Assembly: GCA_902774995.1 (NCBI GenBank)
Contig: CACYKR010000001.1
Location: forward strand, 1-59,762
Direction of reading: 5' to 3'
DNA from: an uncultured Bacteroidales bacterium
Lineage (GTDB): Bacteria; Bacteroidota; Bacteroidia; Bacteroidales; Paludibacteraceae
DNA: 59,762 nucleotides
Part shown: piece after piece, positions 1 through 59,762 of the stretch
Position numbering within the stretch: the first letter of the stretch is position 1
Layout: each line of letters begins with the position of its first letter
Program-made: the position numbers and the translations under genes
The notes under the pieces: generated by a model
The model's input: the letters and a program-made list of their open reading frames with translations, nothing else
What the model was told of the DNA's origin: nothing
Database searches by the model: none

Positions 1-119
1 AGCCATTAGGCTCGGGGGCTGCGCATTTTCGATTTCCAAAAGCATTCAAAAGGGTTTATCTCTGTTTATGTTCTTAAAATTATCGCAACACTACTAATTT
101 ATAATGGATGATTTACAAT
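1..119. other. window edge, no gene recognised
   Basis: No convincing coding sequence or RNA is visible here. It is AT-rich DNA beyond the terminator of the tRNA gene. A gene ending outside the window cannot be excluded. Confidence 0.4.
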
Positions 120-155
120 AAAAAATCCCACATATGCTACGATATGCGGGATTTC
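120..155 (-). terminator. intrinsic terminator of the tRNA-Met gene
   Basis: On the minus strand the tRNA 3' end is followed within a few bases by a stem AAATCCCGCATAT pairing with ATATGTGGGATTT (one G-U pair), then a run of T. This is a classic Rho-independent terminator. Confidence 0.75.
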
Positions 156-157
156 GG

Positions 158-231
158 TAGCGGGACCCAGGATTGAACTGGGGACCTCATGATTATGAAT
201 CATGCGCTCTAACCAGCTGAGCTATCCCGCC
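158..231 (-). tRNA. tRNA-Met (anticodon CAU)
   Basis: The minus strand folds into a complete 74-nt cloverleaf. The acceptor stem is GGCGGGA/TCCCGCT with a G-U first pair, the D arm is GCTC...GAGC, the anticodon stem is CATGA/TCATG around loop TTCATAA, and the T arm is CCCAG-TTCAATC-CTGGG. The anticodon is CAT. The discriminator base is A and CCA is not encoded. A CAU anticodon could mean elongator Met or lysidine-modified Ile2. Initiator Met is less likely because position 1-72 is a G-U pair. A promoter lies just upstream and a terminator just downstream, so it is a single-gene unit. Confidence 0.93.
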
Positions 232-272
232 TTGCGCCGTGCGCAACACGCTCTTCAAATGAAAAGCGGGTG

Positions 273-303
273 CAAAGGTACTGCTTTTTTTTGATATGAC
301 CAA
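273..303 (-). promoter_or_regulatory. promoter of tRNA-Met
   Basis: On the minus strand TTTG (TTG complement at 301-303) is followed after exactly 20 nt by TACCTTTG (complement of 273-280). This is the Bacteroidetes housekeeping promoter form and points into the tRNA gene. Confidence 0.8.
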
Positions 304-346
304 ATTTTTTACAATATTTTTGCACTTTTTTACCGAAAAAGGCGAA

Positions 347-2422
347 TTATCCTACCTGAACGCCGTTTTTGACGGGGGCGGAGACGGTGGTGACAACCAG
401 TTTGCCGTCTGCATCCACTGCCGAGAGAATCATGCCCTGCGACTCAATACCCATCATCTTCCGCGGCGGGAAGTTGGCGATGAAGAGAACCTGCTTGCCT
501 ACAAGCACCGACGGATCGGGATAACTCTGTGCGATACCGGAGAGGATCGTCCGTCCGCCCATGCCGTCGTCCAGCTTGAACTGTAGCAGCCGGTCGGATT
601 TCTTCACGTTCGTGCATTCCAGTACGGTGGCTACACGGATATCCGTCTTGTCAAACTCATCTATCGTTGTGGCGCCTTTGATCTCCGACGGACGCCAGTT
701 CTTGAGTGCCTCGGCTTTGGCGGCCTCTTCGTTCTCTTTCTTGATACGCTCCAGCCGGTCGAGTTGTGCCTGGATGGCGGCATCCTCGATTTTCTCGAAG
801 AGCAGCGTCACCTCGCCTAAAGCCTGGCCCTCTTGCAGCATATCGGTTCGGCCTAAATCGTCCCATCCGAAACTGTCGCCCAGACAGAGCATCGTCTTCA
901 GTTTCGCGGACGAGAACGGCAGGAACGGCTCGAAGGCGAGAGCGAGGTTGGCGGCTATCTGCAATGCCATGTGGAGCACCGTAGCCGTGCGCTCCATGTC
1001 GGTCTTTGCCAGTTTCCAAGGCTCGGTGTCGGCAAGGTACTTGTTACCGATACGGGCGAGGTTCATCGCCTCTTTCTGCGCCTCGCGGAACTTGAAGTTG
1101 TTCAGCAAATCCTCCAATGTGGCCTTGACGTTCTTGAACTCCTCGATGGTCTGCCGGTCGTACTCCGTCAGTTCTTCGCACGCGGGCACGCGCCCCTCAA
1201 AATATTTGTTCGTGAGCACGAGCGCGCGGTTGACGAAATTGCCGTAGATGGCTACCAGCTCGTTGTTGTTGCGCGCCTGGAAATCCGCCCAGGTGAAGTC
1301 GTTGTCCTTGGTCTCCGGTGCATTGGCGGTCAGCACATATCGCAGCACGTCCTGCTTGCCGGGGAAGTCCTCTAAATACTCGTTGAGCCATACCGCCCAG
1401 TTGCGGCTGGTGGAGATCTTGTCGCCCTCCAGGTTCAGAAACTCGTTGCTCGGTACGTTGTCCGGCAGGTTGTAACCCTGCGCCTTGAGCATCGCCGGGA
1501 AGACGATACAGTGGAACACGATATTGTCTTTCCCGATGAAATGGATCATACGGGTGTCCTCCTGTTTCCACCATTTCTCCCAGTTGCCGTATTTCTCCGG
1601 TTGTGCCTGGCAAAGCTCGATGGTGTTGGAGATATAGCCGATAGGTGCGTCGAACCATACGTAGAGCACCTTGCCCTCCGCCCCCTCTACCGGCACGGGG
1701 ATACCCCAGTCCAGATCACGGGTCACGGCGCGCGGCTTGAGTCCGCCGTCCAGCCAGCTCTTGCATTGCCCATAGACGTTCGGACGCCATTCCTTGTGGT
1801 TATTGAGGATCCAGTCCTCCAGCCACTCCTGATACTGGTCCAGCGGGAGGTACCAGTGCTTGGTGGCTTTCTTGGTCAAGGCGTTACCCGTCTCGGCGTT
1901 ATAGGGGTTGATCAGCTCGTCCGGAGAGAGGGTCGCGCCGCATTTCTCACACTGGTCGCCGTACGCACCGAGGGAGTGGCATCGCGGACATTCGCCGCGG
2001 ATGTTACGGTCGGTCAGGAAATGGCCGGTCTCCGGGTCGTAGAACTGCTCCGACGTCTCCTCTACGAACTGACCGGCATCATACATCTTGCGGAAATAGT
2101 CTGCCGCAAAGCGGTGATGGATATCCGAGGTGGTGCGGGAATAGATGTCAAACGATATACCGAAATCCGCGAACGAACGCTTGATGAGCGAGTGGTAGCG
2201 ATCAACCACCTCCTGGGTGGTGATGCCTTCTTTGCGGGCGCGGATGGTGACGGGAACGCCGTGTTCGTCCGATCCGCAGACGAAAAGAACTTCCTGACCT
2301 TTCAGACGGAGATAGCGGGCGTAGATGTCCGCCGGTACATACACTCCGGCGAGGTGACCGATATGCACCGGACCGTTCGCATAGGGGAGTGCTGCTGTAA
2401 TCAATGTGCGATTAAATGACAT
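347..2422 (-). CDS. metG: methionyl-tRNA synthetase
   Basis: Class I aminoacyl-tRNA synthetase that charges tRNA-Met in the cytoplasm; 691 residues. The start [20 protein letters not shown] at 2422 is chosen because it begins the conserved fold. The reading frame stays open further upstream, but that part overlaps the promoters and the divergent gene. HIGH is present as HIGH, the zinc knuckle as CPRC...CEKC, and the KMSKS loop as KISTS. The last ~110 residues are the EMAP/Trbp111-like tRNA-binding domain ([33 protein letters not shown]), which is present in longer MetG enzymes. The gene lies downstream of a promoter at 2524-2554 and ends near the tRNA-Met promoter. The assignment is secure. 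Confidence 0.97.
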
Positions 2423-2468
2423 ATTTTGTGTAAAATTTATGCTAAAAGCAAAAAAAAGTTCAAAAATC

Positions 2469-2499
2469 TTGCGTATTTCAAAAAAAAGCAGTACTTTTG
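2469..2499 (+). promoter_or_regulatory. promoter for the barrel-protein gene at 2561
   Basis: TTGCGTAT starts at 2469 and TACTTTTG lies at 2492-2499, with 20 nt between TTG and TA. It is divergent to, and close to, the metG promoter. Confidence 0.75.
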
Positions 2500-2523
2500 C
2501 GGGGTGATTCGCAAAATCGGGTA

Positions 2524-2554
2524 CAAAGGTACTACAAAAAATCCGAATGTGCAA
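2524..2554 (-). promoter_or_regulatory. promoter of metG
   Basis: On the minus strand TTGCACAT (from 2554) is followed by TACCTTTG (complement of 2524-2531) with a 20-nt spacer. It lies inside the leader of the divergent gene at 2561, so the two transcripts should overlap at their 5' ends. Confidence 0.75.
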
Positions 2555-2560
2555 ATTAAA

Positions 2561-3613
2561 ATGAAAAATACAAGTTATTCTGTGAAAAAATATCAAATAT
2601 ATTTGGTTTTGTTCCTTGCATACCTCGTCTGTGGTACTGCGAGCGCGAAAGTGAACCACTATGTGGGAGGATTTGCGCAGATAGGCGAGTGGTCTTTGAT
2701 GCCTTCTCAGAGTGATTATTCGGCGAGCCTGGGTGTCGCCGGAGGAGCCGGTTTCCTGTATGAGCTGCAGGCGGGCAAGAATTATAGTCCGCTCCGTTTC
2801 CTCTTCAATGTAGGAGTAGGGGCTACGGGTGGCATGACGGCGTATAGCCAGAGTACGGACCAGACGGCTACGATGTTTAACCAGCTCGATTTGCAAGAGC
2901 AGCCATTCGATTATGTATATGAGATAAAGGACCGTAAGGACCGCTATAACAACGTGGCGGTGCATATCCCGGTTATGTTCGGTCTGCAATACAAGCGGTT
3001 CTATGCGCTGGCGGGCGTGAAGGTCTATGCCAATATCTGGACGAAAGCCTACTCGGCGGCGAACCTGACAACTTACGGACATTATGACCAGTTTATCGGT
3101 ATGACCCAAAACGGGGATTTCAGAAGCATGCCGATGTACCAGTTCTTCGACGAAGAGTCGGTGAACACGAATATCAAAACCTCGCTCAATCTGGATTTGG
3201 ATCTGAGCCTGGAGGTGGGAGCACGATTAGGTACGATTACTTACGGCACGGGATATGATGTGCCGAAACGGAAGATGGAGTACCGCATAGCGGCGTTTAT
3301 GGACTACGGTCTGATGGATGTGCATACCAACGGTTCGAAACCCGCTGTCGTCATGCCGGAGCGCTATGACATAGATCCCGCCTCGGAGAACTATGTCTAT
3401 AACTCCCGTTCGATGGTGAATAACCTGGCAATGAATGATATCATGGCTACCGAAGGTTTTGCCAAAATGGTGAATAACCTCGTAGTGGGAATCAAGTTCA
3501 CTGTCCTCTTCCAGCTGCCTGAGCAGCAGAAATGCGTGATGTGTAGCGACGGGTACCAATCAATGACCCGTAGTTACGGCAGAAGCCGGCGCGGAATGCA
3601 GTATGAGGAATAA
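2561..3613 (+). CDS. secreted outer-membrane beta-barrel protein
   Basis: 350 residues. The start at 2561 gives a signal peptide ([23 protein letters not shown]); the open frame upstream runs through the promoter. The mature part alternates short amphipathic strands with turns, as in small OmpA-like or porin-like barrels. It contains [20 protein letters not shown], a motif that recurs in the protein from 7873 and more weakly in the N-terminal half of the OmpA protein from 27910, so the three appear to be one paralogous barrel family. Function unknown. Its 3' end overlaps the convergent dacA gene by 54 bp. Confidence 0.8.
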
Positions 3614-4348
3614 CTCATCTGACGTTACCTCGCGGATCTTGCCTTCCCGGGCCACGGAGATGTGACCTGTCTCTTCGGACACGACAATACATGTCGCGTC
3701 CGTTTTTTCTGTCAGGCCTAAGGCGGCGCGGTGGCGCAGACCGTAGCGCTGCGGGATGGTCTGGTCCTTGCTTACGGGCAGGATACAGGCAGCGGCGACA
3801 ATCCGTTTCTCGCGGATAACCAGTGCGCCGTCATGCAGCGGCGAGTTCTTGAAGAAGATGTTTTCGATAAGCCGTGTCGAGACTTGCGCGTCCAGCCGCT
3901 CCCCGGTATCGACCACCTCTTTCAGATTTCCCTCGCCGGCTATGACTATCAACGCACCGGTCTTGCTGGAAGACATGTGACGGCAGGCACGGATGATATC
4001 CGGAATCTGCTGGCGCGAAACGGATTCGACTTCAGGGGAGCGCCGGAAGAGCTGGAAGGAAGAGAAACGCGAACCTAAACGGTAGAAGAACATACGTATC
4101 TCTTCTTGGAAAATGACGATGATAGCTATCGCCCCTACCGAGATGATGCGGTCGAAAAGCGCACCCGTCAGGCCTAACTGGAATACATAACTCACCATAA
4201 ACCACACGACGATGAATGCCAGAATACCCCAGAAGAGGTTGGCGGCACCCGTGCGGCGCAGCAGCCGGTACATCTCGTACAGCATCACGGCTACCAGCAG
4301 GATGTCTATCAGATCCTTGAATCCGAAAGTAGAAGCGATAAAATGCAT
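3560..4348 (-). CDS. dacA: diadenylate cyclase (c-di-AMP synthase)
   Basis: Makes cyclic di-AMP from two ATP; membrane-bound CdaA type, 262 residues. Three N-terminal hydrophobic segments (about residues 12-30, 40-58 and 63-80) precede the DAC domain. The DAC signatures are DGALVI and RHRAALGL, followed by CIVVSEETG. It lies 12 bp downstream of folP in the same direction, as a two-gene operon. The last 18 codons overlap the 3' end of the convergent barrel gene, so the two messages are complementary there. The family is secure. Confidence 0.93.
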   Translation of the reverse strand: MHFIASTFGFKDLIDILLVAVMLYEMYRLLRRTGAANLFWGILAFIVVWFMVSYVFQLGLTGALFDRIISVGAIAIIVIFQEEIRMFFYRLGSRFSSFQLFRRSPEVESVSRQQIPDIIRACRHMSSSKTGALIVIAGEGNLKEVVDTGERLDAQVSTRLIENIFFKNSPLHDGALVIREKRIVAAACILPVSKDQTIPQRYGLRHRAALGLTEKTDATCIVVSEETGHISVAREGKIREVTSDELFLILHSAPASAVTTGH

Positions 4349-4413
4349 ATCATTAACTCATTAACCCATTAATCCTTTCTCCCCCTCTGAGAGGGGGGCG
4401 GGGGGTGTCCCCA
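4349..4413. repeat. two short repeats at the folP 3' end
   Basis: An imperfect tandem (CATTAAC)n at 4351-4374 abuts a GC-rich dispersed repeat at 4377-4413 containing CCCCTCTGAGAGGGG and GGGGGGTGT. The second repeat recurs at 7422-7460. Together they supply the last ~14 codons and the stop codon of folP. Confidence 0.8.
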
Positions 4414-5125
4414 TCAACATCTCGTAGAGACGCACCACCTGTTTTGTCTCCGCTACATCATGGGTGCGCAGGATCGTAGCCCCGTGCTCCAGAGCGTAGA
4501 ACTGCAAAACCTGGGTGGCTGTCATACATGTCTCCGGCGTGAGCCCGAGCGGCTTATAGACCATCGACTTACGGCTCACTCCTGCCAATATGGGGCGTCC
4601 GTATGTGCGGAGCTCATCCAGATGGCGCATACATTCGTAGTCGCTCTCTGTACTGCCAGTGAACCCGAAACCCGGGTCGAGGATGAGATCCATGTCGTTC
4701 ATCTCGGTATGCCGGGAGGGCAGCTGCAAATCGCCGCGGAGTGTCCATATATACGGAGCGCGGTAGGCACGCACTACGGCATACATCGCCTCGCTGCCGC
4801 CGGAGATATCATTGATGATCATCGTACCGAAGGACTCCAGCGCACGGCGGGCTATCTCGGCCCGGAAAGTGTCGAGGGAGAGTTGCGCTTCCGGTGCTAT
4901 CGAACGGACTGCCGCAAGGGCGGGCTGCAACCGGCGCCACTCCTCTTCTTCGTCTGCCGCGATACTGCCCGGACGCGTCGAGCAACCGCCTATATCCAGA
5001 ATATCGGCACCCGCCTCAAGGGACGACTCGACCCATGCGGAAAAAGCCTTCTCCGTCTCTAACCGGGAACCGGCGTAAAAACTGTCCGGTGTCACGTTGC
5101 CTATGGCCATGATTTGCATGCTCAT
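4361..5125 (-). CDS. folP: dihydropteroate synthase (divergent)
   Basis: Condenses 6-hydroxymethyl-dihydropterin pyrophosphate with p-aminobenzoate in folate synthesis; 254 residues. Retained motifs are NVTPDSF, DIGGCSTRPG, SLDTFRA, INDISGG, DPGFGF, GVSRKSM and RTHDV, which cover the usual pterin- and phosphate-binding residues. It is shorter than typical: the usual MHMQG-type segment reads WTLRGDLQ, and about 20 residues of the following helix are missing. The extreme C-terminus (PPAPLSEGEKGLMG) is translated from two dispersed repeats rather than family sequence. It is the first gene of folP-dacA and has its own promoter at 5152-5182. Confidence 0.9.
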   Translation of the reverse strand: MSMQIMAIGNVTPDSFYAGSRLETEKAFSAWVESSLEAGADILDIGGCSTRPGSIAADEEEEWRRLQPALAAVRSIAPEAQLSLDTFRAEIARRALESFGTMIINDISGGSEAMYAVVRAYRAPYIWTLRGDLQLPSRHTEMNDMDLILDPGFGFTGSTESDYECMRHLDELRTYGRPILAGVSRKSMVYKPLGLTPETCMTATQVLQFYALEHGATILRTHDVAETKQVVRLYEMLMGTPPAPLSEGEKGLMG

Positions 5126-5151
5126 AGTGTCATAATTTCATTTTTGCGCTG

Positions 5152-5182
5152 CAAAATTAGTAAAAAAATCGCAAATACGCAA
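5152..5182 (-). promoter_or_regulatory. promoter of folP-dacA
   Basis: On the minus strand TTGCGTAT (from 5182) and TAATTTTG (complement of 5152-5159) are 20 nt apart. Its TTTGCGTAT and that of the divergent promoter form an inverted repeat (arms 5175-5183 and 5199-5207). Confidence 0.75.
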
Positions 5183-5199
5183 AAAAAACAAACAAAAAT

Positions 5200-5230
5200 T
5201 TGCGTATGTGCGAAAAAAGCAGTACATTTG
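5200..5230 (+). promoter_or_regulatory. promoter of the gldJ-like gene
   Basis: TTGCGTAT from 5200 and TACATTTG at 5223-5230 with a 20-nt spacer. It is back-to-back with the folP promoter. Confidence 0.78.
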
Positions 5231-5275
5231 CAGGCTGTTTTATGTATAGATACATATTTATTAATCAAAAAAGAT

Positions 5276-6874
5276 ATGAAAAACGTATTTAAGTATCTCT
5301 TGATCGTCCCGGTGGTATGGGCCTTTGCTTCCTGCCAGCAACGGGAACTCAACACGCGTGTGAGCAACACTACCGGTTGGAACTATTTCGATGAACGTAC
5401 TACCAACTTCGAGGCTAACGAAGGGGTGGGAAATGTGCATCCTGCCGGCATGGTGGCTATCCAGGGTGGTTCGTTTACGGTGGGTGAGAAAGACGAGTTC
5501 ATCACTTCGCCCCGTAACAATGAGACCCGTACGCTTACCGTCAGCTCTTTCTTCATGGACAAGTATGAGATTACCAACCTCAACTGGAACGAATACCTCC
5601 ACTGGCTGGATTTCGTCTTCGGTGCTGTAGCTCCGGAGTTGGTGGACCAGGCGCGTCCCGACCATAAGGTGTGGCGCGAGGACCTGGCGTACAACGATCC
5701 TTATGAGGATAACTATTTCGAGCACCCCGCTTTCTCCTTCTATCCGGTTGTCGGTGTGAGCTGGGAGCAGGCTATGGCGTACTGCCAGTGGCGTACCGAC
5801 CGTGTCAACGAGATGGCGCTCATCAATGCCGGCGCTATCGTGGTGCCCCCGTTTGCAGACCTCCAGCCTACCGATGATGAGGCCTACAAAGACGAGTGGG
5901 AGCAGCAGACAGGATACGAGATGTACTCCTATGAGGAAGTCAGCCCCGAGGACCCCGAGCAGACCGTGACGATGTACCGCCCGTCTTACGAGTGGATCCG
6001 CGACAAGTTTGTCTTCAATACCGATAAATACCTCATGGACGACTCCTATATGCCGGAGTACGGCCGTCATCCCAAGACGGACAGCTACGGCGCTGACCGT
6101 AAGGTCACCATCGCCGATGGTATCTTCGTTACCGGCTACCGTCTGCCTACGGAGTCCGAGTGGGAGTTTGCCGCCTATGCGCCGGTAGCGGGAGAGGACG
6201 GTCTGACCGTTGAGGGTAAGGTATATCCCTGGTCGGGCTATCATCCGCGCGATATGTCGAAAAAGAACCTGGGTATGATGCAGGCTAACTTCGTCCGCGG
6301 ACGAGGCGACATGATGGGTGTCAGCGGTGCCCTCAATGACCGCCATGTCATCACCAACCCTGTTGACGCCTTCTATCCCAACGATTTCGGACTCTATAAC
6401 ATGGCAGGAAATGTCAACGAGTGGGTTATGGATGTCTATCGTGAGACTACTTTCCAGGACGCTACCGAGTATAACTCCTACCGCGGTAATATCTTCAGCC
6501 GCCCCGTGCTGGATGAGAACGGCAAGTTCCAGATGGACTCTGTGGGCTGTATCAAAATCACCTGGGGTAAGGAGGATGATAAACGTGACGTGCTGGATGG
6601 CGATTTCGCCAGCTTGCTCCAGACCGACTATCCGCTGGATACCGTCGGCGTAGCTAACCTCACCGAGGTCAAGACCGACCCGACTGACGTACTCGCTCCG
6701 CGTGTCACCAAGAAGAGCCGTGTCTATAAAGGTGGCTCATGGGCGGACCGTATCTACTGGCTCAACCCCTCCAACCGCCGTTATATGGACCAGGATAAGT
6801 CTTCTTCGAAGATCGGTTTCCGTTGTGCTATGTCCACCCTCGGTGACCAGATTCCCACGGACCCGATGAAATAA
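5276..6874 (+). CDS. GldJ-type SUMF1/FGE-fold lipoprotein
   Basis: 532 residues. The start MKNVFKYLLIVPVVWAFASC gives a lipoprotein signal with lipobox FASC. The mature protein has the formylglycine-generating-enzyme fold: GMVAIQGGSFTVG, FFMDKYEITN, YPVVGVSWEQAMAYCQWRTD, GYRLPTESEWEFAAYA, YNMAGNVNEWVMDVY and SRVYKGGSW, ending in IGFRCA. WRTDRVNE and the long insert after it match GldJ better than PorK/GldK. In gliding Flavobacteria GldJ supports GldK and the T9SS trans-envelope complex; non-gliding Bacteroidales keep relatives for secretion. This fits the T9SS-type cargo encoded downstream. GldJ rather than GldK is a judgement from motifs alone. Confidence 0.85.
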   Translation: MKNVFKYLLIVPVVWAFASCQQRELNTRVSNTTGWNYFDERTTNFEANEGVGNVHPAGMVAIQGGSFTVGEKDEFITSPRNNETRTLTVSSFFMDKYEITNLNWNEYLHWLDFVFGAVAPELVDQARPDHKVWREDLAYNDPYEDNYFEHPAFSFYPVVGVSWEQAMAYCQWRTDRVNEMALINAGAIVVPPFADLQPTDDEAYKDEWEQQTGYEMYSYEEVSPEDPEQTVTMYRPSYEWIRDKFVFNTDKYLMDDSYMPEYGRHPKTDSYGADRKVTIADGIFVTGYRLPTESEWEFAAYAPVAGEDGLTVEGKVYPWSGYHPRDMSKKNLGMMQANFVRGRGDMMGVSGALNDRHVITNPVDAFYPNDFGLYNMAGNVNEWVMDVYRETTFQDATEYNSYRGNIFSRPVLDENGKFQMDSVGCIKITWGKEDDKRDVLDGDFASLLQTDYPLDTVGVANLTEVKTDPTDVLAPRVTKKSRVYKGGSWADRIYWLNPSNRRYMDQDKSSSKIGFRCAMSTLGDQIPTDPMK

Positions 6875-6893
6875 ACAATCAGTATAGTCAAAC

Positions 6894-6911
6894 CCTCGGC
6901 ATACATGCCGA
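6894..6911. repeat. short palindrome between gldJ-like gene and gcvH
   Basis: CTCGGCAT-AC-ATGCCGAG is a perfect inverted repeat in the 55-bp gap. No T-run follows, so it is not an obvious terminator. It resembles the GGCAT/ATGCC hairpins seen elsewhere in the window. Confidence 0.6.
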
Positions 6912-6929
6912 GCTAAACACTTGAATAAT

Positions 6930-7304
6930 ATGGATTTTCCAAGTAACATTCGCTATACCAGCGAGCATGAGTGGATTCGCGTAGAGGGCGGTGAGGCCTA
7001 TGTCGGCATCACGGACTACGCGCAGTCGGAGTTGGGCGAGATCGTCTTCATTGACGTTCCTACCGTAGGTGAAACCGTGGGACAGGGCGAGGTCTTCGGT
7101 TCTGTAGAAGCGGTCAAGACCGTCAGCGACCTCAATATGCCTGTTACAGGCGAGGTGCTGGAGCTCAATGCGGAGCTCGACGCTGCCCCCGAACTGGTCA
7201 ACAGCGACCCCTACGGCAAAGGCTGGATTATCAAGATTAGCGTGAAGGACCCTGCCGAACTGGACACCCTCATGGATGCCGCGGCATATCAGGCTTCACT
7301 CTGA
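6930..7304 (+). CDS. gcvH: glycine cleavage system H protein
   Basis: Lipoyl-carrying shuttle protein of the glycine cleavage system; 124 residues, typical length. The lipoylated lysine is in [12 protein letters not shown]. Other family marks are [30 protein letters not shown] and [10 protein letters not shown]. The ATG at 6930 is preferred over an in-frame TTG at 6921. It follows the gldJ-like gene by 55 bp and ends at a strong terminator. No gcvT or gcvP is next to it. Confidence 0.96.
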
Positions 7305-7342
7305 TTCCCGTCCTGCCATCCGCCATGCTTGGCGGATCAGCA

Positions 7343-7379
7343 AGAAGGGCGCTTCACTCGAAGCGCCCTTCTCTTTTTT
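7343..7379 (+). terminator. intrinsic terminator after gcvH
   Basis: Stem AGAAGGGCGCTTC / GAAGCGCCCTTCT with loop ACTC, then CTTTTTTG. A weaker hairpin (ATCCGCC/GGCGGAT) lies just before it. Confidence 0.9.
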
Positions 7380-7789
7380 GTCCCCCTGTCCCTTTCCTTC
7401 CTCCCTCCCCCCTCCGTGCTCCCTTCTCCCCCTCTGAGAGGGGGTTGGGGGGTGTCCTCCTTCTTTTCCGCCGGATTTGTATATTCTTGGTAGTTGTGCC
7501 GTCTGCCAGACGGTATCTTGTTTCGTCAATTACCCCGCATGGTATGCGGGCTTCCCCCCTGTCCTTCGTCAATTGTCCGGCATATTATGCCGGTGTCATC
7601 GCCCATTCTCCAACACAGGATTTCCGGAAGAACGCCGTGCGTGCGCAGCGCGTGCGCGAGTAATAATATTAGGAGCCTATTACCAAAAAGAACGTAAAAT
7701 AAGACATTTAAATGTTCTATCATTCTGTAACTAAAATGCCATGTAGAAATAACAAAATGCGATAAAAAGTAAATTTTTTTGTCAAAATG
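7380..7789. repeat. intergenic repeat cluster
   Basis: No gene is seen in this stretch. It holds a pyrimidine-rich run, a second copy of the CCCCTCTGAGAGGGGG repeat (7422-7460), a hairpin CCGTCT/AGACGG (about 7500-7513), and two 7-3-7 hairpins: CCCGCAT-GGT-ATGCGGG (7534-7550) and CCGGCAT-ATT-ATGCCGG (7577-7593). Both of the last two follow TTCGTCAATT. Short open frames here are repeat-derived and not credible. Confidence 0.75.
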
Positions 7790-7790
7790 T

Positions 7791-7820
7791 TTGTAGTTTC
7801 AAATTTTTTTTGTAATTTTG
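7791..7820 (+). promoter_or_regulatory. promoter of the surface operon
   Basis: TTG at 7791-7793 (in TTTGTAG) and TAATTTTG at 7813-7820, with a 19-nt spacer. It drives the gene at 7873 and probably the five coupled genes after it. Confidence 0.72.
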
Positions 7821-7872
7821 CACCCACGAACACTATAAGAAAGCAATTTTTTACGTAAAGTTGGAAATAGGC

Positions 7873-8763
7873 ATGACATATTCTTTGCCCAATAGAGGTT
7901 GGTTGGGGCGCATGGCGGGCGTCTTGTTGCTGTTGGTGGCGGGTGTTGTTTTTTCGTATGCGCACGCGCGTCATTACGTACGTGTTAATGCTGATTTTTC
8001 ATACGCGCGCGATAACTACCGGGCTGACCGCGGGCCTGCTTTCATAGAGGCTGTCTCTTTGGAGGAGGCGCAGGGATGGATTGGTAGCGGAAGAACCGAG
8101 TCGCTCGCCGCTTCCAACGGTTTCGCGCCGGCGCTGGGGGTTGGATACCGCTTCGTGCATAAGATGTTCCTGCTGGATGTCGGGCTGGGTATGGAGTACC
8201 GTTACCGTATCAACCGGCCGTATGACGTGTCGGATGTGAAGAAAGATGCGGTGGATGAAACGAATATGCCCTATATCGGCTGCCATACTTGGAACAACCG
8301 CGAGACGCGTTTTCAGAACCTGGGTATAACCATGCCGGTGATGGTCGGACTGGAGTGGCGCCGCCTGTATGCAATGGCCGGTGTGCGTGCGAATGTGGAT
8401 GTATGGGGTACGGCACGGGAAACGGGTGAATACTCCCTGAGAGGTGATTATGAGATGTTTATGAATAGTTTCGTGAATATCCCTGCGCATGGTTTTGTGG
8501 CGGATGAGCCGTATAAGCACTCTGTCGCGCTGTCCATGGGTTGGGATGTGCGCGTCTGCGCGGAGATAGGCTATTGTCTGAATGGCACGGACAGCCGCAA
8601 TTCCTACCGCCGCAAGCAGCAGGCGCAGTATTATATAGGAGCTTTTGCGGAGTATGCGGTGGTGACCGCCAAGGAGCATTATGCCCCCCTCCTGGTGGGG
8701 CTGCGGCTTACGGCGCTCCTGCCCGTAGCGGAGAAACCGGCTTGTAAATGTTTGGGATACTGA
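7873..8763 (+). CDS. secreted outer-membrane beta-barrel protein
   Basis: 296 residues. The ATG at 7873 is preferred to an upstream TTG. The signal peptide is carried by MAGVLLLLVAGVVFSYAHA. The mature part is beta-rich with GITMPVMVGLEWRRLYAMAG, which aligns with [18 protein letters not shown] in the protein from 2561, and later MGWDVRVCAEIGY and YIGAFAEYAV strands. It is the first gene of the surface operon; its TGA overlaps the next ATG (TGATG), implying coupled translation. Function unknown; an outer-membrane assembly or anchoring role for the adhesins is a guess from position. Confidence 0.8.
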   Translation: MTYSLPNRGWLGRMAGVLLLLVAGVVFSYAHARHYVRVNADFSYARDNYRADRGPAFIEAVSLEEAQGWIGSGRTESLAASNGFAPALGVGYRFVHKMFLLDVGLGMEYRYRINRPYDVSDVKKDAVDETNMPYIGCHTWNNRETRFQNLGITMPVMVGLEWRRLYAMAGVRANVDVWGTARETGEYSLRGDYEMFMNSFVNIPAHGFVADEPYKHSVALSMGWDVRVCAEIGYCLNGTDSRNSYRRKQQAQYYIGAFAEYAVVTAKEHYAPLLVGLRLTALLPVAEKPACKCLGY

Positions 8764-11700
8764 TGAAGATGCAGAAATACATAGGGATATTATCGGTTGT
8801 CTGCTGTCTGGTGATGGCGGCTGACCTCTCGGCGGAGGCTATCAAGATGGCCGACCTGCCGTATTTGTGTGATTTTGAAGATGATACAGAGAACGCCAAC
8901 TGGACGCTCAATCCGGCGCTCAATACGATCATCACGACCAACGCATGGACTGTCTCGGATGCTGTGGCATATACCGGCAAACGCTCGCTCTATGTCTCGC
9001 AGGACGGAGGTAAAACGAACACCTACGCCCCGGTGAACAACATGCTGCTGGCGTACCGTGACATCACCCTGGAGGAGGGCGAATACGATGTGGCGTATGA
9101 CTGGATGGGGACGGGAAACAACAATGCCGGATACCTGAAGATTGTCTATGCCAACCGTCCCGACGACGGCCTGTCCTGTCTGGGCAACGGTGTCGAGCCG
9201 GCATGGGTGGCTACGTCGGTACAGCTCATGGGTGAGAACGCCATGCTCAACAAAGGCGACAGCTGGCGGCATGTACAGGCACGGGTGAGGATTCCTAAAG
9301 CCCAGGCGAACAAAACGACTACGCGTCTCCTTTTTGTGTGGGTGAACACCAGCGTGGCGCAGAAAGACAGCATCACTTCCGTTGCGATAGATAACTTCCA
9401 GCTGGCGAAAGCTTCGTCCTCTGACTATCCCTGGAATATACATATCTCCACCATCCTCAATACCTCTACGGTCAGTTGGGACGGCTCGGCGGAGAGCTAT
9501 GAAGTGATGTACCGCAAAAAGACGGACAGCGAGTTCGTATCCGTTGCTGCTACCGGCAATTCCGTCACCTTGACGGATATGGAATACGGCGCTTATGAGT
9601 TCTGGATCTGCGGCGTGAACGGGACGGACAAAACGGTCTATACTGTCTTCCCGGTGGTGTATATCTATCCTACCGACTGTTTCGATGCCTTGAATATGTA
9701 TAACGCTACCTTCGAGTATGGCAAGTGGACCCATCGTAACGGGCGTGTACCGGACGGTAACGAACGGGTCGATTACGGTCCGGGCGATGTGCGGAGCCGT
9801 CATACGACTCATTTTGACCTTACGGAGATAGATCCCCGTACAGTCGTCCGTCAGGGACGGGACACCGTGGCATGTCTGCATACCGTACCCGCGGGCGAGT
9901 TCGGCTCGCTCCGTCTCGGCAACTGGGCTACCGGCAGCCAGTATGAGTCGGTCACTTTTACCTACACCGTGGAAGAGGCGTCGATGGCGGTCTTGCTTAT
10001 ACAGTATGCTATCGTCCTGGAGAACCCCAACCACGGAGAGGAGGAGCAGCCGAGGTTCACGCTCGAGGTGCTCGGTGAGGACGGGAAACCGATAGATATG
10101 GAGTGCGCTTCGGTCGATTTTCACTCGCCTACACCGGCGGAGTGGGAGGATCCCGAGGTGCGTGCCCTCTGGCACTCCAACATATGGGCGGATGGCAGTA
10201 ACTCTCACTCGGTGATATGGCAGGACTGGAAAACGATAGGTATCAGTATGGAGAAATATATCGGCCAGACCCTGACGATTATCTTCACCTCCTATGACTG
10301 TGACCAGGGAGGCCATTTCGGCTATGCCTATTTCATGCTGACCTGCACCCGCAGTGACGTGGACGGTCTGCCTTGGGGTGACGGCGCTACTACACAGGAG
10401 TTTACAGCCCCTGCCGGATTCAACTACGCCTGGTTCAACCGCAAGGACAAGCTTTTTGCCGACACCCTCTCGGAGGAGCGGGTTTTCCATGTGCTGGAAA
10501 CGGATACCAATACGTATCTCTGTCATGTGACTTATTCTACCAACGCTGCGTGCGGATACTGGTTGGAGGCAAGTGCCAAGCTGCACCATGTGCGGGCGGA
10601 ACTCGGACTGCAATGGACGCCTGAGAACTGTAATAACGCCTATACTTGGACCAACCGCTGCCATCTCTATCTCACTAACCAGCTCACGGGTGAGGAGGAG
10701 CACCGTTATGACATCCAGCCCAGAGACTGCTGGCTGCTCTATCCCGACGGTACGGAGGAGAAGATAGGCGTTGCGGCCGGGCCTGTGCGGGTGCCCGTGC
10801 CGGATGAGGGCGGAGTAGTGCGGATAGGGGTCTGCACCCAGGTCTATTCCGGAGGCGTCTTCGTGGCGGATACGGCGTGGTACGACTATCAGGTGCCGGC
10901 CGTTGCGCCGCTCTGGACCCATCGCTATGATTCCATATGCCGCGGCGAGTCGGTCGTCTTCCCGGAGGGCTCGCGCAATAAATATACGGAGCCGGGGGAC
11001 TATCCCGACAGCCTCTCCTCGGCTGTGACGGGTTGTGACAGCGTCGTACTGCTCCACCTGTATGTCCATGAGCCGGTTATGACGGAGGCGTATGATACCG
11101 TCTGCCCCGGGAGCACCTATTCGTTTGCCGGCAGGACCCTGAATGCTACCGGTACCTATACGGGGCTGTTCTCCAGTGCCGTGACGGGCTGTGACAGTAT
11201 CGTCACGCTCCACCTCAAGGAGGCGCCTGTGCCTTCTGTCTCCTTGCAGGCCGTACAACTGTGCTCCGACGAACCGTTAGTGTTCGTCGCCCATGACGGA
11301 CTGTATGCGGACAGCATGCTGGTCCGGATGGAAGGCAGGGCGGATACCGTCCAATGGCTCCGGAGCGAAGGAGTGCAGCTGGCGCTGCCACTGGCTACCG
11401 GAGATGTGGGAGCCCACGAAGCGGTGGTGAAGATCTATATGCCCTGGTGCGAAACGGTCTATACCGATACGCTGACCTATAACGTCAGCCTCACCAGCGG
11501 TGTTGTCACGATGCACTGGAACGACGTACTGACTTTCTATAGTCCGGATCATAACGGCGGACTGGTTTTCGGCTCGTACCAGTGGTATCGCAACGGCGAA
11601 CCGATACCGGGAGCTACCGAGGCGTATTACTACGACCCGGAACTGGACCTCAATGCCGAATATACGGTGCGGGTGACATTGGCGGACGGAAGCGAGGCAT

Positions 11701-11852
11701 GGGTATGCCCCTTCGTGCCGGCTCTGCCACAGGGCTTGGAGCAGGATACGGCGCGGACTTCCTCACCCGCGAGGAAATTCATCCGGCGGGGACAACTGGT
11801 CATACAGTGTAATAATCATGAATACGATGCGCAAGGCAGAAAACTGAAATGA
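8763..11852 (+). CDS. secreted modular adhesin-like protein (A)
   Basis: 1029 residues. The start at 8763 (MKMQKYIGILSVVCCLVMAA) overlaps the preceding stop and gives a clear signal peptide. Two jelly-roll/MAM-like segments are suggested by LPYLCDFEDDTENANWTLN near the N-terminus and IGISMEKYIGQTLTIIFTSY near residue 500. About residues 195-290 look like a fibronectin III module. Two copies of a GCDSxVxLHL cysteine module lie at about 720-830, and an Ig-like strand YQWYRNGEPIPGA at about 938. It ends in the short motif KFIRRGQLVI...YDAQGRKLK seen on four other proteins here. It is paralogous to the next gene product and likely surface-exposed or secreted. Ligand unknown. Confidence 0.85.
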   Translation: MKMQKYIGILSVVCCLVMAADLSAEAIKMADLPYLCDFEDDTENANWTLNPALNTIITTNAWTVSDAVAYTGKRSLYVSQDGGKTNTYAPVNNMLLAYRDITLEEGEYDVAYDWMGTGNNNAGYLKIVYANRPDDGLSCLGNGVEPAWVATSVQLMGENAMLNKGDSWRHVQARVRIPKAQANKTTTRLLFVWVNTSVAQKDSITSVAIDNFQLAKASSSDYPWNIHISTILNTSTVSWDGSAESYEVMYRKKTDSEFVSVAATGNSVTLTDMEYGAYEFWICGVNGTDKTVYTVFPVVYIYPTDCFDALNMYNATFEYGKWTHRNGRVPDGNERVDYGPGDVRSRHTTHFDLTEIDPRTVVRQGRDTVACLHTVPAGEFGSLRLGNWATGSQYESVTFTYTVEEASMAVLLIQYAIVLENPNHGEEEQPRFTLEVLGEDGKPIDMECASVDFHSPTPAEWEDPEVRALWHSNIWADGSNSHSVIWQDWKTIGISMEKYIGQTLTIIFTSYDCDQGGHFGYAYFMLTCTRSDVDGLPWGDGATTQEFTAPAGFNYAWFNRKDKLFADTLSEERVFHVLETDTNTYLCHVTYSTNAACGYWLEASAKLHHVRAELGLQWTPENCNNAYTWTNRCHLYLTNQLTGEEEHRYDIQPRDCWLLYPDGTEEKIGVAAGPVRVPVPDEGGVVRIGVCTQVYSGGVFVADTAWYDYQVPAVAPLWTHRYDSICRGESVVFPEGSRNKYTEPGDYPDSLSSAVTGCDSVVLLHLYVHEPVMTEAYDTVCPGSTYSFAGRTLNATGTYTGLFSSAVTGCDSIVTLHLKEAPVPSVSLQAVQLCSDEPLVFVAHDGLYADSMLVRMEGRADTVQWLRSEGVQLALPLATGDVGAHEAVVKIYMPWCETVYTDTLTYNVSLTSGVVTMHWNDVLTFYSPDHNGGLVFGSYQWYRNGEPIPGATEAYYYDPELDLNAEYTVRVTLADGSEAWVCPFVPALPQGLEQDTARTSSPARKFIRRGQLVIQCNNHEYDAQGRKLK

Positions 11853-14800
11853 TGAAACGATTACTCTTTATAGGAATAGTATGGATGGCAGTGTCGGCGT
11901 CGGCGCAGCTGCCTCATAGCTATTATTGTGATTTCGAGAATGCGGAGGAGAATGCCGCTTGGAAACTGAACACGCCCAAGAATGAGAATTACTCTTGGCT
12001 TAACCAATGGGCTATCGGCGGGGCTGTGTCGTCGTTGGGAAAACAGTCAATGTATATCTCCCCGGATGGTGGTACCAATGTGGGCTACCTGAAAGACCAG
12101 TCGCGTATCATGATTGCGTGGCGGGAGTTGACGATGGAGGCGGGACGGTATGACCTGGCTTTCGACTGGATGTGCGGTGGTGATTCCGCTCGTGCGGCGT
12201 TGTTGGTCGGTTGGGTGCCGCAAACGGGCTTCGCTGACATGGCCTGTGCCTTGAACGATGACTACAAAGCAAAGAAATGGATAAAGGATAACATGCGTCA
12301 GTTTGACCGGAGCGAACTGCTCACCGGCGGCTCGGTATGGACGCATGCAGTCGATACGTTGGTCTCGGACGGCACGCCCCACAGACTCGTATTCATGTTC
12401 GTCTATAGTTCTGCGGCGCAGCTGATACAGCCCGGACCCTGTGTGGACAATATCCAGTTATGCCGCAATAACTGCGGTATTCCGACCGAGATGGACTCCA
12501 AGGCGCAAAGCCTGAACGCCTCCTTGTCTTGGAAATCCGCGGGAGAGGCGTTCAACCTCCGGCTGCACCGCATGGGGGATAATTTTGCTACCGTCTATAG
12601 CGACATCAGGAAGACATCGTTCTCCACCTCTTTGAAGGAAGGCGTCTATGATATTCAAATCCAGGTCATCTGCGAGGGCGACACCAGCGTGTGGTATAAT
12701 TTCCCGACGGCGTTTATCTATGAGACCAAGTGTTTCAATTACTTGGATTTGTCTGACGACCGCTGTCTCTTCTCCATGGAGACCGAAAACGATTACCACG
12801 ACAATACCGAGCACATGACTCCGGGCAAGATAGATTACGGTTTCACCTCTATGTGGAGCCGCCATACCATACACTACCACCCCGAGGAATACGACTCGCG
12901 TACCTACGGTTCGATAGACAGTCAGGGCAATTTTGTCATGCCGCTCAAGACGGTGCCTAACGGCGCATTAGCGTCCGTGCGTATCGGCAGTTGGGAGAAG
13001 ACGGCGCGTTCGGCACGGGTCGAATATGACTATGTGGTGGATGCGTCCGAGGCATCGGTGCTGATGCTGCAATATGCCATGGTGCTGGAGTCCTCAGGAC
13101 ACCTGGAGAAAGACCGGCCGCGTATGACCATCGACATCATCGATGCGGAGACAGGTGCTGCGCTGAGCAAGTGTACAACGGTCGATCTGGCGGCACAGAC
13201 CAGCGGAGAAGGCTGGTACCGTGTGCCGGACGGAGGAGACGGTACGCGGGACGTGTGCTGGAGGGACTGGACGACGCTCGGACTGAACCTCGCGGACTAT
13301 GACGGGAAACATGTGAAGGTGCGTATTTCCGCTTACGGCTGTACCGCTACGATACACTACGGCTATGCTTATTTCACCCTCACCTGTACCTCCGGGCAGT
13401 TGCAAGGACTCCAGTGCGGGTGGACTCCTACCAACGAGTTCATCGCCCCCGACGGCTTCAACTACCGCTGGTATCTGGTGGAAAATCCTAATCAGACACT
13501 GAGCCGTGACCGCACCTACCATGTGGACTACCGCGATATACGGGACTATGCGGTCGATATAACCTATAAGAGCAACGCTGCCTGCGGCTTCACCCTCTAC
13601 GCCAATGCCATACCGCGCTTCCCGATACCCGAAACAACCTATAAACTGGAGCAGCGCGATTGCGGCAATTATATCACCTTCACCAATACCAGCCATATCC
13701 GTACCCGTAACTGGAATACGGGTGAGGAGATAGACACCCCCGTCATGCCGGAATACCTGTTCTGGGATTTCGGAGGCTTGGTACCCGAGGGACTGGATAC
13801 ACCTCAGAAACGCTGGAACCCCTCCTTCCGGCTGCCGGACGAAGAGGCGGATTATACTTTCCGCCTCACTGCCGGAGTCGGTCTCTGCGACAGCACGATG
13901 CAAATCAATATCCATGTGCCCCGGGCGGGAGAAGACTCGGTGGTGGAGCAGGTCCAGAAATGCGAAGGGGATATATATAACCATAACGGCAAATATTACC
14001 AGCAGGATACGACTATCATCGACCGCGATTACAATACCGCCGGATGTGACAGCGTGCATACGATCGTGCTCCGCTTCGTGGATGCTATCCGTGACTCGCT
14101 GGAGCAGACAATCACCGAGGGGGAGACCTATATCTTCGGCGGCAGGACGCTTACAACAGCAGGTATCTATACCGATACCTTCCCCGGCGTTGCGGGCTGC
14201 GACAGTATTGTCCTCTTAACCCTGAATGTGATTACGCCGCTGGAGATGGAGCTGAGCGCGGTGGAGCAGCCTTGTCCGGGAGATGCCTCTTTCCTTATAG
14301 AGACGCACGCGCGTAAAGGAATGCCGGACCGCTATTCCCTCCTTTTCGGAGAAGAGGGGCTTGCCGCAGGATTCCTCCCGCAGGCGGATACGCTCATCGG
14401 CGGAACGGACAACACGATTGAAGTGCCCCTGCCGGCTGATGCGGAACCGGGCTATTATCCCTTTACCATCGCCTTTGACAGCCGCGTCAACGGGACGGCG
14501 CTGCTGGCGGGCGAAGTGGCGGTGCGCTATCCCTCTTCGTTCATTGCGCAACGATGGGATGATGTGCTGGGTATCCTCAATGCCGAGTATAACGGCGGAT
14601 ATGACTTCGCCTCCTTCCAATGGTTCCGCAACGGCGAAGCTATCGCAGGGGCAACCGAACCGTATTACTATATCGAGTCCAAGCTGCAGGAGGGCGACGA
14701 ATATACCGTCGAACTGCGCCGGGCGGGAGACGAACGCGCATTGCATACTTGCGCCTATACCGTACCCGCTAACAACAGCCAAACTCCTGTAGCACCACGG

Positions 14801-14887
14801 AAAATAATGCAAAACGGAAATATATACATCATCGTCAACGGACAGGTTTATAATGCCCGCGGTGTATTAGTAAATACTATTTATTAA
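11849..14887 (+). CDS. secreted modular adhesin-like protein (B)
   Basis: 1012 residues. The start overlaps the previous stop by 4 nt (ATGA). Signal peptide MMKRLLFIGIVWMAVSASAQ. It is colinear with protein A: YYCDFENAEENAAWKLN near the N-terminus, ARVEYDYVVDASEASVLMLQ and YGYAYFTLTCTS in the middle, two CDS modules (AGCDSVHTIVL, AGCDSIVLLTL) at about 703-800, and FQWFRNGEAIAGATEPYYY near 923. The C-terminus is KIMQNGNIYI...VYNARGVLV, a variant of the shared tail. A and B look like an old tandem duplication retained side by side. Confidence 0.85.
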   Translation: MMKRLLFIGIVWMAVSASAQLPHSYYCDFENAEENAAWKLNTPKNENYSWLNQWAIGGAVSSLGKQSMYISPDGGTNVGYLKDQSRIMIAWRELTMEAGRYDLAFDWMCGGDSARAALLVGWVPQTGFADMACALNDDYKAKKWIKDNMRQFDRSELLTGGSVWTHAVDTLVSDGTPHRLVFMFVYSSAAQLIQPGPCVDNIQLCRNNCGIPTEMDSKAQSLNASLSWKSAGEAFNLRLHRMGDNFATVYSDIRKTSFSTSLKEGVYDIQIQVICEGDTSVWYNFPTAFIYETKCFNYLDLSDDRCLFSMETENDYHDNTEHMTPGKIDYGFTSMWSRHTIHYHPEEYDSRTYGSIDSQGNFVMPLKTVPNGALASVRIGSWEKTARSARVEYDYVVDASEASVLMLQYAMVLESSGHLEKDRPRMTIDIIDAETGAALSKCTTVDLAAQTSGEGWYRVPDGGDGTRDVCWRDWTTLGLNLADYDGKHVKVRISAYGCTATIHYGYAYFTLTCTSGQLQGLQCGWTPTNEFIAPDGFNYRWYLVENPNQTLSRDRTYHVDYRDIRDYAVDITYKSNAACGFTLYANAIPRFPIPETTYKLEQRDCGNYITFTNTSHIRTRNWNTGEEIDTPVMPEYLFWDFGGLVPEGLDTPQKRWNPSFRLPDEEADYTFRLTAGVGLCDSTMQINIHVPRAGEDSVVEQVQKCEGDIYNHNGKYYQQDTTIIDRDYNTAGCDSVHTIVLRFVDAIRDSLEQTITEGETYIFGGRTLTTAGIYTDTFPGVAGCDSIVLLTLNVITPLEMELSAVEQPCPGDASFLIETHARKGMPDRYSLLFGEEGLAAGFLPQADTLIGGTDNTIEVPLPADAEPGYYPFTIAFDSRVNGTALLAGEVAVRYPSSFIAQRWDDVLGILNAEYNGGYDFASFQWFRNGEAIAGATEPYYYIESKLQEGDEYTVELRRAGDERALHTCAYTVPANNSQTPVAPRKIMQNGNIYIIVNGQVYNARGVLVNTIY

Positions 14888-14904
14888 CCAAAACAAAAAA
14901 GCTT

Positions 14905-17900
14905 ATGAAACAATTACTTACACGTTGTCTGTTGCTTGTTTCGCTCATGGTAATGGGCTTTGCAACAGGTATGGCACAGCAATCTGTGCTCAACGAGAGT
15001 TTCGCAAGTGGCGCCCTGCCGGGCGGATGGACTACAATCGGCAATGATTGGACTTTTGAAAAGAACAATGCCGAGTTCAGTGCCCTCATTGAGAACGCAA
15101 AGGACACTTTGTTCGCTCCGGTAGTGAATCTCAGTGAGTTGAAGAATGAACCCACTGTAACGATGTCGTACAGCCTTGGTGCTGCCGGCGCGAATGTGAA
15201 CAGCCTCACGCTGCTCTATCGTGCCGATGGACAAGGTCAATGGGACACCTTGGCTGTCTTCGACCAGGCTACAAGCGGAGAAACCTCTTTTGTGCAGGCT
15301 CTTCCTGCGGGAATGACATCGGTGCAACTCGCTGTTGCTGCCGATTACAAGGCAGGAGGAAGCACGTTCGTCTATCTGCTCCGTATCGCGAATAAGAAAG
15401 AAGCGACTGCGGCTCCGGAGAACTTCGCGTTTGAAAACCTGAAGACCACTTCAGTCAAACTGACATGGACGGCCAGTTCCAGTGACTTCTTTGAGAGAAA
15501 CAATCTCAAACTGAGCACTACGCCTCTTGCCGATCCCGAACAGGACTGGGCGGATGTGCAGAACTACATCGGAGAAACCGGACTGGCAAACGAGTGGTGC
15601 AACCTCACGGACTTGCAGCCCGCTACTACCTATTATGCCTATGTCCAGTACGACTGCGGCTACGGCGATGTGTCGCCTTGGGCGGAGCTTACCTTCTCAA
15701 CCCCCTGCGAGGCGGTTGCAGCTCCTTTGTATGAAGATTTCGAGAACGGTCTGCCCGAGTGCTACACCGTTTATAAGAAAGGCTCGGCTACTACCGCAGA
15801 GGTCTCCGGCGAGTATCCCTATAATAGTACGGCTTCCTTCAAAGTGAACATAGAGGGTACTTCCGATTTCTCCAACTATCTGGTATTGCCGGAGCTGGAG
15901 GGAGACCTGAAGAACTACCAGATTTCCTTTATGGCGGCTTCCGCAGAGAGCGGAAATACCTATTCGCGCCGTGTGGCTGTGGGCGTTTGTACCGATGCGA
16001 CCAATGTGGCGGAGACTTACTCGGAAATCACCACGCTCGACCTGCCTAAAGGCCGTACGTGGGAGAATATTGTGGTTAGTTTCAAGGGCTACACCGGTGC
16101 AGGCAAGTATATCACCCTCAAAATCGGTCACCCTTCGATGAAGACCAACCTCTTCATTGATGACATCAAGGTAGAGCCGGCTTCCGCTTGCCCCAAACCG
16201 ATGTTTGTGCAGGTGTCTGCCGTAACCACCGGTGCTGCTACCCTCTCCTGGACCAAGACAGGCAGCGAGACCGAGTGGAACGTGGTCGTTTCTACCAAAC
16301 CGCTGGCTGACCCCGAGGAGATAGAGCCGAATACCGCCAAAGGCGAGTTCGCCGACGCGGTTTCTACCAATCCTTATACTCTCACGGGCTTGAAACCCAA
16401 TACTACCTACTATGCCTATATCCAGGCAGGCTGCGGCTCCAGCGAATGGACCGAGGCGGTTACGTTCAAGACCCAGCGTGAGGTGACTTATCCGTATGCC
16501 GAGCATTTCGACCGCATGGATCCGGAACTCTATACCAATAATACGGCGGCTATCCCGAACGGATGGGTATTCGACGACCGTACCACATTGGCTTCCGATG
16601 CAAATTACTACGACAAACAATATTCCAGCGATTCCTATCGCCCCTATGTAACGACTGCGCAGAACCATGAGGCAACGGCGTATGTGAAAGCCTCTCTCTT
16701 GCTGCGTGGTACTGGTTCGGGAACGGGTAGCACCAAGAATATTAGTTCTATCGCCATCGCTCCGGCTATGCCGAAACCGGTGAACACGATGATGGTGACT
16801 TTCTGGGCATATTCTTCGGCGGCGCAAACCCTGAAAGTCGGTGTAGCGAACACCCAGACCAACGACCTGCCCCAAGGCCAGCAGTTAGGTGCGAACATCA
16901 CCGAGGTAGGTGAAGCGGCTATTGCAGGCGGCAGCGAGTGGAAGCAATACAAAGTGCTCTTGACCGGCTATACCGGCACAGGACGCTATATCGCCTTCTA
17001 TCTCAAACCCGGCACTTCTACCCCCTCTGTCTATATTGACGACATCGAGATTGATGAGGCACCGGACTGCAATGCCGTTTCTACGCTTACGGCAGAAGCT
17101 ACCGGTATCGACAAAGCAACGGCTACATGGACCGACGCTTCGTCTTCCGCTTCGTGGACCATCAAAGTAAGTTCCACACAGATTGACCCGTCCGCTGCCA
17201 ATGGTGATATCGTAGCGATGCAGACCGTCAATACCAAGACCTATAATATCTCCGGCCTTGCAATGGGTCAGACCTATTATATCTATGTATCTCCCTCTTG
17301 CGGCGACGCATGGATGAGCACTACCGTGACCACCCTCGTAGGTCTTCAGGTTCCGTATTACAATGACTTCCAAGACGAGAACCAAGGCTCAAATGCAGCT
17401 CGCGGTCCGAAGAACTGGACGTTGGGTAATATCAATGTAACAGCTGCTCTGGGTACGCAGACCAACATTCCGTATGTATATAATACGGCAATGACAGGTG
17501 CTCCTGCAGATGTTGTGAAACCGAACTTGTATTTCTATCATAGCAATAGTGCTACCAACACCGGTGCGTATGCTATCATGCCGGAGTTGCTCAATGCTAA
17601 TGTCAAGGATTTGAAGATGTCGTTCTATGGCTCCTACAATAGTACAACCGTTACTGCTAACTATAGCAAAGGTATGATTCGTGTAGGTGTGGTTGATAAC
17701 CCAAGCGATATTAACAAGACCAACGCATTTACAAAAGTAACTCTCATTAAGACATTGTATTGTTCTGCACCGAAGATCACGGAGTTGTTTACTGTGGACT
17801 TCTCTGAGTATGCAGGAAGCGGTAAGTATATCGTCTTCTATTCCGATACAGCGAAATATAACTATTTCATGCTGGACAACCTCACCATCTCTCTGGCTAC

Positions 17901-20900
17901 CGACCCGCAACCGGTATCGGATGTAGAAGCTTCGGAGATAACCAAGACCGGTGCCAAACTGACTTGGACGGAGAACGGTAAGGCTGCTAAATGGGAAGTC
18001 AAAGTCTTTGCCGAGGCTCCCGAAGACCCCGAGACCGCAGAAGCTGTTTGGTCGGCTACCGTAACCGAGAAACAGGCTGTTGCAACTGGTCTGAACCACT
18101 CTACGCAGTATTACGCTTATGTTCGTTCTGTACAAGACAACGGCAACGGTGCATGGGGTAGTACTTCCTTCTTTACCGAGTGTGGCACCTTTGCTACTCC
18201 GTTTACTGAGGATTGGGAGAGTTGGGCAACAGGTGCTAATACGTTGTCCGCTTGCTTTACGCAGACTGCTGGTATGCAGGTAGCCGGTTCTAGTTCGCCG
18301 AATGCAACGGTGAAGACTGGTCAGGTTATCAAGTTCAATGCAACCTCTACCAACAAAGAACCGATGCTGGTGCTGCCGGAGTTTGACAAACCGATCAAGA
18401 CCTTGCAGCTCACGATGAATGCCAGCCCTTATTCCTCTTCGTATGTAGGCGATGCTTCCTATACCGAGATTGGTGTACTGGAAGCCAATGACAACTTTGT
18501 GAAGATAGCGGAGTATCGATTCAACTTGAGTGATGTGAAAGCATGGGATGAAGTGTTTGTTAACTTCAGTGCTTATACCGGTGAAGGTGGCAGAATAGCT
18601 ATCCGTACTCCGTATGCTACGGTTAACAAGACCATTCATATCTGTTTCGATAACTTGGTAGTTGAAGAGATTCCTCTCTGTGGTAAGATTACTACGATTG
18701 AGGTTGAGAATATTGATTCTGTCAGTGCGAATATCTCTTGGGCAAAGGGTAAAACAGAGAACAAGTGGAATCTCAAAGTAAGTTCTACCGAACTGGATGA
18801 CCCGGCTACTGCTACAGCAGATATCTTCGATGGTCAATTGGACGTGCAAAACAAGGCTCTGACCGGTCTGGATGGCAACACGACCTATTATGTCTATGTT
18901 CAGTCTGTTGATGAGACATTGGAGTGTACCGGCGCTTGGAGTAATGTGAAGACCTTCAAGACCCTCTGCAAACTCCAGACCTTCCCCTATGAGGAGGACT
19001 TCGAGGGCTATCCTACCGGCTCCGGTAGTTTGCCGGATTGCGCAACGCTGAGCGGACAGACACCGGATCACTCCTATGTAACTACACGTGGTACGGGCAA
19101 TCAAGCCCTCTATCTCCGTCAGGCTACGAAGGATTATAACAACTACTTCGCTTTCCCGGCATTATCTGTAGATAGTGTGAAACGGCTGCAACTCAGTATG
19201 CAAGTCGCTCCGGGTAGTACAACGGCAACGAACTACTACTATTACGAAGTAGGTGTGATGACCGACCCGAATGATCCGAGTACCTTTGTTTCTATAGCGT
19301 ATGACTCTGTACAAGGTGCTGCAAACTATCCGTTCTCTGACAAGATGTACACCTTTGACGGATATTTAGGTGATGATAAAGGTAACTTCGGTACCTATAT
19401 TGCGTTGAAACCTTTGCAATATAAGAATCCGACATCAACGTCCTACTACGCCGGTTATGTCTATATCGACAATGTCACCATTGACTTTATCGAGACTTGC
19501 TTCAAGCCGACGGATGTCACTGGCGAGATGGGTATCGATACGGTTAAGTTATCTTGGAAGTCGGAGAACGAAGGAGCATCTTATCTAGTACGTATCTTTG
19601 GCGACAAAGATGTGGATCCTGAAACGGCTACTCCGTTGGCAGAAACGACTGTTACCGATAAAGAGGCGGTTATCCGCAATCTGACAGGTAACAAGACCTA
19701 CTATGCGTACGTACAGGCGCTCTGCTCGGAGACAGACAAGAGCAAATGGAGCACGGTTTATCAGTTCAAGACCGAGTGCCCGGAGGTAACGGCACTTCCA
19801 TATGCTGATGACTTTGAGGCTTATGATAGCAATACCGTTCCCGATTGCTGGGAGCCGCTGGATAATGGTACAAACGCCAAATCGCGTGTAGGTATAACCT
19901 ACAAATTCTCAGGTGCTAAGAGCTTGACTGTCAACTATGCTTCTGTAGGTAGCTCGAGTGGAAACTCTTACTACCAGTCGCAGATTGTAACGCCGGCTTT
20001 GGATGTAGAGAACCTCAAAGACGTGCTCGTTTACTTTAACATGCGGTCCGGTAATGCCGGTGGTTCGCTCAAGATAGAGGCTGTTGCAGATGAGACATCG
20101 CAGGCAGAAGCGATCACATTGACGCAGATCAACGATATACCTGCTGATTGGACTGTTGCTTATCTGGATTTGGCGAAGTACTATACTTCCGTACAGCCGT
20201 ATAAGCGTCTGCGTTTCACACCTACTGCACAAGGCAAGAGCATCTATATTGATGATATTGTCTTTACAACGGATAAGAGTGTCATCCTGCCTGTTCAGGA
20301 CCTCAAACTCCAGATGATAACCGAGACTACGGCGAAGTTCTCGTTCGTAGAGTACACCCCGTCTGTTACCGAATGGCAAGTAGCTTATGTTGCTGCCGGT
20401 GGTGACATCACCGAGGCTACTATCCAGACTGTCAGCACAAAGGAATATACCCTCACAGGTTTGACAGCCAACACTTCCTATGACATCTATGTCCGTGGCA
20501 ATGTGGAGGGCGCTGAGTGGGTAGGTCCGCTCACGGCTACTACCATCCAGACACCGGCACCGCTGCCGCTCATCACAGGATTTGAGGATGATGCTGATAA
20601 ATGGGTAATCTATAAGACGAAAACCGTACAAGGCGATCCGTATCCTAACTTCTTCATCGTTGGCGACGCTGATAATTGTGGTGCTACGGGTGAAAAGGCA
20701 TTGTTCATTACGAATGATAGTATTTCGTATGCTTATCAGACCAAGGATGCACAAGGTGAAATCGGATTCTCGAATGCTTGGGCGACACGTAATATCAACA
20801 TCGAAGGTGCCGGAACGTACAAGTTCAGCTTTAAGGTCAAAGTTCCTGCTAACAAGGACAATGAAAGCGATTATGCAAATGCACACTTGTTCCCTGCCGG

Positions 20901-23900
20901 TGCTTCCATCCTTGCAGGAACGGCTACGATGTTAAATGGAAAAACACGTGCTGGTACGGCTGTAACGGATGTTCCTGCTGACAATATCTACTCATTGATG
21001 GGTAAGACTCTCCATGAGAAAGAGTGGATTTGGGTTACGAAGTCGATTGATGTGGAAGAGGCTGGTATCTATACACTTGCTATCTTCTGGTATAATTCAT
21101 CGGTAGGTGCACAGTATGGTGAGGCCATAGCTGTTGACTCTGTCATCGTAGAGGAATACCTCTGTACTACGCCGAAAGACTTCGAGCCGGTAGAGGCAAA
21201 AGCAACCGAGATGACCATCAGCTGGTTCGGCGGCAAGTGCAAGAACTTCGAGTATGTAGTATCCAAGTATGCGAACCTCGGTATGCCGAACCTCATTGAT
21301 GCGGAAGACAAAGTAGCAGCCGGTACGCTGACGGACGGTCCGCAGGTAACGATTACAGACCTGCTCCCCAATACCGAATACAGCCTCTATGTACGCACTA
21401 TCTGTGAGGACGGCGAGACCGACTGGGTAGAGTATGACTTCGAGACGCCATGTGCGCTGGAAACCCTGCCTTACACCGAGTCCTTCTCAGAGACTCCGGA
21501 ATGCTGGATTCTCAAGTCCGCTTCTGTAGGTACAACTACAGTAGGTACATCTGCCGAGCATGAGAAATGGAACCGTCTCCAACTCTCCAACGGTGGCATA
21601 GCTATCCTGCCGGAGCTGGCTGTGCCCCTCAATAAGGTGGAGATAGAGATAGGTCTGTTCAATATCACTACCAACCTCGGTGCTGTACAACTCGGTGTGA
21701 TGGATAATACCTGGGATGTTTCTACCTTCCAGGAGATTGCTTACATCCAGACGGTGAATAAACCCGGCTCTACCGGTTCCTATACGCCGTCCACTCTCGA
21801 GACCTTCTCCAAGATGATGAACCTCTATCAGGGCAGCGGCAAGGTGCTGGCTATCAAGAATGCTACTACGTATAGTATCGGTATCAAGTATGTCAAACTG
21901 ACCGAGCTGCCCGACTGCGTCAAACCGCAGCAGGTGGAGATTACCTATCCTACCGAGAATGCCGCTACGGTCAACTGGATTGCCGGTCTCGAAGAGGCTT
22001 GGGAAATCAAGATCAATGACTCCATCATTGAGAATGTCACCACCCAGCCGTATCGTGTCACCGGTTTGGAGCAAGGTACGGTTTATACCGTAGCTGTCCG
22101 CGCTCTCTGCGATGAGGATACCAAGAGCGAGTGGTCGCAATCTACGACCTTCCAGACGCCGTGCGGTGTCAACCCGCTGCCGATGAACGAGGACTTCGGC
22201 GCGCTGCCCAACCCGACGGGAAGCAATAATCTGGCGCGTGCTGCACTCACCTGCTGGGACAACCTCGTTTCCACAAATAAGATTGAGCAGGTGTTCAAAG
22301 GCACTGAAAAACCGTTCCGGGCACCGAGCAATATCAATGCCGGTCAGACATGGGTACAGAACTGGATCTCGATGCTCGGCGACTATGCACAGCTCCAGTC
22401 GTATCACGGTGTTTACAACCCCACTTACCGCTACAAATGGTTCATCTCTCCGCAATATGCTATTGAGGGTAATGCAACTTTGAGCTTCGATGTTCGTCGC
22501 TGCGGTAACAAGGGACAGAAAGTGGAATTTGATGATGGACGCTTCTTTGTTGCCATCAGTACCGATAACGGTGCTACATGGAAGAAAGAGGACGCAACGC
22601 AAATCACGGAGATCGATACGGTTTATTCTACCAAGACCATGTCTCTTGACCAATATGCCGGTAAGGCCATCCGTGTAGCGTTCTATGACGAGAACAATGC
22701 CGGTAGCCTTGCTTCTAACTTCCTCCTCATCGACAACGTCCGCATGAACTGTTCCGAGAACGTGGCATTCACTGCCAATGCGTGCGAGGGCTACGACTAC
22801 GAAGGCTACGGCTTCTCTATCAAAGCCGACGATCTGCCGCTCGCAAGTAAGGACAGCACCTATACACGCTTTGCGCAAGGTGCCGGCAACGATTGCGATA
22901 CGCTCTTCACCCTCACCCTGACCACGCAGCCCAAACCCGAGTCGCAGACGCTGTATGCTACCATCTGCCAGGGCGAAGGCTATCCGTTCGGAGACCGCTT
23001 CATCACGGAGCCGAATCCGGAGGGAACGCCTTATTATATCACGGCGGAGAATGAGTATGGCTGTAGCGTTTACACCTATCTCTACCTGACCGTCCTGCCT
23101 GCTGATACAGTGCCGATGTCGTCGGTTGAGGTGCTGAACAACGCACTGCCGTACAAGGTGGATGACAACTATACCATCCCGGCCAACGCAGTGGTTGGCA
23201 CGCCGTTCGACACGATTGTCAAAGTCGGTGAGACCTGTACTTTCAATAAGTATAGCGTCACCGTCACCCGCTGCCAAGAGGAGGTTGCTTATACCGACAC
23301 CCTCTGCGAGTCCGCTGACTCTTATCTGGGCTACGGCTTCGCGATCGCAGCCGACGAACTGCCGGCGAAAGGTACGTCCAAAGACTACACCCGTACCGGT
23401 GAGCATAACGCTACCCTCTGTGACTCCACTGTAACCCTCACCCTCACGGTGCTCAAGAACGACACCACGGCGTTTGAGGCGGTACTCTGCGAGAAAGAAG
23501 AGGCATATACCCAGAACGGCTTTGAGCTGACCAAGGCGGACTTCCCCGCTCCGGGCAGCAGCGAGACCTACTATCGGCGTCTCACCAACGGTGCCGGCTG
23601 CGACAGTATCGTTATCCTGAACCTGGAGGTGCTCAAGAACGATACCACCTTCTTTGCCGAGACACTCTGTAAAGACGTACATGCCTTTGCTGACTACGGC
23701 TTCAGCCTTTCTGCTGATGAGTTGCCGGCAGCAGGAGAAGCGAAGACTTATTACCGCACCGAGACGGCTTTGGACGGCTGCGATAGCATCACCGCACTGA
23801 CTATCGCGGTGCTGAACTACGACACCGTTGCCCAACCGGCTATCGCGGTTAAGTATGCCGAACTGCCTTACGTGGTGAATGACTATTACACCATCCCGAC

Positions 23901-25779
23901 AACCGCACTGGTAGGCACGCCGTTTGAGGTGGTAGTACGCCAGGGCGACGAGACTGTCTGCACGTTCTATAAATATACCATCCTGGTATCGGAATGTAAC
24001 AAAGCAGCAGACTACGTGGCTACTATCTGTGAGGATCAGCTGACCTATACGGACTACGGCTTCTCCATCGACAAAGCGGACATGCCTCTTGCCGGAGCAA
24101 GCAAGCAGTACTTCCGCCAGTCGAAGGATGAGCAGGGCTGCGACAGTCTCATCTCGCTGACGCTGAATGTGCTCAAAGCCGATACGACCTTCGTGCCGGT
24201 GGCTATTCAGAATATCGACCTGCCCTACACCGTGGACGAGTTCTACACCGTTCCGGCGGATGCAGCGGTCGGTACGCCGTTCGAGTCAACTGTCAAGACC
24301 GGCGATTGCGCATACCATACCTACCAGGTTTCTATCACCAAGTGTGAGATACCGGTTTCGTATGAGGATGCTATCTGCGAGAGCCAGGACGAGTACAACA
24401 AGTACGGCTTCCTGATTGCCAAGGCGGACATGCCTCTTGCCGGTGCAAGCAAGGCTTATACCCGTCATGCGCTGGATGAGGTAGGATGCGACAGTGTCAT
24501 CACCTTCACCCTCTCCGTCATCCCGAACGACACCACGGTACGCACCGTCAATATCGACAACACCCGTCTGCCGTATGAGGTGGATGCGTACTACACTGTG
24601 CCGGAGGATGCCGTCATAGGTGAGACCTTCGAGAAGGTGATCCGTCTCGACGAAGACGAGTGCTCGTACCGCAAGTATGTAGTGACGGTCAGCCAGTGCA
24701 GCAAGAACTTCAACTATGCTGAATCGCTCTGCGAAGACCAACTCGGCTTCGAGGGCTACGGATTCACCATAACGGAAGAAGATCTGCCGGCTGTAGGCGG
24801 TAACAAACAGTACTTCCGCCAGAACCGGAGCGAGATAGGTTGCGACAGTCTCATCACGCTCACCCTCTTCCGCAACCCGAACGACACCACGGTTGTTCCG
24901 GTCAACATCAACAACACGCAACTCCCCTACACCGTAGATGCAAACTACACCGTGCCGGTGGAGGCGTTGAAGGACGGATCGTTCGAGGTAGTGATGAAGA
25001 TTGGCGACAACGGCTGTGCATACAACCGCTATGTGGTTACTATCACCGTCATCGACTGTGCTAAGGACTACAACTATAACGCTTCGGTATGCGAGGGCAC
25101 AACTTCGTACGAGGGTTACGGCTTCACCATCACGGCGGACGAGATGCCTGCCGGCGGCGAGAGCAAAGACTTCGTACGCCGCAACCCGGATATGCTCCTC
25201 TGCGACAGTGTGATCACCCTCACCCTGACTGTTACCGCCCCGGATACCACGGAGATTCCTGTGGACCTCTGCGCGGATCAGACTTCTTACGAGGGCAACG
25301 GCTTCGTCATTGAGACGGCTGATATGCCGGCTGCCGGTGAGACCAAGAGTTATTACCGCAAGGAGCAGAATCCGGACGGCTGCTATGCCGTAACGGCATT
25401 GGCGCTCTCCGTAATGGCTCCGGATACACTCACCCATGACTCTGTCACGGTAAAACCGAAGGAATTGCCTTACCTCTGGGAAGGTACGGAGATCCTTGCC
25501 GCGGATACAGAGCCGGGCGTTTATGAGGTGGTGCTCAAGCTCACTGACGACGCTTGCAGCTATGACCGGTTCATCATTACAGTGCTCAATCCGGAAGCGC
25601 TCATCCAGATAACGGACGGCGTGGAGCGTATTGAACTCTTCGATGCCTTCGGTCATAAAGTGGCTACACTCACCCGTGATAGTGACCTCAAGTCTCTCAC
25701 GCTCCCGCAAGGGGTATATATGATACGTACTACGATGACCAGTGGCGCTGCCAAGACAGGCAAGTGCGTCATCCGGTAG
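14905..25779 (+). CDS. giant T9SS-secreted modular adhesin (3624 residues)
   Basis: Signal peptide MKQLLTRCLLLVSLMVMGFA. Residues ~25-2600 alternate about ten cleaved-adhesin/MAM-like lectin folds (LNESFASGALPGGW, PYEEDFEGYPTG, PYTESFSETPECW) with nine fibronectin III modules marked by LxNTTYYAYV. Residues ~2620-3540 hold about ten repeats of a ~70-residue module (YGFxIxxxDLPxxG...GCDSLITLTL), several separated by a second repeat containing LPYTVDxxYTVP. The last ~60 residues (IELFDAFGHKVATL...LPQGVYMIRT) are a type A T9SS sorting domain, normally removed on export with attachment to A-LPS. The family includes hemagglutinin regions of gingipains. The middle (about 17.4-20.9 kb) looks richer in A/T at third codon positions than the ends, suggesting a different history for those modules. 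Confidence 0.9.
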   Translation: MKQLLTRCLLLVSLMVMGFATGMAQQSVLNESFASGALPGGWTTIGNDWTFEKNNAEFSALIENAKDTLFAPVVNLSELKNEPTVTMSYSLGAAGANVNSLTLLYRADGQGQWDTLAVFDQATSGETSFVQALPAGMTSVQLAVAADYKAGGSTFVYLLRIANKKEATAAPENFAFENLKTTSVKLTWTASSSDFFERNNLKLSTTPLADPEQDWADVQNYIGETGLANEWCNLTDLQPATTYYAYVQYDCGYGDVSPWAELTFSTPCEAVAAPLYEDFENGLPECYTVYKKGSATTAEVSGEYPYNSTASFKVNIEGTSDFSNYLVLPELEGDLKNYQISFMAASAESGNTYSRRVAVGVCTDATNVAETYSEITTLDLPKGRTWENIVVSFKGYTGAGKYITLKIGHPSMKTNLFIDDIKVEPASACPKPMFVQVSAVTTGAATLSWTKTGSETEWNVVVSTKPLADPEEIEPNTAKGEFADAVSTNPYTLTGLKPNTTYYAYIQAGCGSSEWTEAVTFKTQREVTYPYAEHFDRMDPELYTNNTAAIPNGWVFDDRTTLASDANYYDKQYSSDSYRPYVTTAQNHEATAYVKASLLLRGTGSGTGSTKNISSIAIAPAMPKPVNTMMVTFWAYSSAAQTLKVGVANTQTNDLPQGQQLGANITEVGEAAIAGGSEWKQYKVLLTGYTGTGRYIAFYLKPGTSTPSVYIDDIEIDEAPDCNAVSTLTAEATGIDKATATWTDASSSASWTIKVSSTQIDPSAANGDIVAMQTVNTKTYNISGLAMGQTYYIYVSPSCGDAWMSTTVTTLVGLQVPYYNDFQDENQGSNAARGPKNWTLGNINVTAALGTQTNIPYVYNTAMTGAPADVVKPNLYFYHSNSATNTGAYAIMPELLNANVKDLKMSFYGSYNSTTVTANYSKGMIRVGVVDNPSDINKTNAFTKVTLIKTLYCSAPKITELFTVDFSEYAGSGKYIVFYSDTAKYNYFMLDNLTISLATDPQPVSDVEASEITKTGAKLTWTENGKAAKWEVKVFAEAPEDPETAEAVWSATVTEKQAVATGLNHSTQYYAYVRSVQDNGNGAWGSTSFFTECGTFATPFTEDWESWATGANTLSACFTQTAGMQVAGSSSPNATVKTGQVIKFNATSTNKEPMLVLPEFDKPIKTLQLTMNASPYSSSYVGDASYTEIGVLEANDNFVKIAEYRFNLSDVKAWDEVFVNFSAYTGEGGRIAIRTPYATVNKTIHICFDNLVVEEIPLCGKITTIEVENIDSVSANISWAKGKTENKWNLKVSSTELDDPATATADIFDGQLDVQNKALTGLDGNTTYYVYVQSVDETLECTGAWSNVKTFKTLCKLQTFPYEEDFEGYPTGSGSLPDCATLSGQTPDHSYVTTRGTGNQALYLRQATKDYNNYFAFPALSVDSVKRLQLSMQVAPGSTTATNYYYYEVGVMTDPNDPSTFVSIAYDSVQGAANYPFSDKMYTFDGYLGDDKGNFGTYIALKPLQYKNPTSTSYYAGYVYIDNVTIDFIETCFKPTDVTGEMGIDTVKLSWKSENEGASYLVRIFGDKDVDPETATPLAETTVTDKEAVIRNLTGNKTYYAYVQALCSETDKSKWSTVYQFKTECPEVTALPYADDFEAYDSNTVPDCWEPLDNGTNAKSRVGITYKFSGAKSLTVNYASVGSSSGNSYYQSQIVTPALDVENLKDVLVYFNMRSGNAGGSLKIEAVADETSQAEAITLTQINDIPADWTVAYLDLAKYYTSVQPYKRLRFTPTAQGKSIYIDDIVFTTDKSVILPVQDLKLQMITETTAKFSFVEYTPSVTEWQVAYVAAGGDITEATIQTVSTKEYTLTGLTANTSYDIYVRGNVEGAEWVGPLTATTIQTPAPLPLITGFEDDADKWVIYKTKTVQGDPYPNFFIVGDADNCGATGEKALFITNDSISYAYQTKDAQGEIGFSNAWATRNINIEGAGTYKFSFKVKVPANKDNESDYANAHLFPAGASILAGTATMLNGKTRAGTAVTDVPADNIYSLMGKTLHEKEWIWVTKSIDVEEAGIYTLAIFWYNSSVGAQYGEAIAVDSVIVEEYLCTTPKDFEPVEAKATEMTISWFGGKCKNFEYVVSKYANLGMPNLIDAEDKVAAGTLTDGPQVTITDLLPNTEYSLYVRTICEDGETDWVEYDFETPCALETLPYTESFSETPECWILKSASVGTTTVGTSAEHEKWNRLQLSNGGIAILPELAVPLNKVEIEIGLFNITTNLGAVQLGVMDNTWDVSTFQEIAYIQTVNKPGSTGSYTPSTLETFSKMMNLYQGSGKVLAIKNATTYSIGIKYVKLTELPDCVKPQQVEITYPTENAATVNWIAGLEEAWEIKINDSIIENVTTQPYRVTGLEQGTVYTVAVRALCDEDTKSEWSQSTTFQTPCGVNPLPMNEDFGALPNPTGSNNLARAALTCWDNLVSTNKIEQVFKGTEKPFRAPSNINAGQTWVQNWISMLGDYAQLQSYHGVYNPTYRYKWFISPQYAIEGNATLSFDVRRCGNKGQKVEFDDGRFFVAISTDNGATWKKEDATQITEIDTVYSTKTMSLDQYAGKAIRVAFYDENNAGSLASNFLLIDNVRMNCSENVAFTANACEGYDYEGYGFSIKADDLPLASKDSTYTRFAQGAGNDCDTLFTLTLTTQPKPESQTLYATICQGEGYPFGDRFITEPNPEGTPYYITAENEYGCSVYTYLYLTVLPADTVPMSSVEVLNNALPYKVDDNYTIPANAVVGTPFDTIVKVGETCTFNKYSVTVTRCQEEVAYTDTLCESADSYLGYGFAIAADELPAKGTSKDYTRTGEHNATLCDSTVTLTLTVLKNDTTAFEAVLCEKEEAYTQNGFELTKADFPAPGSSETYYRRLTNGAGCDSIVILNLEVLKNDTTFFAETLCKDVHAFADYGFSLSADELPAAGEAKTYYRTETALDGCDSITALTIAVLNYDTVAQPAIAVKYAELPYVVNDYYTIPTTALVGTPFEVVVRQGDETVCTFYKYTILVSECNKAADYVATICEDQLTYTDYGFSIDKADMPLAGASKQYFRQSKDEQGCDSLISLTLNVLKADTTFVPVAIQNIDLPYTVDEFYTVPADAAVGTPFESTVKTGDCAYHTYQVSITKCEIPVSYEDAICESQDEYNKYGFLIAKADMPLAGASKAYTRHALDEVGCDSVITFTLSVIPNDTTVRTVNIDNTRLPYEVDAYYTVPEDAVIGETFEKVIRLDEDECSYRKYVVTVSQCSKNFNYAESLCEDQLGFEGYGFTITEEDLPAVGGNKQYFRQNRSEIGCDSLITLTLFRNPNDTTVVPVNINNTQLPYTVDANYTVPVEALKDGSFEVVMKIGDNGCAYNRYVVTITVIDCAKDYNYNASVCEGTTSYEGYGFTITADEMPAGGESKDFVRRNPDMLLCDSVITLTLTVTAPDTTEIPVDLCADQTSYEGNGFVIETADMPAAGETKSYYRKEQNPDGCYAVTALALSVMAPDTLTHDSVTVKPKELPYLWEGTEILAADTEPGVYEVVLKLTDDACSYDRFIITVLNPEALIQITDGVERIELFDAFGHKVATLTRDSDLKSLTLPQGVYMIRTTMTSGAAKTGKCVIR

Positions 25780-25792
25780 TCGCTTTTATACG

Positions 25793-25818
25793 GATAGCCC
25801 GATTGGGTTCGGGCTATC
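25793..25818. repeat. hairpin between giant adhesin and C10 peptidase
   Basis: Perfect 10-bp stem GATAGCCCGA / TCGGGCTATC with loop TTGGGT, in the 68-bp gap. There is no T-run, so it may attenuate or protect mRNA rather than end the operon. The same outer stem GATAGCC/GGCTATC recurs at 56936. Confidence 0.65.
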
Positions 25819-25847
25819 TGACTAATTTGGTAATGTCCTGAAATCCT

Positions 25848-27896
25848 ATGAAACGCTTGTGCATCATACTAATAGCCCTTGGGGCGGTCACTACGGTATA
25901 TGCCGGCGCGCGGTCTTCGGCCGACGCGCTGCGCATTGCCGGGGAGTTTGTATCCAACAGCGTAGCGGTCCAACAGCCTCAGCGGTCCGGCAGTCCGAAG
26001 GACAGTCTTACAGCACAGTGGTCTTATATCGCCGACTCCTCGGCGGTCTGCTTTGCCGTCAATACGGAGAAGGGCTTTGTGCTCGTCGGCGCGGATGACC
26101 GTCTGCCTGAAGTACTGGGCTACAGCGACAGCCGCTCTTTTGACCCTTCGGACATGCCACCGGCATTACGCTTCTGGATGCAGTGCTATGAGGAAGAATT
26201 GAGCAACTCTCAACTCTCCATTCTCAACTCTCTCAACTATCAACTCTCAATTTCCCCTCTCCTATCCTCCCAATGGAACCAGTCTGCGCCTTATAACAAT
26301 CTTGCACCCGCCTATAACTCCTCCGGTGCCAAGTCGGCTGCCGGATGTGTGGCTACGGCGATGGCGCAGGTGATGAATTACTATCGGTACCCTGCCTATG
26401 GTACCGGCTCTCATTCCTATCTTTGGGTATGCACGGCTACGCCCGAACTCAGTACTACCTTGTCGGCGGATTTCGGCCAGACGGCGTACGACTGGGCGAA
26501 TATGCTGGACTCCTACAAATCCGGCTATACCTCTGCGCAGGCAACTGCGGTGGCAACCCTGATGTACCACTGCGGCGTAGCGGTGGAGATGGGCTATGGG
26601 GCTTCTTCCGGTGCCTATACCGAGAGAGTGCCGGCGGCTCTGAAGACATGGTTCGGCTATGACCCGAACTACCAGCGTATCCGCAAATCCATGTACCCGG
26701 CGGACAGCCTCAATGCCATCATCTATAGCGAACTGGCTGCGAAAAGACCGGTGCTCGTCAGCGGCTTCAATGACGAGGGAGGGCATGCCTTTGTATGCGA
26801 CGGAGCGGACAGCCGCGGCTATTTCCATATCAACTGGGGCTGGGGAGGCTCCAACGACGGTTACTATCTCCTCTCCGCCCTCAATCCCGGTAAGGCGCAA
26901 GGCATAGGCGGTACTACCAAAGGATACAACCAGTCCACAGCCTTCTATATCGGCGTGCAGCCTGCGGGCAAACAGACACCGCCTGCCGTCCCCCAGATGG
27001 CGGACAGCCTCTTCACCATATCGGCTACCTCCTTCAGCCGCTCGGAGACCTTCACGGTCTCGGTCTATAAGATGCAGAACTTCGGACTGACGGACTTCAG
27101 CGGATCGTATGGAGTGGCGCTCTATGACGAGGACGAGAAGGAACTGGTCTCGGTCCTCAAACAGCAGGATAACTATTCCCTTTCCGCTGGGTATTACCGT
27201 ACTACGGTGGCTGCACTCTCCCGGCTGACCATCCCTTCCTCCGTGCCCGACGGTAATTACCACCTCTGCGTGGTCTATCGGAATGCCGACTACGGCTGGA
27301 TGCGGATGATGAGCACGGCGGATGATTACTACCTCTCCCTCTCTATAGCGGATGGCAAGGTTTCCATATACCCCAATAACGCGGAACCGGAACTGACCCT
27401 CACGGACGCAATCTCGTTCGGACAGGACGTGAACACCGACTCCATCCCCATGACAGGAAAACCCCTCTCCTTCACCGTCAAAAACACAGGAGGAACCTTC
27501 CGCGGGGAAATATCCGCACGTATCTATAAAGGCGCGTTCTCCAAAGGACAATATGAGATTGTCAGTGAGGTGGTTATCCGCCGCAACGAGACGTTCTCTT
27601 CCGCGCTGCAGCAGACCTTTGACGAGAATCTCCTGACCGATACCCAGTATAAGATGCGGCTCTGCTGGAGAAAGGATGCTGATGACAGCTGGCATAACTT
27701 CACTCCCTCCGAATACGGCGAACTGCCCTTCAAACTCTGTATCCCGCAGGACAAACCCGATGACTCGGGAGTGACTACGGCATTGGAGCTGCACGCTGCG
27801 GATCAAGACACGGACGGCAAGTATATGCGTGACGGACGTCTGTTCATCCGGCGGGACGGGAAGACATATAACGCGCAAGGCATGTTGATGAAATAA
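25848..27896 (+). CDS. C10-family secreted cysteine peptidase
   Basis: Streptopain/interpain-type protease, 682 residues. Signal peptide MKRLCIILIALGAVTTVYA, then a propeptide-like region (residues ~20-135). The catalytic Cys is in SAAGCVATAMAQVMNYYRYP, the catalytic His in GGHAFVCDG, and the Trp/Asn region in INWGWGGSNDGYY. About residues 375-640 form beta-rich C-terminal domains, and the tail KYMRDGRLFI...YNAQGMLMK is the shared C-terminal motif. A low-complexity insert (LSNSQLSILNSLNYQLSIS) at about residues 120-140 is encoded by a tandem DNA repeat at the propeptide/catalytic junction. Adhesins plus a C10 protease in one operon suggests surface protein binding and degradation; this is inference. 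Confidence 0.92.
   Translation: MKRLCIILIALGAVTTVYAGARSSADALRIAGEFVSNSVAVQQPQRSGSPKDSLTAQWSYIADSSAVCFAVNTEKGFVLVGADDRLPEVLGYSDSRSFDPSDMPPALRFWMQCYEEELSNSQLSILNSLNYQLSISPLLSSQWNQSAPYNNLAPAYNSSGAKSAAGCVATAMAQVMNYYRYPAYGTGSHSYLWVCTATPELSTTLSADFGQTAYDWANMLDSYKSGYTSAQATAVATLMYHCGVAVEMGYGASSGAYTERVPAALKTWFGYDPNYQRIRKSMYPADSLNAIIYSELAAKRPVLVSGFNDEGGHAFVCDGADSRGYFHINWGWGGSNDGYYLLSALNPGKAQGIGGTTKGYNQSTAFYIGVQPAGKQTPPAVPQMADSLFTISATSFSRSETFTVSVYKMQNFGLTDFSGSYGVALYDEDEKELVSVLKQQDNYSLSAGYYRTTVAALSRLTIPSSVPDGNYHLCVVYRNADYGWMRMMSTADDYYLSLSIADGKVSIYPNNAEPELTLTDAISFGQDVNTDSIPMTGKPLSFTVKNTGGTFRGEISARIYKGAFSKGQYEIVSEVVIRRNETFSSALQQTFDENLLTDTQYKMRLCWRKDADDSWHNFTPSEYGELPFKLCIPQDKPDDSGVTTALELHAADQDTDGKYMRDGRLFIRRDGKTYNAQGMLMK
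26208..26255. repeat. in-frame tandem (CAACTCT)n repeat in the C10 gene
   Basis: Degenerate tandem of CAACTCTCAACTCTC-type words inside the coding sequence, kept in frame. A related repeat lies in the signal peptide of the C69 gene at 55178-55212. Confidence 0.8.
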
Positions 27897-27909
27897 TATA
27901 AATGGGATT

Positions 27910-29544
27910 ATGACAAAACAGAAAAAGAACATTCTTCATTCACCGCTTATAGTAACCGCCATGCTGGCGTGGTTGCTTCTTCCGGCGTCGCTCTATGCGG
28001 GCGTCAAGGACGAGAGTCTGCATTTTCTTACTACCGAAGCCGGAGTCGGCTATTCGGCTCTGCTCCATTCTTCGGATCTGGGCAAGTCCTCCGGACTGGC
28101 GGGAGGCAAACTGCAACTGGGATATGAATGGAATTACCGCAAGCTCCTCGTCCATACGGGTCTCGAGTTCGCCCTTCTCAGCGACAAGGCGGATGTGAAC
28201 CCCTTTACCATGACCTCGGATTATACCTATGGTCTGCCGGCTGGGCAGAAGATGACCCAGCATTTCGCTTTCAGTTCCTACACCTCCTCGCCGATAATGG
28301 GGCAGGTGAATATCCCTGTCCAGGTAGGTGCCGTCTTCGCCAAACGCTACTATTTCCTTGCCGGTGCAAGGATAGGCTTGCCTGTCCTCCGTCCGGCGCA
28401 GGTGCGTTCGACGGTCACTACCTCCCTCACCGACGATGCACTGATAGGCGAGCTGAACGGCGTGCATGTGCATGATGCCTATACCTCGGATGAGAAAGCG
28501 TCGCTCCAATGGCCGGCGGCAACGGTCAATGCGCAGCTCTCCGCGGAGGTCGGACTGGTGCTGAACTCTTTCTGGGAGAAACCGGAGCCCGCCAAGAAAA
28601 CGAAAGGGCGCTCTGCTGCCAACAGCCGTTCCTCCAAACAGGCGAAGAAACCGGTGCTCTTCCGGGTCGCGCTTTTTGCGGATTACGGAATTACCTCATG
28701 CCTCGCCTCAACGGAGCCGAAACCGCTGGCAGAGGTGGCGGAACCGAGACAGATAGCTTTTAATGACTATTTCGCCGCTTCCGGCGCGAAGGTGAACTCC
28801 CTACTCGTAGGAGCCAAATTTGCCGTGCTCTTCCAGCTCAATGACCCCAAACCGAAGAAGACCAAACCCATGCCTTCTTATTTCGATATCTATATTGCGG
28901 ATGCCGAGACGGCGCAACCCGTTCCCGCTTCGCTGAAGATATACGACCAGGCTAAGAAACGCTCGGTTGTCAAGGAGGCGAAGAAAGGCCACCTCCGCCA
29001 CCGCGCTAAACCCGGCGCTTATACCTTCACCGCAACCAATGACCGTTACTTCCCCTTCACTACGGAGGCTACGCTGGCTCAGGAAGGGATCACCGACACG
29101 CTCCGTTTCGCTATGCAGCCGAAACCCGTACCGGTGGATACACCGGTCATCGATATCCCTATCGAGGTCGGCACTACCGTTGTATTGCATAACCTCTTCT
29201 TCGCTACCGGCAAGACGGTTATCCTGCCCGAGTCGGAGCAGGCGCTGGACGAACTCGCTGCCTTCATGCAGGAGCATGGCGAAGTCACCGTCCGTATCAC
29301 GGGACACACCGATGACGTAGGCTCGGAGCGCTCCAACCAGATACTCTCGGAGGGACGTGCCAATGCCGTCCGCAACGAACTCCTCAAACGCGGTGTCGCT
29401 CCTGCCCGGATAGAAGCGGACGGCAAGGGCGAGACGCAGCCTATTGCGGATAATAAGACCGAAGAAGGACGTGCTAAAAACCGCCGTGTAGAGATAACTA
29501 TCATCTCCACCGGCTCCGAGCAAATCCAACAACTCCGCGACTGA
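27910..29544 (+). CDS. OmpA-family outer-membrane protein
   Basis: 544 residues. Signal peptide ending near LLPASLYA. Residues ~30-300 form a beta-barrel related to the proteins from 2561 and 7873 (NIPVQVGAVFAKRYYFLAGA). About 320-410 is a small carboxypeptidase-regulatory-like beta domain (DIYIADAETAQPVPASLKIY). The C-terminal ~120 residues are an OmpA peptidoglycan-binding domain (NLFFATGKTVILPES, TGHTDDVGS, NRRVEITI). It is the last gene of the surface operon, 13 bp after the C10 peptidase. A plausible role is anchoring the outer membrane or a secretion complex to peptidoglycan. It lacks the WD40 part expected for PorE, so it is not called PorE. Confidence 0.9.
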   Translation: MTKQKKNILHSPLIVTAMLAWLLLPASLYAGVKDESLHFLTTEAGVGYSALLHSSDLGKSSGLAGGKLQLGYEWNYRKLLVHTGLEFALLSDKADVNPFTMTSDYTYGLPAGQKMTQHFAFSSYTSSPIMGQVNIPVQVGAVFAKRYYFLAGARIGLPVLRPAQVRSTVTTSLTDDALIGELNGVHVHDAYTSDEKASLQWPAATVNAQLSAEVGLVLNSFWEKPEPAKKTKGRSAANSRSSKQAKKPVLFRVALFADYGITSCLASTEPKPLAEVAEPRQIAFNDYFAASGAKVNSLLVGAKFAVLFQLNDPKPKKTKPMPSYFDIYIADAETAQPVPASLKIYDQAKKRSVVKEAKKGHLRHRAKPGAYTFTATNDRYFPFTTEATLAQEGITDTLRFAMQPKPVPVDTPVIDIPIEVGTTVVLHNLFFATGKTVILPESEQALDELAAFMQEHGEVTVRITGHTDDVGSERSNQILSEGRANAVRNELLKRGVAPARIEADGKGETQPIADNKTEEGRAKNRRVEITIISTGSEQIQQLRD

Positions 29545-29562
29545 CATGGATACAACAAGCAC

Positions 29563-29590
29563 CGTGCCGCATAACTGACTATGCGGCACG
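29563..29590. terminator. hairpin after the surface operon (repeat 1)
   Basis: Perfect 11-bp stem CGTGCCGCATA / TATGCGGCACG with loop ACTGAC. There is no T-run, so termination is only possible. The core CGCATAACTGACTATGCG is repeated at 29845-29862. Confidence 0.55.
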
Positions 29591-29655
29591 ATGTCTGTCG
29601 TATAACCTCTTTCTCCACAAAAAATAAAATAATTTTATGTTATTCGACATTTTGC

Positions 29656-29686
29656 TTGCAGATGTCGAATTTTTTTTGTAACTTTG
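29656..29686 (+). promoter_or_regulatory. promoter with -33 box in a hairpin loop
   Basis: TTGCAGAT from 29656 and TAACTTTG at 29679-29686, with a 20-nt spacer. The TTG sits in the loop of an inverted repeat TTCGACAT (29643-29650) / ATGTCGAA (29662-29669) followed by a T-run. It would start a ~0.7 kb leader before the gene at 30408. Confidence 0.7.
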
Positions 29687-29762
29687 CGCCCGATTTGTTC
29701 GGGCGCGTACGAGATACGTATATATAGGTACGCGTGCGAGCGCCGGACATTAAAAATGCATT

Positions 29763-29855
29763 ATGGAGAACACAGTTAGTTTGTTCCGTCGTTATTCTGA
29801 CGGAGGAGAGTTTGTATCGGAACCGGAATCGTATTCTACCGGGTCGCATAACTGA
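29763..29855 (+). CDS. possible 30-residue leader peptide or gene remnant
   Basis: ATG to TGA encodes MENTVSLFRRYSDGGEFVSE followed by ten residues. The start context AAAAATGCATTATGG is the same as that of the real gene at 37238, and ATGCATTATG also precedes 30408. The stop codon lies inside the repeat hairpin at 29845-29862. It could be a translated leader peptide or the decayed start of a lost gene. Nothing in the peptide is recognisable. Confidence 0.3.
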   Translation: MENTVSLFRRYSDGGEFVSEPESYSTGSHN

Positions 29856-29862
29856 CTATGCG
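29845..29862. repeat. second copy of the CGCATAACTGACTATGCG hairpin
   Basis: Identical 18-nt core to the hairpin at 29563-29590, with different outer pairs. Confidence 0.8.
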
Positions 29863-29960
29863 GCCGGGCTTGCTGTATCTGCATACTGCATCCATCCATA
29901 GTCCCGCCTCAGGACTATAAACAGAGGCAAATCACCGGCTACCAAATGGTACATGGTAAA

Positions 29961-30112
29961 TTCTCGCATCCTTGCGAGAACCAAAAGAAAAACACTTTGT
30001 CCCTTGCCGTCGGATTTTATCCGACAACAAGAAAAACATCATACATTTTTCTCGCATCCTTGTGAGAATCAAAAAATAAACTCTTCGTCCATTAGGTCGG
30101 ATGCTATCCGAC
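29961..30112. repeat. duplicated two-hairpin unit in the leader
   Basis: Two copies of an ~88-bp unit. Each holds an 8-4-8 hairpin (TTCTCGCATCCTTGCGAGAA at 29961-29980; a G-to-T variant of its right arm at 30049-30068) followed by a 7-3-7 hairpin (GTCGGAT-TTT-ATCCGAC at 30009-30025; GTCGGAT-GCT-ATCCGAC at 30096-30112). Stems are conserved while loops and linkers differ. No coding potential. Confidence 0.85.
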
Positions 30113-30120
30113 AATAAAGC

Positions 30121-30368
30121 ATCGCCCATGCATGGGCGATCAAAAAAGCAGCATCGACCAAGCTTGGGCGATTAAAAAAAGCAGCATCGACCATGCATGG
30201 GCGATTAAAAAAACAGCATCGACCATACATGGGCGATCAAAAAAAGCAGCATCGACCATACATGGGCGATTAAAAAAAGCAGCATCGACCAAGCTTGGGC
30301 GATTAAAAAAGCAGCATCGACCATGCATGGGCGATTAAAAAAAGCAGCATCGACCAAGCTTGGGCGAT
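30121..30368. repeat. array of eight 32-33 bp hairpin repeats
   Basis: Eight hairpins start at 30121, 30153, 30186, 30218, 30251, 30284, 30316 and 30349. Each is 20 nt, ATCG(C/A)CC-NNNNNN-GGGCGAT; the centre is ATGCAT, AAGCTT or ATACAT. The joining sequence is constant, (T/C)(A)6-7GCAGC or CAGC. The first copy is a perfect palindrome; the others carry an A facing G near the stem base. Short frames reading through it (SIDHAWAIKK repeats) are by-products. Confidence 0.93.
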
Positions 30369-30407
30369 CAAAATAAGGAAATAACACTAACTTAAATATA
30401 ATGCATT

Positions 30408-33400
30408 ATGAAAAATTTACTTAATCTTAAAGGACTGTGTCGGAGCAGTCAATTAGCACTCAATCCCGACGGTCAAACGACGGTCGAACGACGGTCAAGG
30501 CTAATGTCTATTATCTGTCTATTCCTCCTCACCCTCGGTGCCGGACAGATGTGGGGTACTGGAACAGCAACAACGGTGTATTATGCAATAAACACCAGTT
30601 ATACTGTCAAATGTAATTATGCACAATGCGGCGACTGTAACAGCGGTGGACAAGGTTGGTGGGGCACTGTAACGATGACCAAGGTAAGCGGAAAAAAATA
30701 CAATGGCAAAGACATCTATAAAGCAGAATTCACCGACCAATATAATGGGTTGGCATGTATGCAATTCCAATTATATGATGGAAGTACTTGGCAAAGTCAA
30801 GACGAAGCATTCTGTAATTCATGGACAGGAGTTGATACTTATAATGGAAAATTATGGGATGGTGACAGCTGGGAAGCATATAGATGGGATCAGATAGGTT
30901 TTGAAGATAACGCATCGACTAATTTTATATCATACTACAATGGTGCCAATCGGACTTGGGGTGTTAGTAGAAATAGTCAAGCGGCATATGATTTAGGCAC
31001 TATTTCTACCCTGTACCTCAAAGGGTTCCAAACTCACATGTATCAGAATGCAGATTTAATCTCTGGTGACGTGAAGATGTATTACCAAATCCATCGTCAA
31101 GCAGTCAGCGATGGAGATTATACTTTGTATGAGCAAAACAATTGGTCGGATTGGTTGGTGGATACTAAAGAAAATTCAGGATGGAAAGATGGTTGGAGAC
31201 ATCCCAAATTCGGACATGACAACCTAAATATTAACCTTTTGTCCGGTTTGTATAGCGGCAAATATGTCTTACGTTTCTTCATGAAAGAAGAAGGCAGTAC
31301 TTCATACTTGAATAACGGTGATGGTTCAAACTATTCTCTCAAATGGACCATCGGTGTTCCGGCAATGGCAACGCATACTTGTACATCCGATGGCTCCGGT
31401 AATGGATCAAGTGAGACTCCATTTACTAAAGCAGTAGGCAGCAATTTGACAATAACAATTGCTGGAACCCAATCGACGCGGGACGATAACTCTGTACTGT
31501 ATGTTAGTTTTGATGGTGGCTCGTCCTATTCCACCACTACGACACATACCATTAATAGTATTACATCAACAAAGCAATCGCTGTCTATTAAGGCAAAGTA
31601 CCGTAATAATACGGACGATATAGATGGTACTATATATGATTTCGGTACGATTTACTATCAGGGAACAGCGACTCCGAGTTTGGCAATTAGTAGTTTCGAG
31701 CAAAACGAAAGTACTGTCACAGCAGCTAACTCTGGCTCTACAGTAACTATCCATGCCAGCCGCGAGAACGCAGGTACAGCAGAGATTACCTACGAGTATA
31801 GTACCAGCAGTACGTTCGCTTCTGATGTACACACTATAGCGTCCACCATTTCTACATCGCAATCATGGACATTACCTGCTTGTACATCAACAACCACGTA
31901 TTACGTGAGGGCTTCCATGACATATAGCGCTACTAATTATAGTGATATAGAATCATTTAAGGTGTATGGAAAGAAGACAATTAAAGTAAAGAATACCAAC
32001 GGTTGGTCTCCGTTCTACATGCACCGTTGGGGTGGAGATCGTGCAGATACGGGATTCCCAGGCGAGGATGATCAAATATCCGATTATGGTACCGGTCAGT
32101 GGAAAGAGGTAGTGCTCTATTCATCTAATGACAACTTCATCTTTGTTGACGGAACAAATACGAGCAACAAGAATAGCGACCAAACATACGCAGGTGTGAC
32201 AGATGGTGCATGCTATGAGATTGCATCCGGAACGGGAGTAGTGGCATTGAATAGCACCCTTAATTGCCCTGCAAAGCCGTCATTAACGACGACATCCACT
32301 CCGTCGGCGAATAACTATACGACCGCGACGATTGCAGGAAATATATCGTCCAACGGCAACGATAATATCACCGATTATGGTTTCTATTGGGGTACATCTG
32401 CAACTCCAGGCACAAAAGTGCAAAAAGGTAATAGCAACTACACCGGCGATATCAGTCATGATTTGACTTCTCTCACTCCGGGTACAACGTACTACTATCG
32501 TGCGTATGCTGCTAACGGACAAGGAGAGACGCTTGGTACTGTATATAGTTTCAAGTCACCGTATAAAGTTACTATCTCTCAGTCAACCGGTTGTAGTTCG
32601 ATTTCTCCTAGCGGCACACAATACACGTCCGGTTCGATTAACCTGACCGCTGATGCAGCAACAGGTTATACCTTTAGTGCGTGGGAGAAGACAAATGGTG
32701 ATCTGAGCAGTGCTGCTACTCCGAGTGCCGGAAGGAACACTGTTACCTTTACTCCGACAAGTGATAACGCAACAATCACAGCTACATACGATGAGGATAT
32801 GCACGCTGTTGATATTGTAGCCAATGATGCTTATGGAAACTCACATGGTAGTGTATCGGTCGACAAAGTCAATGTTGGTATTGCAACGGTATCTGAAGAA
32901 ATTACTGCAACTCCGGAAAACAAGGCATGGCGCTTCAAGCATTGGGTGATTGCTCCGGGCATCAGTGCAGCAGATGGTTATGATACACATTCCAATCCGC
33001 TCAAGATAAATGCAACCAGTGATGATATCACCCTCATCGCGTACTTCGAGCCGCGTTATGCGCTGATGGGTTCATTGGCTGAGGATGGCGATCCGGCCGG
33101 TGGTATGCCATATCCGACCTGGAATGATGGGGCTGCAGCTGACTTTGAGGTTTTTGGTTTCGATGCAGTAGATAAAGAAGATGGAGTTGATTTACGTTGT
33201 ACTCGCACATTGGAACCGAACAAAACCTATAAGTTCCAAGTATATGATCGTGAAATTAAGACCCTTGATGCTGAAAATTATCATACTCGTCTTGGTTTGA
33301 GTTCGGCAACCGTACTTCCGGCCAGCGATAGCCGCGAACTGACAGTAGTCAACGGATCCGGTGATGTAAGAATCCAGACCGTCGGACGTGGTAATTATAC

Positions 33401-36400
33401 ATTCAAAATCACGAAACTCTCCAGTGATGCCACCTATAACCGACCGACAATTACAGTTGAGCGTCCATCGTCTCATCTTGTTTCGATTGGTCAGGGATAT
33501 GTTGATATAGATGATGTGGCTCATAGCAATAGTACTACCGGTGGTACGCTATCAGCTGAGGCTACAGAAAGTGGTACAACGATTGCTATCACCAATGGTA
33601 AGTATATTGCTAATGATGGAAGAGTGGACTGGACGGTAGATCCTGCGGACGGTTATACGCTTGATAAGTATTATGGCTATGCTGATTTCTCCGATGGTGG
33701 ATTTACCTTTACCTATATTGATTCGGTTAATGCCGCAGTTAATGTGTATGCGAAGTTTGTAGAGACCTCGACGGCTGTGACGATTAGCCATAACACGCAC
33801 GGACATGTAACCGTAGGCGGAGTGACGGCTACCAGTACGACCGTTGGTATCACGACCACACGTGCACTTGTCGCTGTTCCTGATGCCGGTTATTATTTCG
33901 CCGGTTGGACAGTACCTGATGGCGCTGACTTTGAGCTGCAAGATAAGAGCGAGACCGAAGATGCAGAAGTAACGCTCCATGGTCTCGGCGCCGGTACTGC
34001 CGGAACTCTGATTGCCAACTTCGTGGAACTGGACAAGATCTATTTCCGGAATATCTTTGACGACGGAGCGGGAAATGTAAGCCGCTGGAGTAACGTGTAT
34101 GTCTATTTTGACTACTCATGGGATGGAGATAAAGTTCACACGAACAGCAATGCTGCTTATAAAGTAGCGATGACCAGAATCGGTTCAACGGATGTATATT
34201 ACGGATATGTGCCGCGAGCTATTACCACATCCGGAAATAAAAAAGTTGCTTTCTCGGATACAGACTTTACAGTAAATTATACATTCTATAATGTTACAGC
34301 AAGTGGCTCTAAGGGAGCAGTACGTAGTGATTATAGCCCGTTGCTGAATATGTTTGTTCCTTATCATACTCCGAACCAAACAAACAATAACGGTGTAGAT
34401 TATTACTCCAACGGTTACTGGATGAAGTACGATACCCGCGCATCGCAAGGCGCAGGGTACTATTTGAAGGTTTATAACAGCAGGAATAACTACACAGAGA
34501 AGGGTGAGTTTACTGCCAATACCGATGATGCCACCATGATTCGTTTCCAAGTTCGTGTGGATAACACCAATGCTGATAAGACCCGCTTCATGATAACCTC
34601 CGCCGGAGGACTGAACTATTTGGCAGCTGCTACGCCGACATCTACCGCCAATAGCGACATAGACCTTAATGAAGACACACGCACGTTGACAGGTAATGAT
34701 GTCTATTTCCAACTGACAGCTACTTCCGAGGGTTTCTACACCTTCATCCTTGACCAGACGGGCGATAAGATGAAGCTGACGGTTGATTATCCTGTCAGTC
34801 CGGGTGACTACCGTCTGAAACACACGTACTCAGGACGCAACAAAGCCAATACAGCCGATTCGACCTATATTACCTATTCGGATGTTATCAAGGCTTCGAC
34901 CGCCGGTACTGCCAAGACTTATTCCATGTATCTAAATACGGGCGGTGAAGAAACCTTGGTTCTACAGAAATGCGAGCGAATCAACAACACTACCCAATTG
35001 CCGGAATGGAGCGAAGGGGACGCGACCAATCTGTCTGCTGTTTTAACTAAAGTAAGATCGGATGATAATGGCGTATACCAGTTTGATGTAACCGTTAGTG
35101 CGGATAAAGTAAATACGGTAGATGCCATCAAGAAATACGAGGGCAACTATTACATCAAGACAGACTGCGCTCCCGGCGGTTGGGTGAACTACACGCAGAA
35201 CGCAATGGAGGCGAACACCATCAATGCTACTGCTGCCGGATATGACTATTATTTCTTAAAGTGGATTGACAATACCGAGACCAATGTGAAATGCGTTATT
35301 GCCAATGACTTTAACAACGAGTTGAGCGATACGCTGAAATCAGATGCTATTCTGACGCGTAACGGAGAGGCTTACCAGACCCTTCCGGAAGCTGCCAGTG
35401 TCCGTTTCAGTTATGACAGCAAGACCAACACACTCAAACGTACTTACTTGCGCGGCTCTACGTTGTCTGAGAACTTCGTCACTTTAGTGCCGAATGCAGC
35501 AGAGTATGTGTATAGCGCAAAGACCTCTGGCACAGACTACTATTCCTCCAATCCGAAGTTTGCGGATAACGGCAACTGGACCTACCAGATGGATGCATGG
35601 GTTTATCCGGGTGCCAAAGGTGGTGTGCAGACCAGTTATCCGGGAGTGGATCCCGTGACAATTCAGACACTGGTTCCCATGGACAACGACCTGATGGGCG
35701 GTACCAAACCTGTGTCCGATCCGGTGCTCTACCACGTCCGCCTGGTATATGATTTCAAGACAGATTACCTGATGGCGGCATATATTCCGGACGCTACAAC
35801 ACCCATCACGACAGAGATAGACCTGCAGTCCGATATGATGTATGTCCGCAGCGGTGTAAGCAACGGTACGCAGTTGTCGTTTGATGAGAATAATGGCAAA
35901 CTAACTCATGTCCGCCGTGCATATGCAGCAATCCAACTGCCTAAAGACGAGATGGTCGGGCAGATGACTACGTGGAGTGCTAACGATTATCGGGCATACA
36001 AATACTGCCGGTACTATATCTCCTTCCCGTTTGATGTGAATGTACGTGACATCTTCGGCGTAGGAACTTTCGGGAATGAGTATATCATCAAGATGTACAA
36101 CGGAGCCAAACGTGCTCAGATAGGCTGGTTTGCCGAGACAGAGACATTCTGGGAGACTCTGACGATAGACAGCGTGCTCCATGCATACCAGGGTTACTGC
36201 CTCATGCTTGACAGAAACGCCTTCAATGATGCTTCCAACGGAGTATGGACCAACATCGGTACAGGCGGTTCCACATTCCTGTACTTCCCGTCCAGCAGCA
36301 CGGCTATCGGCGAGATAAATGGCAACGGCGGCACCATTCCGGTTCCAACCCATACGTGCACAATAGACCGTACATTCGGTACGCCGGTAAAGAACCACAA

Positions 36401-37178
36401 GAATACGGACTCCAACTGGAACCTTATGGGCTTTGCTCCTTATGCTAACGCAAAGAAGACAGGCGAAACACTGGCATACTATGTCTATGAACCAGAAGGA
36501 AACAGCTGGACATCTGCCAACACCTCAGAAACTAATAACTTTAACTCTATGCACGCTTATATGGTACAATGGGGTGGTGATTTCAACTACATACAGGCTC
36601 CTGATGTACCGTCATCCGTAGCAGCACGCAGAGTAAAAGCCCAGAAGAAAAATGATTTCATCCGTCTGGAGCTGCTCTATAACGGGGCAAAAGCAGACCA
36701 TGCCTTGATAAAGATGACAGACGGTGCAGATAAGGACTTTGTCCTCAATGAGGATATGGGCAAGATCATCAATAGCGGCAAACCGAACATATACGTCTAT
36801 GCCGGCAACTACGATGTAGCTTTCAGCCAAGTGCCGGAAGAGAGCCAGACGGTGCAGGTCGGTGTAGTCATCCGTAAGAATGGCACCTACACCTTCTCGA
36901 TGCCGTCGAACTTCGACGGAACAGTCACGCTGATTGATAACTTTACGCAGACGCGCACCAATCTTGCAATAGAGGATTACGAGGTGAGCCTGCCGAAGGG
37001 AGAGATTAACGACCGCTTCCTGTTAGAGATCAATATCCGCCAAGTGCCGACAGCGATTGACGGCGTAGAGGGCGGTTCGCTCAAGGACGGCAAGGCGCAT
37101 AAGTATATCGAGAACGGAGCGATGTATATCCTCCGCGATGGTAAGATCTACGATGCCCGCGGAAACAAAGTAAAATAA
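30408..37178 (+). CDS. 2256-residue secreted protein with InlB-like repeats
   Basis: An extended N-terminus leads to a signal segment (MSIICLFLLTLGAGQMWG, residues ~33-50). Residues ~50-180 and ~520-605 look like small carbohydrate-binding modules (KNTNGWSPFYMHRWGG). About 620-720 is a FN3-like module (LTSLTPGTTYYYRAYA). About 720-1200 holds several InlB B-repeat-like units (AATGYTFSAWEK, DAGYYFAGWTVPDGA). About 1860-2230 is a domain shared with the protein from 39136 (ISFPFDV, LLHAYQGY-type segment). The C-terminus is KYIENGAMYILRDGKIYDAR plus GNKVK, the shared tail. Codons are more A/T-rich than in neighbours. Residues ~20-31 are encoded by a tandem ACGACGGTCA repeat. The long hairpin leader suggests post-transcriptional control. 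Likely a surface or secreted glycan-binding protein. Confidence 0.85.
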   Translation: MKNLLNLKGLCRSSQLALNPDGQTTVERRSRLMSIICLFLLTLGAGQMWGTGTATTVYYAINTSYTVKCNYAQCGDCNSGGQGWWGTVTMTKVSGKKYNGKDIYKAEFTDQYNGLACMQFQLYDGSTWQSQDEAFCNSWTGVDTYNGKLWDGDSWEAYRWDQIGFEDNASTNFISYYNGANRTWGVSRNSQAAYDLGTISTLYLKGFQTHMYQNADLISGDVKMYYQIHRQAVSDGDYTLYEQNNWSDWLVDTKENSGWKDGWRHPKFGHDNLNINLLSGLYSGKYVLRFFMKEEGSTSYLNNGDGSNYSLKWTIGVPAMATHTCTSDGSGNGSSETPFTKAVGSNLTITIAGTQSTRDDNSVLYVSFDGGSSYSTTTTHTINSITSTKQSLSIKAKYRNNTDDIDGTIYDFGTIYYQGTATPSLAISSFEQNESTVTAANSGSTVTIHASRENAGTAEITYEYSTSSTFASDVHTIASTISTSQSWTLPACTSTTTYYVRASMTYSATNYSDIESFKVYGKKTIKVKNTNGWSPFYMHRWGGDRADTGFPGEDDQISDYGTGQWKEVVLYSSNDNFIFVDGTNTSNKNSDQTYAGVTDGACYEIASGTGVVALNSTLNCPAKPSLTTTSTPSANNYTTATIAGNISSNGNDNITDYGFYWGTSATPGTKVQKGNSNYTGDISHDLTSLTPGTTYYYRAYAANGQGETLGTVYSFKSPYKVTISQSTGCSSISPSGTQYTSGSINLTADAATGYTFSAWEKTNGDLSSAATPSAGRNTVTFTPTSDNATITATYDEDMHAVDIVANDAYGNSHGSVSVDKVNVGIATVSEEITATPENKAWRFKHWVIAPGISAADGYDTHSNPLKINATSDDITLIAYFEPRYALMGSLAEDGDPAGGMPYPTWNDGAAADFEVFGFDAVDKEDGVDLRCTRTLEPNKTYKFQVYDREIKTLDAENYHTRLGLSSATVLPASDSRELTVVNGSGDVRIQTVGRGNYTFKITKLSSDATYNRPTITVERPSSHLVSIGQGYVDIDDVAHSNSTTGGTLSAEATESGTTIAITNGKYIANDGRVDWTVDPADGYTLDKYYGYADFSDGGFTFTYIDSVNAAVNVYAKFVETSTAVTISHNTHGHVTVGGVTATSTTVGITTTRALVAVPDAGYYFAGWTVPDGADFELQDKSETEDAEVTLHGLGAGTAGTLIANFVELDKIYFRNIFDDGAGNVSRWSNVYVYFDYSWDGDKVHTNSNAAYKVAMTRIGSTDVYYGYVPRAITTSGNKKVAFSDTDFTVNYTFYNVTASGSKGAVRSDYSPLLNMFVPYHTPNQTNNNGVDYYSNGYWMKYDTRASQGAGYYLKVYNSRNNYTEKGEFTANTDDATMIRFQVRVDNTNADKTRFMITSAGGLNYLAAATPTSTANSDIDLNEDTRTLTGNDVYFQLTATSEGFYTFILDQTGDKMKLTVDYPVSPGDYRLKHTYSGRNKANTADSTYITYSDVIKASTAGTAKTYSMYLNTGGEETLVLQKCERINNTTQLPEWSEGDATNLSAVLTKVRSDDNGVYQFDVTVSADKVNTVDAIKKYEGNYYIKTDCAPGGWVNYTQNAMEANTINATAAGYDYYFLKWIDNTETNVKCVIANDFNNELSDTLKSDAILTRNGEAYQTLPEAASVRFSYDSKTNTLKRTYLRGSTLSENFVTLVPNAAEYVYSAKTSGTDYYSSNPKFADNGNWTYQMDAWVYPGAKGGVQTSYPGVDPVTIQTLVPMDNDLMGGTKPVSDPVLYHVRLVYDFKTDYLMAAYIPDATTPITTEIDLQSDMMYVRSGVSNGTQLSFDENNGKLTHVRRAYAAIQLPKDEMVGQMTTWSANDYRAYKYCRYYISFPFDVNVRDIFGVGTFGNEYIIKMYNGAKRAQIGWFAETETFWETLTIDSVLHAYQGYCLMLDRNAFNDASNGVWTNIGTGGSTFLYFPSSSTAIGEINGNGGTIPVPTHTCTIDRTFGTPVKNHKNTDSNWNLMGFAPYANAKKTGETLAYYVYEPEGNSWTSANTSETNNFNSMHAYMVQWGGDFNYIQAPDVPSSVAARRVKAQKKNDFIRLELLYNGAKADHALIKMTDGADKDFVLNEDMGKIINSGKPNIYVYAGNYDVAFSQVPEESQTVQVGVVIRKNGTYTFSMPSNFDGTVTLIDNFTQTRTNLAIEDYEVSLPKGEINDRFLLEINIRQVPTAIDGVEGGSLKDGKAHKYIENGAMYILRDGKIYDARGNKVK
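30467..30498. repeat. in-frame tandem ACGACGGTCA repeat
   Basis: Three imperfect copies of a ~10-nt unit immediately before the signal-peptide core of the 2256-residue protein, encoding DGQTTVERRS. Confidence 0.75.
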
Positions 37179-37179
37179 C

Positions 37180-37217
37180 TAGTTTCACTAGATTCACTAG
37201 TTCTACTAGTTTCACTA
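37180..37217. repeat. intergenic TTCACTAG tandem repeat
   Basis: Degenerate tandem of CTAGTTTCACTAGATTCACTAG-like words directly after the stop codon of the 2256-residue gene. No terminator is visible between it and the next gene. Confidence 0.75.
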
Positions 37218-37237
37218 TAAAACAATAAAAATGCATT

Positions 37238-37600
37238 ATGGAAAATAGTTTAAAGATGATGGCGGTAGGCATACTGATGGTATGCCTGCTGCCGCTGACT
37301 GCTCTTGCGCAGCAGCAAGAATGGCAATCGACCTCTACTATGCAGGGGTCAGGCAGCGCCTACTCCTCCCAGGTGACAGCGGTGGGAGCAACTTCAGTAG
37401 GCGGGATGGCAACAACCACAAACGGTCCGGCAAGAGTCAATGGCCCGCGAAGATCCTCAGCAGACTACGGAGATGATACCGAGGTAAGCACGGAAGATCA
37501 TGATAGCAGCTCCCCTGTCGGCGATGCGGTGCTGCCGCTGATGCTGATGGCGTTTGCTTTCTCCGGCATCCTCTACTTCCGCCGACGCAAGACGGCGTAA
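37238..37600 (+). CDS. small secreted protein with C-terminal membrane/Arg tail
   Basis: 120 residues. Signal peptide ending ALAQQ, then a Ser/Thr/Gly-rich stretch (STSTMQGSGSAYSSQVTAVG) and an acidic linker. The C-terminal anchor is SPVGDAVLPLMLMAFAFSGI followed by LYFRRRKTA. Motif, hydrophobic helix and basic tail resemble the layout of sortase/exosortase-type sorting signals, but no known motif (LPXTG, PEP) is present. The N-terminal part of the protein from 39136 has a matching layout (MSGSGSA, TPVGEPWVMLFLAIAYIFLR). It lies 59 bp after the 2256-residue gene, probably co-transcribed. Function unknown; a surface-anchored companion is a guess. Confidence 0.75.
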   Translation: MENSLKMMAVGILMVCLLPLTALAQQQEWQSTSTMQGSGSAYSSQVTAVGATSVGGMATTTNGPARVNGPRRSSADYGDDTEVSTEDHDSSSPVGDAVLPLMLMAFAFSGILYFRRRKTA

Positions 37601-37679
37601 GGAGGCTTGCCTGAGCATGAGCGGTTGTCCCGATGAGGGGGCAAAAATGGATGATGAGAGCAAAAAATCGACATAACAC

Positions 37680-37710
37680 TTGCGTATGTCGATTTTTTGT
37701 AGTACCTTTG
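37680..37710 (+). promoter_or_regulatory. REP-borne promoter of the RAYT gene
   Basis: TTGCGTAT from 37680 and TACCTTTG at 37703-37710, 20-nt spacer. The TTG is in the loop of a 14-bp perfect inverted repeat (37662-37675 / 37685-37698) with A- and T-runs at its base. The A-run/T-run stem could also act as a terminator for incoming transcription. Confidence 0.75.
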
Positions 37711-37787
37711 CAGCAGATAGAAAGGGCTGGTTCGTGAAAAGGAGGGCTGTCCCAATGATGGGACAAAAGTGCATGATGAGAAGAGAG

Positions 37788-38903
37788 ATGGATAATAAAC
37801 CGTATATGACACCGGAAGGGTGGAAACGACCGGTTGACCCTATGCGACATCACAGAGAAACGCATTGGGACTATAAAGGACGAGGGATATACCATGTCAC
37901 TCTTGTTGTGGAGAAGCATTACCCTCTCTTCGGGCAATTGGCGGGCGATAGCCCGGAAAATGCGTATGTAGAGTTGAACTGCTTTGGCAAACAAGTGCTG
38001 GAGAAATTGCAGGATACGCCTCGTATATATGGTGAGAAAGGATATGCGGTTAAGATTCTGGCATCGCAGATCATGCCTGATCATGTGCATATCGCGATAC
38101 AAGCCTTGGAACAACTACCGAAGAGTATAGGGATGGTTATCCGCGGATTCAAAAGTGCTTGCACATCGCTTTATAAGCGTGAGTATGCAACGGGTTGTCC
38201 CGATAATGGGACAAAAGGGTATGACGAGGAAAGGAAGGAGAGAAACATCATGCAATTTTCTCGTATCTTTACGAGAACAGGGACGATATGGGAACAACGA
38301 CCGGAGCATTATCACGAGCGGATACTCCATCCTAATAGCAATATCTCTGATATGATAGCCTATATTCAGGATAATCCCAGGCGCTTGGCTCTAAAAAGAG
38401 CTCATCCGGATTTATTTAAAATACAGGAAAATATCATATATAAAGGAATGGAGATACGGGTAATGGGAAACCGGTTTTTGTTGGATAAACCGATGAAAGA
38501 GGCGTTTCATTGCTCACGAACATTAGAGCAGAAGGAGATAGAGGCTCTCCGAAATCAATGCCTCGCTAAAGCAGAGGAAGGAACCATATTTATATGTGCA
38601 GCAATATCAGAGGGAGAGACACTGATATGTCGGTCCATCCGTGAGCACGAGCTGCCGCTGATAATCATATTAGCGGAGGGATTTCCCGATGAAAAGAGCG
38701 AACATTACCCATATTTCAAACCAACCGGAGTTTATTTTGAAGCTTGTGCAGAAGGACGATTGCTACTGATCGAACCAAGTAGAGATTGGTTAGAGAGTCC
38801 GGAGATAACAAAGAAGACAGAAGCAAAGGTAGGAAACATCCCCCGCGAAAGCAAGCGATGGCGGTTTGTGGCGATGAATTATATAGCAGAGATGTTAGCC
38901 TGA
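37788..38903 (+). CDS. REP-associated tyrosine transposase (Y1/HUH) with extra C-terminal domain
   Basis: 371 residues from 37788; in-frame ATGs at 37773 and 37776 are alternatives, and the frame open to 37680 is the promoter. The HUH motif is MPDHVHIAIQ; the catalytic Tyr is probably in MIAYIQDNPRRL. RAYTs nick and move REP hairpins. Between these motifs, residues ~135-165 (CPDNGTKGYDEERKERNIMQ and after) are translated from an inserted REP-like repeat. After the Y1 domain (~210) comes a ~150-residue domain (GTIFICAAISEGE, LPLIIILAEGFPDE, CAEGRLLLIEP) that resembles Rossmann-type nucleotide-binding folds such as DprA/SLOG; that resemblance is by eye. Frame intact, so probably active or recently active. 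Confidence 0.88.
   Translation: MDNKPYMTPEGWKRPVDPMRHHRETHWDYKGRGIYHVTLVVEKHYPLFGQLAGDSPENAYVELNCFGKQVLEKLQDTPRIYGEKGYAVKILASQIMPDHVHIAIQALEQLPKSIGMVIRGFKSACTSLYKREYATGCPDNGTKGYDEERKERNIMQFSRIFTRTGTIWEQRPEHYHERILHPNSNISDMIAYIQDNPRRLALKRAHPDLFKIQENIIYKGMEIRVMGNRFLLDKPMKEAFHCSRTLEQKEIEALRNQCLAKAEEGTIFICAAISEGETLICRSIREHELPLIIILAEGFPDEKSEHYPYFKPTGVYFEACAEGRLLLIEPSRDWLESPEITKKTEAKVGNIPRESKRWRFVAMNYIAEMLA
38190..38302 (+). repeat. REP-like sequence inside the transposase gene
   Basis: Contains TTGTCCCGATAATGGGACAA and TTCTCGTATCTTTACGAGAA hairpins, and is ~95% identical by eye to 38909-39020 outside the gene. It is translated in frame. Confidence 0.85.
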
Positions 38904-39075
38904 GCATGAGCGGTTGTCCCGATGAGGGACAAAAGTGGATGACGAGGAAAGGATGGAGAGAAACATCATGCAATTTTCTCGTATCTTTACGAGAACAGGG
39001 ACGATATGGGAACAACGACCCTATCCCGATGAGGGGACAAAAATGGATGATGAGAGCAAAAAATCGACATAACAC

Positions 39076-39106
39076 TTGCGTATGTCGATTTTTTGTAGTA
39101 CCTTTG
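39076..39106 (+). promoter_or_regulatory. second copy of the REP-borne promoter, before the gene at 39136
   Basis: TTGCGTAT from 39076 and TACCTTTG at 39099-39106, 20-nt spacer. It is identical to the RAYT promoter including the enclosing inverted repeat (arms from about 39058 to 39094). Confidence 0.78.
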
Positions 39107-39135
39107 CAGCGGATTTTTAAATAATACAATATATT

Positions 39136-41145
39136 ATGCAAGACAATATACACGCGTTTCCACATACAGGAACGGCGTATAGAAGCACAATCTATACGCC
39201 GTTTACTTTGTCTGTACCTTCCGAGATAGGGATGAGCGGCAGCGGTTCTGCCGGGGAAGGAGAGGACGGCAATGCAGCTCCTCAGGGTGCGCCGCACAGG
39301 GCGCCGGTGGTGTTCGAAGAGGACGGATGGACAGAGAGCGCGGACGGATTGCAGAGCACGAAGAATAACCCGCTGACTGCCACCACGCCGGTAGGCGAGC
39401 CGTGGGTGATGCTTTTTCTGGCGATAGCGTATATCTTTCTGCGCGGCAAGCGGTTGCGCACAGCAGCCATGGTGCTGTTATTAGCGGCCATACCGGCTGC
39501 GGCTACGACAGTCCGTCTGGATATACAGAACAGCGCTGTCCGTGCGGGTGAGAAAGTGATTGTTGCGCCTACCGTGACATCTGCTCCTGAGGGGAAGTCG
39601 TTTCTATGCTGGGAGCTCTACCACGACGAGGCGTGTACCCGTCCCGTGGAGGGGGTGACTTTCTCCTCCGAAGAAGCATACTATAACAAGATCTCATTCA
39701 CCGCCCCTGCCGCCGGCAGGTATTATCTGCAGACGAAGATGCGGTCGTTGGTCTCCTGTACCGGCGAGGAGGTAGCATCGGAGAAGGAGGTATTAGAGGT
39801 CTATCCGGACGGCGCGGCGGCAGTGCTGGTACGCAGCCATCAGCGGGCAGGCGTGCAGATAGCGCTGGACGGGGAGCCGGAAGTGCCGCAGACAGTATAT
39901 GGTGTCATGCAGTTCGACAAAGAGACCATCCATAACGAAGCACTGACTGCATCGCAGCGGTATAACTATTTCATCTCTTTCCCGTTCGACGTGCGGGTGG
40001 GGGATATATCCGGTTTCGGCACCTACGGCAGACACTGGCTGATTGAGTACTATGACGGCCTAAACCGTGCGCAGAACGGCTACTGGGCGGACTCGGAGCC
40101 CAACTGGAAACGGATAACCGACACGGACTCCCTGCTGCATGCCTATCAGGGTTATCTGCTCAAGCTGAACAGTATCCGTATGGCGGCAGACCAGACAGAT
40201 ATATGGGGCGAAGGCAATGATCATCTGACACTCTATTTCCCGTCTCAAACACCGGTTCTGCTGACCCATGCCAACGAGACGATACCGGCGTTAGGCGGGA
40301 GTTACCGCTGCACGATCGACTACTCCGCTACCTTAGGTGCAGCAGGAGATCGTACGATAGATGATAGCTACTGGCGGTGTATCGGTGTGCCGGGCGAGGC
40401 GGGGTACAGTCCGGAGGGCGTAGCTTTCGTCTATCAATGCCATCCCAACGACAGCTTGGAGGTATTAGCGGTGGATAAATGGACATACGAACCGACGCAC
40501 GCCTATCTGACGCAATGCGAGGGTGCCATTGTCTGGAGAGCACCGGGGGCTGGCGTAGCAGCAAGGGGACATAATGCCGGAAGCAGCCCGGCTATACGGA
40601 TAGAACTGCGTCAGGAAGACAAAGAGAAAGACCGTACGTTTATCCGGCTGAGTGAGGACGAGAAAGTGACTGAGGGATTTGAGTTCGGTGGTGATTTGGC
40701 GAAAGAGATGAACGCCGGAGCGAATATCTATACCCTGATCGGTGCTACGCGTGCCGCCGGAAACAGTCTGCCGGAAAGCGGGCAGAAGGTGGTTGTGCCT
40801 ATAGGCGTGCAGGTAGCCGAGGCGGGAGAATATACGTTTGCCATGCCGGAGAGCGCAGCGGGGAGAAGCGTCATCTTGGCGGATCGCAGCACCGGCACGA
40901 GGACGGATCTGGCTCTCGGCAGTTATACGGCAACCGTTCCGCAAGGCTGTACAGACCGGCGTTTCTCGGTAGAGATAACGCCGCGGGCTGCTACTCCGAC
41001 GGCGGTAGGGAATGTACAAGGAGACGAGGGACAACATACAAAGACCCATAAAAAAATCGTGGACGGTGCGTTATACATCGTCCACGACGGAGAGGTCTTT
41101 GATGCCCGCGGCATCCGTATCAGAAACGGAAAGTGGCTCCGATGA
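39136..41145 (+). CDS. membrane-anchored/secreted protein paralogous to the 2256-residue protein tail
   Basis: 669 residues from 39136; 39232 (MSGSGSAGEG) is an alternative start because a 13-bp hairpin covers 39171-39203. Residues 33-110 copy the layout of the small protein from 37238, ending PVGEPWVMLFLAIAYIFLRG. A second hydrophobic segment AAMVLLLAAIPAAATTVRLD looks like the signal peptide of a formerly separate protein, so this seems a fusion. From about residue 275 to the end it aligns with the last ~390 residues of the 2256-residue protein (YFISFPFDVRVGDISGFGTY, SLLHAYQGYLLKL, ANIYTLIGATRAAGN). The tail KKIVDGALYI...VFDARGIRI is the shared C-terminal motif. It overlaps the convergent barrel gene by 26 bp. 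Confidence 0.78.
   Translation: MQDNIHAFPHTGTAYRSTIYTPFTLSVPSEIGMSGSGSAGEGEDGNAAPQGAPHRAPVVFEEDGWTESADGLQSTKNNPLTATTPVGEPWVMLFLAIAYIFLRGKRLRTAAMVLLLAAIPAAATTVRLDIQNSAVRAGEKVIVAPTVTSAPEGKSFLCWELYHDEACTRPVEGVTFSSEEAYYNKISFTAPAAGRYYLQTKMRSLVSCTGEEVASEKEVLEVYPDGAAAVLVRSHQRAGVQIALDGEPEVPQTVYGVMQFDKETIHNEALTASQRYNYFISFPFDVRVGDISGFGTYGRHWLIEYYDGLNRAQNGYWADSEPNWKRITDTDSLLHAYQGYLLKLNSIRMAADQTDIWGEGNDHLTLYFPSQTPVLLTHANETIPALGGSYRCTIDYSATLGAAGDRTIDDSYWRCIGVPGEAGYSPEGVAFVYQCHPNDSLEVLAVDKWTYEPTHAYLTQCEGAIVWRAPGAGVAARGHNAGSSPAIRIELRQEDKEKDRTFIRLSEDEKVTEGFEFGGDLAKEMNAGANIYTLIGATRAAGNSLPESGQKVVVPIGVQVAEAGEYTFAMPESAAGRSVILADRSTGTRTDLALGSYTATVPQGCTDRRFSVEITPRAATPTAVGNVQGDEGQHTKTHKKIVDGALYIVHDGEVFDARGIRIRNGKWLR
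39171..39203. repeat. 13-bp hairpin at the 5' end of the 39136 reading frame
   Basis: AACGGCGTATAGA / TCTATACGCCGTT with a 7-nt loop, then TTACTTTG. Placed between the promoter and the second in-frame ATG, it could attenuate transcription or mask a start site. Confidence 0.75.
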
Positions 41146-42922
41146 GGAAACCTATGCCGTGGTGATGGAAGCCATAGTAGATCTCGTTTTTGCGATGGAT
41201 GAAATTCTCCAGCTGCGCAAAGAGGACGAGGTTCGGCTGCGGCTCCGGCGCCAGCACCTGCGTGCCGTCCGCATTCACTTTCAGGCGTCCGGCGCTTTTG
41301 CTTTTTCCCACCCACATCTCATATTGGGCACCTAAATCCAAATCAATCATCGGTTTGAGGGTGTGCTCGGTATATGCGCTGGTAGCAGCATCCCATGCCA
41401 GCGCCTTGCGGGAACCGCTGAAACGGTTGTCCGAGAAAAGCGACCAGTGTTTGTCAATCCGTCCGTCGATACGCAGGCCCAGTTCCCAGGCAGCGCGGTC
41501 ATATACGGGTGTCTTGCCCCCCCAGATGAAATAATCGCCATTGAAGTTCACTCGTACGTAGTCACGGTAGTGGTAGTTAATCTGACCGCCTACCTTGCCG
41601 CGGTTGTAATCGGCATAGAGGAAGTCGAAGTTACCCGTTCCGTCCGCCAGCAGCACCTCCTGGTTGTTGAGCCGCGCAAAACCTCCATGGAGCTCTATCA
41701 TCAGGTCGCGGTACGGGCGGATATGGAATCCCAGTTCGGCATCCACAGGCGTGTATGCAGCAGGGTGGTGCTCGGTGATACCCGCCTGGATATAGCGGTA
41801 GCGGTTAGTCTCCATGAACTCCTGCAGGTTGCCGAAACCGTGAAAGCCCGTCACATCGGCGTAGAGCGTCATCCATTGTTTGGCGAGCTGCGCCTCGAAA
41901 TGGACGTGGGGCGAAGGAGCAAAGGAAATGTTGTCCGAGCCGGAGAGCATCTTGCCGCAACCGATATTCATATCCAGATTCACACCCACATGCAGTTGCA
42001 CTCTCCGTCCCTCCAGTGCATAATACGGCTCCAGACGGATGTTATGCCGGCTGTTGTATTGCGAGGGGGCGATGACATCCGCCAGCGAAGCGAGCTGCAT
42101 GAAGTTGTTCTGCACATAGAGGTTCGCCCCCACATGGTGGATGTCGGTATGCCAGTCGAAGAAGCCCTTGGTGCGGATCTGGTGCTCGCTTACGGCACCG
42201 GGTTTGGTGAAGAGCGCATAGCCCGTCTGGAAGAGGTACTGCACCTCCTGCCGTGCGTTCGCCTTCACGCCCATATACACCTCTGCGGTCCAGAGGGTCG
42301 TGGAGTTCTTAGGCAGCGAGGAGGAATATAGGTCTCCGTAGCGGTGGTAATAGATATTCCCGCCGTTGACGCCGAAATAGAGGTCGCAGGTAGCGAAAGT
42401 ATGGGTGAAATCCATCCCCACTTTCGTCTTGCTGAGCATCAGCGCGTGGCACCAGTCGCCCTTGTGATGCGCATAGACATCGAGGATGGAGCGTTTGCCG
42501 TCATCCAGATGGTAGCCGAAGTCGAAGAGCGTCTGCGGATGTCCCAGCCCTCCGCGTACATAGCCGTTGAACGGTGTGCCGGGCGTGAAGCGCGTAGGCT
42601 GCGAGAGCATCGGCCGGACGCTTCCCTCAGGGGTGAGGGACGCCGTATAGGTGGAGTACTCCACGGGCGCAGGTTCGATAACGGTCTCTACGACAGCCGG
42701 CTTGGTGGATATCTTGCCCGCCGACTGGATCACCGGCTGGAAATCACGCTCCACCGTAACGGACCGGTTCAAGGCACTATCCTGCTGCGCATTTACAGGA
42801 GTAAGGAATAAGGAATAAAGAGTCAGGACAAAAATGTGTTTGCTGATAGTAATTCGTCTTTTGTCTTTGAGCAAAGCGGTCTTTATTCTTTGAGCGAAGC
42901 GGTCTAATCTGTTATTCTTCAT
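41120..42922 (-). CDS. outer-membrane beta-barrel protein (TonB-receptor-like)
   Basis: 600 residues. The signal peptide core is ISKHIFVLTLYSLFLTPVNA. The first mature residues (NRSVTVERDFQPVIQSAGKI) form a conserved-looking N-terminal segment, and the rest is strand-rich with aromatic girdles and a terminal GFLIGATFRF, the C-terminal Phe typical of BAM substrates. No TonB plug is evident. It overlaps the TPR gene upstream by 11 bp, so they are one transcript and likely partners. The first ~22 residues before the signal core are translated from a duplicated GCTCAAAGA-containing repeat. Substrate unknown. Confidence 0.8.
   Translation of the reverse strand: MKNNRLDRFAQRIKTALLKDKRRITISKHIFVLTLYSLFLTPVNAQQDSALNRSVTVERDFQPVIQSAGKISTKPAVVETVIEPAPVEYSTYTASLTPEGSVRPMLSQPTRFTPGTPFNGYVRGGLGHPQTLFDFGYHLDDGKRSILDVYAHHKGDWCHALMLSKTKVGMDFTHTFATCDLYFGVNGGNIYYHRYGDLYSSSLPKNSTTLWTAEVYMGVKANARQEVQYLFQTGYALFTKPGAVSEHQIRTKGFFDWHTDIHHVGANLYVQNNFMQLASLADVIAPSQYNSRHNIRLEPYYALEGRRVQLHVGVNLDMNIGCGKMLSGSDNISFAPSPHVHFEAQLAKQWMTLYADVTGFHGFGNLQEFMETNRYRYIQAGITEHHPAAYTPVDAELGFHIRPYRDLMIELHGGFARLNNQEVLLADGTGNFDFLYADYNRGKVGGQINYHYRDYVRVNFNGDYFIWGGKTPVYDRAAWELGLRIDGRIDKHWSLFSDNRFSGSRKALAWDAATSAYTEHTLKPMIDLDLGAQYEMWVGKSKSAGRLKVNADGTQVLAPEPQPNLVLFAQLENFIHRKNEIYYGFHHHGIGFLIGATFRF
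42778..42905. repeat. tandem repeats in the barrel signal-peptide region
   Basis: Two repeats: (GGAATAA)n at about 42789-42810, encoding LYSLFL, and two copies of a GCGGTCT...TTTGAGC(A/G)AA unit at about 42857-42905, encoding the residues before the hydrophobic core. Confidence 0.75.
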
Positions 42923-45848
42923 CTTCTACCTCCTTTTCTATAGGTTTCTCCATCTCATCCAGTTCGGCGAGACGCTGGGCAATGAGGGTGGAAATATCAT
43001 CGCCGGATAGCGTATAGTTCTGCTGCAGGACGAGCAGGTACTGGCGTGCCTGGAAGAGCTCTCCGCGGGTGCGGTTGATGTCGCTCAAAAGAATCAGCGC
43101 ACGCGCGAGCCAGTATTGCTGGCGGGTGTTCATCTGAGTAAACTGCATCACTTCCGCTTCCGCCTGATCCAACTCCTTTGCCTCGTAATAACTCTGTGCA
43201 AGCAGGTATTTCGCCTCTGCGCCTTGCTCTGTACGCACGTCGTCTGCGAGGAGTTTGAGGTCCGGTTGCGCTTTCGTCCAGTTACCCATTGCTATATAAG
43301 CCTTGGCGCGGCAGTAGAGCGCTTCGGCTTTGGTCTCGTCCGTGAGCGGTTTGTCGCTCAGGATCTGTTCGGCAATGTCGATGGTAGTCTGGTTGCGTCC
43401 CAGGCGCTGGGAGCAGCGTAAGATACCGAGCCGCGCAACGCCAGTGTTCTCGGCGGTAGAAGCCAGAGCATGCATGCGGTAGAAAGCCTCCAGAGCGCAG
43501 TTGTAGTCCTCCTTGTCAAAACAGATTTCCGCTACGCGGGTGGCTGCCTCCTCCTGATAGGGGTTGGCGTCTGTTTCCGCCAGAACGCGGTAGGACTCCA
43601 GTGCCTCTGTGGTCTCGCCCATACGGTAATAGGAGTCGGCGAGGTAATAGCGCGCTACTGTGCAGTACCGTCCTCCGGCGCAGAACCGTGTGAGGTAATT
43701 GGTCAGGGTGAGCGCCGCCTTCCGGTAATCCGCCTGCATATACTGCATCTCCGCTGCGGCGTAGAGAAGGCTGTCCTCCGGCGTGGAGACGGTCATGTTG
43801 AGTTTCGCCAGGTCCTTGGTGTAAGCCATGTATTCGTTCACCTGTCCGGTCTCCACATAAAGAGCCTGCAGGGCGTCAAGGGCGGTGTACGCCTCCTCCG
43901 TAGCGGGATATTTCTCTATGGTCATGCGGTACGCCGCTATCGCCCGGTCGTTCTCGTGGAGGTTGCGGTAGAGCATAGCCCGCTCCAGCGAAGCCTTGCG
44001 AGCCAGCGGGGAGTGGGGATAGGTACTGAGCAAACGGCCATAGGTGTCGATGGCGCTGCGCTCATCGTCCATCTGGAGTTGGGCGCGGGCAGTCTCATAG
44101 GTGCCGTCATCCGCATAGTCGGATTTGGGATAGCGCTTGAGCAGGTCGCGCAGCGTCTCGATCTTCTCGGCATACTTATGCTGCAAGCCGAGGGCGTAGC
44201 TTTTCTGGAAAAGGGCATAGTCGGCTCCCAACGCCTGCAGATGGCTCACCTGACTGTAATAAGAGATGGCCTGGTTGAACTGGCGGGCGTTGAAATAGCA
44301 GTCACCGATGCGGTTGAGCGCGTCTGCGTAGGTAGGTTCGGTCGCTGCTGCTGCGTCTATGTAGGTAGAGAATGCTTCGCGCGCGTCGTTATATTTGGCT
44401 TGCGCAAAAGCGCAATACCCCTCCAGGTAACGCGCCATGACATAGTTCTGCGACCGGCGCGCATCTTCCCGTGCAAAGAAAGACGCCAGATCCTGCTCCG
44501 CCGCGCTGTAGTTTCGCAGCCGGTAGTTCGCCTCCGCCCGTACGTAGTACGCCTCGGTGGTATAGAGACCGGATTCACGGGTGTGGTTGATGACCTCCGT
44601 CATCCACTCCACCGATTGCGGTATCTTACCCTGCAGGAAATGGTCCGCGCCCAGTTGGTAGCGCAGATACTGCTTGGTCTGCAGCATCTTAGGCGTAGGA
44701 TTGCCGATCGAATCCAGTACACTGATGGCTGCGGCGTAGTTCTTGCTCTGCATCAGTGCCGAACTCAGGAGCTGGTAGATACGACTCTCGTATCGGGAGT
44801 CCGGGAAACGGTGCAGAAAATCGTTGAACGCCTTGACGGACTCGCCTAATGCGCTGGAACTCTGGTAGGTGCAGAGGGTGTAGTTGTATGCCGCCTCCTC
44901 CGTGATAGCGGGGGTGCGGTTGTAGTTCGCTGCGGCCTGAAAGGATAGTTTGGCCTGCTCCGGCTGGTTGAGCTGCAGGTAGGCGTTACCCATCGTCAGG
45001 CACGCGGACTCCGAGACGGAGTCTTTCTCCTGCTTCACCTGTTTGAGCGATTTGACGGCCGCCTCGTACTCGCCTGTCTCATACTCCGCCAGACCGAGCA
45101 TATACATATCCGTCCGGATAAGCTGCTCTTTGAGGGCGGCAGTGGCGTCCCGGTATTGGCGGAGATGTGTCTTAGCCTCCCCGTAGTTCTTTTGCGCGTA
45201 GTATATCTCCCCCAGGATGCGGTGCAACTCGGTGTTATTGGATGCGTCCGGATAAGTACGGAGGAGATTTTCCGCTCTGGCGGTCACTTCTCCGTAATTC
45301 TTCTGGGCATAATAAATCTGTACGATATAATAGGGGATGGTCTTGGAATAAGCGGCGTTGTCCTCCAGTTGCAGAAGCGCGGGCAGCGCCTCGTCGTATT
45401 TGCCCTGCTGATAGCGGCAATAGGCATAGTAATACAAGGCGCGTGTGGTGTAGCGGCTCTCGGATTTGGAGAGCTGGCCGAAATAGACCGATGCGCGTTG
45501 GTAGTCCTGCATCATGAGGTAGGCGTACCCGCGGTAGAACGAGTAATCGGTCTGGTGCGGCCGCGTCAGGGCTTTCGCCTCTACCTGCTCCAGGATCTTG
45601 AGACTCTGTTTGTAATGTCCTTTCTCCACCTGCAGCACTCCTTGCATGAAGTTGACTTCATCGGCAAAAGTAGTGTAGGGATATGCTTGCAGATACGTCT
45701 TGAGGTCGCGTTGCAGCTGCTTGTCCCGTCCGTCAAAGCGGGCTGCCAATGCGTTGTAGCGCGTCTCCATATCGCTCGTCTGGGCATAACCGCCTACCGC
45801 GCATAGAGCCAGAGCAATTGTAATTACGTAATGTCGTAATGACATCAT
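42912..45848 (-). CDS. large periplasmic TPR protein
   Basis: 978 residues. Signal peptide MMSLRHYVITIALALCAVGG followed by YAQ. The whole mature protein is tetratricopeptide-type helical repeats (for example AYLMMQDYQRASVYFGQL, RIGDCYFNARQFNQAISYYS, ADSYYRMGETTEALESYRVL), ending in an acidic tail EKPIEKEVEDEE. TPR proteins of this kind act as protein-binding scaffolds. The 11-bp overlap with the barrel gene implies a complex at the outer membrane. It starts 37 bp after potD with no visible promoter, so it may be read from the pot operon. Confidence 0.85.
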   Translation of the reverse strand: MMSLRHYVITIALALCAVGGYAQTSDMETRYNALAARFDGRDKQLQRDLKTYLQAYPYTTFADEVNFMQGVLQVEKGHYKQSLKILEQVEAKALTRPHQTDYSFYRGYAYLMMQDYQRASVYFGQLSKSESRYTTRALYYYAYCRYQQGKYDEALPALLQLEDNAAYSKTIPYYIVQIYYAQKNYGEVTARAENLLRTYPDASNNTELHRILGEIYYAQKNYGEAKTHLRQYRDATAALKEQLIRTDMYMLGLAEYETGEYEAAVKSLKQVKQEKDSVSESACLTMGNAYLQLNQPEQAKLSFQAAANYNRTPAITEEAAYNYTLCTYQSSSALGESVKAFNDFLHRFPDSRYESRIYQLLSSALMQSKNYAAAISVLDSIGNPTPKMLQTKQYLRYQLGADHFLQGKIPQSVEWMTEVINHTRESGLYTTEAYYVRAEANYRLRNYSAAEQDLASFFAREDARRSQNYVMARYLEGYCAFAQAKYNDAREAFSTYIDAAAATEPTYADALNRIGDCYFNARQFNQAISYYSQVSHLQALGADYALFQKSYALGLQHKYAEKIETLRDLLKRYPKSDYADDGTYETARAQLQMDDERSAIDTYGRLLSTYPHSPLARKASLERAMLYRNLHENDRAIAAYRMTIEKYPATEEAYTALDALQALYVETGQVNEYMAYTKDLAKLNMTVSTPEDSLLYAAAEMQYMQADYRKAALTLTNYLTRFCAGGRYCTVARYYLADSYYRMGETTEALESYRVLAETDANPYQEEAATRVAEICFDKEDYNCALEAFYRMHALASTAENTGVARLGILRCSQRLGRNQTTIDIAEQILSDKPLTDETKAEALYCRAKAYIAMGNWTKAQPDLKLLADDVRTEQGAEAKYLLAQSYYEAKELDQAEAEVMQFTQMNTRQQYWLARALILLSDINRTRGELFQARQYLLVLQQNYTLSGDDISTLIAQRLAELDEMEKPIEKEVEDEE

Positions 45849-45885
45849 AACGAATTTTGAATTCTTAATTTTTAATTTTTAATTC
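45849..45885. repeat. AT-rich tandem repeat between potD and the TPR gene
   Basis: GAATTTTGAATTCTTAATTTTTAATTTT-type words fill the 37-bp gap; they belong to the same class of degenerate short repeats seen at other gene junctions here. Confidence 0.7.
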
Positions 45886-47136
45886 TCACCGTGCGAGTTT
45901 GATTTCATTCCACATTTCGAGCAGTATCTCCTGGCTCTCGCCTGCATCGTGCATGAGGGCGCAACGGTCGATGATACTCTTGTCGGCGTAGTAAACCGGA
46001 TTGAGGTGCAGTGCGTGCGGGTCAAGCATCTCGCCATCTACTTCGATAGCCTCGTCGCCGAAGAAATAGGAAGCATCTACGGTCTCGGGCCATTCCTCGT
46101 CGTCGTTCTGCTCCTCAAGTATCGTGGCGGCGGCGTTCGGTCCGCCTGCGCAGGATACATAACCTATCTCATCCATGTTAGCCAGCGCATTGTCTGCACG
46201 GCACATATAATCGATAAAATAGGTGGCGGCTTTCACGTTCTTGGCGTATTTCGGGATTACCCATCCGTCGAACCACACGTTCGAGCCCTCCTGCGGAACG
46301 ATATAATCGAGCATCACGCCCATCTCGGCAGCCTCCTCGATAGCGAACTGTGCGTCGCCGGACCAAGAGAGGTTGAGCCATGCTTTGCCTTTGGTCATCT
46401 CCTCCTTGCCGAAGTCAACCTCCCATCCGCAGATCTGTTTTTTGGCTTTCAGCAGAATATCTTTCACGGCTGCTACACGCTCCGGCGTGATGTCACGTAC
46501 CAACTCGTCACGGCTCACCTCGCCGCGCTCGATAGCGTCCGCATAAGCATATAGTACCAATACGGAATAGACATCGCGGAAAGCGTCCTTCATCAGAATC
46601 CTATTCTCGAACTTCGGATTCAGTACGGCGGCCCAGCTCTGCAAATCCTCGCGGTTCACAAACTGCGGGTTGTAGATAAAGCCGGTCGTGCCCCACATGT
46701 AACCTACGGTATAGTCACTCACTTGGATATCCGCAGAAGGCGCCATCTGCTGGAACTTCTCCGTCACGAACGGGGAGATGTTGTCGAAATAATAGATGGA
46801 GTCAGCGATCAGTTCTTTCTGGATCGGCTGTACCAGCCCTTTCTTGAGCATGCGCTCGATGATATACTCCGACGGGCAGAATACATCATAGTCCTCATGC
46901 CCCACCTCAATCTTGGTGAGTGCTGTCTCGTTGATGTCGAAGGTCTCATAGACCAGCTCCACTTTTTCGCCTGTCTGGTCGTAGTACCACTGCTCGAAGT
47001 TCGTCTTCACGTCCTCGTCAATGTAGTCCGCCCAGTTTAGCACTTTGAGTTGGTGAGCACGGTCCGAACCGCCACAGGAAACCATGATAAGGGACAAAGC
47101 CACAAGGTACAAAGTACCAAAGATTGTTTTTTTCAT
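45886..47136 (-). CDS. potD: spermidine/putrescine-binding lipoprotein
   Basis: Substrate-binding component of the polyamine ABC importer, 416 residues. Lipobox IMVSCGG follows the signal MKKTIFGTLYLVALSL. Family motifs are LKVLNWADYIDEDV, YDVFCPSEYIIERM, VGYMWGTTGFIYNP and LNLSWSGDAQFAIEEA. It ends potABCD, overlapping potC by 4 bp. The DNA for the signal core (about 47090-47125) is a tandem of TACTTTGTACCTTGTG words, also found inside potA. Periplasmic, lipid-anchored. Secure. Confidence 0.94.
   Translation of the reverse strand: MKKTIFGTLYLVALSLIMVSCGGSDRAHQLKVLNWADYIDEDVKTNFEQWYYDQTGEKVELVYETFDINETALTKIEVGHEDYDVFCPSEYIIERMLKKGLVQPIQKELIADSIYYFDNISPFVTEKFQQMAPSADIQVSDYTVGYMWGTTGFIYNPQFVNREDLQSWAAVLNPKFENRILMKDAFRDVYSVLVLYAYADAIERGEVSRDELVRDITPERVAAVKDILLKAKKQICGWEVDFGKEEMTKGKAWLNLSWSGDAQFAIEEAAEMGVMLDYIVPQEGSNVWFDGWVIPKYAKNVKAATYFIDYMCRADNALANMDEIGYVSCAGGPNAAATILEEQNDDEEWPETVDASYFFGDEAIEVDGEMLDPHALHLNPVYYADKSIIDRCALMHDAGESQEILLEMWNEIKLAR
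47085..47125. repeat. tandem repeat encoding the PotD signal core
   Basis: Degenerate GGGACAAAGCCACAAGGTAC-type words, related to the repeat at 49918-49955. Confidence 0.7.
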
Positions 47137-48530
47137 TTTTCTTCTTTTTTGTTTTTGAAATTAATATATATCAGTACACTTAGCATGACTAATAGTATGA
47201 TGGTGAACAGCGGTCTCAACTCCGGTGTCAAGCCGCCCTTGCGTGCGTCCGAGTAGATAAAAGTGGACAGCGTCTCCAGACCTCCCGAACCTTTGGTGAA
47301 GAACGTCACGCCGAAATCATCCACGGAGAGCGTCAGCGCGAGTATGAAGCCCGAGAGCATACCCGGCCATAGTTCCGGCAGCATCACCATCCTTAGCGCC
47401 TGCGCCGGCGTAGCACCTAAATCCAGCGCCGCTTCATAGGTGTTGGGATTCATCCGGCTCAGACGGGGAAGCACGCTCAATACCACGTATGGCGTACAGA
47501 ACACCACATGGGCGATGCACACGGTTGCGAGACCTTGGCTCATACCTAATGCCACGAACAGCAAAAAGAGCGATATACCCGTGATGATATCCGGGTTAAT
47601 CATCGGCACGGAGTTCAGAAACGATACTACCTTGCGTTGCCGCGCACGCATGTTATAGATACCGATGGCGGCGAGTGTACCGAGGATGGTGGAGCTGACC
47701 GCCGCGATGAGCGCGATAACCACCGTGTACCAGATGGCGCTGTTCAGACCCGCGTCCGCCTGACCCGTAAAAAGGTTGGCGTACAGGTCGAGCGAGAACC
47801 CCGTCCAGTTGCCGAGCACCTTGCTCTTCGTAAATGAGAAGACGGCTATCAAGGCAATCGGAGCGTACAGCACGACCAACAGCAGCCATAGGTAGGCCTG
47901 CGAGATATAGTGCCGTCTTTTGCCCATGCGTTGGCGGCGGAGTGTCTCTTGCTCCACCGGCGTCAGCTCTCTCTCCTTGCGACGCTCGATAAAGACGTAG
48001 CCGCCATATATGGAGGCTCCTAGAAGCAGCAGACCGGCGAACACAAACCATATCCAGCCGTAGCTGCGCCGGGTCTCGGTAGCCTCGTGCAGGTACTTTT
48101 CAAAGGCGTTATACGCATTGTTCACCAGCACACGCTGGGCGCGGTTCTTGATCTCTTTCTTGTTCCGCCATACTGTCCATTGCCCCTCTGCATCGTTGGT
48201 GTAACTATAGATACTGTCCCCCCATGCACGCAGGTCTTCTCTGGAAAAAACTCCCGGTCTCCCCTCCTGGGTGAAGATGAAGTCCAATCCGTCTAATCGG
48301 TCTGTCTGGTCCAAGAGAACCGGTTCGTCGATGGAGATATTCATTTTCTCGGTGCTATAGACCTCGGGGAAAGTACTGAGCAGTTCCGCTTCTCCCGTTG
48401 CCGCCATGCGGAGCGTATAGGTCAGGTTCGACTGCGCGGAGAGAGGAATAAGGAATAAAGAATAAAGTATAAAGACAAGCGTGATTTTCAGCTTTCGACT
48501 TTCGACTTTTGACTTTTGACTAACTATCAT
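47133..48530 (-). CDS. potC: PotC-type permease with periplasmic N-terminal extension
   Basis: 465 residues against ~260 usual. Residues ~205-465 are the normal permease: six hydrophobic segments and the EAA loop (YEAALDLGATPAQALRMVML). The extension has a signal-like segment (LVFILYSLFLIPLSAQ), a ~120-residue periplasmic domain (residues ~34-152), a transmembrane helix (YGWIWFVFAGLLLLGAS, ~154-178) and a charged cytosolic linker before the permease. The periplasmic part is not recognised; it could aid PotD docking or gate transport. Start [15 protein letters not shown] is repeat-derived. Overlaps potB and potD by 4 bp each. Confidence 0.9.
   Translation of the reverse strand: MIVSQKSKVESRKLKITLVFILYSLFLIPLSAQSNLTYTLRMAATGEAELLSTFPEVYSTEKMNISIDEPVLLDQTDRLDGLDFIFTQEGRPGVFSREDLRAWGDSIYSYTNDAEGQWTVWRNKKEIKNRAQRVLVNNAYNAFEKYLHEATETRRSYGWIWFVFAGLLLLGASIYGGYVFIERRKERELTPVEQETLRRQRMGKRRHYISQAYLWLLLVVLYAPIALIAVFSFTKSKVLGNWTGFSLDLYANLFTGQADAGLNSAIWYTVVIALIAAVSSTILGTLAAIGIYNMRARQRKVVSFLNSVPMINPDIITGISLFLLFVALGMSQGLATVCIAHVVFCTPYVVLSVLPRLSRMNPNTYEAALDLGATPAQALRMVMLPELWPGMLSGFILALTLSVDDFGVTFFTKGSGGLETLSTFIYSDARKGGLTPELRPLFTIILLVMLSVLIYINFKNKKEEK
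48445..48526. repeat. two tandem repeats at the potB/potC junction
   Basis: (GGAATAAA)n at about 48447-48472 encodes YSLFLIP, and (CTTTCGA)(CTTTTGA)n at about 48489-48520 encodes [10 protein letters not shown] at the PotC N-terminus. Confidence 0.8.
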
Positions 48531-49321
48531 ACCATCCCTCCTTTCTCTCCCTCGGAGTCATTGTCGCCGAAGAACGACGTGAGGCCGATGATAATCAGCA
48601 GCACGAGGCTCAGCACCGCGCCGTAGTTCAGCAGGTCAGTTGTGGTGATATAGTCCTGGATGAGGCTGCCGAACAGCTTGATGTTGTTATGCGTCAGCAG
48701 CTCCGCGATGGCGAAAGTGGAGACGGTAGGCATGAATACCATCACGATACCGCTATACACGCCGGGCATGGAGAGGGGTACGATGACTTTCCAGAAACTC
48801 TGCCACCGGTTGGCTCCTAAGTCGTACGCCGCTTCCACGAGCGAGTTATCCATCTTCTGCAGCGTGTTGTAGATCGGGTAGATCATGAACGGCAGGTAGT
48901 CATAGCATAGACCGAAGAGCAGAGCCCCTTCGCCCAGCGGCAGACCGAAGATATTGAATAATTCTACGGTCGCTACCGTCCGCAGCAGGAAATTGATCCA
49001 CATCGGCAGAATAAACAGCATGGCCATCACTTTGGGTGTCTTGAAATCCTCCTGCGCCATGACATACGCTGCCGGATAACCCACCAGCAGACATATCACG
49101 GTGTTGAACACCGCTATCATGACAGAATAAAGGAAAGTCTGAATAGCTTCGCTATGCGTGAAGAACTTCGCGAAATTACGCATGGTGAACTGCCCGTTGA
49201 TGTCCGTGAGAGCGTAGTAGCCCACCAGAATAAGCGGCAGCACCACGAACAGAAGCATGAATAGTACGTACGGCCATGCCCATGTCCTCCGCGAAGAAAC
49301 TATCTGAAGAATCTTACTCAT
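48527..49321 (-). CDS. potB: spermidine/putrescine ABC transporter permease
   Basis: Inner-membrane permease subunit, 264 residues, normal length. Hydrophobic segments start at [20 protein letters not shown]. The EAA loop is [20 protein letters not shown]. It pairs with PotC and PotA. The start at 49321 lies within the last codons of potA (8-bp overlap) and the end overlaps potC by 4 bp, so all are translationally coupled. Confidence 0.95.
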
Positions 49322-50813
49322 GGCTTTCGACTTTCGACTTTTGACTTTCGACTAAGATCTCTTTTGCCGGAATGACGATACCTACGCGGTCGCCGTCGTC
49401 CCAGACGTCGTTGGTATTGACATAGATGTCATGCCCCTCGTCCGTGCGGATGGTCAGGTGGTAGTGGTTGCCTTTGTATAAGATGAAATGCACTTCTCCC
49501 GAGAGGGTACCTTCCTCCTCGTAGTCCTGCAGGTCGATGGAACGGAAAGGCACGCGTACCTGCACCTTCTCGCCGGGCTCGAAGCCTTCTATCTGTTGCG
49601 GCATCACTTCCCATTCGGCGTCAATGAAACGCACTTTGCCGTTCTTGGTCACTTCGCCGTCAAAATAATTGTAGATATAGTGCTCTTTCTTTACGATCTG
49701 GATATCTTCGGGTTTGACGAGCATGCCCACTTCCGTGCCCGGCAGGAACTCATGGTAGTCCTGGATGAGGAACTCATAGCCGTCGGGTGTCAGCACGCGC
49801 ATCTCGTAATGCACGCCCTTGAAGATACAGCTCTGTACTGTTCCGTACCATTTGGTGAACTTGCCCTTCGGCACCCGGTCCTCCTCGTCCAGATCGGCTT
49901 GCGAGGCGGCATCCGGACCTTTGTCACTTTGTACCTTGTCACTTTGTACCTTCCAGAGGTAGATGTCCTCCGGACGGATGACTACATCGACGGGTACATC
50001 TTCGCCGAAGCCTTCGTCGATACAGTCGAACTCCAGTCCGAGGAACTGTACCTTGCGGTCGCGGATCATCCGGCCCGAGAGGATATTGCTCTCGCCGATA
50101 AAATCCGCTACGAAGCAGTTCTGTGGCTCGTTGTATATATCTGTCGGAGTACCGATTTGTTTGATTTCCCCTTCGTTCATCACTACCACGCGGTCGCTCA
50201 GCGTCAATGCCTCTTCTTGGTCGTGGGTCACGTAGATAAAAGTGATTCCGAGTTTCTCGTGCAGCTCTTTGAGCTCGATCTGCATGTCATGCCGCATCTT
50301 GAGGTCGAGTGCGCTCAGCGGCTCGTCCAGAAGCAGCACCTCCGGCTCGTTGACAATGGCGCGGGCGATGGCGACGCGTTGCTGCTGACCGCCGGAGAGG
50401 GTATCGACCTTGCGCTCCTCGTAGCCGGTCATGTTGGCCATCTTCAGCGCGCGCCGCACTTTCTTCTTAATCACGTCGGGCGCCACTTTTTTCAGTTTCA
50501 AACCGAAGGCTACATTGTTGAACACATTCAGATGCGGGAAAAGCGCATACTTCTGAAAAACGGTGTTTACCGGTCTCTTGTAGGGCGGTGTTTTTGTTAC
50601 GTCTTCGCCTTTGAGCAGGATGTCGCCGGAACTGGCTACCTGGAAGCCTGCTATACAGCGTAACAGGGTTGTTTTACCGCAGCCCGAAGGGCCAAGAATA
50701 GTGACGAACTCTCCCTTCTTTACTTGAAGGTTGACGTCATTCAGGGCGAACTTGCCATCCTCAAAACGCTTTGAGACATGGTTCACCTCAATGATAAACG
50801 GATTTTTTCCCAT
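49314..50813 (-). CDS. potA: spermidine/putrescine ABC transporter ATPase
   Basis: 499 residues. The ATPase domain carries Walker [12 protein letters not shown], signature LSGGQQQR, Walker [12 protein letters not shown] and the switch His [10 protein letters not shown]. The C-terminal half (~240-490) is the TOBE regulatory region. It is longer than the E. coli protein (378). Two stretches come from tandem DNA repeats: [12 protein letters not shown] at about residue 290-300 and the end [12 protein letters not shown]. It is the first gene of the operon with its own promoter at 50953-50983. Confidence 0.95.
49322..49355. repeat. CTTTCGACTTTTGAC repeat at the potA 3' end
   Basis: Four imperfect 7-nt units, the same family as at the potB/potC junction and at 53755 in the glycogen synthase gene. 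Confidence 0.8.
49918..49955. repeat. in-frame CACTTTGTACCTTGT repeat in potA
   Basis: Two near-exact 14-15 nt units encoding [10 protein letters not shown] in the TOBE region. Confidence 0.8.
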
Positions 50814-50860
50814 TTCTTAAACAAACTAAATCGGTTTCTGTGCCCCTAAATCGGGTTTCT
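50814..50860. repeat. tandem repeat just upstream of potA
   Basis: Two copies of CTAAATCGG(G)TTTCTGT in the potA leader. Confidence 0.7.
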
Positions 50861-50952
50861 GTACTCCGAATAAATCATAAAACGAATATTTTAGTTATAC
50901 ATTTTCGCAGACGCACACAGCGCATACGTGCACACTTGTGCAAAATCGGCGG

Positions 50953-50983
50953 CAAAGGTACGAAAAAAAAATGATATACGCAA
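50953..50983 (-). promoter_or_regulatory. promoter of the pot operon
   Basis: On the minus strand TTGCGTAT (from 50983) and TACCTTTG (complement of 50953-50960), 20-nt spacer. The leader to potA is about 130 nt. Confidence 0.77.
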
Positions 50984-51032
50984 GCGCGTAAGCATATATA
51001 TACTTTTTTTCGTAAAAAAAACTGCCATTTAT

Positions 51033-51063
51033 TTGCATATATGCGGAAATAATTGTACCTTTG
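51033..51063 (+). promoter_or_regulatory. promoter of the gene at 51101
   Basis: TTGCATAT from 51033 and TACCTTTG at 51056-51063, 20-nt spacer. Divergent to the pot promoter. Confidence 0.77.
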
Positions 51064-51100
51064 TGCCCTAATTTAGGTATGAACCGTAATAACAATAATT

Positions 51101-51652
51101 ATGATATACAAATTTACTTTTTCCTGTGAAGAGGGCGACCCGAATTTCCGCCGTGTGTTTGAGGCGGATGCGGATGCTACGTTTCTGGATTTGCACAAGG
51201 CTATCCTTCAGTCCGTCAATTATACGGATGACCAGATGACTTCTTTCTTCCTTTGCAACGATGAGTGGGAGAAAGGCCAGGAGGTGACGCTGGTAGAGAT
51301 GGGCTCATCTTTTGAATATGACAATATGGTGATGGAGTCCACCAAACTGAGTGATCTCATCGAGGAGCAGGGACAGCGGCTTATTTATGTGTTCGACCCG
51401 ATGTTCGAGCGTTATTTCTTCGGCTCGCTCAAGGAGATCAAGCCGGGCTCGATGACCGGCGTGAAGTGCGTGGAGAGCCGGGGCAAGGCGCCGAAGCAGC
51501 TCAAGTCGGAAGATCCTCTGGCGGGCGTAGGTGCGAAAGGCGGAAACGACGATTTCATGTTCGACGACGAGTTCAAGGATGAATACGACTTGGGCGATAT
51601 CGACATGGAAGGTTTCCAGGACTTGAGTTTTGATGACGGCACCATGTTCTAA
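51101..51652 (+). CDS. pRiA4b ORF-3-like protein
   Basis: 183 residues, cytoplasmic. The N-terminal ~130 residues (MIYKFTFSCEEGDPNFRRVF, FLDLHKAILQSVNY, FFLCNDEWEKGQEV, LIYVFDPMFERYFFGSL) match the plasmid pRiA4b ORF-3-like family, common in Bacteroidales and without a firm function. The C-terminal ~45 residues are acidic and low-complexity (DDFMFDDEFKDEYDLGDIDM). Its stop is directly followed by the miaA ATG (TAAATG), so they form an operon. Confidence 0.85.
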   Translation: MIYKFTFSCEEGDPNFRRVFEADADATFLDLHKAILQSVNYTDDQMTSFFLCNDEWEKGQEVTLVEMGSSFEYDNMVMESTKLSDLIEEQGQRLIYVFDPMFERYFFGSLKEIKPGSMTGVKCVESRGKAPKQLKSEDPLAGVGAKGGNDDFMFDDEFKDEYDLGDIDMEGFQDLSFDDGTMF

Positions 51653-52594
51653 ATGACCGATAGCCAATCACCGAAAAACCTGGTTTTGATTCTCGGTCCG
51701 ACGGGAGTCGGCAAGACGGAGCTGTCGCTCCGGGTAGCGGAGCACTACGGATGCCCGATACTCAGTTGCGACAGCCGTCAGGTCTTCCGCGGCATACCGG
51801 TCGGTACAGCCGCTCCTACAGCCGAAGAGCAAGCGCGGGTGAAGCATTATTTCGTGGCTGTGCGGGAGCTGGAGGAGGACTATAACGCCGGCCGGTACGA
51901 GCGGGACGCGTTGGAACTGCTGGACAAACTGTTTCGGACATACCGGACCGTTGTTATGACCGGAGGGTCGATGCTTTATGCCGACGCTGTATGCAATGGC
52001 CTGGACGACCTGCCCGCCGTTCCCGCGGAGATACGTGCGGAGGTGAGCCGGCGGTATAAAGAGCAGGGATTGGCATGGCTTCAGTCTGAGGTGCAGCGTC
52101 TGGATCCCGCCTATTGGGAGACGGTGGACCGCTCCAATCCGGCGAGGCTGGCGCACTGTCTGGAACTGTGTATGACTACAGGGAGGTCCTATTCGTCACT
52201 GCGTTCCGGCATCGTCAGGCAACGACCCTTCCGTGTGCTCAAAATCGGTCTCGCCCGGCCGAGGGAGGAGCTGTACGAACGTATCAACCGCCGCGTGCTG
52301 CAGATGGTGGAGAACGGGCTGGTAGAGGAGGCGGAAGCGGTCTATCCCAAACGCCGTCTGAACAGCCTGCAGACGGTAGGCTACCGCGAGCTGTTCGCTT
52401 ATATGGACGGCGAGTACGACCTGAACAGGGCAATCGAACTGATTCAGCAGAACACCCGCCATTACGCCAAACGGCAGATGACATGGTTCAAACGGGACAA
52501 ACAGATACAATGGCTGAATGCCGATGATGATTATGAAAAGAATATACATACTATTGATGCTTGGCTGCGCGCTGACGGCGTGCAAGAAGAATAA
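51653..52594 (+). CDS. miaA: tRNA dimethylallyltransferase
   Basis: Transfers a dimethylallyl group to A37 of tRNAs reading UNN codons; 313 residues. P-loop GPTGVGKTEL, catalytic Asp region SCDSRQVF, TGGSMLYADAV, the LQTVGYREL segment, and KRQMTWFKRD near the C-terminus. Zero-base spacing from the gene before; its 3' end overlaps the next start by 62 bp in another frame. Confidence 0.96.
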   Translation: MTDSQSPKNLVLILGPTGVGKTELSLRVAEHYGCPILSCDSRQVFRGIPVGTAAPTAEEQARVKHYFVAVRELEEDYNAGRYERDALELLDKLFRTYRTVVMTGGSMLYADAVCNGLDDLPAVPAEIRAEVSRRYKEQGLAWLQSEVQRLDPAYWETVDRSNPARLAHCLELCMTTGRSYSSLRSGIVRQRPFRVLKIGLARPREELYERINRRVLQMVENGLVEEAEAVYPKRRLNSLQTVGYRELFAYMDGEYDLNRAIELIQQNTRHYAKRQMTWFKRDKQIQWLNADDDYEKNIHTIDAWLRADGVQEE

Positions 52595-53564
52595 CGTCGA
52601 TTTCTCCTACTCGCCCTCGGCGCCACGGGCAGGCGAGAGCGTGGTCTTTTCCAACCACTCCACCTCCGGCGAGGAGTGGAGCTGGACTTTCGGGGACGGC
52701 GCTCTGACAACCCTCAAGTCGCCCTCGCATGTCTATAAGCAGCCGGGTACCTATTCCGTTACCCTGCAGGTGGATAAGAAATCCTCCTGGACCGCTACAA
52801 AGCAGATCACCGTTTATGATACGGTGCCTACTTTCACCTGTGCCGACACGGAGTTTGAGATTTTCAGGGACTATACCTTTACGGCGAATGTCTATAACCC
52901 CTATAACTACGAAGTGTCCTATGAATGGAGCTTCCCGCTGAACACGCCTTATGTGTCCCCTTCGGACACGGCGCAACACACCGGCAATAGTTCCATCCGA
53001 CTCTATTTCACCCGGCCGATGGACAATGCGCCGATATGGCTCACGGTGGTGCTCAACGGAGATACTACGTTAATCCGCAAGACGTTCCGGGTGAAGGACC
53101 GTACCGCCCGCTCGGTGCTGATGCGGACGGACGGCGGCGATTACCGCCAGCGTATCTTTGCCGGCCGCGCGGAGACGGCTATGCCTGTGGAGGAGGATGC
53201 TTTGCTCACAAGAGAACAGGATACCCTCCAGACCTACAACGGACGTGAGTTCCGCCTGGACAGTCTGGCGGAGGTCTATCCGGGGATGAAGGGATTCCAT
53301 ATAGCGGCGCGCAAGCTGTATTACCGTGCGGACGGGCTCTGGGTGGCTAACCTGGACGGCTCCAACCGCGAGCAGATAGATGCGGCGGATTGCGTCGCCA
53401 TGACGCTGGATACGGAGACGAACCGTATCTATTGGGCGAATGAAGAAGGCGTATGGTATATGCCGTTCGTGGGGTCGGCAAACAACAAGTTTGTCACTAC
53501 CCCTACTGTCCTCAACACCATGGGGAATGTAACCAAAATAGCGATCGACAACACACTGCAATGA
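52533..53564 (+). CDS. PKD-domain surface lipoprotein
   Basis: 343 residues. The start MKRIYILLMLGCALTACKKN gives a lipobox LTAC and lies inside the end of miaA. About residues 25-95 form a PKD domain (EEWSWTFGDGALTTLKSPSH, GTYSVTLQV). The C-terminal half includes YWTD-like propeller strands (TLDTETNRIYWANEEGVWYM), perhaps one or two blades. The role is unknown; PKD domains usually bind carbohydrate or protein at the cell surface. Its stop overlaps the next ATG by 4 bp. Confidence 0.82.
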   Translation: MKRIYILLMLGCALTACKKNNVDFSYSPSAPRAGESVVFSNHSTSGEEWSWTFGDGALTTLKSPSHVYKQPGTYSVTLQVDKKSSWTATKQITVYDTVPTFTCADTEFEIFRDYTFTANVYNPYNYEVSYEWSFPLNTPYVSPSDTAQHTGNSSIRLYFTRPMDNAPIWLTVVLNGDTTLIRKTFRVKDRTARSVLMRTDGGDYRQRIFAGRAETAMPVEEDALLTREQDTLQTYNGREFRLDSLAEVYPGMKGFHIAARKLYYRADGLWVANLDGSNREQIDAADCVAMTLDTETNRIYWANEEGVWYMPFVGSANNKFVTTPTVLNTMGNVTKIAIDNTLQ

Positions 53565-55147
53565 ATCAACCCGAATATATCTTTGAGACCTCCTGGGAGG
53601 TCTGCAACCGCGTAGGTGGTATCTATGCGGTATTGAGCACAAGGGCGGCTTCGATGCAAGCCGAGCATCCCGATAAAGTGTTTTTCTTCGGTCCCGATTT
53701 CGGCGACCATAGTGACATCTATTTCAAAGAGGACCGGTCGCTCCTCAAGGACTGGCTTTCGACTTTCGACTTGGAACGGAGCGGTCTTTCGTCTATACGT
53801 ATAGGACGGTGGCAGGTGCCGGGCGAACCGATAGCCATACTGCTGAAGTTCGATGCCCTATGGGCGCGCAAGAATGAGATATATGGCTGGGCGTGGGAGA
53901 AATTCCAAGTGCAGAGCCATGCAGCCTACGGCGACTATGACGAGTCGTGCCTCTTCGGCTATGCCGCAGGGGTGGCCATGGAGAGCCTGTATCACTATCT
54001 GACTGACAAAACCGGTCAAACAGCGAAGCGTTCAAACAGCAAAACGCTCAAACAGCAGGCTGTGCCTGCGGTATGCGCCCATGCCAACGAGTGGCAGACG
54101 GCTTTCTCAATCTTCTACCTGCAGGACCATTGTCCTGAGATAGCTACGCTCTTCACCACCCATGCTACGGGTATCGGACGTTCTATTGCCGGAAACGGCA
54201 AACCCCTCTACGACTATTTCGAGTGCTATAACGGCGACCAGATGGCGCAGGAGCTGAATATGGTCTCCAAGCACTCGGTGGAGAAACAGGCGGCGCACCA
54301 TGCCGACTGTTTCACTACCGTCAGTTATATCACCGCCCGCGAGTGCAAACAGCTGCTGGACAAACAGCCGGATATAGAAACGCCGAACGGCTTTGAACCT
54401 ACCTTTGTGCCCAAAGGCAAAGCTTTTGACAGGAAGCGGGCGGAGGCGCGGGAGGCGCTGCGCAGGGTAGCCGGAGAGCAGCTCGGCGGAGTGGTGCCCG
54501 AAAACGCACTGCTGGTCTGTATATCCGGACGCCAGGAATGGAAAAACAAAGGTATAGATGTCTTTGCCGCCGCGCTGGACAAACTCGCGCAGAAAATCTA
54601 TCATTCCGGCCAACCGGAACGCGAAGTGGTGGCGTTTGTTATGATTCCTTATCTGGACCGCGCCCCGTCGAGAAAAGGCAAAGTCTCTGCGGTCTTTGTC
54701 CCCTATTATCTGGACGGACAGGATCCGCTCTTCGGCATGAAGTACTACGACCTGCTCATCGGCATGGATGTGACGGTCTTCCCCTCTTACTATGAGCCGT
54801 GGGGCTACACCCCGCTGGAGTCCTGCGCCTTCCATGTTCCTACCATCACTACTTCTCTCGCCGGCTTCGGAGAGTGGGCGGCACGGCAGAAAGACCAGTA
54901 TGGCGTGGTGGTGATAGACCGTAACGACTCCAATTTCAACGAGGTGGCGGAGCATATAGCCGACGACCTGCTCCGTTTTGACCGGCTCTCCAAAGAGGAG
55001 AAAGCGCGGGCACGCAAAGAGGCGGAGGCGGTAGCCCAAAAAGCCGACTGGAAACATTTCTTCAAGTATTACCGCAAGGCGTATGAGATTGCCCTTGCTC
55101 ACCGGGATAACCGATTGTCAGAACTCCAAAACCCTACACTCTTATGA
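53561..55147 (+). CDS. GT3-family glycogen synthase
   Basis: 528 residues from 53561 (MNQPEYIFETSWEVCNRVGG); the frame extends upstream only through the previous gene. Marks of the eukaryote-like GT3 glycogen synthases are ETSWEVCNRVGGIYAVLS, HANEWQTAF, FTTHATGIGRSIAGNG and the acceptor/donor motif PSYYEPWGYTPLES. It extends alpha-1,4-glucan from UDP- or ADP-glucose. Two short inserts are repeat-derived: LSTFDLERS (CTTTCGA repeat, 53755-53775) and GQTAKRSNSKTLKQQA (CAAACAGC repeat, 54014-54060). Coupled by ATGA overlaps to both neighbours. Confidence 0.92.
   Translation: MNQPEYIFETSWEVCNRVGGIYAVLSTRAASMQAEHPDKVFFFGPDFGDHSDIYFKEDRSLLKDWLSTFDLERSGLSSIRIGRWQVPGEPIAILLKFDALWARKNEIYGWAWEKFQVQSHAAYGDYDESCLFGYAAGVAMESLYHYLTDKTGQTAKRSNSKTLKQQAVPAVCAHANEWQTAFSIFYLQDHCPEIATLFTTHATGIGRSIAGNGKPLYDYFECYNGDQMAQELNMVSKHSVEKQAAHHADCFTTVSYITARECKQLLDKQPDIETPNGFEPTFVPKGKAFDRKRAEAREALRRVAGEQLGGVVPENALLVCISGRQEWKNKGIDVFAAALDKLAQKIYHSGQPEREVVAFVMIPYLDRAPSRKGKVSAVFVPYYLDGQDPLFGMKYYDLLIGMDVTVFPSYYEPWGYTPLESCAFHVPTITTSLAGFGEWAARQKDQYGVVVIDRNDSNFNEVAEHIADDLLRFDRLSKEEKARARKEAEAVAQKADWKHFFKYYRKAYEIALAHRDNRLSELQNPTLL
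53755..53775. repeat. CTTTCGACTTTCGACTT repeat in the glycogen synthase gene
   Basis: Two to three 7-nt units, the same family as in potA/potB/potC. Confidence 0.65.
54014..54060. repeat. CAAACAGCGAAGCGTT repeat in the glycogen synthase gene
   Basis: About three degenerate copies of a 14-17 nt unit, translated in frame as a hydrophilic loop just before the conserved HANEWQTAF motif. Confidence 0.75.
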
Positions 55148-56916
55148 GAAAATATACCGTTGTATTGGCGTTGATTCTTTCAACTATCAACTATCAACTG
55201 TCAACTATCCAAGCCTGCACCAACTTCCTGGTCGGCAAAGACGCCTCTGCGGATGGCAGTACCATCATCTCTTATGCCGCCGACTCCTACGGCATGTACG
55301 GCTTTCTCCATTTCAGTCCGGCGCAGGACTGGCCCGAGGGTGCCACCCGTGAGGTCAAGGACTGGGACTCCGGACGCCCGCAAGGCTCCATACCCCAAGT
55401 GCCGCATACCTATACCGTAGTTGGCAATATGAACGAACATCAGGTTACCATTGGAGAGACTACCTGGGGAGGCCGTGAGGCGTTATGGGACACCGTCGGT
55501 ATCGACTACGGCAGTCTGATATACATCGCTCTGGAGCGTTCCAAGACCGCGCGGGAGGCTATCGAGTGGATGATTACGCTGGTCAATGAATACGGATATG
55601 CCTCCGAAGGAGAGTCGTTCTCTATCGGTGATCCGAATGAGATATGGGTGATGGACCTCATCGGCAAGGGTGCCGGACAGAAAGGCGCCAACTGGGTGGC
55701 TGTCCGGGTGCCGGATAATGCCGTCTGCGCCCATGCCAACCAGTCCCGTATCACTACGCTGCCCCTTAACGCCAAAGCCAAACTGACTAAGGAACAGAAA
55801 AGACTGGAGAAGAAACTGAACTGTAAGATAGTCACCCCTTCCGAGAAGGGGATGGGGGATGTCTGGATGTGGGACAAAAACCTCATCTCGTTTGCTAAAG
55901 AGAAAGGATTCTTCTCAGGCGCAGATAAGGACTTCTCCTTCCAGGCTGCATATAACCCCTTCGATTTCAGCGGGCTCTATGTCTGCGAGGCACGCGTATG
56001 GTCTTTTTTCAACCATTTCAGCAATGACATGGATAAATATTTTGACTACGCCACCGGCAAGACCTTCAGAGAAAATCTCAAATCTCAAATCTCAAATCTC
56101 AAATCTCCCGAAGGCGAACACATGCCTTTGTGGATTATCCCGGACCGCAAAGTCTCCGTGCAGGACATAAAGGAATGTATGCGTGACGAATACAAAGGCA
56201 CGCCCCTCGATATCACCCAAGGCATCGATGCCGGACCCTGGAACAGCAAACTGCGCTACGGAGGCTTAGGTTTTAAACTTTCAAACCGGGACACAGTCCC
56301 AAACAGCGAAGCGCAAACTACGCAGTACTGGTACGAGCGTCCTACGGCTACCCAGCAGACCGCCTGGTCATTCGTCTCCCAGATGAGAAATGACCATTCC
56401 TACGGAATCTTCTGGTTCGGAGTGGATGACGCCGCTTGTTCCTGCTACGTGCCGATGTACTCCTGTATCAGCCATGTGCCGGAGTGCTTTGCCCAAGGAA
56501 ACGGAGACAGCTATACCTTTTCGCCTACTTCCGCCTGGTGGACCTTCAATATCGTGGCGAACTGGGCTTATACCAAGTACAGCCGTATGTATCCCCATAT
56601 CCGCGAACTACAGCAGGCATGGGATGATAAGTTCAACACCCAGATTGCCGGAGTGGATGCCGAAGCGGCGGGGATGAGCGGGGAAGACGCACGCGCGTTC
56701 CTTACTAATTATTCGTGCGCGCAGGCGGAGAACCTCGTAGCCGACTGGCAGAAACTCGGTATCTATCTCTTCACCAAGTTCCTCGACGGACAGGAGCGCA
56801 AGGAGGAGAACGGCGGTTTCAAACGCAATCCCTACGGCAACTCCTGCGGACCTGACCGTCTGCCTTTGCCGGAACCCTTCCTCCGCATGGTTGCCCCGGG
56901 CATCACCCACGAGTAA
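55144..56916 (+). CDS. C69-family dipeptidase
   Basis: 590 residues. An N-terminal-nucleophile hydrolase: after the signal the mature chain starts ACTNFLVGKDAS, with Cys as predicted nucleophile. Family segments are DGSTIISYAADSYGMYGFL, GETTWGGREALWD, IDYGSLIYIALERSKTAREA and FSIGDPNEIWVMDLIGKGAG. Three parts are DNA-repeat derived: signal residues STINYQLSTIQA, a segment around KIVTPSEKGMGDV (degenerate GC-rich repeat, 55833-55862) and NLKSQISNLKSPEG (AAATCTC repeat, 56068-56110). Exported, so it likely cleaves periplasmic or extracellular dipeptides. Confidence 0.93.
   Translation: MRKYTVVLALILSTINYQLSTIQACTNFLVGKDASADGSTIISYAADSYGMYGFLHFSPAQDWPEGATREVKDWDSGRPQGSIPQVPHTYTVVGNMNEHQVTIGETTWGGREALWDTVGIDYGSLIYIALERSKTAREAIEWMITLVNEYGYASEGESFSIGDPNEIWVMDLIGKGAGQKGANWVAVRVPDNAVCAHANQSRITTLPLNAKAKLTKEQKRLEKKLNCKIVTPSEKGMGDVWMWDKNLISFAKEKGFFSGADKDFSFQAAYNPFDFSGLYVCEARVWSFFNHFSNDMDKYFDYATGKTFRENLKSQISNLKSPEGEHMPLWIIPDRKVSVQDIKECMRDEYKGTPLDITQGIDAGPWNSKLRYGGLGFKLSNRDTVPNSEAQTTQYWYERPTATQQTAWSFVSQMRNDHSYGIFWFGVDDAACSCYVPMYSCISHVPECFAQGNGDSYTFSPTSAWWTFNIVANWAYTKYSRMYPHIRELQQAWDDKFNTQIAGVDAEAAGMSGEDARAFLTNYSCAQAENLVADWQKLGIYLFTKFLDGQERKEENGGFKRNPYGNSCGPDRLPLPEPFLRMVAPGITHE
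55178..55212. repeat. CAACTAT tandem repeat in the C69 signal peptide
   Basis: Four to five units of (T)CAACTATCAACTGTCAACTA encode the end of the signal peptide. Confidence 0.8.
56068..56110. repeat. AAATCTC tandem repeat in the C69 gene
   Basis: Five to six heptamer-like units, in frame. The same repeat occurs in fecR at 58718-58750. Confidence 0.8.
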
Positions 56917-56935
56917 GACGCATTCTGTTCTGTCT

Positions 56936-56965
56936 GATAGCCGGCATTCTTGCCGGCTATTTTCT
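56936..56965 (+). terminator. terminator after the C69 gene
   Basis: Stem GATAGCCGGCA / TGCCGGCTATT with loop TTCT, followed by TTTTC. Confidence 0.75.
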
Positions 56966-57240
56966 TCGTTAGTTACGCGGGATAGTATCCCGCATTATAT
57001 TCTTTGTATTGTGAGCGCTATGTGTCAGCATCGCGTCTTCGTCTATTAGCCCGGCATTTAATGCCGGTATTTTCTTCGTTAGTTACGCGGGATAGTATCC
57101 CGCATTATATTCTTTGTATTGTGTGCGCTATGTGTCAGCATCGCGTCTTCGTCTATTAGCCCGGCATTTAATGCCGGTATTTTCTTCGCCTGCTGCGCTA
57201 TGCGTCAGCATCGCGTCTCCGTCTATTAGCCCGGCATCGG
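56961..57240. repeat. 110-bp tandem repeat, 2.5 copies, with hairpins
   Basis: Copies at 56961-57070 and 57071-57180 are almost identical; a third, internally shortened and diverged, runs 57181-57240. Each full copy holds GCGGGAT-AGT-ATCCCGC and CCGGCAT-TTA-ATGCCGG hairpins, preceded by TTCGTTAGTTAC and TTCGTCTATTAG. No coding potential. Confidence 0.9.
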
Positions 57241-57452
57241 ATGTCGGCTTTCGTTGCCTCTCCGCGCGCTCCGTCTGTCGGCTATATATGCCCGTCTTTC
57301 TTTTTTTGCTCGTTCCGTTTCACTCCTAATCCGCTACCTCTGCGCTACCTCTGCGCTACCCTTGGGCTTCTTTTGCCTGCCGACACTTCTCCGCTATTCC
57401 CCTTTGATTTCGCTTCAAAATACAGTTTTCTTTACGATTTTATACGAAAAGT
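57241..57452. other. pyrimidine-rich intergenic DNA, no gene seen
   Basis: Contains a small tandem CTACCTCTGCG repeat (about 57336-57358) and T-rich tracts. Open frames here overlap the promoter and repeats and show no protein-like composition. Confidence 0.5.
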
Positions 57453-57483
57453 TTGGTTATTTGCGAAAAAATCAGTATCTTTG
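57453..57483 (+). promoter_or_regulatory. promoter of the candidate RNA
   Basis: TTG at 57453-57455 and TATCTTTG at 57476-57483, 20-nt spacer. A 7-3-7 hairpin TGCACCC-AAA-GGGTGCA (57482-57498) sits at the expected start point. Confidence 0.7.
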
Positions 57484-57489
57484 CACCCA

Positions 57490-57783
57490 AAGGGTGCATA
57501 TAGATCCTTTCCGCTCTGATCGTTGGTGTTATAAGCGATTACATAAAAAGCGTTTATTAGCGCGTGTTTTGGCGGTTCGGAAAACTGCTACGTTCCAAAT
57601 TGTTATAGTCAAAGCAATGCAACAATAGATATATGCGTAGGGTATATTATGCTCCCGGCAGTGGGAGATTGATATACTTTTTTAGCGTAGGTTCTGTGTT
57701 GCTTGTTCGGTTATAACAAAGCTTGTAGCAGAGCCTCTGAACCGCAGGACAAGTAACAAAATACAGGTCCTGCGCTTTTTTTT
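57490..57783 (+). ncRNA. candidate structured RNA (~290 nt)
   Basis: Bounded by a good promoter and a strong terminator, with no credible reading frame between. Visible helices are GGCGGTT/AACTGCT, CTCCC/GGGAG nested in GTATA/TATAC (about 57643-57680), TTGTT/AACAA and GGTTC/GAACC. It does not show tmRNA, RNase P or SRP RNA signature sequences that I know. It may be a regulatory RNA or a terminated leader ahead of the sigma-factor gene. Confidence 0.4.
57743..57783 (+). terminator. terminator of the candidate RNA
   Basis: Stem CGCAGGAC / GTCCTGCG followed by CTTTTTTTT. It ends 58 bp before the sigma-factor start. Confidence 0.85.
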
Positions 57784-57796
57784 CTAAAAAATCACA

Positions 57797-57831
57797 CCCC
57801 GATTAGGGGATGTGCCCATCTCAACTGTCTT
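57797..57831 (+). promoter_or_regulatory. putative ECF promoter before the sigma gene
   Basis: GGGGATGTGCC (57806-57816), 8 nt, then CTGTCTT (57825-57831). The identical pair with identical spacing precedes fecR. The upstream half forms CCCC-GATTA-GGGG. Confidence 0.6.
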
Positions 57832-57840
57832 GTTCATAGA

Positions 57841-58368
57841 ATGAGCATATTCGGCAATCATATGGTAGCCGCTCGAAAACGCGAGTTTGAGCAACTATAC
57901 GACGCGTATAGCCGCCATATCTATGGCTTTGCCTTGCGCCTGACCGGCGGGGATTCGTACCTCGCCGAGGAGATTGTGCAGGAGACCTTTGTACGCCTGT
58001 GGGAGCACTGGGACAGTCTCCGTGATCAGCAGGCGGCACTTGGCTACCTCTTCTCTACTGCCAAGCATATCTTCCTCAACTACTGCGAGCACGATATGGT
58101 TCGGTATGTCTATGAGGAGTATGTCATGCAGCATGGTTCAGAAGCAACGAACGAACCCGACAACCGGCAGGACGCCCGTTCCCTCGAAGACTACCTCAAG
58201 CAAGTCGTCTCGAATATGCCTCCTATGCGGCAACGTGTCTTCACCATGAGCCGCTTCGAACATAAGACCAACAAAGAGATCGCAGCCGCCCTCCATATCA
58301 GCGAGAAAACGGTCGAGGTCCACATCACCCTCGCCATCCGCGAATTGAAAAACCATCTAAATGATTAA
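57841..58368 (+). CDS. ECF sigma factor (FecI-like)
   Basis: 175 residues. Region 2 is FEQLYDAYSRHIYGFALRLT...AEEIVQETFVRLWEHWDSL; region 4 is MPPMRQRVFTMSRFEHKTNK and EIAAALHISEKTVEVHI. It should direct RNA polymerase to a small regulon and be controlled by the FecR-like protein encoded next. ATG at 57862 is an alternative start giving a more usual leader length. The putative autoregulated promoter lies immediately upstream. Confidence 0.93.
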   Translation: MSIFGNHMVAARKREFEQLYDAYSRHIYGFALRLTGGDSYLAEEIVQETFVRLWEHWDSLRDQQAALGYLFSTAKHIFLNYCEHDMVRYVYEEYVMQHGSEATNEPDNRQDARSLEDYLKQVVSNMPPMRQRVFTMSRFEHKTNKEIAAALHISEKTVEVHITLAIRELKNHLND

Positions 58369-58386
58369 AAATCTTCCTCCCTATTA

Positions 58387-58412
58387 GGGGATGTGCCAAG
58401 TTCGGCTGTCTT
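58387..58412 (+). promoter_or_regulatory. putative ECF promoter before fecR
   Basis: GGGGATGTGCC (58387-58397), 8 nt, CTGTCTT (58406-58412), matching the element before the sigma gene. Confidence 0.6.
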
Positions 58413-58434
58413 ATAGGTAGAAAGGCAAAATTCA

Positions 58435-59403
58435 ATGAAACAATTATTCGAGAAATATCTGGCAGGTAATGCTACCGCTGAGGAGCGGGAGACCTTGCTG
58501 CGTCAGCTCCATGCGGACGAACAGCTCGGTGGCTGGCTTCGGGCGGACATCGAGTTTGCCGAGGGCGGCATGCCCGAACCCATACGCGAGCGTATTCTAA
58601 ATAATGTTTACGCGCGTACACAGCGTCCTCTAATCAGCCGTCGTTGCTGGTCGATAGCTGCCGTCATGCTCATCCTCATCATCTCCGGTGCCCTCGGCTG
58701 GACCCTCTTTGGCATCCAAAATCAAAATCTCAAATCTCAAATCTCAGATAATCCAATTCGTGACATCATTGTCACGACGGGTATGGGCGAGCACAGCCGT
58801 GTCTCCCTTCCTGACGGCACAGCCCTCACCCTCAATGCCCAGACCACCGTGCGCTATAACCTCGCTGACGGCAAACGTCAGGTCTCCATCGACGGCGAAG
58901 CCTTCTTCGAGGTGGCACGTAATCCCGAGCATCCGTTCGTGGTCAGCGCCAACGGCATGACCGTCACCTGTCTCGGTACGTCCTTTGATGTACGTAACTA
59001 CAGCGATGAGTCTACTGCCTCCGTTGTTCTCCGTGACGGCAAGGTGCGGGTCAACGCCCGCGATGCCGACCTCACGATGGAACCCGGCAGCCGTGTGCTC
59101 ATGGATCGGCAGACCCTCGCCCTCTCCAAGCATACCGTTACGCCTTCCGACTATACCGCGTGGCTCAATGGTGAGATCAAGTTCAACAACCAGACCCTTG
59201 AAGAGATAGCTGCTGAGCTGTCCCGTAACTATAACATCGACCTCGTTATCACCTCTGACGAACTCAAGCAGGAGCGCTTCAACGGCTACCTCGGACGCTC
59301 GTCGCTAAGGAACATCCTCGATGTGCTCTGCCTTGCGTCGGACATGAGTTACCATGTGGACAATGACACAATGGTCTATATATACCCTCGCAAAAAAAGG
59401 TAA
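58435..59403 (+). CDS. FecR-family anti-sigma/sensor protein
   Basis: 322 residues. Cytoplasmic N-terminal anti-sigma part (~1-65), one transmembrane helix (SIAAVMLILIISGALGWTLF, ~72-92), then the periplasmic FecR domain (SRVSLPDGTALTLNAQTTVR, GEAFFEVARNPEHPFVV, TSFDVRNYSDE) and a STN-like C-terminal region (TLEEIAAELSRNYNIDLVI). It transmits an outer-membrane receptor signal to the sigma factor; no SusC/TonB receptor is seen within the window. Residues ~95-106 (QNQNLKSQISDN) are encoded by the AAATCTC repeat also present in the C69 gene. Confidence 0.93.
   Translation: MKQLFEKYLAGNATAEERETLLRQLHADEQLGGWLRADIEFAEGGMPEPIRERILNNVYARTQRPLISRRCWSIAAVMLILIISGALGWTLFGIQNQNLKSQISDNPIRDIIVTTGMGEHSRVSLPDGTALTLNAQTTVRYNLADGKRQVSIDGEAFFEVARNPEHPFVVSANGMTVTCLGTSFDVRNYSDESTASVVLRDGKVRVNARDADLTMEPGSRVLMDRQTLALSKHTVTPSDYTAWLNGEIKFNNQTLEEIAAELSRNYNIDLVITSDELKQERFNGYLGRSSLRNILDVLCLASDMSYHVDNDTMVYIYPRKKR
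58718..58750. repeat. AAATCTC tandem repeat in fecR
   Basis: Four units at the membrane/periplasm junction of the encoded protein, in frame. Confidence 0.75.
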
Positions 59404-59444
59404 CGTTATATTTTTTTTAATTGCAATTAAAAACCTTTAGTATC

Positions 59445-59762
59445 ATGAAAAAAACTTTTATTCCTTTGTTCGTTGGGTTGCTCTGCTGGACGGGTGTCCA
59501 GGCGACTGTTCATTATGTACGTGTGACGGATGGTGCAGATGATGCAGCACGCGGTACTGCCCTGAAAAACACTATTTCCAATGCTTCTTCCGATGATACA
59601 GTCAAAGTACAAGCCGGAACCTATCAAGGTAACTTCAAATTCAAGGATGGAGTGAACGTTAGTGGAGGTTGGAATGAAGACTTCACATCCCAAACCGACT
59701 ACGCAACCGTCCTCGATGCCAACAACAGCGGTCGTCCGGTATCGTCTACTACGAATCTGACG
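59445..59762 (+). CDS. secreted beta-helix-type protein, 5' part only
   Basis: 106 codons to the window end, frame open. Signal peptide MKKTFIPLFVGLLCWTGVQA. The mature start TVHYVRVTDGADDAARGTAL, then VKVQAGTYQGNFKFKDGVNV and SGGWNEDFTSQ, is the start pattern of right-handed parallel beta-helix proteins found on Bacteroidales surfaces. It lies 41 bp after fecR and may be its regulon target. The C-terminus and any sorting motif are outside the window. Confidence 0.75.
   Translation, partial: MKKTFIPLFVGLLCWTGVQATVHYVRVTDGADDAARGTALKNTISNASSDDTVKVQAGTYQGNFKFKDGVNVSGGWNEDFTSQTDYATVLDANNSGRPVSSTTNLT

Follow-up and report, generated by a model that had tools for sequence, protein, structure and literature searches.

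The start codon of a gene for a predicted surface protein in a Paludibacteraceae genome is preceded by a regular row of short hairpins, which raises the question of whether this row is a device of that particular gene or the local form of something distributed more widely. Sequence and repeat analysis of the window, i.e., the whole stretch of 59,762 nt under study, located eight 20-nt hairpins in tandem (Table 1), starting at 30121, 30153, 30186, 30218, 30251, 30284, 30316 and 30349 and thus spaced by 32, 33, 32, 33, 33, 32 and 33 bp. TRF scored the 33-bp unit at 408 and the 65- and 98-bp units at 436. The central hexamer is ATGCAT in three units, AAGCTT in three and ATACAT in two, and the joints are almost identical A-rich 12-13-mers of the form (T/C)A6-7(G)CAGC. 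Coordinates, TRF and hexamer counts confirm the number of hairpins, the period, the A-rich joints and the three hexamers given in the original prediction, and the distance of about 40 bp to the start codon was measured as 39 nt (ATG at 30408). Its description of the units as palindromes holds fully for unit 1, whereas the stems of units 2-8 (ATCG-A-CC / GG-G-CGAT) all contain one A.G mismatch, and an additional A.C pair lies at the centre of the two ATACAT units. Units 2-8 have the same direction and unit 1 is symmetric, so the inverted pairs or alternating orientation of a REPIN or BIME are not found here; nor are the constant repeats with unique spacers of a CRISPR, as the joints are nearly alike. 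In the broad sense of a REP, the array does consist of short palindromes that fold as one strand. An Rfam scan at gathering score matched a single tRNA in the whole window and nothing in the array, ruling out a known leader RNA family.

Table 1. Positions of the array and of related features in the window.
Feature	Position	Strand	Basis or remark
Candidate Bacteroidetes-type promoter	29651..29686	+	TAACTTTG at 29679-29686, preceded at 20-24 nt by TTTG or CTTG
Two further hairpins in BIME-like alternation, TTCTCGCATCCTTGYGAGAA (29961, 30049) and GTCGGATnnnATCCGAC (30009, 30096)	29961..30112	+	87-88 bp period
GA/GC-subtype hairpin array, 8 units head-to-tail, ATCGACC-N6-GGGCGAT	30121..30368	+	period 32-33 bp
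Array unit 1, ATCGCCC..GGGCGAT, sole fully paired unit	30121..30140	+	sequence, folding
Array unit 8, last hairpin, 39 nt 5' of ATG	30349..30368	+	sequence
P0002, predicted surface protein, 2256 aa, divergent InlB B-repeat domain	30408..37178	+	ORF, domain match
P0001, RAYT-like Y1 transposase gene, 407 aa, clade different from the one linked to the array hairpin	37680..38903	+	homology, tree
TTCTCGTATCTTTACGAGAA hairpin within P0001 coding sequence, type as at 29961 and 30049	38258..38277	+	sequence
TTCTCGTATCTTTACGAGAA-type hairpin in 95-nt duplicate just after P0001	38976..38995	+	sequence
Lone superfamily hairpin, CG/CG subtype (ATCCGCCATGCTTGGCGGAT), between genes	7318..7337	+	pattern search

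The source genome has ten copies of the exact form ATCGNCC-N6-GGGCGAT, eight in the array and two elsewhere. The search of related genomes that had been proposed for it returned 39 of 101 congeneric genomes, and none with the reversed control. When the two inner stem positions were freed, the resulting superfamily pattern ATCNNCCANNNNTGGNNGAT (ATC-xx-CCA-nnnn-TGG-xx-GAT) gave 29 sites in the source genome (control 0) and 838 in the congeneric genomes, 70 of 101 being positive (reversed control 3). Of 137 family genomes from outside the genus, 24 were positive, 23 with one or two sites and one with 14 (control 3 sites). Judged by a simple longest-ORF script, which gives approximate gene ends and also underlies the strand-bias and array-context counts below, 22 of the 29 source-genome sites are intergenic, or 14 of 21 once the array is set aside, with ORFs covering 88% of the examined stretches. 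Dispersed, mostly extragenic copies, another mark of a REP in the broad sense, are therefore present. The array units represent one subtype (hereafter GA/GC), defined by the constant A.G mismatch together with a GY tag on the 5' side. We conclude that the array is part of a genus-wide dispersed hairpin superfamily and is no device specific to the surface-protein gene.

The freed stem positions come out paired throughout the genus, and therefore the stem-preserving changes, which had been taken to suggest selection for folding, are general and extend beyond the array, and this compensatory pairing supports such selection. In counts that take in related and tandem copies, with each site read on both strands, 404 of 408 rows show a standard pair at stem positions 4 and 17 (G-C 178, C-G 154, A-T 72), and pair 5-16 is mostly G-C or the fixed A.G mismatch. 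For loop pair 9-12, standard pairing was counted in 120 of 123 GA/GC hairpins (60 expected), 55 of 60 of the CG/CG subtype (30 expected) and 28 of 34 of the AG/CT subtype (17 expected), these counts likewise including related and tandem copies. The two strands are also marked differently. WWG(T/C) stands directly before ATC in GA/GC hairpins, with G at -2 in 79% and T/C at -1 in 91% of 48 contexts (those called single have one hairpin in 100 nt; a small number belong to widely spaced arrays or lie in coding sequence). Neither GTAG nor GTGG lies directly 5' of these hairpins, and the canonical GTAG is thus absent. Among six array strands folded as single-stranded DNA, mismatched units reached -5.3 to -5.4 kcal/mol, the opposite strand -3.3 and unit 1 -8.5; the GY tag and the mismatch share one strand, which is the better folded one (-5.4 vs -3.3 kcal/mol). 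The working strand is probably 5'-GY-ATCGACC..GGGCGAT, since tag and mismatch coincide on it, which strand-specific recognition by TnpA-REP would require. By analogy only, such marks would fit the strand and mismatch requirement of the E. coli REP enzyme, which acts on one strand and needs GTAG and a stem mismatch (PMC8266576).

The superfamily is tied to one group of RAYT-like genes. In a tree of 72 RAYT-like rows, the 16 with an internal superfamily hairpin form one clade (SH-aLRT 100; 15 genes, one having been fetched twice), and none of the other 56 contains one. A profile from 11 clade members matched 131 of 178 genomes, and the 30 loci with the best matches were examined. The hairpin lies within the coding sequence at 29 of these 30 loci. 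In 28 of the 29 its distance downstream of the HUH motif is exactly 109 nt, and there it encodes [Y/H/D/N]-x-P-x-[M/L]-[A/V]-D in frame. Its loop pair 9-12 is complementary in 27 of 29 cases, or 15 of 17 after identical hairpins have been collapsed, and 0 of 20000 permutations did as well. CG/CG and AG/CT hairpins also flank clade genes, as REPs flank RAYT genes: the flanking subtype equals the internal one in 21 of the 28 loci having both, and in the remaining seven the inner subtype was not found in the flank, two (L217 and L225) having a plainly different subtype there. The proteins are 364-414 aa long; the HUH motif is present in 30 of 30 loci, and the pattern applied for the Y motif matched in 28 of these. 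NCBIfam REP_Tyr_transpos matches each of the 11 aligned members (the first with 39.5 bits against a curated cut-off of 80), and six of 11 match Pfam Y1_Tnp at E 0.01; among solved structures, none matched the clade profile or P0001. In raw counts uncorrected for relatedness, the median number of hairpins per genome is 12 with the clade (n = 17) and 1 without (n = 84; p = 4e-6). Nine of the 84 genomes that have no strong clade member, the source genome included, hold at least 24 sites, one of them (G001) 81. Genomes richer in the other subtypes also have more of the array pattern (Spearman 0.66), as do those with the clade (p = 1.5e-4). These data also bear on the possibility that the palindromes are double-stranded operators for a dimeric DNA-binding protein. 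Near-perfect dyads at constant spacing are what operators would look like, but the oriented, fixed A.G mismatch and the one-sided tag break the dyad, and hundreds of dispersed copies together with a fixed place in RAYT-like genes are unlike a regulon; we regard operators as very improbable.

Among the suggestions made for the array, namely a translational or stability switch, a binding platform and a RAYT substrate, the last is the best supported, through the link of the superfamily to one RAYT-like clade, although the exact subtype of the array is not itself linked. None of the 30 best-match clade loci has an internal GA/GC hairpin, and the profile search found no clear clade member in the source genome (87% complete). 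Across the 72 rows, GA/GC hairpins lie within 1 kb of just two RAYT-like genes (L073 and L074, of another clade) and inside none. These two have GA/GC upstream, but several members of their type share a downstream hairpin, CCCGACTgccAGTCGGG, and we do not claim them as the array enzyme. A similar mismatched form, ATCCGCC..GGAGGAT, occurs in eight copies (G086) and in four (G148) adjoining a clade gene. We infer that mismatched hairpin forms may be non-autonomous targets of clade-type enzymes, and that a RAYT would move or cut the GA/GC subtype. Hairpins of other types were also seen in tandem beside RAYT-like genes, with seven units of about 45 bp (L061 / L225), eight of about 32 bp (L199), four (L201) and five at 77 bp (L045).

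RAYT-like proteins were found in the source genome on contig 47 and in the window (P0001), the latter matched in 66 of 101 congeneric genomes. P0001 was rejected as the first choice for the array enzyme because it belongs to another clade and its neighbourhood holds different hairpins, of the TGTCCC and TTCTCG types. The TTCTCG hairpin is part of a 95-nt block found within the gene (38208-38302) and again just after it (38926-39020), the two copies being 97% identical. The single-sequence structure model of P0001 (mean pLDDT 32.5) was useless. A TGTCCC-type stretch recurs five times from 37622 to 39059, and a 91-nt repeat brackets the gene (37628-37718 and 39024-39114, 98% identical), comprising a hairpin and a promoter-like TAnnTTTG stretch. 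The TTCTCGCATCCTTGYGAGAA (TTCTCG) type has nine places in the source genome: two in the P0002 leader, five in that of a paralogue on contig C32, one inside P0001 and one just after it. In the C32 leader (G000:C32:15503-15884, L186), the five TTCTCG hairpins alternate with GTCGGAT-type ones at about 90 bp. The TTCTCG hairpins of the P0002 leader would thus point to P0001, 7 kb downstream, and this leader looks like one bearing elements of two REP systems. Elsewhere in the window, a 110-bp unit is repeated 2.2 times at 56951-57188 (98% matches), with two further palindromes inside and perhaps of another REP family; a single open frame of 3624 codons spans 14905-25779, and a Peptidase C10 with an Inhibitor_I69 (Spi) domain lies at 25848-27896.

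Tandem arrays recur beyond the source genome. In a collection of 84,980 species genomes, from which records very close to the window's own were possibly left out, the tandem pattern matched 26 stretches; they come from 14 genomes, whose titles all name Bacteroidales or Paludibacteraceae and several of which are from ruminants. Viral contigs gave no tandem-array match, and a viral origin of the arrays was rejected. The other arrays have spacings of 28-46 bp, each with its own joint sequence; the 28 arrays compared are head-to-tail by design of the search and hence provide no test of orientation. Copy number differs between orthologous sites. The orthologous leader in G075, 93% identical, has two units against eight, in agreement with the copy-number variability that had been predicted. 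A locus at tRNA-Ser and tRNA-Leu has six units in one genome and three in another, and a locus before a frame of 410-412 codons has 3, 2, 2 and 2 units in four genomes, this frame being GatZ-like in one of them (L258) and equated in the other three by length and place only. The source genome is a fragmented draft in 114 contigs, where 33-bp repeats can be miscounted, and the count of eight could be off through short-repeat assembly. That the array as such is an assembly artefact or a chance tandem repeat is nevertheless highly unlikely, as its units vary in loops and joints, another assembly (G075) has the leader with two units, and 26 such stretches are present in 14 named genomes.

The position of the array could also mean that it is a selected leader RNA device, a hairpin ladder that would set mRNA stability or translation and be tuned by copy number. 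It lies in sense just before the ATG and behind TAACTTTG with its upstream TTTG/CTTG, which may be a Bacteroidetes-type promoter. This candidate is also present in G075, and such a promoter would place the array and the upstream hairpins within the transcript. A sigma-70-type scan of 29500-30500 gave two sites against 2.1 expected, both on the minus strand, and nothing above chance. As RNA, the leader folds strongly (z = -6.5 vs dinucleotide shuffles), but in the lowest-energy fold pairing between units outweighs eight separate hairpins, i.e., no ladder is formed. Ten of the 28 arrays lie in sense at most 50 nt before an ORF start (gene ends approximate), at about six gene loci and including a 7-unit array with A-rich joints before PEPCK, and the C32 leader has an array as well, of another hairpin type. 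Against this, arrays also adjoin Dus, the tRNA pair and, in antisense before it, the GatZ-like gene, and the strand bias between codirectional genes is not significant (18 sense vs 9 antisense among 46 places, p = 0.12; a single hairpin or an array counts as one place, sites less than 700 nt from a locus end were dropped and some places are orthologous). Moreover, the superfamily hairpin is absent from all 20 regions (1.6-1.7 kb) around the starts, estimated from frame lengths, of other homologue genes, and a leader device shared by the protein family was rejected on this count; in a further paralogue of the source genome, on C28 and outside these 20, a CG/CG hairpin lies some 1.3 kb upstream of the estimated start. 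With these homologues negative and arrays beside PEPCK, Dus, the tRNA pair and the GatZ-like gene, the proposal of a switch specific to the surface-protein gene is not supported. The original prediction had named the same array at positions unrelated to genes as evidence against itself, and the similar arrays beside these four neighbours come close to that. Overall we consider a selected leader device improbable; an effect of the array on gene expression is possible.

Taken together, the array is most likely a REP-like element turned into a copy-number-variable tandem array, and the superfamily to which it belongs is linked to RAYT-type Y1 (HUH) transposases of the genus. A single such element would have settled in the leader of the surface-protein gene, and the element with a short flank would then have been multiplied head-to-tail, to two copies in G075 and eight in the source genome. 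Either replication slippage over the hairpins or cleavage by a RAYT at the tag would drive the expansion, the data fitting both, and any effect on the leader RNA would be a by-product or a later use of the array. More speculatively, and in our opinion rather unlikely, REP hairpins could seed minisatellites through RAYT-type nicking at the GY tag; leaders of large surface-protein genes (P0002, C32) would keep such arrays, of different REP types, as expression dials set by copy number, and each RAYT-like gene of the clade would carry, in frame and at a single codon position, the hairpin that it targets as a record of specificity.

The REP and RAYT studies consulted concern mostly Proteobacteria, and the structures at one Bacteroidetes subclass are called atypical in PMC6006769; in one open-access library, no title dealt with the present hairpin family or with REPs of Paludibacteraceae. 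The genus (178 genomes) offers hairpin subtypes differing at two stem pairs, transposase genes with a matching in-frame hairpin and variable arrays. With all three in one genus, two questions become testable, namely the specificity between RAYT and REP, and enzyme versus slippage in tandem expansion.

The system resembles the GTAG-type REP/RAYT systems of E. coli, Pseudomonas and Stenotrophomonas in its palindromes (20-40 nt there), in many dispersed intergenic copies, in RAYT genes flanked by matching palindromes and in strand asymmetry (PMC2817692, PMC8266576, PMC3733652). It differs from them in that the superfamily hairpins have no GTAG, with WWGY directly before ATC and one A.G mismatch, in that the arrays are head-to-tail and not inverted, and in the clade proteins of 364-414 aa. 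With the CGTC-tagged REP families, reported as having no flanking transposase, the hairpins share a stem of 8-9, a loop of 4-5 and first two pairs A-T and T-A, but their tag is different (PMC3733652). Closer parallels are the TnpA-REP subclasses 2.4, with REPs in frame within the transposase gene and generally between the HUH and Y motifs, and 2.6, mostly of Bacteroidetes, with atypical flanking structures and copies elsewhere in the genome (PMC6006769). The present clade is like the former in its in-frame internal hairpin and like the latter in its flanks and genome copies; since both subclasses have been described there, the kind of system is known. Unlike in either, the position of the internal hairpin is constant, at +109 from HUH in 28 of 29 cases, and its subtype agrees with that of the flank in 21 of 28 loci; the hairpin motifs differ from the table of PMC6006769, the comparison being one of descriptions. 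In P. fluorescens SBW25, two REP types take turns in the largest REP/REPIN arrays, at distances of 112 and 72 bp (PMC3116915). Ordered tandem REPs or REPINs with flanks are common to both systems, and evenly spaced REPs of a single type occur there at two places (PMC3116915), whereas the arrays described here are built from a single REP in units of 28-46 bp, eight at most, with a copy number that varies at orthologous sites.
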